NCBI RefSeq assembly: GCF_010731595.1
Contig: NZ_AP022582.1
Coordinates: 4,526,001-4,590,000, forward strand
Length of the DNA: 64,000 nucleotides
Direction of reading: 5' to 3'
Source of the DNA: Mycobacterium seoulense
Lineage (GTDB): Bacteria > Actinomycetota > Actinomycetes > Mycobacteriales > Mycobacteriaceae
The stretch's first letter is position 1, and each line of letters opens with the position of its first letter. Under the pieces are notes generated by a model. The model did no database searches. It worked only from the letters and a program-made list of their open reading frames with translations, and was not told the DNA's origin. This document shows positions 1-64,000 of the stretch, in pieces. Made by a program: the position numbers and the translations under genes.

Positions 1-656
1 TGGATGCGGGCCGGACGTTCCGGGACGCCGACGGCATCGCCGCGCTGGAATTGATCGACGGCCGGGCGGCCGCCCTGACCGGCGAGCACCGGGGCGTCGG
101 ATCACCGGTCGAGGGCGCCTGGCTGTTGCTGGTGGAGCTGGCCGGCGACGACGACCAGACCGACCGGCTGGCCGGCCTGCTCGACGGCGCGCGTCTGTGC
201 TCCGAGCCCGCGGTCGGCGTGGATGTTGCTGCGCAGCAACGGTTGTGGCAGGTTCGCGAGGCGCTGGCCGAGGTGCTCGGCGTGTACGGGCCGCCGCTGA
301 AGTTCGACGTCTCCCTGCCGCTCTCGGCTATCGACGGGTTCGCCAGTGCGGCAGTCGATCTGGTCGGTGCGCACGCCCCGGAGGCACTCCCCGTGCTGTT
401 CGGTCACATCGGGGAGGGCAACCTGCACCTGAACGTGCTGCGCTGCCCGGTCGACCGGGAACTCGCGCTGTACGAGCCGATGATGGAACTCATCGCGCGG
501 TCCGGCGGCAACGTCAGCTCCGAGCACGGCGTCGGCACGCGCAAGCGCCACTACCTTGGCATGTCCCGGGAACCGGCGGACATCGCGGCGATGCGGACCA
601 TCAAGGCCGCGCTGGACCCGACGGGGTACCTCAACGCCGCGGTGCTGTTCGACTAG
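1..656 (+). CDS. FAD-linked oxidase, C-terminal part (5' end outside window)
   Basis: The reading frame is open from base 3, so this is the 3' part of a gene that starts upstream. It shows the C-terminal FAD-oxidase domain of the glycolate oxidase/D-lactate dehydrogenase family, with the hallmark GHIGEGNLHLN stretch, SSEHGVG and the terminal DPTGYLNAAVLFD. Such flavoenzymes oxidise 2-hydroxy acids in the cytoplasm or at the membrane. By position it corresponds to Rv0161. It converges on the following TetR gene with a hairpin between them. The substrate cannot be told from the sequence. Confidence 0.85.
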   Translation, partial: DAGRTFRDADGIAALELIDGRAAALTGEHRGVGSPVEGAWLLLVELAGDDDQTDRLAGLLDGARLCSEPAVGVDVAAQQRLWQVREALAEVLGVYGPPLKFDVSLPLSAIDGFASAAVDLVGAHAPEALPVLFGHIGEGNLHLNVLRCPVDRELALYEPMMELIARSGGNVSSEHGVGTRKRHYLGMSREPADIAAMRTIKAALDPTGYLNAAVLFD

Positions 657-672
657 CGGACTTCCTTTCGTG

Positions 673-736
673 CCGCGAGGGTGCGCTGCGGTACGCCCGA
701 TACGGCGTGTCGCGGTGCAGACACGCACGCTCGCGG
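673..736. terminator. Nested hairpin between convergent genes
   Basis: An outer stem CCGCGAG (673-679) pairs with CTCGCGG (730-736) and encloses an inner stem GCGTGTC (705-711)/GACACGC (720-726). It lies between the stops of two convergent genes and could terminate both transcripts. There is no T-tract, which is usual for mycobacterial terminators. This is read by eye and no folding energy was computed. Confidence 0.45.
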
Positions 737-741
737 GGTGA

Positions 742-1284
742 TTAATCGGAAGGCGCCTTGATCCCGACCGCGTGCCGCAGCTGCGCCAGGAACTGGTCCG
801 CGTCGTCGCTGCGGACGATGTAGTGCGAGATCGCGATCCGGATCACCGTCGCCGCCTTCACCGCGGCGTTGGGCCCGGGCAGGTGCCGCTGCAGGCCCTC
901 GCGCATCTGTGGGATGACCCACGAGAACTGGGCGATGGTGTGCTCGGGCTCGACGTCGACCATGCGCACCCCGGAGTACGAATGCTGGTACTCGACGATG
1001 AATCGCAGCACGGCGTCGAGTTTGTCGACGCCCTTCAGGCCGGCGGTCGCCTTGATGAGGCCGCTTTCGAAGATCTGGCGCTCGTAGCTCGAGAACGCCG
1101 ACAACAGTTCCTCTTTGGACGCGAACCAGCGGTAGAGCGTCGGGCGCGAAACCCCGGCCTGGGCGGCGACGTCGGACAGGCTGAGCTTCGTCTTGCCGTT
1201 GCGGCCGAGAACCTCGGCGGTGGCGTCGAGGATGCGCTGACGCGTCGAGGTGTCGGGTTCTGCGGTCTGGGCCGGACGGCTCAT
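742..1284 (-). CDS. TetR family transcriptional regulator
   Basis: This is a 180-residue TetR/AcrR repressor. The N-terminal helix-turn-helix is clear (LSLSDVAAQAGVSRPTLYRWF, about residues 32-52), followed by a helical ligand domain. The start is the ATG at 1284; the frame stays open further upstream, but that translation overlaps the thioesterase gene. It is the last gene of a minus-strand group (SMP-30, thioesterase, TetR) and lies 28 bases after the thioesterase stop. It is the best candidate to bind the motif repeated at 3020, 3608 and 13002, because one copy precedes its own operon. The ligand is unknown; an acyl-CoA or hydrophobic catabolite would fit the neighbours. Confidence 0.9.
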   Translation of the reverse strand: MSRPAQTAEPDTSTRQRILDATAEVLGRNGKTKLSLSDVAAQAGVSRPTLYRWFASKEELLSAFSSYERQIFESGLIKATAGLKGVDKLDAVLRFIVEYQHSYSGVRMVDVEPEHTIAQFSWVIPQMREGLQRHLPGPNAAVKAATVIRIAISHYIVRSDDADQFLAQLRHAVGIKAPSD

Positions 1285-1312
1285 ACGTGCAACTCTACGA
1301 AGTCGTTCACCG

Positions 1313-2173
1313 TTATTTCGCTTCCCGGCCGGACTTGCCCGGGCGCGGGCGCACCAGCACGGACTGCTGGATGGCGCCGACCGCGCCCCGCTCGTCGAAC
1401 AAGGTGCCGATCGTGGTGCCGACACCGTCCGGGCCGTAACTGGTCTCGGCGCGAATGCCGATCCAGTCACCGTCGGGAACCCGGAACACGTGCACGGCCA
1501 GATCGGTGTTGAGGAACGTCCACCGGGTGATGTTGAGCTTGCTGCCGATGCCGTTGGCGCAGTCGGCCACGGCGAACAGGCGCTCCAGCGGTGTCATGGT
1601 CTCGCCGGTGACCAGGTCCACGGTCGGGCGGATCCACGATTCGCCGGGGCCCTCGCTCAGCGGCTCCGTCAGCCACAGCCAGTCCAGGCTGTGCACGTAG
1701 TTGCGGTCCCACTCCCGTGCCTTGAGGTTGCGGTTGCGCGCCTCGCTGCGCGGCCCGGGCATCGGGGCCGCGGCGTGGGCCACCGCGCGCGTGTCCAGCG
1801 TCTGCAACCGCCATCCGCTGGCGCGCGCCACCGCCCGGGGTTGGCCGTCGGGACCGGGGGCCAGCATCTCGGCGCTGACCAGTTCGATCTGTTTCCCGCC
1901 GCGCTGGACCTGCGCGGTGACCCACAGGTCGCCCTCGGCGGGCACCCCGCCCAGCAGGTCGATGACGACGCGCGACAGGCGGGTGTCCTCGCGCTGCTGG
2001 CAGCGCTCCAGCGCCCGCACCAGCAGCGCCGACACCGGACCGCCGTGCTGGATCGCGGCCGACCAGGTGCCGCGCGCCAGGTCGGTGGCCCGGAACTTCT
2101 CGCACTCGGGATAATTGCCGCCCGGGGCGGCGGCGCCATCGACGAGCTCGTAGTAGGAGTCCGACATCGTCAA
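1313..2173 (-). CDS. Acyl-CoA thioesterase-like protein (double hotdog)
   Basis: The 286-residue product resembles the TesB-like thioesterase family of actinobacteria, with two hotdog halves. The N-terminal half carries RGTWSAAIQHGGPVSALLVRALE, and the C-terminal half carries CANGIGSKLN and WTFLNTDLAVHVFR. It would hydrolyse acyl-CoA in the cytoplasm. The start may be the first ATG or the ATG two codons later (2167). It follows the SMP-30 gene by 7 bases and precedes the TetR gene, so co-transcription is likely. A second thioesterase of similar type lies at 3673-4554 on the opposite strand. Confidence 0.8.
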   Translation of the reverse strand: MTMSDSYYELVDGAAAPGGNYPECEKFRATDLARGTWSAAIQHGGPVSALLVRALERCQQREDTRLSRVVIDLLGGVPAEGDLWVTAQVQRGGKQIELVSAEMLAPGPDGQPRAVARASGWRLQTLDTRAVAHAAAPMPGPRSEARNRNLKAREWDRNYVHSLDWLWLTEPLSEGPGESWIRPTVDLVTGETMTPLERLFAVADCANGIGSKLNITRWTFLNTDLAVHVFRVPDGDWIGIRAETSYGPDGVGTTIGTLFDERGAVGAIQQSVLVRPRPGKSGREAK

Positions 2174-2180
2174 CCTCTCG

Positions 2181-3002
2181 TCAGGGCAGGCCGGCGCCGG
2201 GGGTGCTCACCGTGACGGCATCCAGCCGCGACAGCCGGGTGCCGATCAGGCGCTGGGGGTATGCGTCCGTGCTCGACAACAAGAACAGTGTCCGGCGCTC
2301 GGGGCCGCCGAGCGCGCAGGCGATGGCGACACGCTCGCCCATGTCGATGCGGTCGGTCACGGCGCCGCCCTCGACGATCCGCTCGAACTGGTGGGCCAGG
2401 GTCATCGACGCCCACACCGCGCCGTCGGCGTCGAGCGCGATGCCGTCGGGCGGCCCGTCCAGGCCGTCGGCGAACGGTCGGCGCTCGGCCAGTCCGCCGT
2501 CGGCGCCGATGGTGAAGGCGGTCAGCCGCCGGCCGATCGACTCGGCGACGATGAGGGTCTCGCGGTCGGGCGTGATCACCATTCCGTTGGGAAAGTCGAG
2601 GTCTTGGGCGACGACGGTGGCGGTGCTGTCCTCGGGATCCAGCCGGATGATCGAGCCGCCGCTTCGCGCCTGGCATCCGATGTAGGCGCGGCCCACGTCG
2701 TCGATGACCATGTCGCCGAGGTTGGCCGGGGCCAGCTCGGCGAGATCGGCGATGGTGTCGACGGTTTCACCGTCGTAGCGCAAGACCTTGCGGTCTTCGG
2801 CCGAGACGATCAGTAGCGACCCGTCGGGCCGGAAACCCAGACCCGAGGGGGAATGCCCGGGCAGCGGCAACGTGGTCAGCGAGCCCCCCATCGTGGAGGT
2901 GTGCACCGCCTCGCCCAGCATGTCGGAGAACCACAGCAGGCCCTCGAACCAGCGTGGCCCTTCGCCGAAGCAGAAGCCGTTGGCCAGCGGCTCGGGAATC
3001 AT
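2181..3002 (-). CDS. SMP-30/gluconolactonase-like beta-propeller protein
   Basis: The product has 273 residues, a normal length for the SMP-30/gluconolactonase/LRE family of six-bladed propellers that hydrolyse lactones. Visible family features are FGEGPRWFEG near the N-terminus (metal-ligand Glu), PNGMVITPD (Asn) and DGPPDGIALDADG (Asp). A lactonase would fit a pathway with a Baeyer-Villiger monooxygenase, which makes lactones or esters; that link is inference. The start at 3002 has a GGAAGG about 10 bases upstream. An operator-like motif lies at 3020-3047, so this gene probably begins its own transcript. Confidence 0.82.
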   Translation of the reverse strand: MIPEPLANGFCFGEGPRWFEGLLWFSDMLGEAVHTSTMGGSLTTLPLPGHSPSGLGFRPDGSLLIVSAEDRKVLRYDGETVDTIADLAELAPANLGDMVIDDVGRAYIGCQARSGGSIIRLDPEDSTATVVAQDLDFPNGMVITPDRETLIVAESIGRRLTAFTIGADGGLAERRPFADGLDGPPDGIALDADGAVWASMTLAHQFERIVEGGAVTDRIDMGERVAIACALGGPERRTLFLLSSTDAYPQRLIGTRLSRLDAVTVSTPGAGLP

Positions 3003-3019
3003 CCGGGCACGCCTTCCGC

Positions 3020-3047
3020 TTTACAAAACACCGCCAAAGTGTCACGC
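3020..3047. promoter_or_regulatory. Operator-like motif, copy 1 (TTTACA-N11-AAGTGTCACGC)
   Basis: TTTACA at 3020-3025 and AAGTGTCACGC at 3037-3047 are 17 bases apart start to start. The identical arrangement recurs at 3608 and 13002. The TTACA and TGTCA cores form an imperfect inverted repeat, as expected for a TetR operator. This copy lies 18-45 bases upstream of the SMP-30 start. Confidence 0.7.
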
Positions 3048-3063
3048 ACCGCGGGTACCGGTG

Positions 3064-3540
3064 TCAATCTTGCGACTTGGCGAGTTCTCGCGCGACCGCC
3101 TCATGGTAGGCATCTATCTTCGCGGGATTGACCTGTGCAAAGAGCTGATCCGGCAGCGGGGCGTGCTTGGCCGCCTCGATCGTCATGGTCCGGGAGAACA
3201 GTGTGATGTCCTGCCCCGGTCTGGTGAACCGGTACGCCACCGTGATGCGGCCCTCCATTCCCCCGGCGCCATCGCGATCGTGGCCCAGGCGCCCGACCGA
3301 GGTGAACACGAAGAGCTCCGGGCGCACCGCGGCCGCCAGTTGCCAGGTGAAGATCCGGTCGCCGTCGGGACCCGCCTCCTCCCAGGTGTCGCCGACGCGC
3401 AACGACAGCTCCGGCAGGCCGCCGATGTGCGCGCTGCCGGGATAGGTCTTGGTCCAGTTCTCCGGGTTCGTGACGAAGTCGTAGACGGTCTCGGCGGACT
3501 GGGTGAATGCGGTCTCCGAAGTGCTGGTCACGATACCCAA
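3064..3540 (-). CDS. SRPBCC family protein (START/Bet v1-like fold)
   Basis: The product is about 158 residues with the polyketide cyclase/SRPBCC pattern: AETVYDFVTNPENWTKTYPG at the N-terminus, then a GDTWEE strand and ending in a long amphipathic helix. These proteins bind hydrophobic ligands in a deep cavity. The start is chosen as TTG at 3540, because a good GGAGG lies 8 bases upstream. GTG at 3531 and ATG at 3582 are in the same frame but less well placed. It faces the plus-strand thioesterase operon across a 132-base divergent region that holds operator copy 2. Confidence 0.75.
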   Translation of the reverse strand: MGIVTSTSETAFTQSAETVYDFVTNPENWTKTYPGSAHIGGLPELSLRVGDTWEEAGPDGDRIFTWQLAAAVRPELFVFTSVGRLGHDRDGAGGMEGRITVAYRFTRPGQDITLFSRTMTIEAAKHAPLPDQLFAQVNPAKIDAYHEAVARELAKSQD

Positions 3541-3607
3541 TTGCGTTGCCTCCGTGTGTATTCCGTCGGTGGATCGACCCACTGGGCCGCGGCCTTGTTA
3601 GCCAACC

Positions 3608-3635
3608 TTTACAAATCCTACGCAAAGTGTCACGC
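3608..3635. promoter_or_regulatory. Operator-like motif, copy 2
   Basis: TTTACA (3608-3613) and AAGTGTCACGC (3625-3635) have the same spacing as the copies at 3020 and 13002. It sits between the divergent SRPBCC gene (start 3540) and thioesterase gene (start 3673), so it can control both directions. Confidence 0.7.
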
Positions 3636-3672
3636 TGAGCCGTGAGCGGCTAGCGCGAGAGGCGGAGCGGAA

Positions 3673-4554
3673 TTGACCACGGAATCTGAGCAGACCGAGT
3701 GGACGGTGCAGGGCCTGCTGGATCTGTTCGATGTGCAGCCCGACGGGCAAGACCGGTTCACCGGCGACACCGGCATCGCCGCCGGCGACGAACGACAGGT
3801 GGTGGAAGGCACCCAGGTGCTCGCCCAAGCGATCGTCGCGGTGGCCAAACGCTTCCCGGACAAGTCGGTCCGCTCGGCGCACGCGGTGTTCTCCCGCGCC
3901 GTCACGGTCGGCCCGCCGATCGAACTCGTCCTCGACGTCGTCGCCGAGGGCCGCTCCACGGCCACCGCGGTTGTCGCCGTGCACCAGAACGGTCGGCGCT
4001 GCCTGAGCATCACCGTGCTGGCCGACGTGCCGACCGGCGACGTCATCCGCCACCACCTGCCCCGTCCCGACGTGGCCGCGCCCGCCGACGCCATCCCCTC
4101 GCCGATGCCCATGGTGGGCCGGGAACTGCGCCTGGTCGACGTCGTCGACGTCAACAGCCCCGACGAGGTCGGGCCGCCGGAGCTCTACGCGTGGCTGCAC
4201 TACGACCCGATCCCCACCCGCGACGACCTGGCCAAGGCGCTGCTCGCGTACTTCACCGGGCATCTGGGGATCTCCACCACCATGCGCGCGCACCCCGGCA
4301 TCGGCACCGCCCAGGCGCACCTGACCGTGTCGACCGCGCCCATGAGCATCTCGGTGGCGTTCCACGAGCCGGTGCGCTGGGACGGGTGGCTGCTCTACAC
4401 CCACGAGAGCACCCAGGTCGGCGCGGGGATGTCGTACGTGCGCGGCACGGTGCACTCGGAGGAGGGCGAGCTGCTGTGCTCGTTCGCCCAGGAGGCGCTG
4501 ATCCGGCCGCTGCGCACGACCGACACGGCGATCGATTCCCGCGCACGGTTCTAG
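3673..4554 (+). CDS. Acyl-CoA thioesterase II-like protein
   Basis: The 293-residue product fits the TesB/acyl-CoA thioesterase family (double hotdog). Features include the N-terminal FTGDTG segment, a central domain break with RELRLVDVVDVN, and a C-terminal half with HEPVRWDGWLLYTHEST and GTVHSEEGELLCSFAQEALIRP, which is typical of TesB. It would release free acid from acyl-CoA. The TTG start at 3673 is preceded by GGAG. It leads a three-gene operon with an LLM oxidoreductase (gap 15) and an acyl-CoA dehydrogenase. A long open frame on the opposite strand here is an artefact of high GC. Confidence 0.88.
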   Translation: MTTESEQTEWTVQGLLDLFDVQPDGQDRFTGDTGIAAGDERQVVEGTQVLAQAIVAVAKRFPDKSVRSAHAVFSRAVTVGPPIELVLDVVAEGRSTATAVVAVHQNGRRCLSITVLADVPTGDVIRHHLPRPDVAAPADAIPSPMPMVGRELRLVDVVDVNSPDEVGPPELYAWLHYDPIPTRDDLAKALLAYFTGHLGISTTMRAHPGIGTAQAHLTVSTAPMSISVAFHEPVRWDGWLLYTHESTQVGAGMSYVRGTVHSEEGELLCSFAQEALIRPLRTTDTAIDSRARF

Positions 4555-4569
4555 CGGCTGGTCGCGCTC

Positions 4570-5490
4570 ATGCACTTCACCATCACCCACCCGATGCACA
4601 GCCACCCGTACAACCCGGAGCTGGTGAGCGGGGACGGCATCGGGAAGGTGGCCGCGGCCACCGAGGCGGCCGGCATCCACGGCTTCGGCTTCACCGACCA
4701 CCCGGCGCCGTCGCAGCGGTGGCTGGAAGCCGGCGGCCATGACGCGCTGGACCCTTTCGTCGCACTGGGTTTCGCGGCGGCGACGACGAGCACGCTGCGG
4801 CTGATCCCCAACATCGTGGTGTTGCCCTACCGAAACCCGTTCGTGGTGGCCAAGTCCGGCGCCACACTGGACCTGCTCTCCGGCGGCCGGTTCACGCTCG
4901 CGGTGGGAGTGGGCTACCTCAAACGGGAGTTCGCCGCGCTGGGGGTCAGCTACGACGAACGTGCCGAACTGTTCGAGGAAGCCCTGCAGGTGATCCGCGC
5001 GGTCTGGACGGGTGACGACATCACCTATGAGGGAAAGCATTTCAGCGCGCGCGGCATCACCGCACACCCCCACCCGCCGAGCGACCCGCATCCGCCGATC
5101 TGGATCGGCGGCAACACGTCCTCGGCGCGCCAGCGGGTGGCGCAATACGGCGACGGCTGGTGCCCCTTCCCGGCGCCGCCCCAACTGGCCCAGACCGCAG
5201 GTACGGCGGTGATCGACTCGGTGGCGCGCCTCACCGACGGCATCGACGACCTGCGGCGCCGGTGCGACGCCGCGGGCCGGGACTGGTCGGCCATCGACGT
5301 CACCTTCACCAACTTCGAGGGCGGCAGCCCCGCCGACGACGCATTCAACGCCGACGCCTACCTCGACGGCCTGGAGAAGCTGGCGAAGACGGGCGTGACG
5401 TGGGTGAGCGTCCACCTGCCCGGCGACAGCATGGCGCACGCGCTGGAAACCCTCGACCGTTTCCGCACCCTCGTGATCGACGCGGCCTGA
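4570..5490 (+). CDS. LLM class F420-dependent oxidoreductase
   Basis: The 306-residue product has the luciferase-like TIM-barrel family signatures: GFGFTDHPAP, LRLIPNIVVLPYRNPFVVAKS, LSGGRFTLAVGVGYLKREF and PPIWIGGNTSSARQRVAQYGDGW. In mycobacteria such enzymes usually use coenzyme F420 rather than FMN to oxidise or reduce alcohols, ketones or enoyl groups. Its stop overlaps the start of the acyl-CoA dehydrogenase (TGATG), which suggests translational coupling and a shared pathway. The substrate is unknown. Confidence 0.88.
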   Translation: MHFTITHPMHSHPYNPELVSGDGIGKVAAATEAAGIHGFGFTDHPAPSQRWLEAGGHDALDPFVALGFAAATTSTLRLIPNIVVLPYRNPFVVAKSGATLDLLSGGRFTLAVGVGYLKREFAALGVSYDERAELFEEALQVIRAVWTGDDITYEGKHFSARGITAHPHPPSDPHPPIWIGGNTSSARQRVAQYGDGWCPFPAPPQLAQTAGTAVIDSVARLTDGIDDLRRRCDAAGRDWSAIDVTFTNFEGGSPADDAFNADAYLDGLEKLAKTGVTWVSVHLPGDSMAHALETLDRFRTLVIDAA

Positions 5491-6671
5491 TGGACTTCTC
5501 CCGCGTCGACCTCTCACCCGAGGACCGCGCCTTCCGCGACGAGACCCGGGCGTTCCTCGAGAAGCACGTCACCGACGAGGTGCTGCACCGGCAGCTGGAG
5601 TACGGCGAAAACTTCGACGAGCACGTGCATCTGGCGCTGGGCGAAGCCGGCTACCTGGCGTCGGACTGGAAGCTCGAGTCCGAAGGCGGATTCAGCCCGG
5701 TCCGTCGACGCATCTTTCAACTCGAGATCGGCCGGGCCCACACGCCGTGGTATCACTGGGGCACCACGTCCGTGGTCGCCCGGTTGGTGCGACAGTTCGG
5801 GGCGCCCGAGCTCGCCGACAGCGTCCTTCCGGGTGTGCTGTCCGGCGAGATCCGGCTGTGCCTGGGCTACACCGAGCCCGAGGGTGGCTCCGACGTCGCC
5901 ACCTGCAAGACCCGGGCGGTGCGGGAAGCGGATGGATCTAGCTGGATTATCAATGGCTCCAAGATGTTCACGTCGAACGCGCAGAACGCTCGCTACGTCT
6001 TCCTGCTCACCAACACCGACCCCCAGGGGCGCAAACACCGGAACCTGACCATGTTCCTGGTGCCACTCGATTCGCCGGGCGTCGAGATCCAGGGCATCCG
6101 CACCCTGGACGGCGATCGCACCAATATCGTCTACTACAGCGACGTCCGCGTCGACGACCTCCACCGCATCGGAGAAGTCAACGACGGCTGGACGGTGATG
6201 CGCGCGGCGCTGGACTCCGAGCACGGCCTCGTGGATCCCGAAGATCATGGCCTGCAATACATTGCGGCGATGGCCGGGCACGGCGACGTGATGGCCGAGG
6301 TGGTCGACACGGTGGCGGCGGCCGTCGCTCGACCGGGCCCGGACGGCCGGCGGCCGCTGGACGACGATTCGGTCAAATACCGGCTGGGGCGCGGCGTCGC
6401 GCGGATGGAGGCGGCGCTGTCCACGCCCGGGATGTTCGGGCGGGTCGCGGTCGCTCAGACGATGCGCGACGTCACCCCGGATCTGATGGACATCCTGGGA
6501 ACCGCCTCGGCGTTGCCCACCGAGACTCCGGGCTCCGCGACCGACGGTGCGGCAGAACACCTTTACCGGCTGGCGCTGCCGCTGGGGATCTACGGCGGGA
6601 CCATGGAGGTGTTCCGCAACATGATCGCCCAGCACGAACTCAAGCTCGGACGACCCAGCTACGGCGGCTGA
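5490..6671 (+). CDS. Acyl-CoA dehydrogenase
   Basis: The 393-residue product is of normal length for the FAD-dependent acyl-CoA dehydrogenase family. Signatures are CLGYTEPEGGSDVATCKTRAV (FAD/substrate binding), WIINGSKMFTSNAQNARYVFL and the C-terminal LPLGIYGGTMEVFRNMIAQHELKLGRP. It would introduce a 2,3 double bond in an acyl-CoA and pass electrons to ETF. The start is the ATG overlapping the previous stop; the longer open frame upstream is not coding. It ends a three-gene operon governed by operator copy 2. It may act on branched or cyclic acyl-CoA, but nothing proves this. Confidence 0.92.
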   Translation: MDFSRVDLSPEDRAFRDETRAFLEKHVTDEVLHRQLEYGENFDEHVHLALGEAGYLASDWKLESEGGFSPVRRRIFQLEIGRAHTPWYHWGTTSVVARLVRQFGAPELADSVLPGVLSGEIRLCLGYTEPEGGSDVATCKTRAVREADGSSWIINGSKMFTSNAQNARYVFLLTNTDPQGRKHRNLTMFLVPLDSPGVEIQGIRTLDGDRTNIVYYSDVRVDDLHRIGEVNDGWTVMRAALDSEHGLVDPEDHGLQYIAAMAGHGDVMAEVVDTVAAAVARPGPDGRRPLDDDSVKYRLGRGVARMEAALSTPGMFGRVAVAQTMRDVTPDLMDILGTASALPTETPGSATDGAAEHLYRLALPLGIYGGTMEVFRNMIAQHELKLGRPSYGG

Positions 6672-6777
6672 CTCGGGTCATCGCGTCCACCGACGAGCGC
6701 TCTGCATTCCGGCGCGCCAACGTGCTTTCGGAGCGCTACCGTTTCACCGAGTGCCGGTGGCAGAGAGGTGGCCCGCA

Positions 6778-7506
6778 GTGGTTGTTCTGGTGGCCCTCGG
6801 TTCGTTCGCCACCACCTTGCTCGGCGGTTATGCGGCGCTGCGCATCGGTTCCTACCGCTATCTGGTGCTGGGCCTGGTCGCCGGGCTGATGCTCGGCGCC
6901 GTGGCCTTCGACCTGCTGCCGGAAGCGCTGAGCCAGGGGTCGTGGAGGGTGTTCGGCATACCCGCCCCGCTGGTGGCCTTCGTCGTCGGCTTTCTGGTCC
7001 TGCATGTCGTCGAACACACGGTCGGCATCCATCGCGGCGACGGATCGGATGACGCCGGCGTACCTGAGGCGCCCGGCATCGGGATCCTCGCCGCGTCGGG
7101 GCTGATCGGCCACAGCCTGATGGACGGATTCGCCATCGGGGCCGCCTTTCAGGCGGGGGCCGGGCCGGGGGCGGTGGTGGCGGTTGCGGTGATCGGCCAC
7201 GATTTCGCGGACGGCTTCAACACCTACACCGTCACGTCGCTCTATGGAAACGACCGCCGACGGGCGCTGGCGCTGCTGGCCGCCGACGCCGTCGCGCCGC
7301 TGGTCGGTGCGGCCCTCACGCTGGCCGTGACGATTCCCCATCGCGTACTGGGGTTGTATCTGGGATTCTTCGCCGGTTTCCTGATGTATCTGGCCAGCGC
7401 CGACATCCTGCCGAGGGCGCACGCCGGACATCGGACTCCGGTGACCTTGGCGTGCACCATCGGTGGTGCGCTGTTCATGCTGGCGATTGTCGGCCTGGCG
7501 AGCTAG
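6778..7506 (+). CDS. ZIP family metal transporter-like membrane protein
   Basis: The product is about 242 residues and very hydrophobic, with seven to eight membrane segments. Conserved ZIP-type polar motifs are visible in the fourth and fifth helices: HSLMDGFAIG and GHDFADGFNTY. ZIP carriers move zinc or other divalent metals into the cytoplasm. The GTG at 6778 is preferred because a GAGAGG precedes it; an in-frame GTG at 6751 would add nine residues. The gene stands alone between a catabolic operon and a LuxR remnant. A zinc/iron permease annotation is sound; the metal is unknown. Confidence 0.8.
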   Translation: MVVLVALGSFATTLLGGYAALRIGSYRYLVLGLVAGLMLGAVAFDLLPEALSQGSWRVFGIPAPLVAFVVGFLVLHVVEHTVGIHRGDGSDDAGVPEAPGIGILAASGLIGHSLMDGFAIGAAFQAGAGPGAVVAVAVIGHDFADGFNTYTVTSLYGNDRRRALALLAADAVAPLVGAALTLAVTIPHRVLGLYLGFFAGFLMYLASADILPRAHAGHRTPVTLACTIGGALFMLAIVGLAS

Positions 7507-7655
7507 GCGAACTGGGGTTCAACGCCTCTGGGTGCGCGCCCGTGGTGATCCCATCGCGGGTACCGGATTTCGCGCTAAAACACCCGGCTGCAATCGATTT
7601 CGGGAATGTCTTTGCCGCTGGGGCCAGGCGGCCGCCTCGGCGATGATCGCATTCG

Positions 7656-7844
7656 GAGATCGGCGCCCAGCTGTTCATCAGTCCGAACACCGTCGCGTAC
7701 CACTTGCGCAAGGTATTCATCAAACTGGGCGTGACCGCACGGCGCCAACTCGCTGTCGGGACGATCAATCAATCACCGCCCGTCGCCGACTGGCGATTGG
7801 CCGCCACGGGCGACGAGACGTCGACGGCCTTCAACAGTCAATAG
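7656..7844 (+). pseudogene. LuxR-type regulator remnant (C-terminal HTH only)
   Basis: One frame reads [20 protein letters not shown] followed by [13 protein letters not shown], a textbook LuxR (GerE) helix-turn-helix, and ends at TAG 7842-7844. Upstream the frame is lost: bases 7631-7655 could resume the expected AA-S-G segment only after a one-base shift, and no ATPase or receiver domain precedes it. It therefore looks like the decayed tail of a large LuxR regulator. The rest of 7507-7655 shows nothing recognisable. Confidence 0.75.
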
Positions 7845-7848
7845 CGCG

Positions 7849-8508
7849 TCACGGGATGGACTTTGGCGACTGCTGAAGGCGGGTGGCGAGTACCGCGACT
7901 CCATCACCGGTCAAATGCCCTAGCGCCCAGGGACGGCCGGCCAGCACTGAGGCAAGGTGGCCGGCTTCGCCGGTGACCGTTGGTCCATCACTGGGGCGTG
8001 ACCAGGTGGTGTCGGTGGCGATGAGGTTCAGGCCTCGTGCGCGTGCAGAGGCCGGGACGAACGGGTTCGGAATTCCTACCTCGGTGTCGAGAACGGCGGC
8101 GAGTATTGCCGGGGGAATCGCGGAGTCGGCACCGAGCGTGTAGCTGATATCCAGTTCATGGATGACGTGATCACCGAGGAGCAGTCGACGGGGGAAAACG
8201 CGCCCGATGCCTCGCGCCCGCAGTGTCAATGCCGCAAGGTCATCGATCAGCGTGTGCGGGTCCCGTCGTGCCGCCAACGCGCGGGCCATTGAGGAGTTGG
8301 TGCGGTCGAACGAACCCCGGTGTCGCAACATCGCGGCGCCGATCGACGGCAGCGTGGCTGAGTAGCCGACGACGAGGTGGGCCAGGATTTCGTGGTTACT
8401 CCAGTCTGTGCACAGGCTGGGCTGCGACCACTGGCCTGCGGTGAGAGTACTGAGAAATGCAACGAGCCGAGCGTCGTTGTCCTGAAGGGCATCAACCGCT
8501 TTGGACAT
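7849..8508 (-). CDS. Mycothiol-dependent maleylpyruvate isomerase/DinB-like protein
   Basis: The 219-residue product has the N-terminal helical-bundle domain of the mycothiol-dependent maleylpyruvate isomerase (MDMPI/DinB-like) superfamily: LTAGQWSQPSLCTDWSNHEILAHLV, with later metal-type histidines in LLLGDHVIHELDIS. Family members use a metal and mycothiol, but most actinobacterial copies have no assigned substrate. Its 5' end overlaps the stop of the upstream alpha/beta hydrolase by 17 bases, so the two are translated together. The pair is divergent from a TetR gene that probably represses it. Confidence 0.75.
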   Translation of the reverse strand: MSKAVDALQDNDARLVAFLSTLTAGQWSQPSLCTDWSNHEILAHLVVGYSATLPSIGAAMLRHRGSFDRTNSSMARALAARRDPHTLIDDLAALTLRARGIGRVFPRRLLLGDHVIHELDISYTLGADSAIPPAILAAVLDTEVGIPNPFVPASARARGLNLIATDTTWSRPSDGPTVTGEAGHLASVLAGRPWALGHLTGDGVAVLATRLQQSPKSIP

Positions 8509-9397
8509 TCAAGTGCTCCTGAAGGAATTGGGTTTGGTCGGCGAGCAATTCCCCTAGTAAGGGCGGGTGATAAATCTGGAAGTGGTCCCCGTCGTAGTGA
8601 CGGACGACGCCATACGGCGCGCGGTGTCCCACGTCCGCGGCATGGCGCGGGTTCATGAGGGTCTCTCGTGCGGAGACGCATACCAGCAGTGGAGCCGCAA
8701 TTCTCGCGGCGCCGTGTTTGGCGCTGGTCACGCCGATCCCGATGACGTCGGCGGCGGCGATGCGGTTGTCGAAGGTCGTGCCGGCGGGCACGGTGGAGTA
8801 CCAGCCGGCGAGAGCACCGGGGATGGTGACTGCAGCGAGGCTGCCCGGTTCGCCGACGATGGGGACATATCGTGGGGCGGCGCCCCACCTGCGGCGAAAC
8901 AGGTCGTCGAGGATCGCCGGTGTCGCGCGGAGAGCGAGCCGCCAGCCGTTGCGGGCCAGTGTTGCCGGTCCATGGACGATCGGGCACTGCACGACCACCG
9001 CAGCGAGATCGCGCCGGGCTCCGGCTTCCCGCAGCACGTGCATCGCGCCGAGGCTGGTGCCCCACAAGCCGATTCGTTGGGAGTCGATGCTGTCGTGGTG
9101 ACGTAGATAGTCCAGCGCAGCGCCGACGTCCTGTTGGTGTCGGCGCATGCTGAAGCGCTGCCGTGGTGAACCGTCCGAAGCGCCGGTGTGCCGGTAGTCG
9201 AAGGCCAGTGTCGCCACGCCGGCATCTGCGAAGTGTTGCTCGTATTGCGACATCACCATGCCGTGCGTCGCGCCGAGGCCGTGGCAGAGTACAACCCCCG
9301 GATGGGGGCCGGCGCCGTGCGGCAGGGTCAGCCAGCCCGTGCACCGAACGCCTTGCGAAGTAAACGAGACCGTGGTGGTGGCGATGTGAGTGCTCAT
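8492..9397 (-). CDS. Alpha/beta hydrolase
   Basis: The 301-residue product has the alpha/beta hydrolase fold. The oxyanion segment is VVLCHGLGATHG, the nucleophile elbow is GTSLG (Ser of GxSxG) and the catalytic His lies in GDHFQIYHP near the C-terminus. There is no signal peptide, so it acts in the cytoplasm. A strong GGAGGGA precedes the ATG. It is first in a two-gene operon with the MDMPI-like gene and divergent from a TetR regulator across two GTAC-containing repeats. It is probably an esterase or dienelactone-type hydrolase. Confidence 0.85.
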   Translation of the reverse strand: MSTHIATTTVSFTSQGVRCTGWLTLPHGAGPHPGVVLCHGLGATHGMVMSQYEQHFADAGVATLAFDYRHTGASDGSPRQRFSMRRHQQDVGAALDYLRHHDSIDSQRIGLWGTSLGAMHVLREAGARRDLAAVVVQCPIVHGPATLARNGWRLALRATPAILDDLFRRRWGAAPRYVPIVGEPGSLAAVTIPGALAGWYSTVPAGTTFDNRIAAADVIGIGVTSAKHGAARIAAPLLVCVSARETLMNPRHAADVGHRAPYGVVRHYDGDHFQIYHPPLLGELLADQTQFLQEHLNVQSG

Positions 9398-9420
9398 GAC
9401 AAACTTCCCTCCATCGATGC

Positions 9421-9462
9421 GTACGTTGTACGTATTGGTCTACTTTAGGTACGCTGTACGTG
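9421..9462. promoter_or_regulatory. Tandem operator-like repeats between TetR and hydrolase genes
   Basis: Two nearly identical 14-base sites, GTACGTTGTACGTA (9421-9434) and GTACGCTGTACGTG (9449-9462), lie 28 bases apart. Each contains GTAC-N3-GTAC, which is an inverted repeat. They are in the divergent region between the hydrolase and TetR genes, the classic place for a TetR operator controlling both. Confidence 0.65.
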
Positions 9463-9517
9463 TCAAGGGGTCCCAAGCGGGAGGTGAGCTATCCGGGCAC
9501 GATTCACCGTCTCTGAA

Positions 9518-10168
9518 GTGCGCGCACACGCAATGGGGATCGTCGATCGCGACGGGCTGAGCGCGCTAAACATGCGCTCGCTGGCAACCGCCCTGGGCAC
9601 CGGGCCGATGACGCTCTACAACTACGTCAGAGATCGAGAGGAACTCGAGGCTTTGGTTGCCGAAGCGGTGCTGGCCGACGTGAAACTACCTGCGCCGTCC
9701 GACGATTGGCTTGTTGATGTGAAATCCATCGCGATCGCTGTGTGGGAATCAATGCGCCGTCACCGTAACGCTGTCCCGCTGGTCCTGACCCGCCGCACCG
9801 TATCGAACGAGAGCTTCGCGCCTGCAGAACAGCTCGTCGCGGCACTGGTCCGTGGCGGACTTGCCGACCACGATCTGTTGGCCGCCTTTCGTGGGGTGCT
9901 CAGCCTGATCATGGGTGCCGCGCAAGTGGAGTTGGCCGGCCCCGCGGCGGTGGGCGTCCCAGAGCAGGCCAACATCGATGCCGCCAGCCGCATCGGACGC
10001 CTGGCGGACAACGACCACCCCCACCTGGCAGCCCTGGCATCCACCAGTCAACAATCATCGATGGCCGCGGACTTCAACCGCGCCCTCGACATGCTGCTAG
10101 TTGGAATCCAGACCCGCGCGGATACGTCTCGAACGAAGCGGAACAGTCGACGCACCCCGAAGCGTTGA
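9518..10168 (+). CDS. TetR family regulator (5' end disturbed)
   Basis: The 216-residue frame encodes a TetR regulator with HTH residues SLATALGTGPMTLYNYVRDREEL and a TetR_C-type ligand domain. The GTG at 9518 lies inside the first helix. The same frame continues upstream as ARFTVSE up to a stop at 9485 without a normal start codon. Another frame starting with GTG at 9460 reads a typical TetR beginning (MSRGPKREVSYP) and then hits a stop at 9514. A one-base indel near 9490-9505, or a non-standard start such as ATC at 9491, would reconcile them. It probably controls the divergent hydrolase operon. Confidence 0.75.
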   Translation: MRAHAMGIVDRDGLSALNMRSLATALGTGPMTLYNYVRDREELEALVAEAVLADVKLPAPSDDWLVDVKSIAIAVWESMRRHRNAVPLVLTRRTVSNESFAPAEQLVAALVRGGLADHDLLAAFRGVLSLIMGAAQVELAGPAAVGVPEQANIDAASRIGRLADNDHPHLAALASTSQQSSMAADFNRALDMLLVGIQTRADTSRTKRNSRRTPKR

Positions 10169-10178
10169 GCTGCGACGC

Positions 10179-10853
10179 CTAGCTACGGCGGCTGACCGGC
10201 AGCTCCGCGGTCACGTCGGCGCGGGCGGCGTCGAAGCTGAAAAACCCTTTGATGGGCAGGCTTTCCGGCGGCGGATCGGGGTAGCTCCACGCGACGTCCT
10301 CGACATCGCCCGCGGACCAGTAGGTGGCGAAACCCTTGTAGTTGCAGTAGCTCGACGTATCCGAGCGACGCAGCAGGTCGGTGCGCACGTGCGCCGGATC
10401 GACGTAAAGCCTTGGTTCTAAGGAGGTTTCGAAGACGATCACGGTGTCGTCGGTGTCCACCAGCACCGTGCCGGCGATCGAGACACGCAGCCGGCGCTTG
10501 GTGGGACGGCAGTCGACGCGGTGGTAGGGATTGGGTGGGTAGTGGACGAGTTCGCGGCCCTCTTCCAGCCAGGTGTCGACGGCGTCCCAGGGCACGTGCA
10601 CGAAGCCCGGGGCCTCTGGCTCGGGTTCGGTGGGCAGGTCACCGACCTCGTCTGCCCGGAAGGCATAGCCGAGCGGTTGGCCCCGCCGGTGCACCAGCAG
10701 CGCCCCTTCGGTGTCGATCACCAACTGCCCATCCCGAACAGCTTGCACGCGGCGCGGATGAGGCTCGATGAACACGACGTCGGCGGGCAGCGGGGGCGAA
10801 AACCGACCGGCCGGATCACTGCTGAGTGGACCGCGTCCGGCTACCAGGCTCAT
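10179..10853 (-). CDS. DUF427 domain protein
   Basis: The 224-residue product contains two DUF427-like halves. The first includes RVQAVRDGQLVIDTEGALLVHRRG; the second, VSIAGTVLVDTDDTVIVFET..RLYVDP, runs on to YCNYKGFATYWSAGDVEDVAWSYPDP, the family core. DUF427 is a small beta-rich domain of unknown function common in actinobacteria and fungi. It is a single gene, converging on the TetR gene 10 bases away. No pathway can be inferred. Confidence 0.8.
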   Translation of the reverse strand: MSLVAGRGPLSSDPAGRFSPPLPADVVFIEPHPRRVQAVRDGQLVIDTEGALLVHRRGQPLGYAFRADEVGDLPTEPEPEAPGFVHVPWDAVDTWLEEGRELVHYPPNPYHRVDCRPTKRRLRVSIAGTVLVDTDDTVIVFETSLEPRLYVDPAHVRTDLLRRSDTSSYCNYKGFATYWSAGDVEDVAWSYPDPPPESLPIKGFFSFDAARADVTAELPVSRRS

Positions 10854-10903
10854 GGTGTGAGGCTAGACCTCTGTCGGCTGAGCCGGTGTACGCCGGGACC
10901 GGG

Positions 10904-11626
10904 TCAGTGGTCCGCACCGAGCAGCGCCGCGTACTGACGTTCGAGCACCTTGGCGGCGCCACTGCCCCAGCGCTCGGCCAACGACCGTGAGAACGGGTCG
11001 GGGAAGATTTCGTCATCGTCGTTCTCCACCCCGTCGAAGATGGCTTGCGCCACCGCTCCCGGCGAGGCTTTCGGTATGTCCAGGCCGCGGGTCATCTCGG
11101 TGTCCACGGGCCCGGTCAGCACGGCATGCACACGCACTCCCTGCTTGGCCAAGATGACACGAAGCGATTGCGTCATGGAGAACGCCGCGGCCTTGGAGAC
11201 GGAGTAGGCCGGAATGATGGGCAGGGGGGCCAACGCGTTCACCGACAGGTTGTTGACGATCGATCCGCCGGATCGGGCCAACAGCGGCAGGAAGGTCTCG
11301 ATCACGGCGTAGGTGCCGAGAAGGTTGACCTCGAGGTGCCGTTGGAGCGCGGAGGGGTCGCTCAAGTCGTCGTAGAGCGCGAGGCCGGCGTTGTTGACGA
11401 GGATGTCTAGGGAGTCAACCTGCTCGGCTGCCGCCCGAAGCTGCGCGGCGTTGGTGATGTCCAGCGTCAAAGGCGTCACGCGGGCGTCGCCATTGCCCGC
11501 CAAGGCTTTCCGGGTACCGGCGTACACCTGTCGGGCGCCCCTGTTCAAGGCCTCCACGGACAGCGCACGCCCGATGCCGCGGTTGGCGCCGGTGATCAGA
11601 ACCGCTTTTCCTGCGATCGTTGTCAC
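10904..11626 (-). CDS. Short-chain dehydrogenase/reductase
   Basis: The product is 240 residues with the classical SDR pattern: TGANRGIG cofactor motif near residue 13, LDILVNNAGLALYDD, the catalytic YSVSK and DTEMT after the PG motif. It is an NAD(P)-dependent oxidoreductase in the cytoplasm. The GTG at 11626 is chosen because GGGAG lies 9 bases upstream; an ATG at 11635 would touch that ribosome site. It is divergent from the CoA-transferase gene across about 190 bases in which no clear operator was seen. Confidence 0.85.
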   Translation of the reverse strand: MTTIAGKAVLITGANRGIGRALSVEALNRGARQVYAGTRKALAGNGDARVTPLTLDITNAAQLRAAAEQVDSLDILVNNAGLALYDDLSDPSALQRHLEVNLLGTYAVIETFLPLLARSGGSIVNNLSVNALAPLPIIPAYSVSKAAAFSMTQSLRVILAKQGVRVHAVLTGPVDTEMTRGLDIPKASPGAVAQAIFDGVENDDDEIFPDPFSRSLAERWGSGAAKVLERQYAALLGADH

Positions 11627-11817
11627 AGAGATCATCTCCCTTGTCGTTTCGTATTGCCGGCGGCCCGCGCCTCTCGTGGGGCTCACCGCGGCGAGCCGTC
11701 GAGGCCCGCATCTATTCCGATGCATCGGGACGCGCGAAATCATCGATCGGCAGATCAGGAGTGCGTGACATGCCAGGATGCGTGCGCTCGGCCGCGCTAA
11801 CCGGTAGGAACGTAGCC

Positions 11818-12987
11818 ATGGCGGGACCAATGGAGGGTGTCAAGGTCGTCGAGCTCGGAGTGTGGGTCGCCGGACCGGCCGCCGGCGGCATCCTGGCCGA
11901 CTGGGGAGCCGACGTCATCAAGATCGAGCCGCCGAGCGGCGACCCGGGCCGGCTGTTCGGCAGGATGCTCGGCTGCGACCTCGGGGTCAATCCGCCGTTC
12001 GAGATGGACAACCGCTCCAAGCGCAGCATCGTGTTGAATCTCGCGGAGGAGGCGGGCCGAGACATCGCTTTCGAATTGCTGCGCGACGCCGACGTTTTCG
12101 TGACGAATGTGCGGCCGGGCGCGTTGCAACGCCTGGGGCTCGACTTCGAGTCGGTGTCGGCCCGTAATCCTCGCCTGGTCTACGGGCTGATCACCGGATA
12201 CGGCGAAACCGGGGCCGACGCGGACCGGCCCGCCTACGACGTGGCCGCGTTCTGGTCGCGGGCCGGGGTTGCGCATCTGCTCACCCGGCCCGGCGACACG
12301 CCGCCGTTCCAGCGCGGCGGCATGGGCGACCACTCGGCCGGCATGACGCTGGCGGCCGCCATCTGCGCGGCGCTCGTTGCCCGCGCGCGCACCGGGACCG
12401 GTCAGCTGGTGACCACCTCGCTGTATCGCCAGGGCGCCTACACGGTGAGCTTCGACCTCAACACCTATCTGCTGACCGGCCAGCCGATCGCGATCGGGCA
12501 ACGCGAAACGATGGGCAACCCGTGCATGAACAACTACACGACCGCCGACGGGCGCCGATTCTGGATCGTCGGCCTCGAAGTCGATCGGCACTGGCCGCCG
12601 CTGTGCCGTGTCGTCGGTCATCCGGAATGGCTGGAGGATCCCCGGTTCCGCGACGCCTACGCGCGGTTCACCAACGCTGTCGAACTGATCGCCGAGCTGG
12701 ACGCGATCTTCGCCACCCGCACGCTCGACGAATGGGCACAGGTCTTCGCGGGCGAACCCGACTTTTTCTGGTCGCCGGTCAACAGCCTCGAAGACGTCGT
12801 CGCCGACGAACAATTCCACGCGGCCGGCGGCATCGTCGACGTGCCGGACGGGGAAGCCAGCGTTCCGATGGTGGCCACACCGGCCGATTTCCACGGCACA
12901 CCGTGGGCGCCCCGTTCTGCGGCACCGGAACTCGGGCAGCACACCGAGGATGTGCTCGCCGAACTCAAGGCGCGCCGCGGGTCGTGA
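11818..12987 (+). CDS. CaiB/BaiF family CoA-transferase
   Basis: The 389-residue product belongs to the class III CoA-transferases. The N-terminus has MEGVKVVELGVWVAGPAAGG and WGADVIKIEPPSGDPGR, then MDNRSKRSIVLNL, DVFVTNVRPGALQRLGLD and LVYGLITGYGETG, all family hallmarks. The enzyme activates a carboxylic acid by moving CoA from an acyl-CoA donor. The start is the ATG at 11818, which begins the conserved fold; frames further upstream carry no homology. It ends 14 bases before operator copy 3 of the downstream operon, so it may feed the same pathway from a separate transcript. Confidence 0.9.
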   Translation: MAGPMEGVKVVELGVWVAGPAAGGILADWGADVIKIEPPSGDPGRLFGRMLGCDLGVNPPFEMDNRSKRSIVLNLAEEAGRDIAFELLRDADVFVTNVRPGALQRLGLDFESVSARNPRLVYGLITGYGETGADADRPAYDVAAFWSRAGVAHLLTRPGDTPPFQRGGMGDHSAGMTLAAAICAALVARARTGTGQLVTTSLYRQGAYTVSFDLNTYLLTGQPIAIGQRETMGNPCMNNYTTADGRRFWIVGLEVDRHWPPLCRVVGHPEWLEDPRFRDAYARFTNAVELIAELDAIFATRTLDEWAQVFAGEPDFFWSPVNSLEDVVADEQFHAAGGIVDVPDGEASVPMVATPADFHGTPWAPRSAAPELGQHTEDVLAELKARRGS

Positions 12988-13001
12988 CCACCGGTCGCGC
13001 C

Positions 13002-13029
13002 TTTACAAAATTGCTCTGAAGTGTCACGC
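13002..13029. promoter_or_regulatory. Operator-like motif, copy 3
   Basis: TTTACA (13002-13007) and AAGTGTCACGC (13019-13029) repeat the arrangement at 3020 and 3608 exactly in spacing. It lies 95 bases upstream of the first gene of the nine-gene operon at 13124-20965, about 9.4 kb from the other copies. Confidence 0.7.
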
Positions 13030-13123
13030 TGTCCGGTGTGCCGCGTGAGCGGCCACGGCCCAGGACAAGCGTTGCGGCAAGCGCCAATGCACGGTTTCGG
13101 TGCGGCGGTGAGGAACGGATTGA

Positions 13124-13714
13124 ATGGTCACGTCAACGTTCGACATCAGGCAAGGCAGCCGGGTCAACGCCCGAGCCGGCCGGACTGACCGTGAGTGTCT
13201 GCGATATCGGCTCGACGTCATCGCGGTCAGCGCCCTCGACGTCGTCCGATCGGCCGGAGGTTGGCTCTACGACCGGGCGATGGCCGGCTGGCAGGTGACG
13301 GTGCTCCTGCCGGATGGCGCCGACGCCCGGTCCCTGCGGATCCTGGGCGTGCGGGCGGCGGACTTGGAGGAGCAGTTCGCCGCGACGGGTCCCGGCTGGA
13401 CGAGTCAGAGTCTGGCCGTGAGCGCCGAGGCGTTCGCCGCGGACGCCCGCGTGCGCGACTTGGTGCTCACGTCGCTCGACGACCGGTTGACCGAAGTCGC
13501 GTTGTGGGGTCAGCTGCCTTCGGGCTGGCCACTGCGGGTGGATCGCGGGGTGGCCAGGGCGCAATATGCCCTCAGCGCGGCCGCGCGCAGGTTCAAGGGC
13601 CATGCGCTCGCGGCGTCCGGGATCGATTGCCCCACGGTCTATTCCACCGAGGCGCTGCTCTGCGACTTGGCGACCTGCGAGCGCATCGATTCGGGGCTGG
13701 TCCGGCTCGACTGA
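13124..13714 (+). CDS. Unknown protein, first gene of catabolic operon
   Basis: The 196-residue product is not recognised. It has no signal peptide or membrane segment, is rich in Ala, Arg and Asp, and contains DVVRSAGGWLYDRAMAGWQVTVLLPDGADARSLRILG near the N-terminus and a region RGVARAQYALSAAARRFK. Two Cys (CDLATC) lie near the end. A GAGGAA precedes the ATG. Its stop overlaps the start of the next gene (TGATG), so it belongs to the operon. It might be a regulator or scaffold, but no fold can be claimed. Confidence 0.7.
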   Translation: MVTSTFDIRQGSRVNARAGRTDRECLRYRLDVIAVSALDVVRSAGGWLYDRAMAGWQVTVLLPDGADARSLRILGVRAADLEEQFAATGPGWTSQSLAVSAEAFAADARVRDLVLTSLDDRLTEVALWGQLPSGWPLRVDRGVARAQYALSAAARRFKGHALAASGIDCPTVYSTEALLCDLATCERIDSGLVRLD

Positions 13715-14418
13715 TGAAGAAGTACTACCGCCACACGCTGCTCTATCTGCACGAGACCATCTCGCTCGGCTCCGGGCGAAGCGATTGCTTCACCGAGGTG
13801 TTCTCCGATACCTACCGGCCGATGATGAACGAGCTCGGGGCGCGATTGTTCGCAATCTGGGAGAGCACGCCCTACAACGGTCACTGGCCGCAGGTGACGA
13901 TCATCTGGGAGATCGACGGGTTCGCCGACTACGCGCGGATCGGGGCCGCCCAGGCCCGCGGCGGCAGCCACGAAGCCGCGGCCGGCAAATGGGCGGCCTT
14001 CCTGGCCGACATCGGCGCCGCGGGCGAAGGCCGCATCATGTACCCGGGGCCCAGCAACAAGACCCTCGCCCAGCTGCGCGAGGCCAATTTCGCTGCGCCG
14101 CTGGTGATCCAGGAGATCATGCAGACCAAGCCGGGACGCCAGGACGACTACATCCGCGAACTGGAGCGCCTCTACGTCCCGTGGTCGGAACGCACCGGCA
14201 AACGCTGGCTGGGCTCGTTCACCACGACCTTCCGCTACAACGAGGTCATCCACTACTGGGCGCTGGACGGCGGCTGGGAATGCTTCGCCAACCACTACCC
14301 ATCGTGGAAGGAAAGCCCGCCCCCGGAGATCGTCACCTGGATGAGCGTGGCGCCCGCCCTGCGTGACGGCTGGGAAGACTCCATCCTGCAGGCCCTACCG
14401 CCGTCGCCGCTGCAGTGA
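13714..14418 (+). CDS. Possible NIPSNAP/dimeric alpha-beta barrel protein
   Basis: The 234-residue product appears to have two ferredoxin-like halves rich in aromatic residues. The first is KKYYRHTLLYLHETISLGSG..FSDTYRPMMNELGARLFAIWE; the second is FAAPLVIQEIMQTKPGRQDDYIRELERLYVPW. Both resemble the strand-helix pattern of NIPSNAP-like or EthD-like proteins, which often act on small hydrophobic substrates. It overlaps the P450 gene by four bases (GTGA). The function is a guess; the coding status is firm from the tight coupling on both sides. Confidence 0.7.
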   Translation: MKKYYRHTLLYLHETISLGSGRSDCFTEVFSDTYRPMMNELGARLFAIWESTPYNGHWPQVTIIWEIDGFADYARIGAAQARGGSHEAAAGKWAAFLADIGAAGEGRIMYPGPSNKTLAQLREANFAAPLVIQEIMQTKPGRQDDYIRELERLYVPWSERTGKRWLGSFTTTFRYNEVIHYWALDGGWECFANHYPSWKESPPPEIVTWMSVAPALRDGWEDSILQALPPSPLQ

Positions 14419-15656
14419 CGGGACAGCGAGCACGCGTGGACGTCACCGACTTCGCCTACGACCCCTTCGACGCGCGGGTGATGGCGAACCCGCTGCCGTA
14501 CTACCGGATCCTGCGCGACCATCATCCCGTGTACTACATGCCGCAGTGGGACACCTTCGCCCTGTCCCGATTCGAGGACATCTGGCAGGTGCTGGAGGTC
14601 AACGACGGAACGTTCGTCGCGTCGGAAGGCACCCTGCCGGCGGCGTCCGTCCTGGCCAAGCACAACTCCGGCCCGGTCGCCGACCCGCCCTTGCACCCGC
14701 TGCCGTTTCACGCGGTGTTCGACACGGATCTGTACGCGGAAATCCGGCGTGCGCACTCCCAGCCGCTGCGGCCCAGGTCGGTCACCGGCTGGGAGGCCAG
14801 AATCCGCGAGCTGGCCAACGAGCGCCTCGACGAGCTGCTGCCGCGCGGTTCGTTCGACCTCACCCAGGACTACGGCGGCATCGTCGTGGCGTCCGTCGTC
14901 TGCGAACTGCTGGGCATCGCAACCGATCTCGCACCGCAGGTGCTCGCCGCGGTCAACGCCGGCAGCCTCGCCGAGCCCGGCGTCGGGGTGGACACCGCCG
15001 AAGCGCGGCCCAACTACTTCGAGTACCTGCTGCCGGCGGTTCGCCGCCGCCGCGCCGACCAGTCCGGGCAGCCGCTCGCCGTGGTGGACGGCCTGCTCGG
15101 CTACCGACTGCCCGACGGCAGCCCGCTCGACGACGTCGAAGTCGCAACCCAGATGCTGTGCATCTTCATCGGCGGCACCGAGACGGTACCCAAGATCGTC
15201 GCCCACGGGCTGTGGGAGCTCGGCCGGCGGCCCGACCAAATGGCAGCGGTGCGCACCGACCCCGAGAACAACGTGCCCGTCGCCCGCGAGGAGATGATCC
15301 GGTTCTGCGCGCCCGCGCAGTGGTTCGCCCGAACCGCGCGCAAGCCCTTCACCATTCACGGCAAGACCATCCGGCCCGGCCAGCGCGTCATCACCCTGCT
15401 CGCATCGGCCAACCGCGACGAGCGGGAGTATCCCGAACCCGACGAGTTCATCTGGGACCGGCCCATCCGTCGCTCGCTGGCCTTCGGCCGCGGCCAGCAC
15501 TTCTGCATCGGCTACCACCTGGCCCGGCTGGAAGTCGCTGTGCTGCTGCAGGAATGGTTACGCCGGGTGCCCGAGTTCGCGATCCAGGCCGACGCCGCCA
15601 GGCGGCTGCCCTCGAGCTTCCAGTGGGGTTGGAACAACATCCCGGTGGAGGTCTGA
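14415..15656 (+). CDS. Cytochrome P450
   Basis: The 413-residue soluble P450 has the heme-binding loop FGRGQHFCIGYHLAR with ligand Cys364, the ExxR motif at E293-R296, and an I-helix GGTET (253-257) in which the usual acidic residue before the Thr is Glu. There is no membrane anchor, as in bacterial class I P450s that take electrons from ferredoxin; no ferredoxin gene is adjacent. It would hydroxylate a hydrophobic substrate as an early step of the pathway encoded by this operon. The CYP family cannot be assigned by eye. Confidence 0.93.
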   Translation: MTGQRARVDVTDFAYDPFDARVMANPLPYYRILRDHHPVYYMPQWDTFALSRFEDIWQVLEVNDGTFVASEGTLPAASVLAKHNSGPVADPPLHPLPFHAVFDTDLYAEIRRAHSQPLRPRSVTGWEARIRELANERLDELLPRGSFDLTQDYGGIVVASVVCELLGIATDLAPQVLAAVNAGSLAEPGVGVDTAEARPNYFEYLLPAVRRRRADQSGQPLAVVDGLLGYRLPDGSPLDDVEVATQMLCIFIGGTETVPKIVAHGLWELGRRPDQMAAVRTDPENNVPVAREEMIRFCAPAQWFARTARKPFTIHGKTIRPGQRVITLLASANRDEREYPEPDEFIWDRPIRRSLAFGRGQHFCIGYHLARLEVAVLLQEWLRRVPEFAIQADAARRLPSSFQWGWNNIPVEV

Positions 15657-15657
15657 C

Positions 15658-16626
15658 GTGTGGTCGTACCGGATCATCGCCCCCTACCTGTTCGAGCGGA
15701 CGACGATCGCGGAGCAGACACCCGAGTGCCTCGCCGACGGCCAGGTGCTGTTGCGGTTCATGGCCGCCGGTGTCTGCGGCAGCGATCTGCCGGCGTTCCG
15801 CGGCGCGCGCGGCCGACTTCCGGGCGACGACGGAGCCAGCGCGGCCGAAAAGGACGGCTTCCCCATCCATGAAGTCGCCGGCGAGGTGATCGCCAGCCGC
15901 CACCCCGATCACCGTCCCGGCGACCGCGTGGTGGGCTGGGCCTCCGGGTTCGACGGCATGATGGAACGCGTGATCAGCCACGGTGACGGCCTGGCCCCGT
16001 ACGACCCGTCGCTGACCCCGGCGCAAGCCGTCGGGCTGCAACCGCTGGCGTGCGTCCTGTACGCCTGCGAGCAGCTGCCGGACCTGGCGGGCAAACACGT
16101 GGCGATCATCGGCCAGGGCTCCATCGGCCTGCTGTTCTCCTACGTCGCCAAGGCGGCCGGCGCGCGGCGCGTCACCGGGGTCGACCCCATCGACCGGTCA
16201 AGCCTGGCAACCCGATTCGGCGTCGACGACCCGGTGCGCGCCACCAGCGACCGCTGGGTGAGCCGGCTGGCCGCCGACGACCGCGCCGACATCGTCGTCG
16301 AGGCCGTCGGTCACCAGGTCGCCACGCTGGGCCACGCCATCGACGCCACCGCGCCCGGCGGCACCGTCTTCTATTTCGGCGTCGCCGACGACGACGCCTA
16401 CCCGATCAGCATGCGCAGCATGCTACGCAACAACCTGACGCTGAAATCCGGTGTCACACTGGACCGGCGGCGAGTGCTGGAGCTCGCCGGAAAGTTCGCC
16501 GCCGAACATCCCGAACTGCTCGCCACCTACCTGACGCACACGTTCGGCATCGACGACGTGCAGGGGGCGTTCGAGCTCGCCTGCCGGCCCGTTCCCGAAC
16601 GCATCAAGATCGCGATCGCGGAGTGA
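15658..16626 (+). CDS. Zinc-type alcohol dehydrogenase (MDR superfamily)
   Basis: The 322-residue product has the MDR fold. The N-terminal catalytic domain has AGVCGSDLPAFRG, with the Cys that would bind catalytic zinc. The Rossmann domain has HVAIIGQGSIGLLFSYVAKAAGA, followed by VTGVDP and VVEAVGH. The lobe that usually carries the four-Cys structural zinc site seems absent, as in several short MDRs. It would oxidise a secondary alcohol, for example the P450 product. It starts with GTG one base after the P450 stop and overlaps the next gene (GTGA). Confidence 0.87.
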   Translation: MWSYRIIAPYLFERTTIAEQTPECLADGQVLLRFMAAGVCGSDLPAFRGARGRLPGDDGASAAEKDGFPIHEVAGEVIASRHPDHRPGDRVVGWASGFDGMMERVISHGDGLAPYDPSLTPAQAVGLQPLACVLYACEQLPDLAGKHVAIIGQGSIGLLFSYVAKAAGARRVTGVDPIDRSSLATRFGVDDPVRATSDRWVSRLAADDRADIVVEAVGHQVATLGHAIDATAPGGTVFYFGVADDDAYPISMRSMLRNNLTLKSGVTLDRRRVLELAGKFAAEHPELLATYLTHTFGIDDVQGAFELACRPVPERIKIAIAE

Positions 16627-17390
16627 ACGTGACCGGCAATTCGCAGAGCGCATTGCAAGGGGCGCTGAACCGGGGCGTCCCGGTATGGGGCGGCTGGATC
16701 ACCGGGCCGACGGCGCTCGGACCGGAGGAATTCGCCCGCGCCGGTTACGATTACGTGGGGTTCGACGCCCAGCACGGCTACCTCGACGACGCCGACGTCG
16801 CCGCGATGCTGCGCCAGACCGAGCACCTTCCCATCGGCACCGTGGTGCGGCTGCCCAACGCCGACGCCGCGCCGATCGGGCGCGTGCTCGACGCCGGCGC
16901 TGACGCCGTCGTCATCGCCATGATCGAGTCGGCGGACCAGGCCGCCGCGGCGGTGGCCGCCGCCCGCTACCAGCCCGCCGGCGTCCGCAGCTTCGGCCCG
17001 CTGCGGGCCGGACTGGGCCGCGACACCGCTGCGCTGGAATCCCGGGTCAGCGTGTTCGCGATGATCGAGACGGCGGCGGCGCTGTCCGGTCTGGACGAGA
17101 TCTGCGCGGTCGACGGACTCGCCGGACTCTACGTCGGGCCGGCGGATCTGGCCCTCTCCCTGGGCGTGAACGTGGACGGCGCGACCAGGGACCCGGCCGT
17201 CCTGGAGGCGATCGTGCGAATCCACCGAGCGGCCACCGGGGCCGGGCTGGTCACGGGCATTCACGCCGGGAACGGCACGACGGGCCGCGCCATGGCCAAG
17301 CTGGGGTTCTCCCTGATCACCCTGACAGCCGAGTCGCACGCGCTGCGGCGGGGGGCCGCCGAGTACCTGCGCGAGGCGACCGAACCGTGA
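16623..17390 (+). CDS. HpcH/HpaI-type aldolase
   Basis: The 255-residue product belongs to the class II pyruvate/oxaloacetate aldolases (HpcH/HpaI/citrate lyase beta). Motifs are YDYVGFDAQHGYLDD (in place of the common DxEHG), a metal-type Glu in AMIETAAALSGLDEI and GLYVGPADLALSLG. It cleaves a 4-hydroxy-2-oxo acid to pyruvate and an aldehyde, or a related reaction. It has overlaps of four bases on both sides (GTG start at 16623), so it is firmly part of the operon. An aldolase here implies that carbon skeleton cleavage follows oxidation. Confidence 0.88.
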   Translation: MNVTGNSQSALQGALNRGVPVWGGWITGPTALGPEEFARAGYDYVGFDAQHGYLDDADVAAMLRQTEHLPIGTVVRLPNADAAPIGRVLDAGADAVVIAMIESADQAAAAVAAARYQPAGVRSFGPLRAGLGRDTAALESRVSVFAMIETAAALSGLDEICAVDGLAGLYVGPADLALSLGVNVDGATRDPAVLEAIVRIHRAATGAGLVTGIHAGNGTTGRAMAKLGFSLITLTAESHALRRGAAEYLREATEP

Positions 17391-17785
17391 GCGATGATCA
17401 AACCGCGATCCGCGAATTGCTGGCCGGTTACGCCCTCGCGCTCGACGCGGGCGACATCGACGAATGCCTGGAGCTGTTCCTCCCGCACGCCGAATTTCGG
17501 GTCTACGGGCGGCGTTTCGCTGGGCATGACGGCATCGGAAGAATGTTCCGGGACGCTCCGCGCGGGCTGCACCTGACCGGGGTGTCGCGCATCGACGTCC
17601 GCGGCGACACCGCAACCGCGCGGTCGCAGGTGTTGTTCGTCCGGGCGGGTGACCTGCACCTCCGACCCGCCCTCTACGACGACGAACTGGTGCGCACCGA
17701 CGGGCGGTGGTGGTTCCTGCGGCGCCGCTGCCACTTCGTCACCAGCCGCGGCCTGTCCGACACCCCGGAGGTCACGCCATCATGA
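17387..17785 (+). CDS. SnoaL/NTF2-like protein
   Basis: The 132-residue product has the nuclear-transport-factor-2-like cone fold signature: IRELLAGYALALDAGDIDECLELFLPHAEFRVYGRRF..GIGRMFRD at the N-terminus and the terminal RTDGRWWFLRRRCHFV. Members include ketosteroid isomerases, dehydratases and small subunits of ring hydroxylases. In this operon an isomerase or dehydratase role would fit, but catalytic residues cannot be assigned with confidence. It overlaps its neighbours on both sides by four bases. Confidence 0.82.
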   Translation: MSDDQTAIRELLAGYALALDAGDIDECLELFLPHAEFRVYGRRFAGHDGIGRMFRDAPRGLHLTGVSRIDVRGDTATARSQVLFVRAGDLHLRPALYDDELVRTDGRWWFLRRRCHFVTSRGLSDTPEVTPS

Positions 17786-18510
17786 GTCAACGTGTCGCAC
17801 TGGTGACCGGCGCGGCCGGCGGCCAGGGCTGGGCCATCGCCAAACGACTGCGGGCGGAAGGCTATTCGGTGGCCGCCTGTGACCGTCGCGCGCACGAACT
17901 GGCCGCGGGGGTCGGCGAGCTGGGCGACGACGAGGTGATCGCGATCGAACTCGACGTCACGTCGGAATCAGGGTGGCAGTCCGCGGTCGACACCGCGATC
18001 GCCCGGTTCGGGGCGCTGACCACGCTGGTCAACAACGCCGGCGTACTGCACCGCGCGTCGTTGGCCGACGAGACGGCGGAGGGCTTCGAGAGTTCCTGGC
18101 GGGTCAATTGTTTCGGCGCGTTCCTGGGCATCCACGCGGCGCTGGACCACCTGCGCGCGGCGCAGCACGCGGCCGTCGTCAACATCTGCAGCACCGGCGC
18201 CATCCGCCCCTTCCCGCACCATGCGGCCTACGGCTCGGCGAAGTGGGCCTTGCGCGGCCTGACCCAGAACGCCGCGGCCGAACTGGCTCCCCTCGGCATC
18301 CGGGTCAACGCCGTGTTCCCCGGACCGATCGCGACCCCGATGCTCGATGGCGCCACCCAACTGCGGCTCGCCGCGTCGTCGGCCTTCGGGCGGATCGGCC
18401 AGCCGAGCGAGATTGCCGACGCGGTCGCGTTCCTGGTCTCCGAGCACGCGTCGTTCATCACCGGGGCGGAGCTGGTGGTCGACGGTGGCCAGTGCGTGCA
18501 GATCCGATGA
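17782..18510 (+). CDS. Short-chain dehydrogenase/reductase
   Basis: The 242-residue classical SDR has TGAAGGQG (residues 9-16), the NNAG motif in TTLVNNAGVLHR, the catalytic Tyr-Lys in AAYGSAKWAL preceded by ICSTGAIRPF (Ser), and a C-terminal SFITGAELVVDGGQCVQIR. It would interconvert a hydroxyl and a ketone, providing the ketone for the monooxygenase encoded next; that order is inference. The ATG overlaps the previous stop and its own stop overlaps the next ATG. Confidence 0.9.
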   Translation: MSQRVALVTGAAGGQGWAIAKRLRAEGYSVAACDRRAHELAAGVGELGDDEVIAIELDVTSESGWQSAVDTAIARFGALTTLVNNAGVLHRASLADETAEGFESSWRVNCFGAFLGIHAALDHLRAAQHAAVVNICSTGAIRPFPHHAAYGSAKWALRGLTQNAAAELAPLGIRVNAVFPGPIATPMLDGATQLRLAASSAFGRIGQPSEIADAVAFLVSEHASFITGAELVVDGGQCVQIR

Positions 18511-20012
18511 GCGGCCCGACGATCGGGATCATCGGCGCCGGGCCCGGCGGCCTGGCCCTGGGGATCCTGCTCGCGCGAGCCGGGTTTCGGGACTTCACCA
18601 TCTTCGACCGGGAAGACGACGTGGGCGGGACCTGGCGCATCAACACCTATCCGGGACTGGCGTGTGACGTCAAGTCACACCTCTACTCGTACTCGTTCGA
18701 CCTGAACCCGGACTGGTCGCGGCTGTGGTCGGGGCAGGCCGAGATATTGGCGTACTTCCAGCGTTGTGCCGACAAGTACGCGCTGCGCCCACACTTGAGG
18801 CTGCGCACCGAGATCCGTTCCGCACGGTGGGAGGGCGACGCGCGGCGGTGGTGCCTGACCACGACCGAGGGCCACCGGCACCACTTCGACGTGGTGGTTT
18901 CCGCCGTGGGCCTGTTCACCCGTCCGCTTCTCCCCGACCTCGTGCAGGAGGAACCGTTCACCGGAACGGTGATGCACTCGGCGCGGTGGGATCACTCGAT
19001 CCCGCTCGAGGGCAAGCGAATCGCGGTGCTCGGCACCGGATCCACGGCGTCGCAGCTGTTGCCCGAGTTGGCCAAGGTGGCAGCCAAGGTCTACTCGGTG
19101 CAGCGATCGCCGACCTGGATCCTGCCCAAGCCGGACAGGCACTACACGCGCCGCGAACGCTGGGTCTTCGCCCACGTGCCGTGGGCCAAGAAGCTGTACC
19201 GGACCCGGCTGTGGCTGCGCAGCGAGGCCAACATCTCGGTGATCGAGCACGGCAGCGAAAAGACCCACGAGTTCACGGCCGTCGCGCTCGCCCTACTCGA
19301 AAAGTCCATCGCCGATGAGGAATTACGCCGCAAGCTCACCCCCACCCACCCCATGGGCTGCAAGCGGCTGGTGTTCTCCTCGGACTACCTGCCCACCCTG
19401 ACCCAGCCCCACGTGGAGGTGCTGACCAGCCCGGCGCGGTGCCTGCGGGCACACTCCCTGGTCACCGAGGACGGCACCGAACGCGAGGTCGACGTGGTGG
19501 TGTGCGCGACCGGCTACGCCGCGGCCGACTATCTGGGGGAGCTCGACGTCTCCGGGGAACGCGGCGTCACCCTGCGCGAGGCGTGGCGGGACGGGCCGCA
19601 CGCCTACCTCGGCATGGCGGTACCGGGATTTCCGAACTTCTTCATGCTGTACGGCCCCAACACCAACGTGGGCTCCAACAGCGTCATCTTCATGCTCGAG
19701 GCTCAAGCGCGCTACATCGTGCGTGCACTCAGACACATGCGGCGCAAGGGCAGGAACTACATCGCGGTGCGGCCCGCCGCGCTGGCCGACTTCGTCGCCA
19801 CGATCGACCGGTGGATGGTCGGCACCGTTTGGACCACGCAGTGCAGCAACTACTTTCGCGCCGCAAACGGTCGCGTGGTGACGCAGTGGCCGCGAAGCGC
19901 GCGTAGCTTCTGGGGCATGACACGGCGTTTCCGCCCGGGCGACTTCCGCTTCGAAGCGCCGGCCGACCCGGTGCCCGGCGCGCCGGCGGCGCCGGACAGG
20001 GAAACTCGATGA
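18507..20012 (+). CDS. Baeyer-Villiger-type flavin monooxygenase
   Basis: The 501-residue product has two Rossmann motifs, GAGPGG (10-15) for FAD and GTGSTA (176-181) for NADPH. Between them it has the BVMO fingerprint FxGxxxHxxxW at 151-161 (FTGTVMHSARW, followed by D rather than the more common P). VVCATGYAAADYL is the second flavoprotein hallmark. Such enzymes insert oxygen next to a ketone to give an ester or lactone, and the adjoining esterase gene would then open it. Start and stop both overlap neighbours by four bases. Confidence 0.9.
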   Translation: MSGPTIGIIGAGPGGLALGILLARAGFRDFTIFDREDDVGGTWRINTYPGLACDVKSHLYSYSFDLNPDWSRLWSGQAEILAYFQRCADKYALRPHLRLRTEIRSARWEGDARRWCLTTTEGHRHHFDVVVSAVGLFTRPLLPDLVQEEPFTGTVMHSARWDHSIPLEGKRIAVLGTGSTASQLLPELAKVAAKVYSVQRSPTWILPKPDRHYTRRERWVFAHVPWAKKLYRTRLWLRSEANISVIEHGSEKTHEFTAVALALLEKSIADEELRRKLTPTHPMGCKRLVFSSDYLPTLTQPHVEVLTSPARCLRAHSLVTEDGTEREVDVVVCATGYAAADYLGELDVSGERGVTLREAWRDGPHAYLGMAVPGFPNFFMLYGPNTNVGSNSVIFMLEAQARYIVRALRHMRRKGRNYIAVRPAALADFVATIDRWMVGTVWTTQCSNYFRAANGRVVTQWPRSARSFWGMTRRFRPGDFRFEAPADPVPGAPAAPDRETR

Positions 20013-20965
20013 CGCTCCTGGACGGCGCCGAACGCCTCGACCCCGAACTGCGGGCCATCGCGACCACCCGAACCGACTTCTCTTTCGGCTCAATCCAACT
20101 CACCCGCGAACCGTTCAACGAGCGGCGCCGCGCCGCGGCCGAACAGACCGAAGTGCGGGGGGTCCAGATCGCCGAGGACCGGGTGCCCGCGGAACACCCG
20201 GTACCGGTGCGGATTTATCGCGGCGGGCCCACACCGGCACCCGCGGTCGTCTACTGCCATGCCGGCGGCTTCGCGCTGGGAAACCTGGACACCGACCACC
20301 GCCAATGCGTGGAACTCGCGCGCCGCGGCCGGTGCACGGTGGTGTCGGTGGACTACCGGCTGGCGCCGGAGCACCCCTACCCGGGCGCGCTCGACGACGC
20401 GAGCGCCGCGCTGCGATGGGTGGTGGCCCACGCCCGCGAACTCGGCGTCGACGCGGCCCGGCTCGGCGTCGCCGGCAGCAGCGCCGGCGCCACCCTGGCC
20501 GCGTGCCTGGCGCACGCGGCGGCCGACGGGGCACTGCCGCCCGTCGCCTTCCAGTTGCTGCACCAACCCGTGCTGGACGATCGGACCACCCCGTCCAAGA
20601 AGGAATTTCGCACCAGCCCCGCGTTCGACGGCGAGGCGGCCGAGCTGATGTGGGGCCACTACCTGGGCGAAACATCCGGATCGGAATCGGCCGCGCCCGC
20701 GCGGCGGACCCGACTCCAGGGTCTGCCCCCGGCGCTGATCACGTGCGCGGAGATCGATCCGTTCCGCGACGAAGCGATCGACTACGCGCACCGGCTGCTC
20801 CGCGCCGGGGTATCGACCGGGCTGCACGTGTTCGCGCGCACCTGCCATGGATTCGATTCGCTGCTGCCCGACTGGTCGGTATCCGAGCGCCTGTTCGCGC
20901 TGCAGGGCCATGCGTTGCGGGACGCCTTGGACACGACGGGCGCGGGACCTTCGCCTCTACTCTGA
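20009..20965 (+). CDS. HSL-type alpha/beta hydrolase (esterase)
   Basis: The 318-residue product belongs to the hormone-sensitive lipase group: HAGG (84-87, variant of HGGG) forms the oxyanion hole, GSSAG (156-160) holds Ser158, and an Asp in EIDPFRDEA plus His in CHGFDS complete the triad. VDYRLAPEHPYPGALDD is typical. It is the last gene of the overlapping operon, directly after the Baeyer-Villiger-type enzyme, so ester or lactone hydrolysis of that product is a sensible role. No signal peptide is present, so it acts in the cytoplasm. Confidence 0.9.
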   Translation: MTLLDGAERLDPELRAIATTRTDFSFGSIQLTREPFNERRRAAAEQTEVRGVQIAEDRVPAEHPVPVRIYRGGPTPAPAVVYCHAGGFALGNLDTDHRQCVELARRGRCTVVSVDYRLAPEHPYPGALDDASAALRWVVAHARELGVDAARLGVAGSSAGATLAACLAHAAADGALPPVAFQLLHQPVLDDRTTPSKKEFRTSPAFDGEAAELMWGHYLGETSGSESAAPARRTRLQGLPPALITCAEIDPFRDEAIDYAHRLLRAGVSTGLHVFARTCHGFDSLLPDWSVSERLFALQGHALRDALDTTGAGPSPLL

Positions 20966-20995
20966 GCGCACGGGCCGTCGGCAGAATGTCCTGCC

Positions 20996-22189
20996 ATGAA
21001 GATCACCGGCCTCGAGGTTGTGCCGTTCGAGACGGTCGTCGACCGAATTTCGTTCGGCCAGCTGATGACTGATTACCGCGTGGTGCAGACGGTGACCAAG
21101 GTGCTCACCGACGACGGGATCGAGGGCTACTACTTCGGCGGGCACTTTCACGGCGACCAGGACGGCCTGCTGCCCGGGGATCAGGCGATCATCCAACAAT
21201 TTCTGGGCCCGCTGCTGGCCGGCCAGGACCCGCTCGACCGGGCGGAGATCTGGCGGCAACTGTGGGCGGCGAAGCTCCCCGAAAATGTCTGCAGCGTCAT
21301 CGATCTCGCCTTGTGGGATCTGGCCGGGCGGGCCGCCGGGCTGCCGGTACGCAAACTGCTGGGCGGTGCCCGGGACCGGGTGAAGGCCTATGCCAGCAGT
21401 TTCAACAACCTCGGATCACCCGACGAATACGCCGCCCATGCGCTCGAGTGCAAGCGTCATGGCTACGCCGCCTACAAGATCCACCCCTACCACTACTGGA
21501 ATCCCGCGACGGGTCAGTTCGCCTTCCCGCGGCCCTCCTATGTGGACTGGGACATCCGGGTGTGCCGGGAGGTTCGGGCGGCAGTGGGCGACGAGATGGT
21601 TCTGATGTTCGACCCGTGGGGGACCTACCACACCCACGAGGATGCGCTGCGGGTCGGCCGCGAGCTGGAACGGCTGGGCTTCTACTGGTACGAGCACCCC
21701 ATGCCGGAGTACCGGGTGGAGGCCTACCGGCGACTCGGCGACGAACTCGACATCCCGATCTGCTCGCCCGAGATCGCCGAGGGCGGCATCTACACCCGGG
21801 CGGACTGGATCCTGCGGCGTGCGTCCGACATCAGCCGCATCGACGTCCTGCGTGGCGGCATCACCGGCGTGATGAAGCTGGCCGGGATGTGTGAGGCGGT
21901 CGGCATGCGCTGCGAGCTACACATGAGCGGCTTCGGCAACCTGCAGGTCCTCGGCGCCACCAGCGAAGACGTCTGCGAATACTACGAGCGTGGCCTGCTG
22001 GGGCCAGGGGTGCGCTACGACGCCGCGCCGCCGCATCTGACGGCACCATGCGACCCACTCACGCCGGACGGATTCGTCGAGATACCGTCGGCGCCCGGAC
22101 TGGGCTACGAAATCCGTTGGGATTACATCCAAGAACACCGATTGCCGGACGCGGGGGTGGAACCCGTCCCGCCGCTGCACCCGAGATAA
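20996..22189 (+). CDS. Enolase superfamily enzyme (mandelate racemase type)
   Basis: The 397-residue product has the mandelate racemase/muconate lactonizing fold. A KxH motif (K161-I-H163) marks the mandelate racemase subgroup, with metal ligands probably D206 (MFDPWGTY), E233 (YEHPMPE) and E259 (CSPEIAEGG), and H309 (ELHMSGFGN) as the general base. Members abstract a proton next to a carboxylate, mostly in acid-sugar dehydratases and racemases. It follows the esterase by 30 bases and precedes the iron alcohol dehydrogenase by 7, so the pair may be co-expressed. Confidence 0.88.
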
Positions 22190-22196
22190 TGACCGC

Positions 22197-23504
22197 ATGG
22201 CGTGCTGCGATTACCCGATCCCCTCAGAAGGCTGCGACGGCGCCTTCACCGTCGACGCGTCGCGGGTGACGTTCGGGCGCAACTGCCTGGCGGAGGTGGG
22301 GGACAGGGCCGCCGCTCACCGGTTGCGGCGGGTGGCGCTGTTCTCCGACGCCGGCGTGGCCGCGCTGCCGATCTTCGCCAAGACGCGTGACTCGCTCATC
22401 GCCGCCGGACTGGACGTGGTCACCTACACCGACGTGCACGTCGAGCCCACCGACGCGTCCTTCCGGGACGCGGCGGATTTCGCCCGAGACCTCGATCCGG
22501 ACGGCTACGTATCGCTGGGCGGTGGCTCGGTGATCGACACGTGCAAGGCCGCCAATCTGTACGCGACCCATCCCGCCGACTTCCTGACCTACGTCAACGC
22601 GCCCGTCGGCGCCGGTGAACCCGTGCCGGGCCCACTCAAGCCGCACATCGCATGCCCCACCACGGCCGGCACCGGCAGCGAGGTGACCGGCATCGCGATA
22701 TTCGACCTTCTGTCGCTGTCGGCGAAGACCGGCATCGCTTCTCCCGCGTTGCGGCCCACGGAGGCGCTCGTCGACCCCGACTGCACGGCGAGCCTGCCCG
22801 CCGAGGTCGTCGCCTCGGCGGGCCTCGATGTGCTCTCGCACGCCTTGGAGTCCTACACCGCGCGGCCCTACGTGCGGCGTCGCGCCCCCGAACGGCCCAG
22901 CCTGCGGCCAATGAGCCAGGGCGCCAATCCCTGGAGCGATCTGGGTTGCCGTGAGTCGTTGGGCGTGCTGGGGCGGTTTTTGGAGCGTGCGGTGCACGAC
23001 CCCGCCGACGGTGAGGCCCGCGAGCAGATGATGTGGGCCGCGACGCTTGCGGGCATCGCGTTCGGTAACGCGGGTGTCCATGCCCCGCACGGGATGGCCT
23101 ACGCGGTGGCGGGGCTGGTACGCGACTTCCGGCCCGCGGGCTACCCGGGCGACGAGCCACTCGTGCCGCACGGCATGGCCGTCATCCTCAATGCGCCGTC
23201 GTGTTTCCGCTTCACGGCCGAGGTCAACCCGGAGCGGCACCTCGAGGGCGCCCGGCTGCTGGGCGCTGACACCCGGGGCGCCGGCCCCGAGGATGCGGGC
23301 GAGGTGCTCGCCGCCGAACTCATCCGGATCATGCGCGCGGTCGGCATGCCGAACGGCCTTGGCGGGGTGGGCTACACCGAAGACGACGTGGTGGCGCTGG
23401 CCGAGGGCGCCCATCCGCAGCAGCGCCTCCTGCAGAACGCTCCGCGTGAGATGAGCAAACCGGTTCTGGCGGACCTTTTTCGGCGCGGCATGCGCTACTG
23501 GTAG
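22197..23504 (+). CDS. Iron-containing alcohol dehydrogenase, HOT-like
   Basis: The 435-residue product resembles hydroxyacid-oxoacid transhydrogenase (ADHFE1/HOT), a group III iron-dependent dehydrogenase. Visible are GGGS (108-111) for the nucleotide, [18 protein letters not shown], the metal segment [19 protein letters not shown] and a second metal His in [15 protein letters not shown] couples oxidation of a hydroxy acid to reduction of 2-oxoglutarate. It sits where M. tuberculosis has adhE1 (Rv0162c) but is of a different family and strand, so it is not an orthologue. Confidence 0.87.
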
Positions 23505-23532
23505 CGCGTGTCGACCATGCTGCAATACAGGC

Positions 23533-24006
23533 ATGACTTCAGCTCCCGCGGTACCGCCCGCACCGGACGGGCTCACCAGCGACGACTTCCCGGTGCGCTG
23601 GCCGGTGGGTACCCGCTGGGCCGACAACGACATGTTCGGCCACCTCAACAACGCGGTCTACTACCAGTTGTTCGACACCGCGATCAACGCCTGGATCAAC
23701 ACCGGCGTGGGGCTGGACCCGCTGACCACGCCCGCGCTGGGCATCGTCGCCGAATCCGGCTGCCGGTACTTCTCGGAACTGCATTTCCCCGAGGGTCTGG
23801 TGGTGGGCGTGGCGGTGACCCGGCTGGGCCGCAGCAGCGTCACGTACCGGCTCGGCGTATTCCGGGCGGCGCAGCGGAAGCAGGCGCAGCCCATCACCGC
23901 GCTGGGCCACTGGGTGCACGTCTACGTCGACCGGCACAGCCGCAAGCCGGTTCCGATTCCCGACGCCGTCCGCTCGTTGCTGTCGACGGCGGTCGTGGAC
24001 CGATAA
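23533..24006 (+). CDS. 4HBT-type acyl-CoA thioesterase (Rv0163-like)
   Basis: The 157-residue product has a single hotdog domain of the 4-hydroxybenzoyl-CoA thioesterase type. The catalytic loop is D33-M-F-G-H-L-N-N, followed by AVYYQLFDTAINAW. It would hydrolyse a small or aromatic acyl-CoA. It lies 28 bases after the HOT-like gene and 94 bases before the TB18.5-like gene. By gene order this is where the conserved Rv0163-Rv0178 block resumes. Confidence 0.85.
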   Translation: MTSAPAVPPAPDGLTSDDFPVRWPVGTRWADNDMFGHLNNAVYYQLFDTAINAWINTGVGLDPLTTPALGIVAESGCRYFSELHFPEGLVVGVAVTRLGRSSVTYRLGVFRAAQRKQAQPITALGHWVHVYVDRHSRKPVPIPDAVRSLLSTAVVDR

Positions 24007-24100
24007 GACCGAGATCGCCCGTCGCAGCGGGGCTTTCGCGCGAACCACTGCCCGGGGCTGCACCCGCGGAGCGCGTCGCGCCCCCGGCTATGCTTCGCCA

Positions 24101-24541
24101 ATGCCAGTGATGAGCAAGACCGTCGAGGTCCGCGCCGACGCCGCCGTGATCATGGCCATCGTCGCCGACTTCGAGGCCTACCCGCAGTGGAACGAGGAGA
24201 TCAAGGGCCTCTGGGTGCTGGCCCGATACGACGACGGCCGCCCCAGCCAGCTGCGGCTCGACACCGACTACCAAGGCATGCAAGGCATGTTCATCCAGGC
24301 CGTGTACTACCCGGGCGAGAACCAGATCCAGACCGTCCTACAGCAGGGTGACCTCTTCACCAAGCAGGAGCAGCTGTTCAGCGTGGTGGAGCTGGGCGAG
24401 TCCAGCTTGCTGACCGTTGACCTGGACGTCGAGACCTCGATGCCGGTTCCCGCGCCGATGGTCAAGCAGCTCCTCAACAACGTGTTGGACCACCTCGCCG
24501 AAAAACTCAAGCAGCGGGCCGAGCAGCTGGCATCCGGCTAG
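24101..24541 (+). CDS. SRPBCC protein, TB18.5 (Rv0164)-like
   Basis: The 146-residue product has the polyketide-cyclase/SRPBCC pattern: KTVEVRADAAVIMAIVADFEAYPQWNEEIKG at the N-terminus and a long C-terminal helix ending in LDHLAEKLKQRAEQLASG. In M. tuberculosis the counterpart TB18.5 lies next to mce1R, as here. It probably binds a lipid-like ligand. It converges on mce1R, and a hairpin separates the two stops. Confidence 0.85.
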   Translation: MPVMSKTVEVRADAAVIMAIVADFEAYPQWNEEIKGLWVLARYDDGRPSQLRLDTDYQGMQGMFIQAVYYPGENQIQTVLQQGDLFTKQEQLFSVVELGESSLLTVDLDVETSMPVPAPMVKQLLNNVLDHLAEKLKQRAEQLASG

Positions 24542-24545
24542 GTGA

Positions 24546-24591
24546 CGATCGCGGCGACCCGCTTCGCCCGGCTTCGCCGCGCTCGCGATCG
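24546..24591. terminator. GC-rich hairpin between TB18.5-like gene and mce1R
   Basis: CGATCGCG (24546-24553) can pair with CGCGATCG (24584-24591), and GCGGCGA (24551-24557) with TCGCCGC (24574-24580) as an overlapping alternative stem. It fills the 53-base gap between two convergent genes and lacks a T-tract. It is probably a bidirectional terminator; no folding was computed. Confidence 0.5.
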
Positions 24592-24594
24592 CCG

Positions 24595-25287
24595 CTAGTC
24601 GAAGATGCCCGTGCGGTCCCGCATCTCGGTCAGCCGGGCCGCCGCGTCGGTGAACTGCCACACGGTGTGCTCGATCACCGCCGCGGCGTCCCGCCGGCGC
24701 AGCGCCGCGATCAACTGCCGGTGATTCTCGACCGCGGCGGCACCCCACTGCGCGTCGGCGGCGTACACCAGCACCGGCATGTAGCGCGCGGCGTTGAGCA
24801 GGAACCACGCCAATTTGATCCGGCCGCTCGCCTGATTGAAGACCCGATGAAACGCGAACTCGATGCCCGCGATGGTCTCGGCGTCGCTGGACCCGACGGC
24901 CGCGGCGAGCGCCTCGTTGATGCGCTCCAGCTCGTTGATCTCGGCCTCGGTGATGTGGTCGGTGGCGGCGGCCGCCAGCTCCTTGGCGATGGTGGCCTGC
25001 AGCCAGAAGATGTCTTCGATGTCCTGGCGCGTCAGCGGCAACACGACGTGACCGCGGTGGGGTTCCAGCTGCACCATGCCCTCGCCGCGCAGCTTCAGCA
25101 GGGCTTCGCGCACCGGTGTGACGCTGACACCGAGCTCGGCGGCGGTCTCATCCAGGCGGATGAACGTTCCCGGCCGCAGCGCCCCGGACATGATCGCCGC
25201 CCGCAAGTGGCCCGCGACCTCATCCGACAGCTGTGCCCGGCGCAGTGGCCGTCGGCTCCTCAGTCGCGTCGATAGCGGTGCGTTCAC
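24595..25287 (-). CDS. mce1R: GntR family repressor of the mce1 operon
   Basis: The 230-residue product is a FadR-type GntR regulator. The winged helix spans about residues 15-85 (LSDEVAGHLRAAIMSGALRPG and LGVSVTPVREALLKLRGEG). An FCD ligand domain follows with metal-type histidines in EFAFHRVF, ENHRQL and IEHTVWQF. In M. tuberculosis Mce1R represses mce1 and is divergent from fadD5; the arrangement here is the same. A fatty acid or acyl-CoA ligand is likely. The 161-base divergent region holds direct repeats that may be its sites. Confidence 0.93.
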   Translation of the reverse strand: MNAPLSTRLRSRRPLRRAQLSDEVAGHLRAAIMSGALRPGTFIRLDETAAELGVSVTPVREALLKLRGEGMVQLEPHRGHVVLPLTRQDIEDIFWLQATIAKELAAAATDHITEAEINELERINEALAAAVGSSDAETIAGIEFAFHRVFNQASGRIKLAWFLLNAARYMPVLVYAADAQWGAAAVENHRQLIAALRRRDAAAVIEHTVWQFTDAAARLTEMRDRTGIFD

Positions 25288-25304
25288 GGGGGCTGCCAGG
25301 ACTT

Positions 25305-25346
25305 TCGGGGCTTCGCGGAGTTGGTTTGAAACTTTTCTCGGGGCTT
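25305..25346. promoter_or_regulatory. Candidate Mce1R control region
   Basis: TCGGGGCTT occurs twice, at 25305-25313 and 25338-25346, 33 bases (about three helix turns) apart. Between them is a small palindrome GTTTGAAAC. The sites lie in the mce1R-fadD5 divergent region close to mce1R, which would suit autoregulation as well as control of fadD5. Binding is inferred only. Confidence 0.45.
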
Positions 25347-25448
25347 GTCAGCGGGGGCCTCCAAGCCATAATGTGACCCAGACAACACCATGTTTTATCA
25401 AATATCAACGTGGCGCAAGCGGTGCGGGAGTGAAGGGGAAGGGTCGGT

Positions 25449-27089
25449 TTGACCGCGCAATTGGCGAGCCATCTGGCACAGGGGACCGAGCAGCCGTACC
25501 TGGCCCGGCGACAGAACTGGGTGAACCAACTGGAGCGGCATGCCCTGATGCAGCCCGGCGCGACAGCGCTGCGGTTCCTTGGCAAGACCGTGACGTGGGG
25601 GGAACTGCGGCGCCGGGTGGCGGCGCTGGCCGATGCGTTGAGCCGTCGGGGAGTCGGTTTCGGCGATCGGGTCATGGTCCTGATGCTCAATCGCACCGAA
25701 TTCGTCGAGTCGGTGCTGGCGGTCAACATGCTCGGCGGCATCGCCGTACCCCTGAACTTCCGGCTCACCGCCGCCGAAATCGCCTTCCTGGTACAGGATT
25801 GCGAAGCCCGCGTGATGATCACCGAATCGGTGCTCGTCCCGGTCGCCACCGGGGTCCGCAACGCCGAGCCACTGTTGGGCACGATCGTCGTGGCCGGCGG
25901 CGCGGGCGACGACAACGTGCTCGGCTACGAAGACCTGATCAACGAGCCCGGCGCTGCCCACGAACCCGTCGACATCCCGAACGATTCGCCGGCGCTGATC
26001 ATGTACACCTCGGGCACCACGGGCCGTCCGAAGGGCGCCGTGCTGACCCACACCAACTTGACCGGCCAGACCATGACGGGGCTGTACACCAACGGCGCCG
26101 ACATCAACAGCGACGTCGGTTTCGTCGGCGTTCCGTTCTTCCACATCGCGGGCATCGGCAACATGCTGACCGGGATGCTGCTGGGAACGCCGACGGTGAT
26201 CTACCCGCTGGGCGCGTTCGACCCGGGTCAGCTGCTCGACGTGCTGGCCGAGGAGAAGGTCACCGGCCTCTTCCTGGTGCCCGCGCAGTGGCAGGCCGTC
26301 TGCTCCGAGCAACAGGCACGGCCCCGCGACCTGAGGCTGCGGGTGATGTCGTGGGGGGCGGCGCCGGCCCCGGACGCGCTGCTGCGTGAGATGTCGGCGA
26401 CGTTTCCCGGCACCCAGATCCTCGCCGCGTTCGGCCAGACCGAGATGTCGCCGGTCACCTGCATGCTGCTGGGCGAGGACGCGATCCGCAAACGTGGATC
26501 GGTCGGCAAGGTGATCCCGACCGTGAGCGCCCGCGTGGTCGACGAAAACATGAACGACGTGCCCGTCGGCGAGGTTGGCGAAATCGTCTATCGCGCACCA
26601 ACTTTGATGAGCGGCTACTGGAACAACCCGGAGGCCACCGCGGAGGCGTTCGCGGGCGGTTGGTTTCACTCCGGGGACCTGGTCCGGATGGACGCCGACG
26701 GCTACGTCTGGGTGGTCGATCGCAAGAAGGACATGATCATCTCGGGCGGCGAGAACATCTACTGCGCCGAGGTGGAAAACGTGCTGGCCAGCCATCCCAG
26801 CATCGTCGAAGTCGCGGTCATCGGGCGCTCACACGACAAGTGGGGCGAGGTGCCGATCGCCGTCGCGGCGGTCGCCGGCGACCAGCTGCTGCTCGAGGAG
26901 CTGGCGGAATTTCTGGCCGAGCGGCTCGCCCGGTACAAGCACCCCAAGGCGCTCGAAATCGTGGATGCGCTGCCGCGCAATCCCGCCGGCAAGGTGCTCA
27001 AGACTGAGCTGCGGATTCGTTACGGATCCGCAAATTTCGACGAAAACGGTTCCAAGACAAAAGATTTCACTGCCAGAGAGGAAAGCTGA
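25449..27089 (+). CDS. fadD5: Fatty-acid-CoA ligase FadD5
   Basis: The 546-residue product is an adenylate-forming acyl-CoA synthetase: P-loop YTSGTTGRPKG at 186-196, AAFGQTEMSP, HSGDLVRMDADGYVWVVDRKKD and catalytic Lys515 in NPAGKVLK. It loads fatty acids with CoA using ATP on the inner membrane face. In M. tuberculosis FadD5 belongs to the mce1 operon and helps recycle mycolic acids. The TTG start at 25449 has GGAAGGG upstream. The C-terminal tail after residue 525 is charged and of unknown use. Confidence 0.94.
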   Translation: MTAQLASHLAQGTEQPYLARRQNWVNQLERHALMQPGATALRFLGKTVTWGELRRRVAALADALSRRGVGFGDRVMVLMLNRTEFVESVLAVNMLGGIAVPLNFRLTAAEIAFLVQDCEARVMITESVLVPVATGVRNAEPLLGTIVVAGGAGDDNVLGYEDLINEPGAAHEPVDIPNDSPALIMYTSGTTGRPKGAVLTHTNLTGQTMTGLYTNGADINSDVGFVGVPFFHIAGIGNMLTGMLLGTPTVIYPLGAFDPGQLLDVLAEEKVTGLFLVPAQWQAVCSEQQARPRDLRLRVMSWGAAPAPDALLREMSATFPGTQILAAFGQTEMSPVTCMLLGEDAIRKRGSVGKVIPTVSARVVDENMNDVPVGEVGEIVYRAPTLMSGYWNNPEATAEAFAGGWFHSGDLVRMDADGYVWVVDRKKDMIISGGENIYCAEVENVLASHPSIVEVAVIGRSHDKWGEVPIAVAAVAGDQLLLEELAEFLAERLARYKHPKALEIVDALPRNPAGKVLKTELRIRYGSANFDENGSKTKDFTAREES

Positions 27090-27337
27090 CGGAAACTGTA
27101 ACGTTTGCCCGCTGTTGGCGAAGGGTTAATTGTGCAGATGCAGTTCACACGTGCATGGCCATCGGGTACATTCCTGTGGTCTCCGTTACTACTTGCCAGT
27201 AGGGAGCCGATGGTCACACACGTTGGGTTGGGGCGAGGCGGGGGCACCCCGGCCGCGAGGCGGCGAGGGGGGCGAGGCGTGCTACACGATTCGCCGCGGC
27301 GCCGGAAGGCGCGCGGTACCAGCTGGAGGGGGCAGCG
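27090..27337. promoter_or_regulatory. fadD5-yrbE1A spacer with possible internal promoter
   Basis: This 248-base gap is the only long one inside the operon. It contains an AAAC-N6-GTTT inverted repeat just after the fadD5 stop, a -10-like TACATT at 27167-27172, and a purine-rich block with GGGGCGAGGCG repeated at 27230 and 27269. It could hold a second promoter or an mRNA processing structure. No open frame inside it is convincing. Confidence 0.4.
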
Positions 27338-28153
27338 GTGACGTCAACGTCGGCTAGTCGACGGGGCCCCTACTTGGTCGGTTACCTGCGCGATCAGCTG
27401 GAGGCCCCGCTGACCCTCATCGGCGGCTTTTTCCGGATGTGCGTGCTGACCGGACGGGCCCTGTTCCGCTGGCCGTTCCAATGGCGCGAGTTCGTCCAGC
27501 AGTGCTGGTTCATCATGCGGGTGGCCTTCCTGCCGACCATCATGGTCTCGATCCCGCTGACCGTCCTGCTGATCTTCACGCTCAACGTGCTGCTGGCCCA
27601 GTTCGGGGCCGCCGACCTGTCCGGCGCCGGGGCCGCGATCGGTGCCGTCACCCAGCTCGGCCCGCTCACCACGGTGCTGGTGGTGGCCGGCGCCGGGTCG
27701 ACGGCGATCTGCGCGGACCTGGGTGCACGCACCATCCGCGAGGAGATCGACGCCATGGAGGTGCTCGGCATCGACCCCATCCACCGGCTGGTGGTCCCGC
27801 GCGTGATCGCCGCGACCCTGGTCGCCACGCTGCTCAACGGGCTGGTGATCACCGTCGGCCTGGTCGGCGGCTACCTGTTCGGTGTCTACCTGCAGAACGT
27901 CTCCGGGGGCGCCTACCTGGCCACCCTGACCACGATCACCGGCCTGCCCGAGGTCGTCATCGCGACCGTCAAGGCCGCGACGTTCGGCCTGATCGCGGGA
28001 CTGGTCGGCTGTTACCGCGGGCTGACCGTGCGCGGGGGATCCAAGGGCCTCGGCACCGCCGTCAACGAGACCGTCGTGCTGTGCGTGGTCGCGCTGTACG
28101 CGGTCAACGTGGTGCTGACGACCATCGGTGTGCGATTCGGAACGGGACACTGA
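27338..28153 (+). CDS. yrbE1A: Mce1 permease subunit YrbE1A
   Basis: The 271-residue integral membrane protein is of the MlaE/YrbE family. An N-terminal amphipathic region is followed by about five membrane helices, and the conserved cytoplasmic EExDAMEVLGIDPIHRLVVPR motif couples to the ATPase (MceG, encoded elsewhere). It forms the inner-membrane channel of the Mce1 importer with YrbE1B. The GTG start has a GGAGGGGG ribosome site. The gene stop and the YrbE1B start are one base apart. Confidence 0.96.
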   Translation: MTSTSASRRGPYLVGYLRDQLEAPLTLIGGFFRMCVLTGRALFRWPFQWREFVQQCWFIMRVAFLPTIMVSIPLTVLLIFTLNVLLAQFGAADLSGAGAAIGAVTQLGPLTTVLVVAGAGSTAICADLGARTIREEIDAMEVLGIDPIHRLVVPRVIAATLVATLLNGLVITVGLVGGYLFGVYLQNVSGGAYLATLTTITGLPEVVIATVKAATFGLIAGLVGCYRGLTVRGGSKGLGTAVNETVVLCVVALYAVNVVLTTIGVRFGTGH

Positions 28154-28154
28154 C

Positions 28155-29024
28155 ATGTCAAACGCTGCCGTATTGCGCGCCCGGTTCCCCCGGGCGGTCG
28201 AAAACCTCAACCGCTACGGCGGGGCCGCGGGCCGCGGCCTGGACGACGTCGGCCAGATGGCCTGGTTCGGGGTGGTGGCCCTCGGGCACATCCCGCACGC
28301 GCTGCGCAACTACCGCAAGGAGACGCTGCGGCTGATCGCCCAGATCGGCATGGGCACCGGCGCGATGGCCGTCATCGGCGGCACCGTCGCGATCGTCGGC
28401 TTCGTCACCCTGTCGGGTAGCTCTCTGGTCGCCATCCAGGGGTTCGCCTCGCTGGGCAACATCGGCGTCGAGGCGTTCACCGGCTTCTTCGCCGCACTGA
28501 TCAACGTGCGCATCGCCGCCCCGGTCGTCACCGGCATCGCGATGGCCGCCACCGTCGGCGCCGGCGCGACCGCGGAGTTGGGCGCCATGCGCATCAGCGA
28601 AGAGATCGACGCCCTGGAAGTCATGGGCATCAAGTCGATCTCGTTCCTGGCGACCACCCGCATCATGGCCGGTCTGGTCGTCATCATTCCGCTCTACGCG
28701 CTGGCCATGATCATGTCGTTCTTGTCCCCGCAGATCACCACCACGGTGCTCTATGGGCAGTCCAACGGCACCTACGAGCACTACTTCCGGACGTTCTTGC
28801 GCCCCGACGACGTGTTCTGGTCATTCCTCGAGGCCATCATCATCACGGCGGTCGTGATGATCACCCACTGCTTCTACGGATACAACGCCGGCGGCGGGCC
28901 CGTCGGCGTCGGGGAGGCCGTCGGCCGATCGATGCGTTTTTCGCTCGTCTCGGTCCAGGTCGTGGTTCTGGCAGCAGCGTTGGCGCTCTATGGCGTCAAC
29001 CCCAACTTCGCGCTCACGGTGTAG
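28155..29024 (+). CDS. yrbE1B: Mce1 permease subunit YrbE1B
   Basis: The 289-residue MlaE-family permease partners YrbE1A. The conserved EEIDALEVMGIKSISFLATTR segment is present, with membrane helices on both sides (TGTGAMAVIGGTVAIVGFV; VVIIPLYALAMIMSFL). The start is the ATG at 28155; the frame further upstream overlaps yrbE1A and is not needed. It lies five bases before mce1A. Confidence 0.96.
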   Translation: MSNAAVLRARFPRAVENLNRYGGAAGRGLDDVGQMAWFGVVALGHIPHALRNYRKETLRLIAQIGMGTGAMAVIGGTVAIVGFVTLSGSSLVAIQGFASLGNIGVEAFTGFFAALINVRIAAPVVTGIAMAATVGAGATAELGAMRISEEIDALEVMGIKSISFLATTRIMAGLVVIIPLYALAMIMSFLSPQITTTVLYGQSNGTYEHYFRTFLRPDDVFWSFLEAIIITAVVMITHCFYGYNAGGGPVGVGEAVGRSMRFSLVSVQVVVLAAALALYGVNPNFALTV

Positions 29025-29029
29025 CCGCC

Positions 29030-30331
29030 ATGACATCGCCAGTGAAGATCAACGCCCCCCGGACCCCGCCGTACAAGCTGGCGGGCGTCGCCGCGCTGAT
29101 CATCGCCTTGGTGGCCCTGGCCCTGGTCTACGGACAGTTCCGGGGTGACTTCACCCCCAAGACACAGTTGACGATGCTGGCGTCGCGGGCCGGGCTGGTG
29201 ATGGATCCGGGCTCGAAGGTGACCTACAACGGGGTCGAGATCGGCCGGGTGGGCAACATCTCCGAGGTGGTGCGCGACGGCAAGCCCGCCGCCAAGTTCA
29301 CGCTGGAGGTGTATCCGCGGTATCTGTCGCTGATTCCGTCCAACGTGAACGCCGACATCAAGGCGACCACCGTGTTCGGCGGCAAGTACGTGTCGCTGAC
29401 GACGCCGCAAAACCCCTCCCCGCAGAAGCTCAACCCGCACACCGTGATCGACGCGCGGTCGGTGACCACCGAGATCAACACCCTGTTCCAGACCGTCACC
29501 TCGATCGCTGAGAAGGTGGATCCGGTCAAGCTGAACCTGACCCTGAGCGCGGCGGCCCAAGCGCTGACCGGGTTGGGCGACAAATTCGGCCAGTCGGTGG
29601 TCAACGCCAACGCGGTGCTCGATGACGTCAACCCGCAGATGCCGCAGGCGCGTCACGACATCCAGCAGCTGGCCGGGCTGGGCGACACCTACGCCAACGC
29701 GGCGCCCGACCTGCTGGACTTCTTGAACAACGCGGTGATCACCTCGCGGACCATCAACGCGCAGCAGAAGGATCTGGACGAGGCGTTGTTGTCGGCGGCC
29801 GGGTTCGGCAACACCGGCGCCGACATCTTCAACAGGGGCGGACCGTACCTGGCGCGCGGCGCGCAAGACCTGGTTCCCAGCGCCCAGCTGCTGGACACCT
29901 ACAGCCCCGAATTGTTCTGCACGCTGCGCAACTACCACGACATCGAGCCGAAGGCCTCCTCGTTCCTGGGCGGCAACGGCTACTCGTTGGTCGCCCACAC
30001 CGAGGCGCTGTCCGGGTTGGGGCTGCTGGCCAACCCCGTCTCGTTGGTCGCCACCCTGGCCACCCTGGTCGGCGGCTTGGCCGGAGTGGTCGGCGGGGCG
30101 CCGAACCCGTACACCTACCCGGAGAACCTGCCGCGGGTGAACGCCCGCGGCGGGCCGGGGGGCGCCCCGGGTTGCTGGCAGCCCATCACCCACGACCTGT
30201 GGCCCGCACCGGAATTGGTGATGGACAGCGGCAACAGCCTCGCGCCGTACAACCACCTCGACACCGGCTCCCCGTACGCGATCGAGTACGTCTGGGGCCG
30301 CCAAGTAGGGGATAACACGATCAACCCATGA
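29030..30331 (+). CDS. mce1A: Mce family protein Mce1A
   Basis: The 433-residue product has an N-terminal membrane anchor (about 16-37), the MCE/MlaD domain with GLVMDPGSKVTYNGVEIGRVG (about 55-75), then a long helical region that builds the periplasmic tunnel of the hetero-hexameric Mce1 complex. Two Cys in the C-terminal part (LFCTLRNY and APGCWQP) could form a disulfide. Mce1A-F carry fatty acids across the periplasm. The stop overlaps the mce1B start. Confidence 0.96.
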   Translation: MTSPVKINAPRTPPYKLAGVAALIIALVALALVYGQFRGDFTPKTQLTMLASRAGLVMDPGSKVTYNGVEIGRVGNISEVVRDGKPAAKFTLEVYPRYLSLIPSNVNADIKATTVFGGKYVSLTTPQNPSPQKLNPHTVIDARSVTTEINTLFQTVTSIAEKVDPVKLNLTLSAAAQALTGLGDKFGQSVVNANAVLDDVNPQMPQARHDIQQLAGLGDTYANAAPDLLDFLNNAVITSRTINAQQKDLDEALLSAAGFGNTGADIFNRGGPYLARGAQDLVPSAQLLDTYSPELFCTLRNYHDIEPKASSFLGGNGYSLVAHTEALSGLGLLANPVSLVATLATLVGGLAGVVGGAPNPYTYPENLPRVNARGGPGGAPGCWQPITHDLWPAPELVMDSGNSLAPYNHLDTGSPYAIEYVWGRQVGDNTINP

Positions 30332-31368
30332 AAATCACCGGAACCATCGTCAGGCTCAGCATCTTCTCGTTTGTGCTGCTGATCTTCACTGTGATGATCA
30401 TCGTCGTGTTCGGTCAGATGCGCTTTGACCGCACGAACGGATACGCCGCGGAGTTCACCAATGTGAGCGGGCTGCGGGCGGGCCAGTTCGTCCGCGCCTC
30501 CGGGGTGGAGATCGGCAAGGTCAGTTCGGTCAAGCTGATCGACGGCGGCAAGCGGGCGCGGGTGGAGTTCAACGTCGACCGCTCGGTGCCGCTGTACCAG
30601 TCGACGACCGCGCAGATCCGCTACCTCGACCTGATCGGCAATCGCTACCTGGAGCTCAAGCGCGGCGAGGGTGAGGGCGCCGAGCGGGTGTTGCCGCCGG
30701 GCGGCTTCATCCCCGCGTCGCGAACCTCGCCGGCGCTCGACCTCGACGCCCTGATCGGTGGGTTCAAACCGCTGTTCCGGGCGCTGGACCCGCAGAAGGT
30801 CAACACCATCGCGACGGCCCTGATCACCGTGTTCCAGGGGCAGGGCGGCACCATCAACGACATCCTCGATCAGACCGCGCAGCTGACCACCCAGCTCGGC
30901 GAGCGCGACCAGGCGATCGGCGAGGTCATCAAGAACCTCAACATCGTGCTGGACACCACGGTGCGCCACCGGCAGCAGTTCGACCAGACGGTCAACAACC
31001 TCGAGGTGCTCATCACCGGGCTGAAGGACCACGGTGACCAGCTGGCGGGCGGAACCGCGCACATCAGCAACGCGGCCGGGACCGTCGCCGACCTGCTCGC
31101 CGAGGACCGCGGGCTGCTGCACAAGACGATCAACTACCTCGACGCGATCCAGCAGCCGCTCATCGACCAGCGCGACGGGCTGAACGACTACCTCAAGAGG
31201 GTGCCGACCGCGTTGAACATGATCGGGCGCGCCATCGGCTCCTACGGCGACTTCGTGAACTTCTACGCCTGCGACATCACGCTCAAGATCAACGGGCTGC
31301 AGGCAGGCGGCCCGGTCCGCACGGTCCGGCTCTTCCAGCAGCCGACGGGTAGGTGCACGCCGCAATGA
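30328..31368 (+). CDS. mce1B: Mce family protein Mce1B
   Basis: The 346-residue product has a single N-terminal membrane helix (about 8-30), the MCE domain (NVSGLRAGQFVRASGVEIGKV) and a coiled-coil-rich helical part with repeated heptads (DQAIGEVIKNLNIVLDTTV; DQTVNNLEVLITGLK). It ends with a short C-terminal tail without the proline-rich extension of Mce1C. It has four-base overlaps with mce1A and mce1C. Confidence 0.95.
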   Translation: MKITGTIVRLSIFSFVLLIFTVMIIVVFGQMRFDRTNGYAAEFTNVSGLRAGQFVRASGVEIGKVSSVKLIDGGKRARVEFNVDRSVPLYQSTTAQIRYLDLIGNRYLELKRGEGEGAERVLPPGGFIPASRTSPALDLDALIGGFKPLFRALDPQKVNTIATALITVFQGQGGTINDILDQTAQLTTQLGERDQAIGEVIKNLNIVLDTTVRHRQQFDQTVNNLEVLITGLKDHGDQLAGGTAHISNAAGTVADLLAEDRGLLHKTINYLDAIQQPLIDQRDGLNDYLKRVPTALNMIGRAIGSYGDFVNFYACDITLKINGLQAGGPVRTVRLFQQPTGRCTPQ

Positions 31369-32957
31369 GAACACTGGAACCACCCAACCGGGTTCGCATC
31401 GGGCTGATGGGCATCCTGGTGCTGCTGCTGGTCCTCGGCGTCGGGCAGAGCTTCACCAGCGTCCCGATGCTGTTCGCCAAGCCGAGCTACTACGGGCAGT
31501 TCACCGACACCGGCGGCATCAACACCGGTGACAAGGTGCGCATCGCCGGCGTGGACGTCGGCAAGGTGGAAGGCATCAACATCGACGGCGACCACATCCG
31601 GCTGAAGTTCTCGCTCGGCACCGCCACCATCGGCACCGAGAGCCGGCTGGCGATCAAGACCGACACCATCCTCGGGAAGAAGATCCTCGACGTCGAGGCC
31701 CGCGGCAACCAGCCGCTGCGGCCCGGGGCCACCCTGCCGATCGGGCAGAGCACGACGCCCTACCAGATCTACGACGCGTTCTTCGACGTCACCAAGGCCG
31801 CCCAGGGCTGGAACATCGACACGGTCAAGGAATCGCTGCACGTGTTGTCGCAGACCATCGACCAGACCTATCCGCACCTGAGCGCCGCACTCGACGGGGT
31901 GGCCAAGTTCTCCGACACGATCGGCAAGCGTGACGAGCAGGTCAAGCATCTGCTCGCCCAGGCCAATCAGGTGGCCAGCGTGCTCGGGGACCGCAGCGAA
32001 CAGGTCGACCGGCTGCTGGTCAACACCAAGACGCTGCTGGTCGCCTTCAACGAACGCGGCCAAGCCATCAACGCGCTGCTGGCCAACGTCGCCGCCTTTT
32101 CCGAACAGGTCAAGGGCTTCATCAACGACAACCCCAACCTCAACCACGTGCTCGAGCAATTGCGCACGGTGAGCGACATCTTGAAGGAGCGCAAGGACGA
32201 CGTCGCCGCGGGGCTGACCGAGGTCGGTAAGTTCCTGCCGTCGCTGAACGAGGCCATCGCGTCGGGCCCCTTCTTCAAGGTGGTCCTGCACAACCTCGCG
32301 CTGTACCAGATCATTCAGCCGTGGGTCGACGCCGCCTTCAAGAAGCGCGGCATCGACCCGGAGAACTTCTGGCGTAGCGCCGGGCTGCCCGAGTTCCGGT
32401 GGCCCGACCCGAACGGCACCAGGTTCCCCAACGGTGCTCCGCCGCCGGCACCTCCGGTGTTGGAGGGCACGCCGGAGCACCCGGGGCCGGCCGTCCCGCC
32501 CGGATCGCCGTGCTCCTACACCCCGGGCAACCCGGGTGGCAACGTCACCGTCGGTGACGAGGGCCTGCCGCGGCCGTGGAACCCGTTGCCGTGCGCCGGC
32601 GGGGGTGTCGGGCCGTTCGGCGGTCCGGGTTTCCCGGCGCCGGTCGACGTCATGACCTCGCCGCCGAACCCCGGCGGCCTGCCGCCGACGCCGGGCATCC
32701 CGATCGCGGGACGGCCGGGGGACCCGCCCCCGGACGTTCCGGGGACGCCCGTGCCGCTGCCTGCGCAGGCACCGCCGGGTGCGCGCACCGAGAACCTGGC
32801 GCCGGCCGGGCCGACGCCGCCACCGTCGACGTTCGCGCCGGGCTTCCCGCCGGGGCCGGCGGCACCACCCGGGCCGGGCGAACAACTGCCGGCGCCCTTC
32901 ATCAATCCCGGCGGATCGGGAGGCAGCGGCGCGGCCGGGGGAGGTAGCCAGAATTGA
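31365..32957 (+). CDS. mce1C: Mce family protein Mce1C
   Basis: The 530-residue product has an N-terminal anchor, the MCE domain (GGINTGDKVRIAGVDVGKVEG), a helical tunnel part and a very Pro/Gly-rich C-terminal tail from about residue 345 onward. That tail probably spans the cell-wall side and lies outside the ring. The start is the ATG at 31365 overlapping the mce1B stop; a GTG four codons upstream is also in frame but less likely. Confidence 0.95.
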   Translation: MRTLEPPNRVRIGLMGILVLLLVLGVGQSFTSVPMLFAKPSYYGQFTDTGGINTGDKVRIAGVDVGKVEGINIDGDHIRLKFSLGTATIGTESRLAIKTDTILGKKILDVEARGNQPLRPGATLPIGQSTTPYQIYDAFFDVTKAAQGWNIDTVKESLHVLSQTIDQTYPHLSAALDGVAKFSDTIGKRDEQVKHLLAQANQVASVLGDRSEQVDRLLVNTKTLLVAFNERGQAINALLANVAAFSEQVKGFINDNPNLNHVLEQLRTVSDILKERKDDVAAGLTEVGKFLPSLNEAIASGPFFKVVLHNLALYQIIQPWVDAAFKKRGIDPENFWRSAGLPEFRWPDPNGTRFPNGAPPPAPPVLEGTPEHPGPAVPPGSPCSYTPGNPGGNVTVGDEGLPRPWNPLPCAGGGVGPFGGPGFPAPVDVMTSPPNPGGLPPTPGIPIAGRPGDPPPDVPGTPVPLPAQAPPGARTENLAPAGPTPPPSTFAPGFPPGPAAPPGPGEQLPAPFINPGGSGGSGAAGGGSQN

Positions 32958-34567
32958 GCACCGCCTTTGACATCCGGAACATCCGGCTACCGAAGCTGAC
33001 CCGGGCGACCGTGATCATCGGGTCGCTGGTGATCGTGCTGGCCATTGTCGTCGCGTTCGTCGGGTGGCGGCTGTATCAGAAGCTGACCACCAACACCGTG
33101 GTGGCCTACTTCCCGGCGGCCAACGCGCTCTACCCCGGCGACAAGGTCCAGATCATGGGGATGCGGGTGGGCGCGATCGACAAGATCGAGCCGGCCGGCG
33201 ACAAGATGAAGGTCACCTTCCACTACGAGAACCAGTACCGGGTTCCCGCCAACGCCAATGCGGTGATCCTCAACCCGACGCTGGTGGCGTCGCGGGCCAT
33301 CCAGCTCGAGCCGCCCTACAAGGGTGGCCCGGTGCTGGCCGACAACGCGGTGATCCCCGAGGAGCGCACCCAGGTCCCGGTGGAATGGGACCAGCTGCGC
33401 AACAGCATCACCAACATCATCTCCAAGCTGGGGCCGACGCCCGAGCAGCCGACCGGCCCGTTCGGTGAGGTCATCGAGTCCTACGCCAACGGCCTGGCCG
33501 GCAAGGGCAAGGAGTTCAACACCACACTGAGCAATCTCTCGCAGGCGTTGACCGCGCTCAACGAGGGCCGCGGCGACTTCTTCGCGGTGGTCAAGAGCCT
33601 GGCGCTGTTCGTCAACGCGTTGCACAAGGACGACCAGCAGTTCGTCGCGCTGAACCAGAACCTGGCCGACTTCACCACGCGGCTCGCGCACAACGACAGC
33701 GACCTGTCCAACGCGATCGAGCAGTTCGACAGCCTGCTGTCCACGGTGCGCCCGTTCCTGGACAAGAACCGTGGGGTGCTGACCTACGACATCAACAACC
33801 TGGCGACCGTGACGAACACGATCCTGCAGCCGGATCCGCTCAACGGGCTGGAGACCGCGCTGCACGTCCTTCCGACGGCCGCGGCGAACATCAACCAGAT
33901 CTATCACCCGTCGCACGGGTCGGTGGTCGCCATCCCGGCGATCACCAACTTCGCCAACCCGATGCAGTTCATCTGCAGCTCGATCCAGGCGGGCAGCCGG
34001 CTCGGGTACCAGGAGTCGGCCGAACTGTGTGCGCAGTACCTGGCGCCGATCCTCGACGCCATCAAGTTCAACTACCTGCCGTTCGGCGCGAACCTGTTCA
34101 GCACCGCCGAGACCCTGCCCAAGGAGGTGGCGTACTCCGAGGACCGGCTGCACCCGCCGAACGGATACAAGGACACCACCGTGCCCGGCATCTGGGTCCC
34201 CGACACCCCGACGTCGCACCGCAACACCCAGCCCGGCTGGATCGTCGCGCCCGGGATGCAGGGCCAGCAGGTCGGTCCGATCACCGCGGGCCTGATGACC
34301 CCGGACTCGCTCGCCGAGCTCATGGGAGGCCCCAACATCGCGCCCCCGCAATCGAACCTGCAAACCCCGCCGGGGCCGCCGAACGCCTACGACGAGAACC
34401 CGGTCGTGCCGCCCATCGGGCTCAACGCCCCGGTGCCCATCCAGCCGCCACCGCCGGGGCCGAACGTGGTCCCGGGTCCGGTCGCCCCGACGCCGGCGCC
34501 GGTCGCGGCGCCCGCGCCCAACGCCGGCGGGCCGCCGGTACCGACTGACTTCGGGGGTGGCCAGTGA
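32954..34567 (+). CDS. mce1D: Mce family protein Mce1D
   Basis: The 537-residue product has an N-terminal membrane helix (about 17-37), the MCE domain (ANALYPGDKVQIMGMRVGAID), the helical region and a proline-rich tail from about residue 455. It starts with TTG overlapping the mce1C stop and ends overlapping mce1E. It is a structural subunit of the fatty-acid tunnel. Confidence 0.95.
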   Translation: MSTAFDIRNIRLPKLTRATVIIGSLVIVLAIVVAFVGWRLYQKLTTNTVVAYFPAANALYPGDKVQIMGMRVGAIDKIEPAGDKMKVTFHYENQYRVPANANAVILNPTLVASRAIQLEPPYKGGPVLADNAVIPEERTQVPVEWDQLRNSITNIISKLGPTPEQPTGPFGEVIESYANGLAGKGKEFNTTLSNLSQALTALNEGRGDFFAVVKSLALFVNALHKDDQQFVALNQNLADFTTRLAHNDSDLSNAIEQFDSLLSTVRPFLDKNRGVLTYDINNLATVTNTILQPDPLNGLETALHVLPTAAANINQIYHPSHGSVVAIPAITNFANPMQFICSSIQAGSRLGYQESAELCAQYLAPILDAIKFNYLPFGANLFSTAETLPKEVAYSEDRLHPPNGYKDTTVPGIWVPDTPTSHRNTQPGWIVAPGMQGQQVGPITAGLMTPDSLAELMGGPNIAPPQSNLQTPPGPPNAYDENPVVPPIGLNAPVPIQPPPPGPNVVPGPVAPTPAPVAAPAPNAGGPPVPTDFGGGQ

Positions 34568-35727
34568 GGCGCGCGCTTCGGTTGATCCGCCGCGGGTCCT
34601 GGCAGGCGCTGGTCCTGCTGGTGGCCGCGCTGGTGTTGAGCTCGTGCGGCTGGCGCGGGATCTCCAATGTCGCGATCCCCGGTGGCCCGGGCAGCGGCTC
34701 GGGGGCGATGACGATCTACGTCCAGGTACCGGACACGTTGGCGATCAACGGCAACAGCAAGGTGATGGTGGCCGACGTGTACGTCGGGTCGATCAAGTCC
34801 ATCCAGCTGAAGAACTGGGTCGCCACCTTGGCGCTGGGTGTGGACAAGAACGTCAAGCTGCCCAAGAACGCGATCGCCAAGATCGGCCAGACCTCGCTGC
34901 TGGGTTCTCAGCACGTCGAGCTGGCCGCGCCGCCGAACCCGTCGCAGGAGCTGCTCAAGAACGGCGACACCATCCCGCTGAAGAATTCCTCGGCGTATCC
35001 GACCACCGAGCAGACGCTGGCCAGCCTGTCGCTGATCCTGCGCGGTGGCGGTATCCCCAACCTCGAGGTGCTGCAGAACGAGGTCTACAACATCTTCAAC
35101 GGCCGGGGGGATCAGATCCGGTCGTTCCTGGGCAAGCTGGACACCTTCACCAGCCAGCTCAATGAGCAGCGCGACGACATCACCCATGCGATCGACTCGA
35201 CCAACAGGCTGCTGACGTACGTGGGGGCCCGGGCCGACGTGCTCGACCGGGTGCTGACCGACATCCCGCCGCTGGTCAAGCATTTCGCCGACACCAAGAA
35301 CCTGCTGATCAACGCCGTCGACGCGGTGGGACGGCTCAGCCAGGCGGCCGACCAGTACCTGTCGGAGGCGCGCGGGCCGCTGCACACCGACCTGCAGGCG
35401 CTGCAATGCCCGCTCAAGGAGCTGGGCCGCGCCTCGCCGTATCTGATCGGCGCGCTGAAGCTGATCCTGACGCAGCCGTTCGACATCGACACGGTCCCGA
35501 AGATCTTCCGCGGCGACTACATCAACATCTCGCTGACGCTCGACGTGACCTACAGCTCCGTCGACAACGCGTTCCTCACCGGTACCGGGCTGTCGGGGGC
35601 GCTGCGCGCGCTCGAGCAGTCGTTCGGGCGTGATCCCGAGACGATGATCCCCGACGTCCGTTACACGCCGAACCCCAATGACGCGCCCGGTGGTCCGCTG
35701 GTGGAAAGGGGGGACAGGAATTGCTGA
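34564..35727 (+). CDS. mce1E: Mce family lipoprotein Mce1E (LprK)
   Basis: The 387-residue product has a lipoprotein signal: a positively charged start, a hydrophobic core (ALVLLVAALVL) and the lipobox L-S-S-C near residue 28, so it is lipid-anchored. The MCE domain (NGNSKVMVADVYVGSIKSI) and helical part follow. In known Mce1 structures one lipoprotein subunit completes the hexamer. It starts with GTG overlapping mce1D and overlaps mce1F by seven bases. Confidence 0.95.
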   Translation: MRRALRLIRRGSWQALVLLVAALVLSSCGWRGISNVAIPGGPGSGSGAMTIYVQVPDTLAINGNSKVMVADVYVGSIKSIQLKNWVATLALGVDKNVKLPKNAIAKIGQTSLLGSQHVELAAPPNPSQELLKNGDTIPLKNSSAYPTTEQTLASLSLILRGGGIPNLEVLQNEVYNIFNGRGDQIRSFLGKLDTFTSQLNEQRDDITHAIDSTNRLLTYVGARADVLDRVLTDIPPLVKHFADTKNLLINAVDAVGRLSQAADQYLSEARGPLHTDLQALQCPLKELGRASPYLIGALKLILTQPFDIDTVPKIFRGDYINISLTLDVTYSSVDNAFLTGTGLSGALRALEQSFGRDPETMIPDVRYTPNPNDAPGGPLVERGDRNC

Positions 35728-37271
35728 CTCCTTTCATCCGACGCCAGCTGATCGCGTTCGGGATCTTGACGGTCATTTCGCTGCTCGTGCTCGGGGTGTA
35801 CTACCTCCAGATCCCGAGCCTGGTCGGCGTTGGCCGGTACACGCTGAAGGCGGAGCTCCCGGCGTCGGGCGGGTTGTACCCGACGGCGAACGTGACGTAT
35901 CGCGGCGTCACCATCGGCAAGGTCACCAACGTCGAGCCGACCGAGCGGGGCGCCGAGGCGACGATGAGCCTCGACAGCCGTTACAAGATCCCGACCGACG
36001 CGACGGCCAACGTGCACTCGGTGTCGGCCGTCGGTGAGCAGTACCTGGACCTGGAGTCGACCGGGAACCCGGGCAAGTTCTTGTCGGACGGTCAGACGAT
36101 CACCAAGGGCACCGTGCCCGCCGAGATCGGGCCGGCGCTGGACACGGCCAACCGCGGGCTCGCCGTGCTGCCCAAGGACAAGATCGCCCAATTGCTCGAC
36201 GAGACGGCGCAATCCGTGGGCGGGCTGGGTCCCGCCCTGCAGCGCCTGGTGGACTCCACCCAGGCGATCGTCGGCGACTTCAAGACCAACATCACCGACG
36301 TCAACGACATCATCCAGAACTCCGGCGGGGTCCTGGACAGCCAGGTCAAGTCGGGTGATGCCATCGAACGCTGGGCGCGCAACCTGAACAGGCTGGGCGC
36401 GCAGTCCGCGCAGGAGGACCAGCACGTGAAAAGCGTGCTGCGCCAAGCGGCGCCGACGGCCGACCAGGTCAACGACGTCTTCAACGACGTGCGGGATTCG
36501 CTGCCGCAGACGCTGGCGAATCTCGAGGTGGTGTTCGACCTGCTCAAGCGCTACCACACCGGCGTCGAGCAGGTCCTGGTGTTCCTGCCGCAGGGCGCGT
36601 CGATCGCCCAGACGGTGGCGGCGCCGTTCCCCAACATGGCGGCCCTGGACCTGGCGTTGTCGATCAACCAGCCGCCGCCGTGTCTGACCGGGTTCATCCC
36701 GGCATCGGAGTGGCGGTCGCCGGCCGACACCAGCATTCAGCCGCTGCCGTCGGGCACCTACTGCAAGATCCCGATGGACACCCCGGCCAACAGCGTGCGC
36801 GGATCCCGCAACATCCCGTGTACGGACATCGAGGGGAAGCGGGCGGCCACCCCGCGGGAATGCCGGGACCCCAAGCCGTACGTACCGGCGGGCACCAACC
36901 CCTGGTACGGCGACCCCAACCAGATCCTGACCTGCCCCGCCCCGGCGGCGCGCTGTGACCAGCCGGTGAAACCGGGCCAGGTGATCCCGGCGCCGTCCAT
37001 CGACACCGGTCTGAACCCGGCCCCCTCGGACCGGGTCGCGGGGACGCCTCCGCCGACCAGCGATCCGTTGTCGCGGCCGGGGTCGGGTACCGTGCAGTGC
37101 AACGGCCAGCAGCCCAACCCGTGTGTCTACACCCCCAACGGGTCTCCCGCGGCGATCTACAGTCCCCAAAGCGGTGAACTGGTAGGGCCAGACGGGGTTA
37201 AATACTCCGTCGAGAACTCGGCCAGAACAGGAGACGACGGATGGAAGGAGATGCTGGCGCCAGCCGGCTGA
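35721..37271 (+). CDS. mce1F: Mce family protein Mce1F
   Basis: The 516-residue product has an N-terminal membrane helix (about 10-28), the MCE domain (GGLYPTANVTYRGVTIGKVTN), the helical region and a Cys-containing C-terminal extension with several short Pro/Gly blocks. The TTG start lies within the end of mce1E. Its own last 31 bases overlap the next gene, a longer overlap than elsewhere in the operon. Confidence 0.95.
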   Translation: MLTPFIRRQLIAFGILTVISLLVLGVYYLQIPSLVGVGRYTLKAELPASGGLYPTANVTYRGVTIGKVTNVEPTERGAEATMSLDSRYKIPTDATANVHSVSAVGEQYLDLESTGNPGKFLSDGQTITKGTVPAEIGPALDTANRGLAVLPKDKIAQLLDETAQSVGGLGPALQRLVDSTQAIVGDFKTNITDVNDIIQNSGGVLDSQVKSGDAIERWARNLNRLGAQSAQEDQHVKSVLRQAAPTADQVNDVFNDVRDSLPQTLANLEVVFDLLKRYHTGVEQVLVFLPQGASIAQTVAAPFPNMAALDLALSINQPPPCLTGFIPASEWRSPADTSIQPLPSGTYCKIPMDTPANSVRGSRNIPCTDIEGKRAATPRECRDPKPYVPAGTNPWYGDPNQILTCPAPAARCDQPVKPGQVIPAPSIDTGLNPAPSDRVAGTPPPTSDPLSRPGSGTVQCNGQQPNPCVYTPNGSPAAIYSPQSGELVGPDGVKYSVENSARTGDDGWKEMLAPAG

Positions 37272-38071
37272 ACCCCCCACCGATGCCGAAGTTTCGTCGT
37301 CTGCGCGGGCGGCGTCCGAAGAACGAGGACCCGGCGGCCGTCGCCGAACCGACCAATCCCGAGGCGACGGCCGAGGAGTCGGCCGAGCCCGAGAACGCGA
37401 CCGAACCGACCGGCCCGGCGCTGACGGCCGAAGAGCCGTCGGCGGCCGAGGTGCGCGCGGCGGAGCCGGCCGAGCCCGAGGACTCAGCCGAGCCCGAGGA
37501 GCCGGCCGAGCCCGAGGACGCAGCCGAGCCGACGGAACCCGCGGCCGCGCCCGGCGAGGCCGCCGAGCGTCGTCCGTCGCGGTTGGGCCGCGGCTGGCTG
37601 GCCGGCATCGCGGCGGCGCTCGTACTCTGCGCCGCGGCCGTCGGCGCCGGCGGTTACGTCGCGCTGCGCTATCACCACGAAAGCCAGGCGATCGCCCGCA
37701 ACAACGCCGCGGCGCTCAAGGCGGCGGTCGACTGCGTTTCGGCGACCCAGGCGCCTGACACCAACGCGATGGCCGCCAGTGAGCAGAAGATCATCGACTG
37801 CGGTACCGACGCTTTCCGCTCGCAGGCCTTGCTCTACACCAGCATGCTCGTTCAGGCATATCAGGCCGCCAACGTCCACGTCCAGGTGTCCGACATGCGG
37901 GCGGCGGTCGAACGCAACAACCCCGACGGCTCCGTCGATGTGCTGGTGGCGGTCCGGGTGAAGGTGGCCAACGATCAGACGCAGAACGAGACCGGTTATC
38001 GCCTGCGGGTGAAAATGGCTATGGCCGAAGGGCAATACAAGATCGCCAAGCTCGACCAGGTGACGAAGTGA
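37241..38071 (+). CDS. Mce-associated membrane protein (Rv0175-like)
   Basis: The 276-residue product has a long acidic, Ala/Glu/Pro-rich cytoplasmic N-terminus (about 30-115), one membrane helix (LAGIAAALVLCAAAVGAGGYVAL, split here by no gap) and a periplasmic NTF2-like domain with two Cys (VDCV and IDCG). Mce-associated proteins are thought to stabilise the Mce complex. The N-terminus carries an 18-base tandem repeat. The ATG at 37241 lies inside mce1F and is preceded by GGAGACGACGG. Confidence 0.9.
   Translation: MEGDAGASRLNPPPMPKFRRLRGRRPKNEDPAAVAEPTNPEATAEESAEPENATEPTGPALTAEEPSAAEVRAAEPAEPEDSAEPEEPAEPEDAAEPTEPAAAPGEAAERRPSRLGRGWLAGIAAALVLCAAAVGAGGYVALRYHHESQAIARNNAAALKAAVDCVSATQAPDTNAMAASEQKIIDCGTDAFRSQALLYTSMLVQAYQAANVHVQVSDMRAAVERNNPDGSVDVLVAVRVKVANDQTQNETGYRLRVKMAMAEGQYKIAKLDQVTK
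37469..37540 (+). repeat. Coding 18-base tandem repeat (AEPExx units)
   Basis: Three near-perfect units, 37469-37486, 37487-37504 and 37505-37522, each begin GCCGAGCCCGAGGA. A degenerate fourth follows at 37523-37540. They are in frame in the Rv0175-like gene and encode AEPEDS, AEPEEP, AEPEDA and AEPTEP. Copy number could vary between strains without breaking the frame. Confidence 0.85.
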
Positions 38072-39039
38072 CGGTGGTGGTCGAGAAGCCACCGGCCCTG
38101 GCCGTCGAGGAGTTCCCGCGGAATGCTTTGGCGCCGTGGCATCTTCGCGCCGGCGCGCTCGCCGTCGACATCCTGCCGGGCGCCGCGGTGGTGGCGACGA
38201 TGGCGCTGGTCTGTTTCACCGTTCCGTTCGGCGGTGTGTGGTGGTGGGTGGGTGTCACGGTCGGCGGCCTGGCCATCCTGTTGATGTTGGTGAACCGGTC
38301 ATTGCTCCCGGCGGTCACCGGCTGGAGCCTGGGGCGCGGCCTGTTCGGCATCGCGGTCGCGCGGCGCGACGGCGAAACCATCGGGCCGTGGGGGCTGCTG
38401 CTGCGCGACCTGGCGCACCTGTTCGACACCGTCTCGCTCGTGGGATGGCTTTGGCCGCTGTGGGATTCGGGTCGCCGCACGTTTGCCGACATGCTGCTGC
38501 GCACCGAGGTGCGACGCCGGGAAACGGCCGAGCCGAGCTTCGACGCCCGGCGGTGGACGGCGGTCGTGGCGCTGGGTGCGGCGGGACTGTCCCTCGCCGG
38601 TGCCGCGATGAGCTACGGGGTGGTGTTCGCCCCGGATCGGGCCACCGACCGAACCCGGGCGGAGCTGGACACGCAGGGCCCCAAGATGGTCGCTCAGATG
38701 CTGACCTACGACCCCAAATCGCTGCACGACGATTTCGCGCGGGCCCTGTCGTTGGCGACCGACAAATACCGGACGCAACTGGCCGCCCAGCAGGACACCG
38801 TGCAGAAGGGCAACCCCGTCATCAACGAGTACTGGGTGACCGACCACGCGATCCAGTCCGCGTCGCCGGACCGGGCGACGATGCTGATGTTCATGCAGGG
38901 GCGCCGGGGCGCGGCGCCCGACGAACGCTACATCTCCGCCACCGTTCGGGTGACTTTCGCCAAAGCCGGCGGCGGCCGCTGGCTGGTCGACGATCTCACC
39001 GTGCTCACCAAGCCCAAACCGCCCGGGGGCGGGAAATGA
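38068..39039 (+). CDS. Mce-associated RDD-domain membrane protein (Rv0176-like)
   Basis: The 323-residue product joins an N-terminal RDD-type membrane domain (WHLRAGALAVDILPGAAVV; GWSLGRGLFGIAVARRDG; RDLAHLFDT) with a further membrane helix near 180 and a soluble NTF2-like Mce-associated domain. It is expected in the inner membrane next to the Mce1 complex. It starts with GTG overlapping the previous stop and overlaps the next ATG. Confidence 0.9.
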   Translation: MTVVVEKPPALAVEEFPRNALAPWHLRAGALAVDILPGAAVVATMALVCFTVPFGGVWWWVGVTVGGLAILLMLVNRSLLPAVTGWSLGRGLFGIAVARRDGETIGPWGLLLRDLAHLFDTVSLVGWLWPLWDSGRRTFADMLLRTEVRRRETAEPSFDARRWTAVVALGAAGLSLAGAAMSYGVVFAPDRATDRTRAELDTQGPKMVAQMLTYDPKSLHDDFARALSLATDKYRTQLAAQQDTVQKGNPVINEYWVTDHAIQSASPDRATMLMFMQGRRGAAPDERYISATVRVTFAKAGGGRWLVDDLTVLTKPKPPGGGK

Positions 39040-39590
39040 GCCCGCGCCGCAAGTTTGCCCCGGGCGAGGAACCGCTGCTGGTCCCGCGCCCGGTGCCGCC
39101 GCGGCGACCGCGGGGCCTCCCGTGGGTCAGCGCGATCGCCGCGGTCTTCACGGCGGCCGCGATCACCGTGTGCAGCCTGATGCTCGTCGACCACGAATCC
39201 CGCGAGCTCGCCGCGTCGAAGAATCGCGAGGTGCTCAGCTACGTGACCGGCTTCATGACGCAATTCACCTCCATCGACCCGTTCCATGCCAACGACTACG
39301 TGACGCGGGTGCTCGCCCAGGCGACCGGCGACTTCGCCAAGGAGTACCGCGACAAGGCGAATGAGATCTTGCTGCAGGTGGCGCGCGCCGAGCCGGCCAC
39401 TGGCACCGTCCTGGACGCGGGGGTGGAGCGATGGAACGACGATGGCAGTGCCACCGTCATCGTGGCCACCGCGGTCAGCACCAAATCGCCTGACGGTAAA
39501 CAAGTTTGGCAAAACGCGAATCGATGGACGGCGACCGCCACGCAGGAAGGAAAGCAGTGGAAGATCAGCAACCTGCAGCAGGTGATCTAG
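39036..39590 (+). CDS. Mce-associated membrane protein (Rv0177-like)
   Basis: The 184-residue product has a short cytoplasmic proline-rich start, one membrane helix (about 29-50) and a periplasmic NTF2-like domain (HESRELAASKNREVLSYVTG; ending WKISNLQQVI). The start is the ATG at 39036 overlapping the stop of the RDD gene. It belongs to the downstream accessory group of the mce1 operon. Confidence 0.88.
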   Translation: MSPRRKFAPGEEPLLVPRPVPPRRPRGLPWVSAIAAVFTAAAITVCSLMLVDHESRELAASKNREVLSYVTGFMTQFTSIDPFHANDYVTRVLAQATGDFAKEYRDKANEILLQVARAEPATGTVLDAGVERWNDDGSATVIVATAVSTKSPDGKQVWQNANRWTATATQEGKQWKISNLQQVI

Positions 39591-40270
39591 CCGCCGACGA
39601 GAGCGCCGCCGCCCCGGAGGGAGCGGCGGCCGACGAGCGCGCGGACTCGCCGGACACCGACGAAGGCGCTTCCGCCGCAGCGGAATCCACCGCCGACGAA
39701 AGCGAGGCCGACGCCGCCGACGCGCCGCCCGCCGGACGCAAGAAGCGCAAATGGCTGGCGGGCAAGCGGTTGGCGATCACCGCCGTCGTTGCGGCCATGC
39801 TGTTCGTCGGTTCCGCGGCGTTCGCCGGCGCCACGGTGCAGCCGTACCTGGCCGATCGTGCCGCCGCCGCAACCAAACTCAAGGTCGCGCGGACCGCGGC
39901 CGACGCGATCACCACGCTGTGGACGTACACGCCCGAGAACATGGACACGCTCGCCGACCGTGCGTCGCGCTATCTCAGCGGGGACTTCGAGGCGCAGTAC
40001 CGCAAGTTCGTCGACGCCATCGTGGCCCCGAACAAGCAGGCCAAGATCACCAACCACACCGACGTCACCGGCGCGGCGGTCGAATCGATCGACGACGCCA
40101 ACGCCGTCGTCATCGTGTACACCAACACCACGTCCACCAGCCCGTTGACCAAGAACGTGCCGTCGCTGAAGTACCTGTCCTACCGGCTGTTTCTCAAGCG
40201 CGCGAAGGGCCGCTGGCTGGTGACCAGGATGACGACCATCACGTCGCTGGATTTGACGCCGCACGTCTAG
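39557..40270 (+). CDS. Mce-associated membrane protein (Rv0178-like)
   Basis: The 237-residue product has an acidic Ala/Asp/Glu-rich N-terminus (1-58), a basic stretch GRKKRKW, one membrane helix (about 70-93) and a periplasmic NTF2-like domain ending with RWLVTRMTTITSLDL. The GTG at 39557 is preferred over an upstream ATG because GGAAGGA precedes it. It overlaps the previous gene by 34 bases. It is the last gene of the mce1 operon by homology. Confidence 0.88.
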   Translation: MEDQQPAAGDLAADESAAAPEGAAADERADSPDTDEGASAAAESTADESEADAADAPPAGRKKRKWLAGKRLAITAVVAAMLFVGSAAFAGATVQPYLADRAAAATKLKVARTAADAITTLWTYTPENMDTLADRASRYLSGDFEAQYRKFVDAIVAPNKQAKITNHTDVTGAAVESIDDANAVVIVYTNTTSTSPLTKNVPSLKYLSYRLFLKRAKGRWLVTRMTTITSLDLTPHV

Positions 40271-40288
40271 CGCGGTCTGCGACGACCC

Positions 40289-40963
40289 ATGGCCGTTACC
40301 TCGCCGGTGTCGGAGCGCTCGACCGTCGCGGCACTGCTGTTGTTGACGTTCGCCACCGGCCTGGCCGACTCGATCAGCATCTTGGTGCTCGGCCATGTGT
40401 TCGTCGCGAACATGACGGGAAACGTTATCTTCCTCGGCTTTTGGTTGGCGCCCAGGACGAGCATCGACCTGACCGCGGTCGTGGTGGCGCTGCCGACCTT
40501 CGTCTGTACGACGATTCTCAGTGGCCGGATGTCGCGGCACTTCGCCGAACGGACGCGGCGGTGGATCACCACCGTATTGGCAATGGAGATCGGCCTTTTG
40601 GTGGCGCTGGCGATCCTGGCCGGCGCGGGTGTCCTGCACTATCACGACAACACCAAGCTGATCATGATCGGCATGCTGGCGGTCACGTTCGGCCTGCAGC
40701 ACTCCAGCGCCCGCCAGTTCGGCATTCAGGAACTGTCCACCACGGTACTGACGTCCACGATCGTCAGCCTCGGCCTGGACAGCCGCCTGGCCGGCGGCAC
40801 GGGTGTGCGTCAGACACTGCGTCTCGGCGTCGTGTCGACGATGTGCGCCGGGGCCTTCCTGGGTGCGACGATGTCACGATTCGTGGTCGCGCCGGTGTTC
40901 GCCGTCACGGCGGTGGTGGTGGCGGCCAGCCTGCTGATCTTCCGCTTCGGCCGGCCTAGTTGA
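40289..40963 (+). CDS. DUF1275 (YoaK-like) membrane protein
   Basis: The 224-residue product is an integral membrane protein with about six helices and the DUF1275 signature: FATGLADSISILVLGHVFVANMTGNVIFLG at the N-terminus and GLQHSSARQFGI in the middle. The family function is unknown. It follows the mce1 accessory genes by 18 bases and overlaps the convergent LprO-like gene by eight bases. It has no counterpart at this place in M. tuberculosis as recalled, so it is probably an insertion. Confidence 0.87.
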   Translation: MAVTSPVSERSTVAALLLLTFATGLADSISILVLGHVFVANMTGNVIFLGFWLAPRTSIDLTAVVVALPTFVCTTILSGRMSRHFAERTRRWITTVLAMEIGLLVALAILAGAGVLHYHDNTKLIMIGMLAVTFGLQHSSARQFGIQELSTTVLTSTIVSLGLDSRLAGGTGVRQTLRLGVVSTMCAGAFLGATMSRFVVAPVFAVTAVVVAASLLIFRFGRPS

Positions 40964-42038
40964 ACGCCAGCCAGCTGGGCAGCGCCCGCTCGTGCGAGTC
41001 GCACAGCACCTGCCGGGTGTCGCACGACCCCCGCGGAGAGCCCGCGCCGGCCCACATGCCGCCGGTGTCGCGGCGCAACACGATGGCCGACGACCCGCCC
41101 CCGTCGAGCAGGATGGCGTTGTCGCTGCCCAGGCCCCGGAACAGGTCTTGCATGTTGTCCGGGGTGTAGCTGCCGCCCTCGAAGACGTACATCTCGTCTT
41201 TCTGCCGCGAGTACGCCAAAGCCGTTCGTGCGGCGCTGGGTCCACCGTCGTGCAGCTGTCCGGTCTGGCCGGGCGCCAGCAGCCCGATCCCGGACACCGC
41301 CACAAACCGCTCGTTCTTGTTCAGCAGGTCCTCGACCACCGGGGTCGCGGAGTCGTAGTCGTTCTTGGTCCTCGGCCACACCACGTACGGTGCGCCGCCG
41401 GACGGCAGGATCATCGTCGTCAGGGCGCTCCAGCTTTCGCCGCCGCCCGACAGGCCCTGTTTGCCCGGGTAGGCGACGGTGCCGGTGACGGCCTGGTTGG
41501 CGCGGCCCTGGCCGTGGGTGTTGTCGACGAAGGCGCCCAGCGGGGAGCTGCAGCCGGTCTGGCGCCACGAGCCGGCCTTCTGCCCGCGGACGTCGAAGAA
41601 GTTGGCGTTGATCGCGATCGTCGGTTGACCCATCCGCTGCCACGCCTGCAGCGGCGCATAGAGTTCCGACGCCTGCCAGAGCCCCTCACCGGTGCGGGCG
41701 CCGGGATTGTTCTCGCAGCGCGCCTGATCGCCCTGGTGGGTGTCGACCAGCAGGTGGGGCGAAAGGCGTCCCGCCGCATTCTTGATGATCATCAGGTGGC
41801 CGCCGTTGTTCATCTCGTACCAGCTGCCGCCGGCGTTGAGCATCGGCGCGGGGTGACCGGGACCGAAGTTATAGACCAGGTAGGAACCCTTGGTGGTGTT
41901 GATGGCGTTGGCCAGCAGATCGCGGCCGTCGGCGGCGTGCGCCACCGGCTGGCCCGTGCTGCTGGCGAGGGCGACGCACGCAACCATGGCGGTGCAGCCG
42001 GCCACCAGCCGGCGCAAGCTGGCGCGTCGGGTCAGCAC
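40956..42038 (-). CDS. lprO: Exported phosphodiester glycosidase family protein (LprO-like)
   Basis: The 360-residue product has an export signal (MLTRRASLRRLVAG..VALASS, cleavage possible at AHA-ADG). A mature domain of the NAGPA/DUF2233 phosphodiester glycosidase type follows, with AINANFFD and the conserved DNAILLDGGGSSAIVLR. The M. tuberculosis counterpart is called lipoprotein LprO; here LVAGC looks like a lipobox, but it lies only about 15 residues in, which is too early, so secretion by signal peptidase I is as likely. The substrate is unknown. Confidence 0.8.
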   Translation of the reverse strand: MLTRRASLRRLVAGCTAMVACVALASSTGQPVAHAADGRDLLANAINTTKGSYLVYNFGPGHPAPMLNAGGSWYEMNNGGHLMIIKNAAGRLSPHLLVDTHQGDQARCENNPGARTGEGLWQASELYAPLQAWQRMGQPTIAINANFFDVRGQKAGSWRQTGCSSPLGAFVDNTHGQGRANQAVTGTVAYPGKQGLSGGGESWSALTTMILPSGGAPYVVWPRTKNDYDSATPVVEDLLNKNERFVAVSGIGLLAPGQTGQLHDGGPSAARTALAYSRQKDEMYVFEGGSYTPDNMQDLFRGLGSDNAILLDGGGSSAIVLRRDTGGMWAGAGSPRGSCDTRQVLCDSHERALPSWLAFN

Positions 42039-42144
42039 GATCGCCCTTTCGGCCCGGATCTGGATGCAACATCAACATCATCAGTCACATCCGTCACACT
42101 GTCAATCTAGGTAACGGGCGGGTGACGCTCGGGCGGCGTTCGAA

Positions 42145-43536
42145 TTACGTTTGCTCGCTTGAGCTTTCGGCCTCGGTCTCGGTCGCGACCGTCCGCTCGT
42201 GCTTGCCGCTTTGGCGGGCCTTGTGCTGGGCCTGGTGTTCCATGGCGATCGCCATCTCGACCGCACCCGGGATCCGGTGGAACCCCTTGCGGTCGTAGAG
42301 GTGGGTGACGATGCCGCCCAGCAGCAGCCCGATGACGAGGCCGATCGACGTCATGAGCAGCGCCTGCGATATGCCGGTGCCCGCGTGTCCCTTGAAGTAG
42401 AGCAGCGACCGGGTGCCGAGGAAGACCTGGTGCATGGGCTCGAACTCGGCGAGCCAGCGGAAGAAGGGTGGCGTGGCCTCCAGCGGCACGGTGGCGCCGG
42501 CCGACGGCAACCCGAGGATCACGAAGATCAGCATGCTGACCAGCAGGCCACCCGTGCCCAGCACCGAGAGCAACGAACTGGACGTGATGCCCACCGCCGC
42601 GATCGCGAACACCCCGAAGGCCCAAAGCTGCCAGCCGAGGTCGATCGGCATGCCGAGACCGTGCGCGATGGCCAGATAGACCAGCGAGGTGAGCAGCCCG
42701 AGCAGCACCATGATGGCCCACTTGAGCAGCAGGGTCTGGAAGCGCGAGATTCGCACCTGCTCGGCGAAGCGGTACACCGGGCCGAATTCGGCCGGTACGT
42801 AACCGAGCAATGCATCGACCAGGGTGCTGACCACGATGCTGCCGGTGAAGCCCGCGAGCAGCAGCAGGAGGGCGTAGTAGAAGGCCGACAGCCCGTTTCC
42901 GGTGCCGTTGGGCAGCGGGTTGTGCACGGTCGACTCGATCTCGATCGGCGTGGAGAGGCCCTCTTCGGCGGCCCCGGCGAGCGGGGCACCGCCGGTCTGC
43001 GCCTTGACCTGAGCGAGAAGCCGCTCACCCACTTCGCCGTTGGCCACGCCCATCGCCATGTTCAGGGTCTGGCCGGCGATGCTGGCGCCGAGCGTGCCGG
43101 CCCGGGGGTTCGTCGAGATCGTGATCACCGGCCGTTCCGCGGGCCCGGGCAGCACCGCGCTGGCGCCCAGGTCCCGCAGTTTCGACGAGAAGCTCGGCGG
43201 TATCAGCACCGAGCCGTACACCTGCCCGGTGTCCAGTTGATGCCTGGCCGCGTCGCGGCGGAGCACGCGGACGTCGAACTTGTCCTTGTCCAGGCCGTTG
43301 ACCAAGCGGCCGGTCAGCTCCGCGCCGGCCGGCCCCGCGTCCTCGTTCACCACGGCGATGGGGAAGTGCCGCAGGTTGGTCATCGGGTTCAAGATGCCGC
43401 CGAGATAAAGCGCGCACAACGCCGACATCAGGGCCAGCGTGATGACCAGCGGCGCGGCCCAAAACCGCACGGTGCGGACCGCTCTGATATTCCGGTTGGG
43501 GTTGGGCGCCGCGTGCTGCGGCCGCGATTGAGACAT
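42145..43536 (-). CDS. YhgE/Pip-like membrane protein (Rv0180c-like)
   Basis: The 463-residue product has one N-terminal membrane helix (about 27-48), a large extracytoplasmic domain starting PIAVVNEDAGPAG, and five to six C-terminal membrane helices, as in the YhgE/Pip and ABC-2-like exporter family (DUF3533). The charged C-terminal tail is rich in Glu and Ser. Such proteins may export lipids or virulence factors. It is upstream of the LprO-like gene on the same strand with a 106-base gap. Confidence 0.82.
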   Translation of the reverse strand: MSQSRPQHAAPNPNRNIRAVRTVRFWAAPLVITLALMSALCALYLGGILNPMTNLRHFPIAVVNEDAGPAGAELTGRLVNGLDKDKFDVRVLRRDAARHQLDTGQVYGSVLIPPSFSSKLRDLGASAVLPGPAERPVITISTNPRAGTLGASIAGQTLNMAMGVANGEVGERLLAQVKAQTGGAPLAGAAEEGLSTPIEIESTVHNPLPNGTGNGLSAFYYALLLLLAGFTGSIVVSTLVDALLGYVPAEFGPVYRFAEQVRISRFQTLLLKWAIMVLLGLLTSLVYLAIAHGLGMPIDLGWQLWAFGVFAIAAVGITSSSLLSVLGTGGLLVSMLIFVILGLPSAGATVPLEATPPFFRWLAEFEPMHQVFLGTRSLLYFKGHAGTGISQALLMTSIGLVIGLLLGGIVTHLYDRKGFHRIPGAVEMAIAMEHQAQHKARQSGKHERTVATETEAESSSEQT

Positions 43537-43562
43537 GCCGGCTCCTGTCTGTCACGCCCACT

Positions 43563-44297
43563 CTATGGGCTCGGCGCCCCCAGCTTTGCGTGCATCTCCC
43601 ACACCAGTAGCTCCGACGGCTCGCCCGCGGTCACCCGCAGGCCGCCCGCGTCGGTGAACCGGACGGCGTCGCCCTGCCGCAGGTCACCGACTCCTGGGCA
43701 GGTGACCGCGCCGCGCGCGAGGAATAGGTGCAGGTAGGGCGCGTGCGGAAGCGGCACGGTGGCACCGGCCCGCAACCGCGTGGCGTGCAGTGCGGCGTCG
43801 CGGTTGTGCAGGGTGATGGCCCCGGGCCGGCCGGGGATGCCTGAGGCGATCGTCACAAGTGTGCCGTCCAACACCTCCGCGCCGACCTCGTGCTGTTGAT
43901 AGCCCGGGGTGATGCCGGCCTCGTCGGGCACAACCCACATCTGCACGAAATGCACTGGCTCCGTGGCCGAATCGTTCTTCTCGGAGTGCAAGATCCCGCT
44001 GCCCGCCGACATGCGCTGGGCCAGACCCGGATAGATGACGCCGCGATTGCCGATGGAGTCCCGATGCGCCAGGTGACCCTGCAGCACCCAGGTGACGATC
44101 TCCATGTCCCGGTGCGGATGCGTGTCGAATCCGGTTCCGGGCGCGACGATGTCGTCGTTGTTCACCAGCAGCAGCCCGTGGTGGGTGTTGTCCGGGTCGT
44201 AGTGATCGCCGAACGAGAACGAGTGGCGGGAGGTCAGCCAGGGCGTCCTGGTGACGGCCCGCTCGGCCGCACGCCGAACCTCCGCGTGGACAGCCAT
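43563..44297 (-). CDS. Pirin family protein (Rv0181c-like)
   Basis: The 244-residue bicupin has the pirin metal site HPHRDMEIVTWVLQGHLAHRDSIG followed by MSAGSGILHSEKND, with His, His and Glu ligands. Bacterial pirins may act as quercetin dioxygenases or redox sensors. It stands 26 bases before the YhgE-like gene on the same strand, so the two may share a transcript. Confidence 0.9.
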   Translation of the reverse strand: MAVHAEVRRAAERAVTRTPWLTSRHSFSFGDHYDPDNTHHGLLLVNNDDIVAPGTGFDTHPHRDMEIVTWVLQGHLAHRDSIGNRGVIYPGLAQRMSAGSGILHSEKNDSATEPVHFVQMWVVPDEAGITPGYQQHEVGAEVLDGTLVTIASGIPGRPGAITLHNRDAALHATRLRAGATVPLPHAPYLHLFLARGAVTCPGVGDLRQGDAVRFTDAGGLRVTAGEPSELLVWEMHAKLGAPSP

Positions 44298-44318
44298 CCG
44301 GCCAGCCTAATCGCCCGG

Positions 44319-45221
44319 TCAGGCCACCGTCGCGGCGAGCAGGCCCTGGGCGTGCCGGAGCGCGGCGTCGAGCTCGGGCAGGGTCAGCCCGGCGGAACGG
44401 CCCAGGTGGATCTCGATCTGGTACTCCGGCTGACCGTCCTGCCCGAAGATCGGAAGCACCACGAATTCCGCTGCGGCCAAGTCCGTTTCGAGGGCATCGG
44501 TGACCGACTGCAGCGTCACCATCGTCATCAGGGTGGTGAGCTGGCGGGTGACCTGGGCCGTCGGCTCCAGCGACGCGAGGACGTCCGCCAGCCGGCTGTG
44601 CAGCGACTGGTGGGTGTCGTCGAACCGCCAGGCGCCATACCCGCGGGCGCGGATGTCGGCGAGGACGCGCCGGTGTTCCGCGATCTCCGCCCGCGTCAGC
44701 CGGGGCATCACGCGGTGCAGCCAGGCGTGGATGAAATCATCACCGCGCCAGGCCATTGCGACCAGCCCGAACGGCGGGTCGATCGGAAAGCGCTGTCCGA
44801 CGGCCCGCCCGCCGTCGGTCGCGTGTCCGACCGCGTCCACGGTGGTCAGGTGCCGGCCGCCGATCTTCGACATCGAGCAGCCCGCGCCCAGCGTGTCGTG
44901 CAGGAACCGCAGGGCCGCGCGGCCCCGGTCCAGCAGCGGGAACTGCGCCCGCAGCCCGTGTACCAGTCCGAACAGGCCGCTGCCCAGCACGTAGCGACGA
45001 TCTTCGCGGCGCGCGACCCAGGCGCGGCCTTCCAGCTCGGCCAGCACCAGGGCGCACGTGGAAGTGCTGATCGCACACCGCTTCGCCAGCTCGGCCGATG
45101 TCCGCCCCTTCGGTGAATCCGCAAGCGCCGCAAGCACGTCCATCACCCGCGCGGTGGGCGGTGATTTGGCGGTTGACGTACCGATGTCCGCCTCCCTACG
45201 ATCCGTCCAAAATGTGAACAT
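44319..45221 (-). CDS. IclR family transcriptional regulator
   Basis: The 300-residue product has an IclR winged helix (ARVMDVLAALADSPKGRTSAELAKRCAISTSTCALVLAELE, about 24-65) and a C-terminal ligand domain. The start is the ATG at 45221 with AGGA upstream. It is divergent from the dehydrogenase gene with only 25 bases between start codons. It probably senses a catabolite handled by that enzyme and the convergent hydrolase. It is absent from this place in M. tuberculosis as recalled. Confidence 0.82.
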   Translation of the reverse strand: MFTFWTDRREADIGTSTAKSPPTARVMDVLAALADSPKGRTSAELAKRCAISTSTCALVLAELEGRAWVARREDRRYVLGSGLFGLVHGLRAQFPLLDRGRAALRFLHDTLGAGCSMSKIGGRHLTTVDAVGHATDGGRAVGQRFPIDPPFGLVAMAWRGDDFIHAWLHRVMPRLTRAEIAEHRRVLADIRARGYGAWRFDDTHQSLHSRLADVLASLEPTAQVTRQLTTLMTMVTLQSVTDALETDLAAAEFVVLPIFGQDGQPEYQIEIHLGRSAGLTLPELDAALRHAQGLLAATVA

Positions 45222-45226
45222 ATACG

Positions 45227-45240
45227 TCCTAATAATAGGA
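45227..45240. promoter_or_regulatory. Palindrome that doubles as both ribosome sites
   Basis: TCCTA (45227-45231) and TAGGA (45236-45240) form an inverted repeat with a 4-base spacer. AGGA on the plus strand is the ribosome site for the GTG at 45247, and its mirror image on the minus strand serves the IclR ATG at 45221. It could also be an IclR contact site. Confidence 0.5.
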
Positions 45241-45246
45241 GAATCT

Positions 45247-46380
45247 GTGACCAACGTGGGGGTGTGGGGGCCGGGTTCCATGGGAGTGATCGCCTTGCGC
45301 GGCGTGATCGACCACCCGGAGTTGCAGCTGGTCGACCTCGTCGTGCACAGCGACGCGAAGGTGGGGCGCGACGCGGGCGAGCTGTGCGGGATCGCGCCGG
45401 TCGGGGTGGCGGCCACCCGGGACCCGGCGGCGCTGCTCGCCGGCGACGCCGAGGCGGTGGTGTACGCCGCCGGCGCCAACCTGCGGCCGCTGGAGGCCGT
45501 CGGGGACATGGTCTCCATCCTTCGGGCGGGCAAGAACGTGGTGTCGTGCTCGGTGGTGCCGCTGGTCTATCCCGACGGCGTCGACGCCGCGTTCACCGAC
45601 CCGCTGCGGCAGGCGGCGCTCGACGGCGGAGCGTCGTTCTTCACCACCGGCATCGACTCCGGGTTCGCCAATGACGTTCTGCCCCTGGTGCTCACCGGCG
45701 TCTCGCGGGCCATCGATTCCGTGCGGGTGACCGAGATGTTCAACTACGCCACTTACCCGGACCGGGCCGCGGTGTACGAGATCCTCGGCTTCGGCCGGCC
45801 TCCGGAATACCGAGCGTTCGCGGCGCAGCCCGGTATGTTCACCTTCGGCTGGGGCCCCGTCCTGCATCAGCTCGCCGCCGGCCTGGGCGCCAAGATCGAC
45901 AACATCGAGGAAAGCAACGAACGCCTGCCCGCGGCCGAGTCCTTCGACACGCCCACCGGCCACATCGCCGCCGGGACGATCGCGGCCATGCGCTCCACAC
46001 TGACCGGATACGTCGGCGGCAAGCCAACCTTCGTCCTGGACCACGTGACCCGGATGCGCGACGACATCGCCCCGGACTGGCCGCAGCCGCACATCTCGAT
46101 CCCCCCGAAGGACCTCGGCTACGGGCAGGCGTCGGGACGCGGCCTCTACCGGGTGGAGATCGAGGGATCCCCAAGCATGCGTTGCGAATTCGAGATGGCC
46201 GAAGACCACGACCACGACCTGGGCGCGCGCATCGCCGGCGCCTCGCGAATGGTCAACGCCATCCCCGCCGTGTGCGCCGCCCCGCCCGGGCTGCTCTCGG
46301 CGCTGGACCTGCCACTGATCACCGGGGCAGGCCTGGTCCGCCCGGTGGCGGGGCCGCCGCCGGACAGCCGGCTGTTCTAG
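45247..46380 (+). CDS. NAD(P)-dependent dehydrogenase, DapB-N-like
   Basis: The 377-residue product begins with a Rossmann motif GVWGPGSMG and resembles the dihydrodipicolinate-reductase-like family of 2,4-diaminopentanoate dehydrogenase (DapB N-terminal domain plus a C-terminal domain with FTTGIDSGFANDVLPL). Such enzymes act on amino or keto acids; the substrate is unknown. The GTG at 45247 has GGAG upstream. It overlaps the convergent hydrolase gene by four bases. Confidence 0.8.
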   Translation: MTNVGVWGPGSMGVIALRGVIDHPELQLVDLVVHSDAKVGRDAGELCGIAPVGVAATRDPAALLAGDAEAVVYAAGANLRPLEAVGDMVSILRAGKNVVSCSVVPLVYPDGVDAAFTDPLRQAALDGGASFFTTGIDSGFANDVLPLVLTGVSRAIDSVRVTEMFNYATYPDRAAVYEILGFGRPPEYRAFAAQPGMFTFGWGPVLHQLAAGLGAKIDNIEESNERLPAAESFDTPTGHIAAGTIAAMRSTLTGYVGGKPTFVLDHVTRMRDDIAPDWPQPHISIPPKDLGYGQASGRGLYRVEIEGSPSMRCEFEMAEDHDHDLGARIAGASRMVNAIPAVCAAPPGLLSALDLPLITGAGLVRPVAGPPPDSRLF

Positions 46381-47786
46381 GACCGGTCGCCGGGATACGT
46401 CGCGGCGGCCAGCTCGAGAATCTCGTCCCGGTCCGCCGCCAGGATGAAGCCCGACCGGATCGACGCGTCGAGGGCGGCGGTGAAACGTTGCAGGTATTGG
46501 TTCATCCCGCCCGGGTACAGCCGGCGCAATGTGCCGGCGTCGAAGAGTTCGCCGGAGCCGAAGAGGGCGGACATGATGCTTTCCTCGCCGCCGAGCCCCG
46601 AGGTCCGCGCGACAGGTACGTCCACCCACGGGGTTCTGACGCCGCCAAGGACCAGGCCGTGGTCGTCGAGGATGGGCCGCGGCCCGTCGGCATCGCGCAC
46701 CCGCATGGGCTCCGCCGCAGGCGCGGGCTCTCCGGTGCGCACCCATGCGTCGAGTGCCGCGAGCGCCGCCTGCGCCACGTAGTGGTGTTGTGGGGCGAAG
46801 TTGATGTCGTGCGAAAGGCGTTGCCCCATCAGCATGTTCGTCGGCGCGTACGCCGCGACGAGGTCCGCGAGCGGTGCCGTCCCGCTGTCGATCGGCCCGA
46901 CCTGGATGGTGTAGTTGTCGGCGTGCGCGGCCCCGGGGATCTCCCAGACCCGCAACCACGGGTTGTCGGGCTGGCGCGCGAAGTAGTAGGCCTCCCGCGC
47001 GCCGCCGAAGAGGTCCGTCTCGGTGATGATGGCCAGCAACGGCACCCGCAGGTCCGGGCGGAACGCGACGGCGTGCGGTGCACTCGCCTCGTCGAAGATG
47101 GAACTCCCGTCGAGCGGCGCGGCGGGGCCGAATCGCGAATGGACGAAGAAGCCGTCGTACCCCTCCGCCACCGGGTCCACGGCGTTGACATAGGTGGTGA
47201 GGAACATGGCCGACTGCGACTCGCCCAGCGCGAGGACCCGTCGGGCACGCAGATCACCCAAAACTCCGGTGTCCGCGGCGTTTCTGATCACCGCGCCGAC
47301 CTGGGAGAAGATGTCGTAGGAGAAGGCGTCACCCGGGTGGTACAGCGGTGCGTAGCGCGTCGGATCCTGGATCTTCAACGACATGTCGACGCCGAGCAGG
47401 CTCGCGCCGCCGTCCACGCCGACCCGCTGCGCCGAAACGGCGACGTACGCGTAGCCCGCGCGAACGATCTCCCGGTGCGCCATCATCCAGACCGCGGGAG
47501 CGTCGATGCCGCCGCTCACGTTGAGCCATTCGACGAGCGCGGTTCCGTTGAACCGTGCCGGATCCGTGGGGCTCAGCACCGCCATTCTGGTGGTGTAATC
47601 GGCGGTGCCGGAAGGGGATACGCTCCACCGCGGGTCGGGCCCCGGTGGCACCGTCGGCGCATACGACGCGGCCGTCCCGGAGACGAAGAACTCCTTGGCC
47701 GTGTAGCCGACGTCGGCGAGGTCGTAAGCGCCCAACAGCAGACGCGGCCGCCCGGGGACGGGTGTGATCTCGGGCGAAATCGTCAC
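46377..47786 (-). CDS. Alpha/beta hydrolase domain protein
   Basis: The 469-residue product is a large alpha/beta hydrolase-like protein. The nucleophile elbow reads LALGESQSAMFL (Ser in GESQS), with a possible Asp in ITETDLFGG and His in IPGAAHADNY. A sequence of this size fits the actinobacterial family annotated only as alpha/beta hydrolase domain. No signal peptide is seen. It overlaps sigG by four bases at its start, so it may be transcribed with the sigma factor. Confidence 0.78.
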   Translation of the reverse strand: MTISPEITPVPGRPRLLLGAYDLADVGYTAKEFFVSGTAASYAPTVPPGPDPRWSVSPSGTADYTTRMAVLSPTDPARFNGTALVEWLNVSGGIDAPAVWMMAHREIVRAGYAYVAVSAQRVGVDGGASLLGVDMSLKIQDPTRYAPLYHPGDAFSYDIFSQVGAVIRNAADTGVLGDLRARRVLALGESQSAMFLTTYVNAVDPVAEGYDGFFVHSRFGPAAPLDGSSIFDEASAPHAVAFRPDLRVPLLAIITETDLFGGAREAYYFARQPDNPWLRVWEIPGAAHADNYTIQVGPIDSGTAPLADLVAAYAPTNMLMGQRLSHDINFAPQHHYVAQAALAALDAWVRTGEPAPAAEPMRVRDADGPRPILDDHGLVLGGVRTPWVDVPVARTSGLGGEESIMSALFGSGELFDAGTLRRLYPGGMNQYLQRFTAALDASIRSGFILAADRDEILELAAATYPGDRS

Positions 47787-48784
47787 AGCGAACCGGGCAG
47801 CCCGAACGTCGCGAACAACTTCTCGTCGAGGAACGCCACCACGTGCGACACCCGGTCGCCGCGCACGTCGAGCACGTGCAACTGGAAGGGCACGTGCACC
47901 TCACCGGCACGCATGTACATGGCGGCGCCGGGCTGACCGTTGGCGACCAGCGGCAACAGGCGCATGTCGCCGGCGGATTCGGCGGGGCACTGCTGATGGA
48001 TGAGGGTGACGATGTCCCGCGCACCCCGGTACCAGCCGGCGTACGGTGGCATCTCCCAGATCGCCTCGGCGGTGAACAACTCCACCAGGCGGTCGATGTC
48101 GTAGGTCTCGAAGGCGGCGATGTAGCGGGCCAACAGGTCCTGGGCCTCGGGGGAATCCGGCGCCGCCAACCTGTCAGCGGGGCTGGGTCCCACGGCGTCC
48201 AGCTGGGACCGGGCCCGCTGCAGCAGGCTGTTGACGGCCGTCGTGGTGGTGCCGATCGCTTCGGCCACTTCGGCCGCCTTCCACTGCAGCACGTCGCGCA
48301 GCAACAGCACCGCGCGCTGCCGGGGTGAAAGGTGTTGCAGCGCGGCGACAAACGCCAACCGCACCGACTCGCGCGACCCGACGATCACCGACGGGTCGGC
48401 CTGGTCGTTCGTCAGGTCCGGGATCGGCTCCAGCCAGGGCACCTCGCGGCGCTCCTGCAGCTCGGCGGTCGGGTCGGAGCTGGGCGCGCCCAGGCCGGTC
48501 GGCAACGGCCGGCGTTGCCGGCCCTCCAGCGCGCTCAGGCAGGTGTTGGTGGCGATGCGGTGCAGCCACGTCCGCATCGACGACTTGCCCTCGAAGCGGT
48601 CGTAGGCCTTCCAGGCCCGCAGCAACGTTTCCTGAACCAGATCCTCCGCGTCGTGCACCGACCCGGTCATCCGATAGCAGTGCGCCAGCAGCTCACGACG
48701 GTACGGCTCGGCATGTGCCGAGAAGTCCCCGCCGACCGCCGGGGCGAGTTCGGAGTCGGCGGCGTTGTGCGCAAGCAGCCCCAC
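47783..48784 (-). CDS. sigG: ECF sigma factor SigG
   Basis: The 333-residue product has region 2 (LLAHCYRMTGSVHDAEDLVQETLLRAWKAYDRF, about 33-66), region 4 (LSPRQRAVLLLRDVLQWKAAEVAEAIG and TTTAVNSLLQRARSQL) and a C-terminal SnoaL-like domain from about 215, the ECF41/SigJ-SigG type layout. In such factors the SnoaL domain replaces a separate anti-sigma factor. It is divergent from the lipase gene across 82 bases, where its own promoter should lie. M. tuberculosis SigG responds to DNA damage. Confidence 0.92.
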   Translation of the reverse strand: MGLLAHNAADSELAPAVGGDFSAHAEPYRRELLAHCYRMTGSVHDAEDLVQETLLRAWKAYDRFEGKSSMRTWLHRIATNTCLSALEGRQRRPLPTGLGAPSSDPTAELQERREVPWLEPIPDLTNDQADPSVIVGSRESVRLAFVAALQHLSPRQRAVLLLRDVLQWKAAEVAEAIGTTTTAVNSLLQRARSQLDAVGPSPADRLAAPDSPEAQDLLARYIAAFETYDIDRLVELFTAEAIWEMPPYAGWYRGARDIVTLIHQQCPAESAGDMRLLPLVANGQPGAAMYMRAGEVHVPFQLHVLDVRGDRVSHVVAFLDEKLFATFGLPGSL

Positions 48785-48857
48785 GATGGGAGAGCCTACG
48801 ACAGTGTCTGGCAGGGCGACCTGCAGCGGGAGCCATTACGCTGCCCGTAATGACTAG

Positions 48858-49700
<843 letters not shown>

Positions 49701-49736
49701 CGGAAAGTGTCGTATCGCTTGAGTAGTTTGGCGAAT

Positions 49737-50486
49737 ATGACTGACGACAAAATGCTGGCCCGCATCGCCGCACTGTTGCGTCAGGCCGAAGGCACCGACA
49801 ACACGCACGAGGCGGACGCCTTCATGAGCGCCGCGCAGCGGTTGGCGACGGCGTCCTCCATCGACCTGGCGGTGGCGCGGTCCCACGCGGCCAGCCGCTC
49901 GCCGGCGCAGGCCCCGACCCAGCGCACCATCACTATCGGGAACGCGGGCACCAAGGGCCTGCGCACGTACGTGCAGCTGTTCGTGTTGATCGCCCTGGCC
50001 AACGACGTGCGCTGCGATGTGGCGTCGAATTCGACGTTCGTGTACGCCTACGGGTTCGCCGAGGACATCGACGCCACCCACGCGCTCTACGCCGGCCTGG
50101 TGGTCCAGATGGTGCGGGCCTCGGACGCGTACCTGGCATCGGGTGCGCACCGGCCGACGCCGACCATCACCGCGCGGCTGAATTTCCAGCTGGCGTTCGG
50201 GGCGCGCGTGGGCCAACGCCTGGCGGAAGCCCGCGACGAGGCCCGGCGTGAGGCCACCAAGGACCGCCGCCGCCCACCGGGCACCGCTATCGCGCTGCGG
50301 GACAAGGACGTCGAGCTGCACGACTATTACCGCAGCGCCTCCAATGCGCGCGGCACCTATCAGGTCAGCCGGGCGACGGCCGGCTATTCTTCGGCCGCGC
50401 GGCGCGCCGGCGACCGGGCCGGGCGGCGGGCGCGGCTGGGAAACAGTCCCGAACTGCCCGGCGCGCGCACCCCGCTGGGCCGGTGA
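49737..50486 (+). CDS. DUF2786 protein (Rv0184-like)
   Basis: The 249-residue product has a DUF2786 segment at the N-terminus (KMLARIAALLRQAEGTDNTHEADAFMSAAQRLATASSIDL), a central YAYGFAEDIDATHALYAGL segment and a strongly basic Arg-rich C-terminus (about 155-249) that could bind nucleic acid. The start is the ATG at 49737. It overlaps the metallohydrolase gene by four bases; the two also stand together in M. tuberculosis. The function is unknown. Confidence 0.85.
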   Translation: MTDDKMLARIAALLRQAEGTDNTHEADAFMSAAQRLATASSIDLAVARSHAASRSPAQAPTQRTITIGNAGTKGLRTYVQLFVLIALANDVRCDVASNSTFVYAYGFAEDIDATHALYAGLVVQMVRASDAYLASGAHRPTPTITARLNFQLAFGARVGQRLAEARDEARREATKDRRRPPGTAIALRDKDVELHDYYRSASNARGTYQVSRATAGYSSAARRAGDRAGRRARLGNSPELPGARTPLGR

Positions 50487-50995
50487 GCCCGGGACCGTCC
50501 GCCAAGCGGGACTCCCAGCGAGCCAGGGTTTACGCGGCCGAGGAGTTCGTCCGGACGCTGTTCGACCGCGCCGCAGAGCACGGGTCGCCCACCGTGGACT
50601 TCTTCGGTGCGCAGCTCACGCTGCCGCCGGAGGGACGATTCGGCTCGGTTGCCAGCGCGCAGCGCTATGTTGACGAGGTGCTTGCGTTGCCGGCGGTGCG
50701 CCGGCGTTGGCCCTGCGCCCCGCCGCTGCGCTTGCGGCCGCGACGGGCCGCGACCGCGGCCCACTACGAATATCGCGACGGCGCGGGCGTTATCGCGGTC
50801 CCCGACCGCGACACCGCCGACTGGGCGCTGCGCGAGCTGGTGGTGCTCCACGAGGTCGCGCACCACCTGTGCCAGGCCGAGCCGCCGCACGGCCCCGATT
50901 TCGTCGCGACGTTCTGTGAGTTGGCCGAGCTGGTGATGGGTCCCGAACTCGGGCACGTGCTGCGCGTCGTGTACGCCAAAGAGGGTGTGCGGTGA
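50483..50995 (+). CDS. Putative metallohydrolase (Rv0185-like, TIGR04338)
   Basis: The 170-residue product carries HEVAH at 123-127 and a third candidate zinc ligand H136 (HGPDF), the layout of the TIGR04338 family, which usually lies beside a DUF2786 gene. It is probably a zinc hydrolase or peptidase with an unknown substrate. The GTG start overlaps the upstream stop, and the stop overlaps the start of bglS. Confidence 0.87.
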   Translation: MSPGPSAKRDSQRARVYAAEEFVRTLFDRAAEHGSPTVDFFGAQLTLPPEGRFGSVASAQRYVDEVLALPAVRRRWPCAPPLRLRPRRAATAAHYEYRDGAGVIAVPDRDTADWALRELVVLHEVAHHLCQAEPPHGPDFVATFCELAELVMGPELGHVLRVVYAKEGVR

Positions 50996-53109
50996 ATGAT
51001 CCCGATGCCCGCGCGCGCGAGGTCGAGGCCCAGCTGACCGACGACGAGCGGTTCGCGCTGCTGGTCGGGGTGATGGGCGCCGGCGAGATGTGGCCGGTGC
51101 GGGACGAGCGCATTCCGCCCGGCGTCCCGATGAGCGCCGGCTACGTCCCCGGGGTTCCGCGGCTCGGCGTCCCGGCGTTGCTGATGAGCGACGCCGGCCT
51201 CGGCGTGACCAACCCCGGCTACCGCCCGGGCGACACGGCCACCGCGCTGCCCGCCGGGCTCGCCCTGGCCGCCGGCTTCGACCCGTCCCTGGCCCGTGCC
51301 GCGGGCGAGGTGATCGGCCGGGAGGCCCGCAGCCGCGGGTTCAACGTGCAGCTTGCCGGAGCCATGAACCTCGCGCGCGACCCCCGCAACGGGCGCAACT
51401 TCGAATATGTTTCCGAGGACCCGCTTTTGACGGCGACGATCGCCGCGGAGTCGGTCGAGGGCATCCAGCAACAGCGCGTCATCTCGACGGTCAAGCACTA
51501 CTCGCTGAACTGCAACGAGACGAATCGACACTTCCTGGACGCGGTCATCGATCCCGACGCGCATCGCGAATCCGACCTGCTGGCCTTTGAGATCGCCATC
51601 GAGCGCGCGCGGCCCGGTGCGGTGATGACCGCCTACAACAAGGTCAACGGGACCTACGCCGCCGCCAACGACGTCCTGATCAACCGGGTGCTGAAAGGGG
51701 CCTGGGGATATCGGGGCTGGGTCATGTCCGACTGGGGGGCGACACCGTCCTGGGAGTGCGCGCTGGGCGGGCTGGACCAAGAGTGCGGGGCGCAGATCGA
51801 CGCGCTGCTGTGGCAGTCGGAGACATTCGGTGAGCCGCTGCGGGCAGCCCACGCCGAGGGCAGGCTGACCGGCGAGCGCCTCTCCGACATGGTCCGGCGG
51901 ATCTTGCGATCGGTGTTCGCGGTCGGCATCGACCGGGCCGACGCCGCGCCCGCACCGGACCTGGCCGCGCACAACGAGATCGCGCTGCGGATCGCCCGGC
52001 AGGGGATCGTGCTGTTGACCAACCGCGGGCTGCTGCCGCTGGCGCCGCACTCGACCGCCCGCATCGCCGTCATCGGCGGACATGCGCACGTCGGAGTGGC
52101 GGCAGGCTACGGATCGAGCGCCGTCGTCCCGCCGGGCGGCTATGCGGCCGTCATACCGATCGGCGGCTCGGGGCTGGAGGCCGGCCTGCGCAAGCTGCAT
52201 CTGCTTCCCTCGAGCCCACTGGACGAGCTGCGCAAGCAATTCCCCGGCGCCCAAATCGAATTCGATCCCGGCATCAACCCCGCCGAGGCGGTGCTCGCGG
52301 CGCGTCGCGCCGACGTCGCGATCGTGTTCGCCGTCCGCGCCGAAGGGGAGGGGTTCGACATCCCCGACCTGACCCTGCCATGGGGCCAGGACGCGTTGAT
52401 CAGCGCCGTGGCCGGCGCCAACCCCAACACCGTCGTGGTGCTCGAAACCGGAAATCCGGTGAGCATGCCCTGGCTCGACTCGGTGCGGGCCGTTGTGCAG
52501 GCCTGGTATCCGGGGCAGGCCGGCGGCCGCGCGATCGCGGAAATCCTTGCCGGCCACATCAATCCGTCGGGCCGGTTGCCCGTCACGTTCCCGGTCGACC
52601 TGGGCCAGACACCGCGCCCTGAGCTGCCCGGCCTCGGCGCCGCATGGGGGGAGCCGAGCACCATCGACTATGCCGAGGGATCCGATGTCGGCTACCGCTG
52701 GTTCGCCGCGACCGGCGCGGCTCCGCTGTTCGCCTTCGGACATGGCTTGTCCTACAGCGACTTCGAGTATCGCGACCTGGAAGTCACCGGCGGAGACACC
52801 GTCGCCGCCAGCTTCAGCGTCGTCAACATCGGCGACCGCGCCGGGGCCGACGTCCCACAGCTGTACCTGACCGCGGCCCCGGGCGGCGAGTGCCTGCGCT
52901 TGCTGGGATTCGAGCGGGTCGAGCTCGAGCCGGGCGCCACCCGCCGCGTGACCATCGAAGCGGATCCGCGCCTGCTCGCGCGCTACGACGGCAGCGTGGG
53001 AAGCTGGCGCATCGCCGCGGGCGATCACCGGGTGGCGGTGAGCGCGTCGGCGGTCACGCCGCGGCTGGCGGCGACGGTAGAGCTCGCCGGTCGTACGTTC
53101 GGGCGCTGA
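50992..53109 (+). CDS. bglS: Beta-glucosidase, glycoside hydrolase family 3
   Basis: The 705-residue product has the GH3 N-terminal barrel with KHY in STVKHYSLNCNETNR and the nucleophile Asp247 in VMSDWGA. A C-terminal sandwich domain includes IAVIGGHAHVG and a fibronectin III-like end (TRRVTIEADPRLLARYD). It would cleave terminal beta-glucosides. No signal peptide is present. The GTG start overlaps the metallohydrolase gene by four bases, so three genes 49737-53109 probably form one operon. Confidence 0.92.
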   Translation: MNDPDARAREVEAQLTDDERFALLVGVMGAGEMWPVRDERIPPGVPMSAGYVPGVPRLGVPALLMSDAGLGVTNPGYRPGDTATALPAGLALAAGFDPSLARAAGEVIGREARSRGFNVQLAGAMNLARDPRNGRNFEYVSEDPLLTATIAAESVEGIQQQRVISTVKHYSLNCNETNRHFLDAVIDPDAHRESDLLAFEIAIERARPGAVMTAYNKVNGTYAAANDVLINRVLKGAWGYRGWVMSDWGATPSWECALGGLDQECGAQIDALLWQSETFGEPLRAAHAEGRLTGERLSDMVRRILRSVFAVGIDRADAAPAPDLAAHNEIALRIARQGIVLLTNRGLLPLAPHSTARIAVIGGHAHVGVAAGYGSSAVVPPGGYAAVIPIGGSGLEAGLRKLHLLPSSPLDELRKQFPGAQIEFDPGINPAEAVLAARRADVAIVFAVRAEGEGFDIPDLTLPWGQDALISAVAGANPNTVVVLETGNPVSMPWLDSVRAVVQAWYPGQAGGRAIAEILAGHINPSGRLPVTFPVDLGQTPRPELPGLGAAWGEPSTIDYAEGSDVGYRWFAATGAAPLFAFGHGLSYSDFEYRDLEVTGGDTVAASFSVVNIGDRAGADVPQLYLTAAPGGECLRLLGFERVELEPGATRRVTIEADPRLLARYDGSVGSWRIAAGDHRVAVSASAVTPRLAATVELAGRTFGR

Positions 53110-53253
53110 TCGGCTGCCGCATCGAGCGTGCGTTCACGGACTCGGCTGTGCACTCAGGGTAGGGTTCCCCGGCGTGTCGCCGCCATGGACGCACACTCGA
53201 CGCGGGCCTCGGCGCGGAAAGGATCCGGCCCGAACGGACGACCGGCGCGCGGA

Positions 53254-53412
53254 CTACTTGACCGGGGTCAGCTCGTCGCCGCAGGTGCAGCGGTACGGTT
53301 CGCCCGACCCGGAGCAGTGGCAGGGGACCTCGATGCGAACGCGACACCCGCAGCCCTCGTGGCCACAGGTCAGTTCGGTGCCTGCTTCGTAATTCGCCAT
53401 TTCCTCACCCAT
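53254..53412 (-). CDS. mymT: Copper metallothionein MymT
   Basis: This tiny Cys-rich protein (48-52 residues) has seven cysteines in the pattern TC..GCGC..PCHC..RCTC, the mycobacterial metallothionein that binds several Cu(I) ions. In M. tuberculosis MymT protects against copper and belongs to the RicR regulon. The ATG at 53412 gives MGEEM before the conserved NYEAGT; the ATG at 53400 is possible, but the GAGG is then too close. A perfect RicR box lies 50 bases upstream. Confidence 0.93.
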
Positions 53413-53461
53413 TTCTTTGTCGTGAACTCTTGCGGCTGTAATCGACCACGTCGTCACTATA

Positions 53462-53476
53462 TACCCCCCATGGGTA
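53462..53476. promoter_or_regulatory. RicR box upstream of mymT
   Basis: TACCC-N5-GGGTA is a perfect palindrome with the published RicR consensus. It lies between mymT (minus) and the O-methyltransferase gene (plus, start 53557), so copper may regulate both or only mymT. Confidence 0.92.
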
Positions 53477-53556
53477 TCCGGTAAACGGTCGTGACCCCAC
53501 TGATATCGACCGGACCGTCGCCGCCCGGGCCCGCCGCCGCGGCTAGCGTTGACGGC

Positions 53557-54213
53557 ATGACCCGGAAACCAACCCCACAAGACGTCGACGACTTTCTGAA
53601 CGACACCGTGGTCGGCGACGACCCGGCCCTCCGCGCGGCGCTGCAGGCCAGCGACGCCGCCGGGCTGCCGCAGATCGCCGTGTCGGCCCAGCAGGGCAAG
53701 TTTCTGAGCCTGCTCGCCGGCGCCATCCAGGCCCAGCGCGTCCTCGAAATCGGCACGCTGGGCGGCTTCAGCACCATCTGGCTCGCGCGCGGCGCCGGAC
53801 CGCAGGGCCGGGTGGTGACGCTGGAATACGAGCCCAGGCACGCCGAGGTCGCACGGGCCAACCTGGAACGGGCGGGCGTCGCCGACCGGGTGGAAGTGAT
53901 CGTCGGCGCCGCGCTCGACACGTTGCCCACCGTGGACGGCGGCCCCTTCGACCTGGTGTTCATCGACGCCGACAAAGAGAACTACGTCGAATACCTGCGG
54001 TGGGCGGTCCGGCTGGCCCGCCCCGGCGCACTCATCTTGGCGGACAACGTGATTCGGGAAGGGCAGATCATCGAGCCGCAGCGCAACGCCCAGGCGGAGG
54101 CGGTGCGCCAGACGTTGCAGCTGATGGGCGAGCACCCACGGCTGGACACGGCCGTGATCCAAACGGTCGGTGCCAAGCGCTGGGACGGCTTCGCGCTCGC
54201 GGTGGTGCGCTAG
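53557..54213 (+). CDS. Class I SAM-dependent O-methyltransferase (Rv0187-like)
   Basis: The 218-residue product is of the catechol/caffeoyl-CoA O-methyltransferase family: [18 protein letters not shown] (SAM), [22 protein letters not shown], and metal-binding Asp in [12 protein letters not shown] with further DNV. It would methylate a catechol or similar acceptor with divalent metal. The start is the ATG at 53557. It converges on the nitronate-monooxygenase-like gene with six bases between stops. Confidence 0.9.
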
Positions 54214-54219
54214 CGTCCG

Positions 54220-55203
54220 TCAGCCGGGACTGAGGTCGGCGACCGCCTGCGCGGCTGAGGTGAGTTCGCCGATGCGAAGCGCTGTTTCACCGGCATACAG
54301 CGCCGCGCGGTCGACCCACGCATCGGGCATCGTGGCGAGCGGCGCCAGCGGCGTGAGCAGTGGACGGGCCGGCGACTGCAGGCACATCAATGCCCCGGCG
54401 TCGAAGTAGCCCAGCGCGGTCAGGGGGCGGCTCGCCGCGTTGATGGCCGCCGGCAGGGCCTTGGCCCAGCCGTCGTCGCGGCACCAGCGCCGCGTCGCGG
54501 CGTTGGGCACGACGCGATGACGCAGCGGCCAGCTGAGGCCGAACAGGTTGGTCTCGATCGTCTTGTCCGCGTTGGCCACCCGCCGCTGGTACTCCCGGTT
54601 GGCGTTGGCTTCGTGCGTCATCAGGAAGCGCGTTCCCGCGACGACGCCGCTGGCGCCCGCCGCCAAGGCGGCGCGGGTGTCCTCGCCGGCGGCGATCCCG
54701 CCGGCGAGGAACACCGGGCGGCGGCCCGCCGCCGCCAGCGCCTGCGGCAGGAACCGCAGCGCCGGCATGGTCCCGACGAGGTGGCCCCCCGCCTCGCGTC
54801 CCTGAGCGATCAAACCGTCAGCGCCCCAACCGATAGCGGCGTTCGCCTGCGCCGCGGTGCCGACCATCACGAACACGAAGACGCCGGCGTCGCGCAGGTG
54901 CTGGACAAGTCCCCGCTTTTCACCGAAGGCCAGCACGACCACGTCGACGCCGGCGGAGACGCAGACCGCGACGTGCGCGCGATGAACGAAGGGCATCAAC
55001 AGGTTCACCGCGACCGCGCGCCCCGGCGCCCGCTCGCGCATCTCGGCGATGGACGCGCGCAGCTGACGGGGAGTGGCCAGGCCCAGGGTGCCCAGGCCGC
55101 CCGCTTCGGCGACCGCCGCCGCCAGCGCCGCACCCGCGAGGCCGCCCCCCATGCCGGCCTGGGCCACCGGAACGTCCAGGCGCAGGCGGTCCGCGATGTC
55201 CAT
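54220..55203 (-). CDS. Nitronate monooxygenase-like flavoprotein
   Basis: The 327-residue product resembles the 2-nitropropane dioxygenase/enoyl reductase-like TIM barrel: DVPVAQAGMGGGLAGAALAAAV at the N-terminus, GADGLIAQGREAGGHLVG (the conserved His-containing phosphate loop) and PVFLAGGIAAGEDTRAALAAGASGVVAGTRF. FMN binding is expected. The ATG at 55203 is the start; the frame remains open upstream over a divergent promoter region. It is not at this place in M. tuberculosis as recalled. Confidence 0.88.
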   Translation of the reverse strand: MDIADRLRLDVPVAQAGMGGGLAGAALAAAVAEAGGLGTLGLATPRQLRASIAEMRERAPGRAVAVNLLMPFVHRAHVAVCVSAGVDVVVLAFGEKRGLVQHLRDAGVFVFVMVGTAAQANAAIGWGADGLIAQGREAGGHLVGTMPALRFLPQALAAAGRRPVFLAGGIAAGEDTRAALAAGASGVVAGTRFLMTHEANANREYQRRVANADKTIETNLFGLSWPLRHRVVPNAATRRWCRDDGWAKALPAAINAASRPLTALGYFDAGALMCLQSPARPLLTPLAPLATMPDAWVDRAALYAGETALRIGELTSAAQAVADLSPG

Positions 55204-55376
55204 TCTCACGACGCTACGCGGCAGGTCAATCCCGGCCCGGCGACCCGTCCGGAGCCCCGTGATTTCGTTGCTGGGACTCGGCGGGCAAGCGTAATCTTGA
55301 TGGCAGATGGATGGGTGCAGACGGCCCACAGTGCTTGCTACACAACGGGCTTGCTGCATAACAGAAAGGTCACGAA

Positions 55377-55817
55377 ATGAGTACAGTCCATTCATCAATC
55401 GATCACCACCCGGATTTGCTGGCTCTGCGCGCGGGCTATGACCGCGCCGCCGAGTCGATGAGCGCGCACGTCACCTTCGGGCTGGCGCTGCTGACCGGCC
55501 TGTACGTGGCCGCGTCACCGTGGTTGGTGGGATTCGGCGCGACGGCGTCGCTTGCCACGTCCGACCTGATCGCCGGCATCGCGGCGGCGTTCCTGGCGTA
55601 CGGGTTCGCGACGGCGCTCGACCGCGCACACGGCTTGACCTGGACGATGCCGGTCCTCGGCGGGTGGGCCATCGTCTCGCCGTGGGTCCTGCCGGGCTTC
55701 GCGCTCACCGCCGGCATGATGTGGTCGAATGTCGTCGCAGGTGCGCTGCTGACGGTGCTGGGCCTCAACGCCACGTACTTCGGCAGGCGCACCCGCGCGG
55801 CGGCCGCCCACGCCTAG
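55377..55817 (+). CDS. SPW-repeat membrane protein (Rv0188-like)
   Basis: The 146-residue product has four membrane helices and two SPW motifs (ASPWLVGFG and VSPWVLPGF), each at the end of a helix, which defines the SPW family. The function is unknown; M. tuberculosis Rv0188 is similar. A GAAAGG precedes the ATG. It converges on ilvD with 35 bases between them. Confidence 0.88.
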   Translation: MSTVHSSIDHHPDLLALRAGYDRAAESMSAHVTFGLALLTGLYVAASPWLVGFGATASLATSDLIAGIAAAFLAYGFATALDRAHGLTWTMPVLGGWAIVSPWVLPGFALTAGMMWSNVVAGALLTVLGLNATYFGRRTRAAAAHA

Positions 55818-55852
55818 TCTCCGAATCCGCCTGAGCCAGGCGGCGATCGGGC

Positions 55853-57568
55853 CTAGCCGCAGACCGCGCCGATCGCCGCCGAGCTCACCAGCTTGACGTA
55901 CTTGGCCAGTACGCCGGTCTTATAGCGCGCCGGCGGAGGGGTGAAACCCTCACGGCGCGAATCGAATTCGGCGGGGTCGACCAGCACGTCGAGAACCCGG
56001 TTCGCGACGTCCAGGCGGATCGGGTCGCCGTCACGCAGGAAGGCGATCGGCCCGGCGTCGACGGCCTCGGGCGCGATGTGGCCCACGCACAGGCCGGTGG
56101 TGCCGCCGGAGAAGCGGCCGTCGGTCAGCAGCAGCACGTCCTTGCCCAGGCCGGCGCCCTTGATCGCGCCGGTGATGGCCAGCATCTCGCGCATCCCGGG
56201 TCCGCCCTTGGGCCCCTCGTAACGGATCACCACGGCGTCGCCCGTGGTGATCGTCCCGTCCTCGAGGGCGTCGAGTGCGGCCCGCTCGCCGTCGAAAACC
56301 CTTGCGGTGCCCTCGAACACGTCGGAGTCGAAACCGGCCGTCTTGACCACCGCGCCCTCGGGCGCCAGCGACCCGCGCAGGATCGTGATGCCCCCGGTCG
56401 GATGGATCGGGTTGCTCAGCGCCCGCAGCACCTTGCCGTCGGGGTCGGGCGGGTCGATCGCGGCCAGGTTCTCGGCGACGGTCTGGCCGGTCACCGTCAG
56501 GCAGTCGCCGTTCAGCAGACCCGCGTCCAGCAGTGCCTTCATCACCACCGGCACACCGCCGATGTGGTCGACGTGGGACATGACGTGGCGGCCGAACGGC
56601 TTGACGTCGGCCAGGTGCGGCACCTTCGACCCGATCCGGCTGAAGTCGTCGAGTGACAGGGCGACGTCGGCCTCGTGGGCGATCGCCAGCAGGTGCAGCA
56701 CCGCGTTGGTGGAGCCGCCGAACGCCATCACCACCGCGATCGCGTTCTCGAAGGCTTCCTTGGTGAGGATGTCGCGGGCGGTGATGCCGCGCCGCAGGAG
56801 CTCGACGACCGCCTGGCCGCTGCGGCGGGCGAACCCGTCGCGGCGGCGATCGGTGGCAGGCGGCGCCGCGCTGCCCGGCATCGACATGCCCAGCGCCTCG
56901 GCGGAACAGGCCATGGTGTTGGCGGTGTACATGCCGCCGCAGGCGCCCTCGCCCGGGCAGATCGCGCGCTCGATGGCGTCGACGTCCTCGCGGGGCATCA
57001 AGCCGCGGGCGCACGCGCCCACCGCCTCGAACGCGTCGATGATGGTGACCTCGCGTTCGCTGCCGTCGGACAGCTTGGCCACCCCCGGCAGGATGGAGCC
57101 CGCGTAGAGGAACACCGCCGCCAGGTCCAGCCGCGCGGCGGCCATCAGCATTCCGGGCAGGGACTTGTCGCAGCCGGCCAGCAGCACCGAGCCGTCGAGG
57201 CGCTCGGCCTGCATGACGGTCTCCACGCTGTCGGCGATCAGTTCGCGTGACGGTAGCGAGAAGTGCATGCCCTCGTGGCCCATCGAGATGCCGTCGGACA
57301 CCGAGATCGTCCCGAACTCGAGCGGGTATCCGCCCGCCGCGAAGACGCCTTCCTTGACCGCCGTGGCGAGCCGGTCCAGCGACAGGTTGCACGGCGTGAT
57401 CTCGTTCCACGACGACGCCACCCCGATCTGCGGCTTGGCGAAGTCCTCGTCGCCCATGCCGACCGCCCGCAGCATGCCGCGCGCGGCGGCCTTCTCCAGG
57501 CCGTCGGTTACGTCCCGGCTGCGGGGTTTGATGTCGGTGAGTCGGGTCGCATCGGGTGTGGTGGCCAT
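55853..57568 (-). CDS. ilvD: Dihydroxy-acid dehydratase
   Basis: The 571-residue product converts 2,3-dihydroxy-3-methyl acids to 2-oxo acids in valine, isoleucine and pantothenate synthesis. Conserved iron-sulfur ligand regions are visible: [19 protein letters not shown] and [38 protein letters not shown] near the C-terminus is also diagnostic. The start is the ATG at 57568. It is divergent from ricR, and the RicR box at 57614 is within 46 bases of its start. Confidence 0.97.
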
Positions 57569-57613
57569 CCTGCAAGTATGCGTGAACTGGCCGGACGGCA
57601 AATGTGCGGGTCA

Positions 57614-57628
57614 TACCCTGGCGGGGTA
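57614..57628. promoter_or_regulatory. RicR box upstream of ricR
   Basis: TACCC-N5-GGGTA matches the RicR consensus exactly and sits between ilvD and ricR. Autoregulation of ricR is known in M. tuberculosis. An effect on ilvD would be new and is only possible by position. Confidence 0.92.
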
Positions 57629-57695
57629 TAAAGTGGATTCGGGACGCCGGCCCGGCCACGCGTGGCGGGCGCGTATGGGCAGAGGTGAAGGACGG

Positions 57696-57986
57696 ATGAC
57701 GAACGCGCACGGATATTCGCAGCAGAAGGACAACTACGCCAAGCGGCTGCGGCGCATCGAGGGCCAGGTGCGCGGCATCGCGCGGATGATCGAGGAAGAC
57801 AAGTACTGCATCGACGTCCTCACCCAGATCAGCGCCGTCAACAGCGCGCTGCGTTCGGTCGCGCTGAATTTGCTCGACGAACACCTGAACCACTGCGTCA
57901 CCCGGGCCGTGGCCGAGGGCGGCGACGACGCGGATCAGAAGCTCGCCGAGGCCTCTGCGGCCATCGCGCGCCTCGTTCGTTCCTGA
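57696..57986 (+). CDS. ricR: Copper-sensing repressor RicR
   Basis: The 96-residue all-helical product is a CsoR/RicR family repressor. The Cu(I) ligands C38, H63 and C67 occupy the known W-X-Y positions. Binding of Cu(I) releases the protein from TACCC-N5-GGGTA boxes. The start is the ATG at 57696 with GAAGGA upstream; open frame before it overlaps the box and is not coding. Confidence 0.95.
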   Translation: MTNAHGYSQQKDNYAKRLRRIEGQVRGIARMIEEDKYCIDVLTQISAVNSALRSVALNLLDEHLNHCVTRAVAEGGDDADQKLAEASAAIARLVRS

Positions 57987-58120
57987 TCGGTGACCGAGTT
58001 GAGACCCGGCTTGCGGCCCTGATAAGGGGGGAGCCGTAGTTGCGGTCCGTACGGTAAGGCAGTGTGATCGCATTAGGCGCGACAACCCAAGAACTGGGTA
58101 GCCCGGCCGATACCGACGCC

Positions 58121-59353
58121 ATGACTGCCGAAACCAATGCTGCCGCGCGAACGTGGACCCCGCGGATCGCGGCTCAGCTCGTTGTGCTGGCCGCCGCGGC
58201 GTTCATCTATGTCACGGCCGAGATCCTGCCCGTCGGCGCCCTGCCGTCCATCGCGCGCAACCTGCACGTCAGCCTGGTGCTGGTGGGCACGCTGCTGTCG
58301 TGGTACGCGCTGGTGGCGGCCCTGACCACGATTCCACTGGTGCGCTGGACCGCGCATCTGCCGCGCCGGCGGGTGCTGGTGGCCAGCCTCACCTGCCTGA
58401 CCGTCTCGCAGCTGATCTCCGCCCTGGCGCCCACCTTCGGGGTACTGGCCGCCGGCCGGGTGCTGTGCGCGATCACCCACGGCCTGCTGTGGTCGGTGAT
58501 CGCCCCGATCGCGACCCGGCTGGTGCCGCCGAGCCACGCCGGCCGCGCGACGATGTCGATCTACGTCGGAACCAGCCTGGCGCTGGTCGTCGGGAGCCCG
58601 CTGACCGCGGCGATGAGTCTGATGTGGGGCTGGCGGCTGGCGGTGGTGTGCGTGACCGTGGCGGCCGCCATCGTCACGGTCGCCGCCCGGGTGATGTTGC
58701 CGGAGATGGTGCTCAGCGAGGACCAGCTCAAGTGCGTGGGCCCGCGGTCGCGCCACCACCGCAACCGCCGGCTGATCATCGTCAGCGTCATCACCATGAT
58801 CGGCGTGACCGGGCACTTCGTCTCCTACACCTACATCGTGGAGATCATCCGCGAGGTCGTCGGCGTCCGCGGGCCGAACCTGGCGTGGGTGCTGGCGGCC
58901 TACGGCGCCGCGGGAGTGCTGGCCGTCGGCCTGGTGGCGCGGCCGCTCGACCGCAGGCCCAAGGGCGCCATCATCGGTTGCATGGCCGGTCTGACGTCGG
59001 CGTTCGTCGTGCTGACCGCGCTGGCGCTGGGCGGCCGGCCGGCCGCGGCGGCGGCGCTGATCGGGACGGCCGCGATCGTGCTCTGGGGGGCCATGGCCAC
59101 CGCCGTGTCGCCGATGATGCAGTCGGCGGCGATGCGCAGCGGGGCCGACGACCCCGACGGCGCGTCGGGGCTGTACGTGACGGCGTTTCAGGTGGGCATC
59201 ATGGCGGGCGCGCTGGCGGGCGGCCTGCTGTACGAACGCAGCGTGGTGTTCATGCTGGCCGCGTCGGGCGGTTTGATGGCGTTGGCGCTGGTCGGCACGG
59301 CGGCGAACCGTCATGCGTTCGACGTTGCGCCGACAAGCTCACGCGATTCATAG
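58121..59353 (+). CDS. MFS efflux transporter (Rv0191-like)
   Basis: The product is about 410 residues with 12 membrane helices, of the drug:H+ antiporter DHA1 type: [17 protein letters not shown] after helix 1, [26 protein letters not shown] (motif A) and [24 protein letters not shown]. The ATG at 58121 is preferred, but a GTG at 58064 in frame would add 19 residues. M. tuberculosis Rv0191 is linked to chloramphenicol efflux. It follows ricR on the same strand without a RicR box of its own. Confidence 0.88.
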
Positions 59354-59471
59354 CTGGGCAGCTCAACGGCGCAAATGCGCGCGCGACGGACCGTGGTGTG
59401 ATGACGAATTTGTTAGCTGGCATGCGCCCTATGCCACACTGTGTCAGGTACTCGAGTGTGGAGGGATGCAT

Positions 59472-60482
59472 ATGTCGGGCTGGACCCGAGGGCGGTTTTC
59501 GGCCGCGCTGAACGCAGCCGGATTGGCTTCTGTCATGGCCTTGGCGCTGGTGTTGAGCGCGGCACCGGCGCTGGCGGATCCGGACCCGGCCCCTGGCGAC
59601 CCGGGTGTCGTGGCGGCGCCGCCCGGCCCGCCCGCGCCGCCGCCCGACCCGTTCGCGCCGCCCCCTCCGCCCGCCCAGCCGGCGCCACCGCCGCTACCGT
59701 GGATGCCCCCGGCGGCGCAACCGGCCGCGGCCTCGGCCGATGGGCAGAACCCCACCCCGTTCACCGGGACGGCGCCGTTCGGGCCGCCGTCGTTCGTCCC
59801 CAAGGGCGGCTCGACCGTGGGCGTCGGCCAGCCGATCATCATCAACTTCCCCGGAACGGTCGAGAACGCCGACGCGGCGATCGCCGCCGTGCACGTCTCG
59901 TCGGTCCCGCCGGTCCCGGGCAAGTTCTACTGGATGACCCCGACCCAGCTGCGCTGGCGCCCGATCAATTTCTGGCCCGCGCACACCGCGGTGACCGTCG
60001 ACGCCGGCGGCACGGTGTCCACCTTTCAGACCGGTGACACGCTGATCGCCACGGCCGACGACGCGACTCATCAGCTGACCATCACGCGCAACGGCACCGT
60101 GGAGAAGACCTTCCCGATGTCGATGGGCATGACGTCGGGCAACCACCAAACCCCCAACGGCACCTATTACGTGCAGGACAAGAAGGCGTCGGTGGTGATG
60201 GACTCCTCGACTTACGGGGTGCCGGTCAACTCGACCTACGGCTACAAGGTGACGGTGGAGGACGCGGTCCGCTTCGATAACGTCGGCGACTACGTGCACA
60301 GCGCGCCGTGGTCGGTGGACGACCAGGGCAAGCGCGACGTGAGCCACGGCTGCATCAACATCAGCCCCACCAACGCCAGGTGGTTCTTCGACAACTTCGG
60401 TCCGGGTGACCCGATCGTCGTGAAGAACTCCAGCGGTGGCTCGTACAAGAAGAACGATGGCTCCGCCGACTGGATGAACTAG
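59472..60482 (+). CDS. L,D-transpeptidase (Rv0192-like)
   Basis: The 336-residue product has a signal peptide ending near ALA-DPD, a long proline-rich linker (about 38-80), an Ig-like domain and a YkuD catalytic domain with SHGCIN (H292, C294) preceded by YVHSAPWSV. It cross-links peptidoglycan by 3-3 bonds in the periplasm. The ATG at 59472 is chosen because GGAGGG lies six bases upstream; the ATG at 59466 would overlap it. Confidence 0.93.
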
Positions 60483-60493
60483 CCTCCGGCGCC

Positions 60494-60524
60494 GAGCAGT
60501 TCCCCGCCCGCAGGGGGACTGCTC
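60494..60524 (+). terminator. Strong hairpin after the L,D-transpeptidase gene
   Basis: GAGCAGTTCCCC (60494-60505) pairs with GGGGGACTGCTC (60513-60524) in a 12-base stem with one G-T pair and a 7-base loop, starting 12 bases after the stop codon. There is no T-tract. This is the clearest terminator-like structure in the window. Confidence 0.75.
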
Positions 60525-60551
60525 GCCCGAGGGCTTTCGCATGCCCGGCAA

Positions 60552-60573
60552 TTATGTATAGCATCATACATAA
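60552..60573. promoter_or_regulatory. TetR operator, perfect inverted repeat
   Basis: TTATGTAT (60552-60559) and ATACATAA (60566-60573) are perfect 8-base arms with a 6-base spacer. The site lies 23 bases upstream of the TetR ATG at 60596, in an AT-rich island that also resembles a promoter. Autoregulation of the TetR/oxidoreductase operon is expected. Confidence 0.8.
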
Positions 60574-60595
60574 GCTGACGGCCTGAGGAGCGGCG

Positions 60596-61183
60596 ATGCG
60601 CAGTCCACGCGAGCGGATGGTGATCTCCGCCGCGCTGTTGATCAGGGAGCGGGGCGCGCACGCCACCGCGATCTCCGACGTCCTGGAACACAGCGGCGCA
60701 CCGCGCGGATCGGCCTATCACTACTTCCCGGGCGGGCGCACCCAATTGTTGTGCGAGGCGGTCGAATACGCCGGCGAGCACGTCGCCGCGATCATCGCCG
60801 AGGCCGGAAGCGGGGCCCAGCTGATGGACACCTTGATCGACAAGTACCGACAACAGTTGCTCGACACCGACTTCCGCGCGGGCTGTCCCGTCGTGGCGGT
60901 GTCGGTGGAGGCCGGCGAGGACGCGGGCGAGCGCATGGCCCCGGTCGTCGAGCGCGCGGCGGCGGTGTTCGACCGCTGGACCGACCTGATCGCGCAGCGC
61001 TTCATCGCCGACGGAATTCCGCGCGAGCGCGCCGCCGACCTGGCGGTGCTGGCCACCACCGCACTCGAGGGCGCGATCGTGCTGGCCCGGGTGCGCCGCG
61101 ACCTCGCCCCCCTCGACGTCGTCCACCGGCAGCTACGCGAACTGCTGTCGGCCGAGGCGACCAGAAAGGACGTCCCGCAATGA
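60596..61183 (+). CDS. TetR family regulator (Rv0196-like)
   Basis: The 195-residue regulator has an HTH around residues 25-48 (ATAISDVLEHSGAPRGSAYHYF) and a TetR_C-type ligand domain (GCPVVAVSVEAGEDAGERMAPVVERAAAVFDRW) of the LmrA/YxaF group. The ATG is preceded by GAGG. It overlaps the molybdopterin oxidoreductase gene by four bases, so it controls that gene through the operator at 60552. Confidence 0.92.
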   Translation: MRSPRERMVISAALLIRERGAHATAISDVLEHSGAPRGSAYHYFPGGRTQLLCEAVEYAGEHVAAIIAEAGSGAQLMDTLIDKYRQQLLDTDFRAGCPVVAVSVEAGEDAGERMAPVVERAAAVFDRWTDLIAQRFIADGIPRERAADLAVLATTALEGAIVLARVRRDLAPLDVVHRQLRELLSAEATRKDVPQ

Positions 61184-63420
61184 CCGGTGAATGGAAGTCC
61201 ACGGCATGCATCCTCTGCGAATGCAACTGCGGCATCGTCGTCCAGGTCGAAGATCGCCGGCTGGCGCGCATCCGGGGTGACAAGGCGCATCCGGCATCCA
61301 AGGGCTATACCTGCAACAAGGCCCTGCGGCTGGACCACTATCAGAACAGCGGCGCCCGGTTGACCTCCCCGCTGCGCCGCCGCGCCGACGGCAGCTTCGA
61401 GGAGATCGACTGGGACACCGCGATCGTCGAGATCGCCGAGGGGTTCAAGCGCATCCGGGACGCCTACGGCGGCGACAAGATCTTCTACTACGGCGGCGGC
61501 GGGCAGGGCAATCACCTGGGCGGGGCCTACAGCGGCGCATTCCTCAAAGCCCTGGGTTCCCGCTACCGGTCAAATGCGTTGGCGCAGGAGAAGACCGGTG
61601 AGGCCTGGATCGACGGGCAGCTCTACGGCGGCCACACGCGAGGCGAATTCGAGCACGCCGAGGTCGCGGTGTTCGTCGGGAAGAACCCGTGGATGTCGCA
61701 GAGCTTTCCCCGCGCCCGGGTGGTGCTCAACGAGATCGCCAAGGACCCGAACCGGTCGATGATCGTCATCGATCCCGTCGTCACCGACACCGCCAAGATG
61801 TCCGACTTCCATCTGCGGGTGCGGCCCGGCGCCGACGCGTGGTGCCTGGCCGCGCTGGCGGCCGTCCTCGTGCAGGAAAATCATTGTGACGAAACGTTTC
61901 TCATGGAGCACGTGCGCGGCGCCGACGCCATCCGCGCCGCGCTGCGCGACGTTCCGGTGGCCGACTACGCGCAACGGTGCGGGGTGGACGAGGAGTTGTT
62001 GCGTGCCGCGGCGCGGCGGATCGGCGCCGCGGCCAGCGTCTCGGTGTTCGAAGACCTCGGGGTGCAACAGGCGCCCAACAGCACACTCTGCTCGTACCTG
62101 AACAAGCTGCTGTGGATCCTCACCGGCAACTTCGCGAAAAAGGGTGGCCAGCATCTACATTCGTCGTTCGGGCCGCTGTTCGGCCAGTTCTCCGGGCGCA
62201 CACCGGTGACCGGCGCGCCGATCATCGCCGGGCTGGTGCCCAGCAACGTGGTGCCCGAGGAGATTCTGACCGACCACCCGGACCGCTTCCGCGCCATGAT
62301 CGTCGAGAGCAGCAACCCCGCCCACTCGCTGGCCAACTCGGCCGCGTGCCGCGAGGCCTTCCAGGCGCTGGAGCTGATGGTGGTCATCGACGTCGCGATG
62401 ACCGAGACCGCCCGACTCGCGCACTACGTGCTGCCGGCGGCCTCCCAGTTCGAGAAGCCGGAAGCCACGTTCTTCAACCTTGAGTTCCCGCACAACGCCT
62501 TTCAGCTGCGCCGGCCGCTGCTCGAGCCGCTGCCCGGAACCCTGCCCGAACCCGAGATCTGGGCGCGGCTGGTGCGGGCCCTGGGCGTGGTGGACGATGC
62601 GGACCTGCGGCCGCTGTCGGAGGCGGCCCGGCGCGGCCGGCAGGCCTACGCCGAGGCCTTCCTGGGCGCGACCGCAACCAACCCGACCCTGGCCAAGGTG
62701 CTGCCCTACGTCCTCTACGAGACGCTCGGGCCGACGCTGCCGGAGGGCATGCGCGGCGCGGCCGCCCTGTGGGGGCTCGCCCAGAAGGCCGCGCTGACCT
62801 ATCCCGACGCCGTGCGTCGCGCCGGGCACGCCGACGGCAACGCGCTGTTCGACGCGATCCTCGACACCCCGTCCGGGGTGACGTTCACCGTCCATGACTA
62901 CGAGGACGATTTCGCGCTGATCGGCCACCCCGATCGCAAGATCGCGCTGGAAATCCCGGAGATGCTCGACGAATTGGCGGCGCTGAGCGCCGGTCCGCCG
63001 CGGCTGACCACGCCCGAATTCCCGGTCGTGCTCTCGGTGGGCGAGCGCCGCGCCTACACCGCCAACGACATCTTCCGCGACCCGTCGTGGCGCAAGCGCG
63101 ACGCGGACGGGGCGCTGCGCGTCAGCGTCGAGGATGCGCAGGCCCTCGGGCTGGTCGACGGATGCCGGGCCCGCGTCAGCACCGCGGCCGGCAGCGCCGA
63201 GGCGACCGTCGAGATCACCGAGACCATGATGGCCGGACACGCGGCCCTGCCCAACGGTTTCGGGCTGGACTACGTCGACGGCGACGGGCATACGGTGGTC
63301 GCCGGTGTCGCCCCGAACGCCCTCACCTCGACCGGGTGGCGCGACCCCTACGCCGGCACGCCGTGGCACAAGCATGTGCCCGCGCGCATCGAGCCGGCGC
63401 CCGTCAGTTCCAGATCTTGA
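61180..63420 (+). CDS. Molybdopterin oxidoreductase (Rv0197-like)
   Basis: The 746-residue product has an N-terminal [4Fe-4S] site (C10, C13, C17, C45), molybdopterin domains (FEEIDWDTAIVEIAEGFKRI; GKNPWMSQSFPRARVVLNEI) and a C-terminal cap (GLVDGCRARVSTAAGSAEATVEI; PYAGTPWHKHVPARIEP). It belongs to the formate dehydrogenase/DMSO reductase superfamily. No twin-arginine signal is seen, so it is cytoplasmic. The electron donor and acceptor are unknown. It is co-transcribed with the TetR gene. Confidence 0.92.
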   Translation: MTGEWKSTACILCECNCGIVVQVEDRRLARIRGDKAHPASKGYTCNKALRLDHYQNSGARLTSPLRRRADGSFEEIDWDTAIVEIAEGFKRIRDAYGGDKIFYYGGGGQGNHLGGAYSGAFLKALGSRYRSNALAQEKTGEAWIDGQLYGGHTRGEFEHAEVAVFVGKNPWMSQSFPRARVVLNEIAKDPNRSMIVIDPVVTDTAKMSDFHLRVRPGADAWCLAALAAVLVQENHCDETFLMEHVRGADAIRAALRDVPVADYAQRCGVDEELLRAAARRIGAAASVSVFEDLGVQQAPNSTLCSYLNKLLWILTGNFAKKGGQHLHSSFGPLFGQFSGRTPVTGAPIIAGLVPSNVVPEEILTDHPDRFRAMIVESSNPAHSLANSAACREAFQALELMVVIDVAMTETARLAHYVLPAASQFEKPEATFFNLEFPHNAFQLRRPLLEPLPGTLPEPEIWARLVRALGVVDDADLRPLSEAARRGRQAYAEAFLGATATNPTLAKVLPYVLYETLGPTLPEGMRGAAALWGLAQKAALTYPDAVRRAGHADGNALFDAILDTPSGVTFTVHDYEDDFALIGHPDRKIALEIPEMLDELAALSAGPPRLTTPEFPVVLSVGERRAYTANDIFRDPSWRKRDADGALRVSVEDAQALGLVDGCRARVSTAAGSAEATVEITETMMAGHAALPNGFGLDYVDGDGHTVVAGVAPNALTSTGWRDPYAGTPWHKHVPARIEPAPVSSRS

Positions 63421-64000
63421 CCCGGTGCTGCGGGGCTAGAAACAGCGCATCGTCCTCGGCGACGTCGAACGCTTCGTAGAAGGCGTCCATGTTGCGGACG
63501 ACGCCATTGCAGCGGAACTCCGGCGGGGAGTGCGGATCGGTGGCCAGCCGCCGGATGGCTTCGGCCTGACGGGATTTGGTGCGCCACACCTGGGCCCAGC
63601 CGTAGAACACCCGCTGCACGCCGGTGAGGCCGTCGATGACGGGCGCCGGCTTGCCGTTCAGCGACAGCTGGTAGGCCAGCAGGGCGATCGACAACCCGCC
63701 CAGGTCGCCGATGTTCTCGCCGACGGTGAATGCGCCGTTGACGTGGTAGCTCGCGTCCAGTCCCCGGGGCGTGTACGCGCCGTACTGCTCGATGAGTGCC
63801 TTTGTCCGGGCGTCGAATTCGGTGCGGTCGGCGTCGGTCCACCAGTCGACCAGGTTGCCGTCGCCGTCGTACTTGGCGCCCTGGTCGTCGAAGCCGTGGC
63901 CGATCTCGTGCCCGATCACCGCGCCGATCCCGCCGTAGTTGGCGGCGTCGTCGGCCCCCACGTCGAAGAACGGTGGCTGCAGAATCGCTGCGGGAAAGAC
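63404..64000 (-). CDS. zmp1: Zinc metalloprotease Zmp1, C-terminal part (5' end outside window)
   Basis: The frame is open to the window edge, so about 198 residues of the C-terminus are present. The M13 (neprilysin) zinc motif HEIGH and the GENIGDLGG motif with the third ligand Glu are visible, and the end reads HRVKIW. In M. tuberculosis Zmp1 is a secreted virulence protease. The stop overlaps the convergent oxidoreductase gene by 17 bases. Confidence 0.92.
   Translation of the reverse strand, partial: VFPAAILQPPFFDVGADDAANYGGIGAVIGHEIGHGFDDQGAKYDGDGNLVDWWTDADRTEFDARTKALIEQYGAYTPRGLDASYHVNGAFTVGENIGDLGGLSIALLAYQLSLNGKPAPVIDGLTGVQRVFYGWAQVWRTKSRQAEAIRRLATDPHSPPEFRCNGVVRNMDAFYEAFDVAEDDALFLAPQHRVKIWN

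Follow-up and report, generated by a model that had tools for sequence, protein, structure and literature searches.

A conserved predicted TetR-family operator repeated before three catabolic gene units of Mycobacterium seoulense

Introduction

KstR (Rv3574) is an autoregulated TetR-family repressor of lipid breakdown, and according to the available text of its description, its 14-bp motif, TnnAACnnGTTnnA, occurs at 16 and 31 further intergenic places in two species (PMC1995591). The QacR-type operator is stated, in the accessible part of a mycobacterial TetR survey, to be a 28-bp palindrome bound by a tetramer; the same survey treats 30 regulators under their M. tuberculosis gene numbers, Rv0158 among them, and gives 11 predicted motifs (PMC4482099). 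Bidirectional bacterial promoters, in which pseudo-symmetric DNA serves divergent genes, are described in the part available of a further report (PMC12825309). The accessible text of the AlkX paper contains none of the words motif, operator and palindrome (PMC9430723).

In this study, we analysed a stretch of 64,000 nucleotides of the M. seoulense genome (the window), in which an initial annotation had noticed one operator-like motif in front of separate catabolic genes. Considered as a whole, the best explanation is very probably that this motif is the operator of the TetR-family regulator encoded at 742-1284, which would repress three units. Our literature search, which covered few subscription papers, found no direct report of a regulon for this protein.

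Results

The motif, TTTACA-N11-AAGTGTCACGC, lies on the forward strand at 3020-3047 (site 1), 3608-3635 (site 2) and 13002-13029 (site 3), exactly where the initial annotation had placed three 28-mers, with its 17 fixed bases identical in each, and these three are the only exact copies in the genome (5,531,300 bp), all inside one 10 kb. The earlier argument that such a repeat is unlikely by chance, made for DNA of 68% GC (68.8% as computed here), also held: none of 100 dinucleotide-preserving shuffles of the window gave three matches, and the mean was 0.05 matches at up to 3 mismatches. A scan of the M. seoulense genome, set beforehand as a possible refutation, returned no unrelated exact copies; at 2-3 mismatches, it gave four extra matches versus two for the reversed control, and these four scored 25.0, 15.0, 8.5 and -1.4 on a matrix derived from 113 distinct sites in 40 related loci, on which the three window sites scored 42-46. 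A chance repeat was rejected on the basis of the shuffles, the genome scan and the matrix scores. The imperfect inverted repeat is real and is longer than the TTACA and TGTCA cores first described; its putative half-sites, TTTACA and, on the other strand, GTGACA, would form a 26-bp imperfect dyad, 20 bp from centre to centre.

All three predicted operators are in gaps at gene starts, as had been claimed. Site 1 is 17 bp upstream of the leftward-reading SMP-30/gluconolactonase-like gene (2181-3002, reverse strand), which shares an apparent operon with a 4HBT_3 acyl-CoA thioesterase-like gene (1313-2173, reverse) and the gene of the TetR-family regulator (742-1284, reverse; 180 aa), the proposed cognate repressor. 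Between sites 1 and 2 stands a gene (3064-3540, reverse) which the initial annotation called SRPBCC-like and for which neither Pfam nor NCBIfam gave a match at the thresholds applied. Site 2 separates this gene from a divergent 4HBT_3/TesB-like thioesterase gene (3673-4554, forward), followed on the same strand by an F420-type LLM oxidoreductase (4570-5490; TIGR03619) and an acyl-CoA dehydrogenase (5490-6671). Site 3 is between a CaiB/class III CoA-transferase gene (11818-12987, forward) and the P450/Baeyer-Villiger operon. That this site precedes the P450 operon was confirmed, and the operon, described earlier as nine genes, may take in as many as 13 genes in a run on one strand (13124-24541, forward), the first nine of which end at 20965. 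The run comprises a first gene without a Pfam match (13124-13714), a NIPSNAP-like protein (13714-14418), a cytochrome P450 whose nearest solved structure is CYP130 (14436-15656), a Zn-alcohol dehydrogenase, an HpcH/HpaI aldolase, a SnoaL-like protein and an SDR (15658-18510), a Baeyer-Villiger monooxygenase (18507-20012), and an Abhydrolase_3 alpha/beta-hydrolase, an enolase-superfamily protein, an Fe-alcohol dehydrogenase, a 4HBT thioesterase and an SRPBCC (Polyketide_cyc) protein (20009-24541). The type I Baeyer-Villiger monooxygenase fingerprint is FxGxxxHxxxW, which FTGTVMHSARW in the product of 18507-20012 satisfies, and, among solved structures, its best relatives are flavin-binding, cyclohexanone and steroid monooxygenases. 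In the M. seoulense genome, the cluster adjoins an mce1-like lipid-transport locus. A fourth, decayed site, TCTACGAAGTCGTTCACCGTTATTTCGC (1294-1321, forward), is proximal to the TetR gene, at a position where relatives have sites that are intact or partly decayed.

The regulator has the N-terminal TetR_N helix-turn-helix (Pfam PF00440, 53.4 bits against a cut-off of 24; E 2.3e-14), and its AlphaFold2 model (pLDDT 79.6) is an all-helical fold of nine helices whose best-ranked Foldseek matches are TetR-family structures; the model is that of a generic TetR protein, without a clue to the ligand. Nearly all TetR homologues compared retain the recognition helix SRPTLYR, and in many genomes the dyad is located near the TetR gene, as a putative palindromic operator near its own gene. 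Three known identities were rejected. First, the protein is not KstR, since it scored 30.9 bits against the NCBIfam KstR cut-off of 280 and the motif differs. Second, the Mce3R type is defined here by a chain of about 400 aa with a pair of TetR domains (406 aa for Mce3R in the PDB), and the present protein, with 180 aa and a single TetR_N stretch, is not of this type. Third, it is probably not the counterpart of Rv0158, for which a separate likely counterpart, another TetR gene, lies left of the window, about 7.5 kb to the left of the gene studied here, beside neighbours judged by eye, and by the gene order of M. tuberculosis, to be pnt-like.

In a comparison of 297 genomes of Mycobacterium, 230 of the 247 that bear the TetR gene have the motif at up to 1 mismatch, versus 2 of the 50 that lack it; of these 50, 20 were listed directly and 30 identified by subtraction. 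The association is strong (Fisher p = 3e-38), with relatedness ignored and with the TetR and target genes travelling together. In the 17 TetR-bearing genomes where the motif was absent at this threshold, the best-scoring stretch upstream of the TetR gene was TTAC-N16-GT(A/C/G)A in six and a looser TTAAC...TGTCAC in one (G042), and in the other 10 it was nothing recognisable. One genome (G241) keeps two good sites, and its best TetR match is a partial one (43%, E 1e-9). At least one site was found in each of 40 fetched loci, which were picked for carrying the TetR gene, and in all of the best 80 of 166 close-relative loci, with 1-4 sites each. In the 40 loci, 27 of 52 TetR genes have a site within 260 bp upstream; as read from gene maps, at least 13 more stand at the end of an SMP-30/thioesterase/TetR run with the site before SMP-30, and 12, among the gene maps listed, have neither. 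These loci hold 123 sites, of which 78 are between divergent genes, 22 and 16 between tandem genes, one between convergent genes and two inside predicted genes, while four have no assigned position; the genes were predicted by a simple codon-usage script, and sites at homologous places were counted once per genome and are non-independent. The counts of site position, base 29 and sites per TetR gene take in all 40 loci, and the maps of five (L086-L090) lie partly or wholly outside the map reading. The sites of relatives adjoin the starts of TetR, SMP-30, thioesterase and P450-operon genes, and sites 1 and 2 are 60-220 bp apart in some relatives, while in others, as in M. seoulense, the SRPBCC-like gene stands between them. 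From these genome comparisons, the regulator and its genes are kept in a large part of the genus Mycobacterium.

Outside Mycobacterium, homologues of the TetR with 43-55% identity carry a related predicted operator, TTTAC-N6-TGTAA-N4-TGTAA, just upstream. This element has one match in each of the six TetR-bearing genomes of two genera (g11 and g23), and overall it matches 7 of 301 genomes, namely those six and one further. Inner half-sites are present in other genera and degenerate in Mycobacterium, and TTTACA-ACC-TTTAC-N6-TGTAA-N4-TGTAA is still present in another genus. A tentative reading is that the ancestral operator had four half-sites, two per side in a 9-bp step, of which Mycobacterium may have kept one inner and one outer, with TTTACA becoming a -35 element and base 29 deciding between sites that are an operator alone and sites that are a promoter as well.

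At base 29, the position after the 28-mer, 79 of the 80 sites that face a rightward gene have T, versus 15 of the 41 others (121 of the 123 sites, the two inside predicted genes being left out). With this T, a predicted promoter, TTTACA-N17-CACGCT, is found inside the operator, and thus the rightward-facing motif is probably a promoter as well. Set against a sigma-70-type promoter (-35 and -10 hexamers 16-18 bp apart before a start site), the CACGCT of this pair is a poor match to the usual -10 element. At site 2, where base 29 (3636) is T, the putative promoter occupies 3608-3636 (forward; -35 TTTACA 3608-3613, 17-bp spacer, -10 CACGCT 3631-3636), and at site 3, where base 29 (13030) is also T, it occupies 13002-13030 (forward; -35 13002-13007, -10 CACGCT 13025-13030). 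Base 29 of site 1 (3048) is A, and site 1 is therefore read as an operator only. A mirror-image leftward promoter, GTGACA-N17-AAAGNT, fits in spacing (the commonest gap to a leftward start is 9 bp), but was dropped because A at -2, the mirror of base 29, is independent of leftward genes (46/84 sites with leftward targets versus 19/37 others, p = 0.84), which leaves the leftward promoter without an explanation.

Discussion

The protein encoded at 742-1284 is most likely an uncharacterised repressor of a P450/Baeyer-Villiger/lactonase pathway. Its assignment as the cognate regulator, proposed in the initial annotation, is supported by the co-occurrence of motif and TetR gene in the 297 genomes, by the sites that relatives have next to the TetR gene itself, by the co-diverged operator beside homologues in other genera and by the poorer fit of a GntR regulator and a second TetR encoded nearby. 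The half-sites are probably too far apart for one ordinary TetR dimer, and the protein would probably bind the dyad as two cooperating dimers. Without inducer, it would block the SMP-30/thioesterase/TetR unit, and thereby its own gene, as well as the rightward thioesterase, LLM oxidoreductase and acyl-CoA dehydrogenase genes and the P450/Baeyer-Villiger operon. Since the rightward-facing operators would carry the target promoter, the bound repressor would cover the -35 and -10 elements together, and it may be released by a pathway intermediate, perhaps a cyclic ketone, a lactone or an acyl-CoA.

It is unlikely, although some TetR-family proteins act as activators and NCBIfam names FasR as one, that the protein binds these sites and activates the embedded promoter. 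The weak -10 element proposed here would agree with activation, but the site extends over both promoter elements and many leftward start codons are 3-11 bp away from it, an arrangement that suits a steric block. Very unlikely is a reading of the motif as the promoter of a particular sigma factor, with co-regulation coming from RNA polymerase and not from an operator. In its favour are the possible -35/-10 reading of TTTACA-N17-CACGCT, the link between a T at base 29 and rightward genes, and the distance to rightward start codons, most often 7 bp, as in a leaderless transcript; however, the 16 tandem leftward cases face the opposite direction with no adjoining rightward gene and keep TGTCA in 16 of 16, the motif tracks one TetR gene, and the related element beside TetR homologues of other genera has a different right half (TGTAA). 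Two other regulators encoded within the cluster region, a GntR/FCD protein that is Mce1R-like (24595-25287) and a TetR_C_1 protein (9518-10168), were dropped as cognate regulator, and it is hardly credible that the motif is the operator of either. GntR is commoner in motif-bearing genomes (35/40 versus 11/20 motif-free, the former chosen with the first TetR and the latter also without it), but it tracks the motif loosely, being found in those 11 motif-free genomes, absent from 5 of the motif-bearing ones and, in several more, distant from the cluster. The second TetR does not track the motif (11/40 motif-bearing and 3/20 motif-free genomes), and in 10 of the 11 motif-bearing genomes that have it, it is distant from the cluster.

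With the TetR protein at 742-1284 as the predicted repressor, a regulator, an operator and a target list become available for a widespread mycobacterial P450/Baeyer-Villiger/lactonase pathway of which no description was found, so that the inducer of the pathway, and hence its substrate, can be searched for directly. In addition, the base-29 rule, together with the way the operator differs from genus to genus, offers a compact case of a repressor site and a promoter evolving on the same DNA.

Compared with the known systems, the locus has several common and distinct features. As in the bidirectional promoters, pseudo-symmetric DNA lies between divergent genes, whereas here only the rightward promoter is supported and the symmetric leftward one failed its test (PMC12825309, part available). 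Our approach is that of the TetR survey, which, in its accessible text, uses palindromes upstream of divergently placed TetR genes, and the predicted operator is, like that of QacR, about 26-28 bp long; unlike in QacR, its half-sites are unequal, and the two-dimer stoichiometry is suggested by spacing alone (PMC4482099). KstR, as far as the available text describes it, differs from our predicted system, in which the motif is a widely spaced dyad of 26-28 bp with three copies in a local cluster, and resembles it as an autoregulated TetR-family repressor of a breakdown regulon, with a conserved palindrome that is repeated before its targets and overlaps the promoter (PMC1995591).

Results

The initial annotation had described a 28-mer beginning with TTTACA as repeated three times ahead of separate catabolic operons. 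All three copies were found (site 1, 3020-3047; site 2, 3608-3635; site 3, 13002-13029) with 17 identical bases, and a chance repeat is indeed unlikely, as the shuffled window averages 0.05 matches at up to 3 mismatches and 0 of 100 shuffles reached three. When the scan was extended to the complete 5.53 Mb source genome, as the annotation had suggested, the window sites were the only exact copies, and four additional matches with 2-3 mismatches were detected versus two for the reversed pattern. These four scored 25.0, 15.0, 8.5 and -1.4, and the window sites 42-46, using a matrix of 113 distinct sites from 40 related loci, including a near relative (L068) with the same three sequences. A possible weak fourth site with a matrix score of 25, TTTACAGATTCAAGCCATAGTGTAACCC (locus L007, G000:C1:4623691-4623718), lies approximately 34 kb right of the window; it directly follows a crotonase-like gene, and a possible start codon comes about 26 bp later.

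The leftward genes behind site 1 make up what appears to be a single operon: SMP-30 (2181-3002), a 4HBT_3 thioesterase (1313-2173) and the TetR (742-1284). Site 2 heads a rightward unit of a TesB-like thioesterase, an F420-type LLM oxidoreductase and an acyl-CoA dehydrogenase. The rightward unit at site 3 starts with a gene without Pfam match, NIPSNAP-like, P450, Zn-ADH, aldolase, SnoaL and SDR genes, and continues with a Baeyer-Villiger monooxygenase, alpha/beta-hydrolase, enolase-superfamily, Fe-ADH, thioesterase and SRPBCC genes. The monooxygenase carries the Baeyer-Villiger fingerprint FTGTVMHSARW, and the solved structures most closely related to it are of this type; CYP130 is nearest to the P450. 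The cluster also holds a second TetR (TetR_C_1, MftR2-like, 9518-10168), which is matched in 14 of 60 related genomes, nearly always distant from the cluster. After the cluster (24595-30331), a GntR/FCD regulator (24595-25287), a FadD-size gene, provisionally labelled FadD, and MlaE/Mce genes follow in what we take to be the gene order of the M. tuberculosis mce1 locus.

Among 297 Mycobacterium genomes, not picked by TetR presence or absence, TTTACA-N12-AGTGTCACGC (at most one mismatch) was found in 232, and the reversed control gave 7 matches in 7 genomes. The TetR was matched in 247 (E <= 1e-20): 230 genomes had both, 17 the TetR only, 2 the motif only and 48 neither (Fisher p = 3e-38, ancestry uncorrected). 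In one motif-only genome (G264), the match (TTGACATGTCAC...) looks like chance; the other (G241, locus L269) keeps two good sites within a reduced cluster, where matching found no TetR, P450, NIPSNAP or monooxygenase. Upstream of TetR in the TetR-only genomes, the stretch that scored best was TTAC-N16-GT(A/C/G)A in 6 of 17 and a looser TTAAC...TGTCAC in 1, with no recognisable site in the others (10). A region of 18-19 kb was inspected in ten of these 17 genomes, and in seven of the inspected genomes other cluster genes gave no matches. Close-relative loci numbered 166, and each of the 80 that were named had 1-4 sites. Two genomes, G067 and G049, carry 16 and 7 motif copies with 4 and 5 TetR matches, and their regulons are probably enlarged. 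One G049 locus (L259, G049:C5:1-20000) has P450 genes and three TetR copies that have diverged (40-55% identical) within its 20 kb; its site has TTTACA and TGTAAA spaced 6 bp, plus GTGTCAC.

A related operator-like element was found in other genera. Of 301 genomes from the family, 38 had a TetR homologue (E <= 1e-15), including nine that are not Mycobacterium, and the SRPTLYR recognition helix is almost invariant among the homologues compared. Six genomes of genera g11 and g23 have homologues 43-55% identical, and all six carry TTTAC-N6-TGTAA-N4-TGTAA directly upstream of TetR as the single match per genome. Its outer elements are spaced just as TTTACA and TGTCA are in Mycobacterium, and an extra TT(T/G)ACA 9 bp leftward in five of six loci makes four half-sites. 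This pattern, derived from the six loci, matched 7 of 301 genomes (reversed controls, 0), and the derivation did not predetermine its near absence in the other 295; in the seventh genome (G542), no TetR accompanies the site. Among the remaining three genomes outside Mycobacterium, a mycobacterial-type site of full strength precedes NIPSNAP in G340 (g20), and G315 and G555, on short contigs, have weak sites only.

Site placement was examined in 40 loci of 20 kb around TetR at up to 2 mismatches. Every locus had at least one site, and the 123 sites lay between divergent genes (78), rightward tandem (22), leftward tandem (16) or convergent genes (1), inside predicted genes (2) or at unresolved ends (4). 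Of 52 TetR genes, 27 had a site within 260 bp upstream, 13 more end an SMP-30 operon headed by a site, as read from gene maps, and 12 had neither. The site next to TetR (1294-1321) is decayed in the lineage of the window, and relatives show stages of decay at the same position.

In an extended logo of 122 unique sites, the base directly before the 28-mer was C in 98% and the base directly after it (position 29) was T in 77%. This T occurred in 79 of 80 sites whose rightward gene is unshielded and no more than 150 bp away versus 15 of 41 others (p = 7e-15, sites not independent). Window sites 2 and 3 have T; SMP-30-only sites had A in 10 of 11, as does site 1. TTTACA, 17 bp and CACGCT can be read as a putative -35/-10 pair, with CACGCT a poor -10. 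The commonest gap to the rightward start was 7 bp (40 loci), from which a leaderless message would follow. In many of the 297 genomes all sites are same-stranded regardless of flanking gene direction; a promoter inside the motif would account for this at rightward genes, with leftward genes not covered. A mirror promoter for leftward genes failed its prediction (A at -2 in 46/84 sites with leftward targets versus 19/37 others).

Discussion

The TetR at 742-1284, proposed in the initial annotation as the regulator, fits better than the two other candidates in the window, as the motif accompanies it in 230 of 247 genomes versus 2 of 50 without it. The GntR protein was loosely associated with the motif (35/40 motif-bearing versus 11/20 motif-free genomes, sets picked by first-TetR presence or absence, so that the first TetR's own score there is meaningless); it is often distant from the sites and in several genomes far from the cluster. 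The second TetR also fits less well, with matches in 11/40 versus 3/20 of the same genomes and a position far from the cluster in 10 of those 11.

In the most likely mechanism, the first TetR would, without inducer, occupy the three sites and block the SMP-30/thioesterase/TetR, thioesterase/LLM and P450/monooxygenase units, and a pathway compound would remove it. One ordinary TetR-family dimer usually spans less than 20 bp between half-sites; because the half-sites here are 20 bp apart, two cooperating dimers would likely bind each site. Judging from enzyme families, the pathway is probably the oxidation of an alicyclic compound, which may proceed from hydroxylation to ketone, lactone, ring opening and CoA activation.

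Our search of a mainly open-access literature found no published description of this regulon. A 2015 survey gives predicted motifs of 30 mycobacterial TetR-family regulators by M. tuberculosis number (PMC4482099); Rv0158, one of these, probably does not correspond to the present TetR and likely has another gene of this genome as its counterpart. The predicted regulon belongs to a known kind, and the comparative evidence for it is unusually clean; the nearest described example known to us is KstR, from which it differs in motif and scale (PMC1995591).
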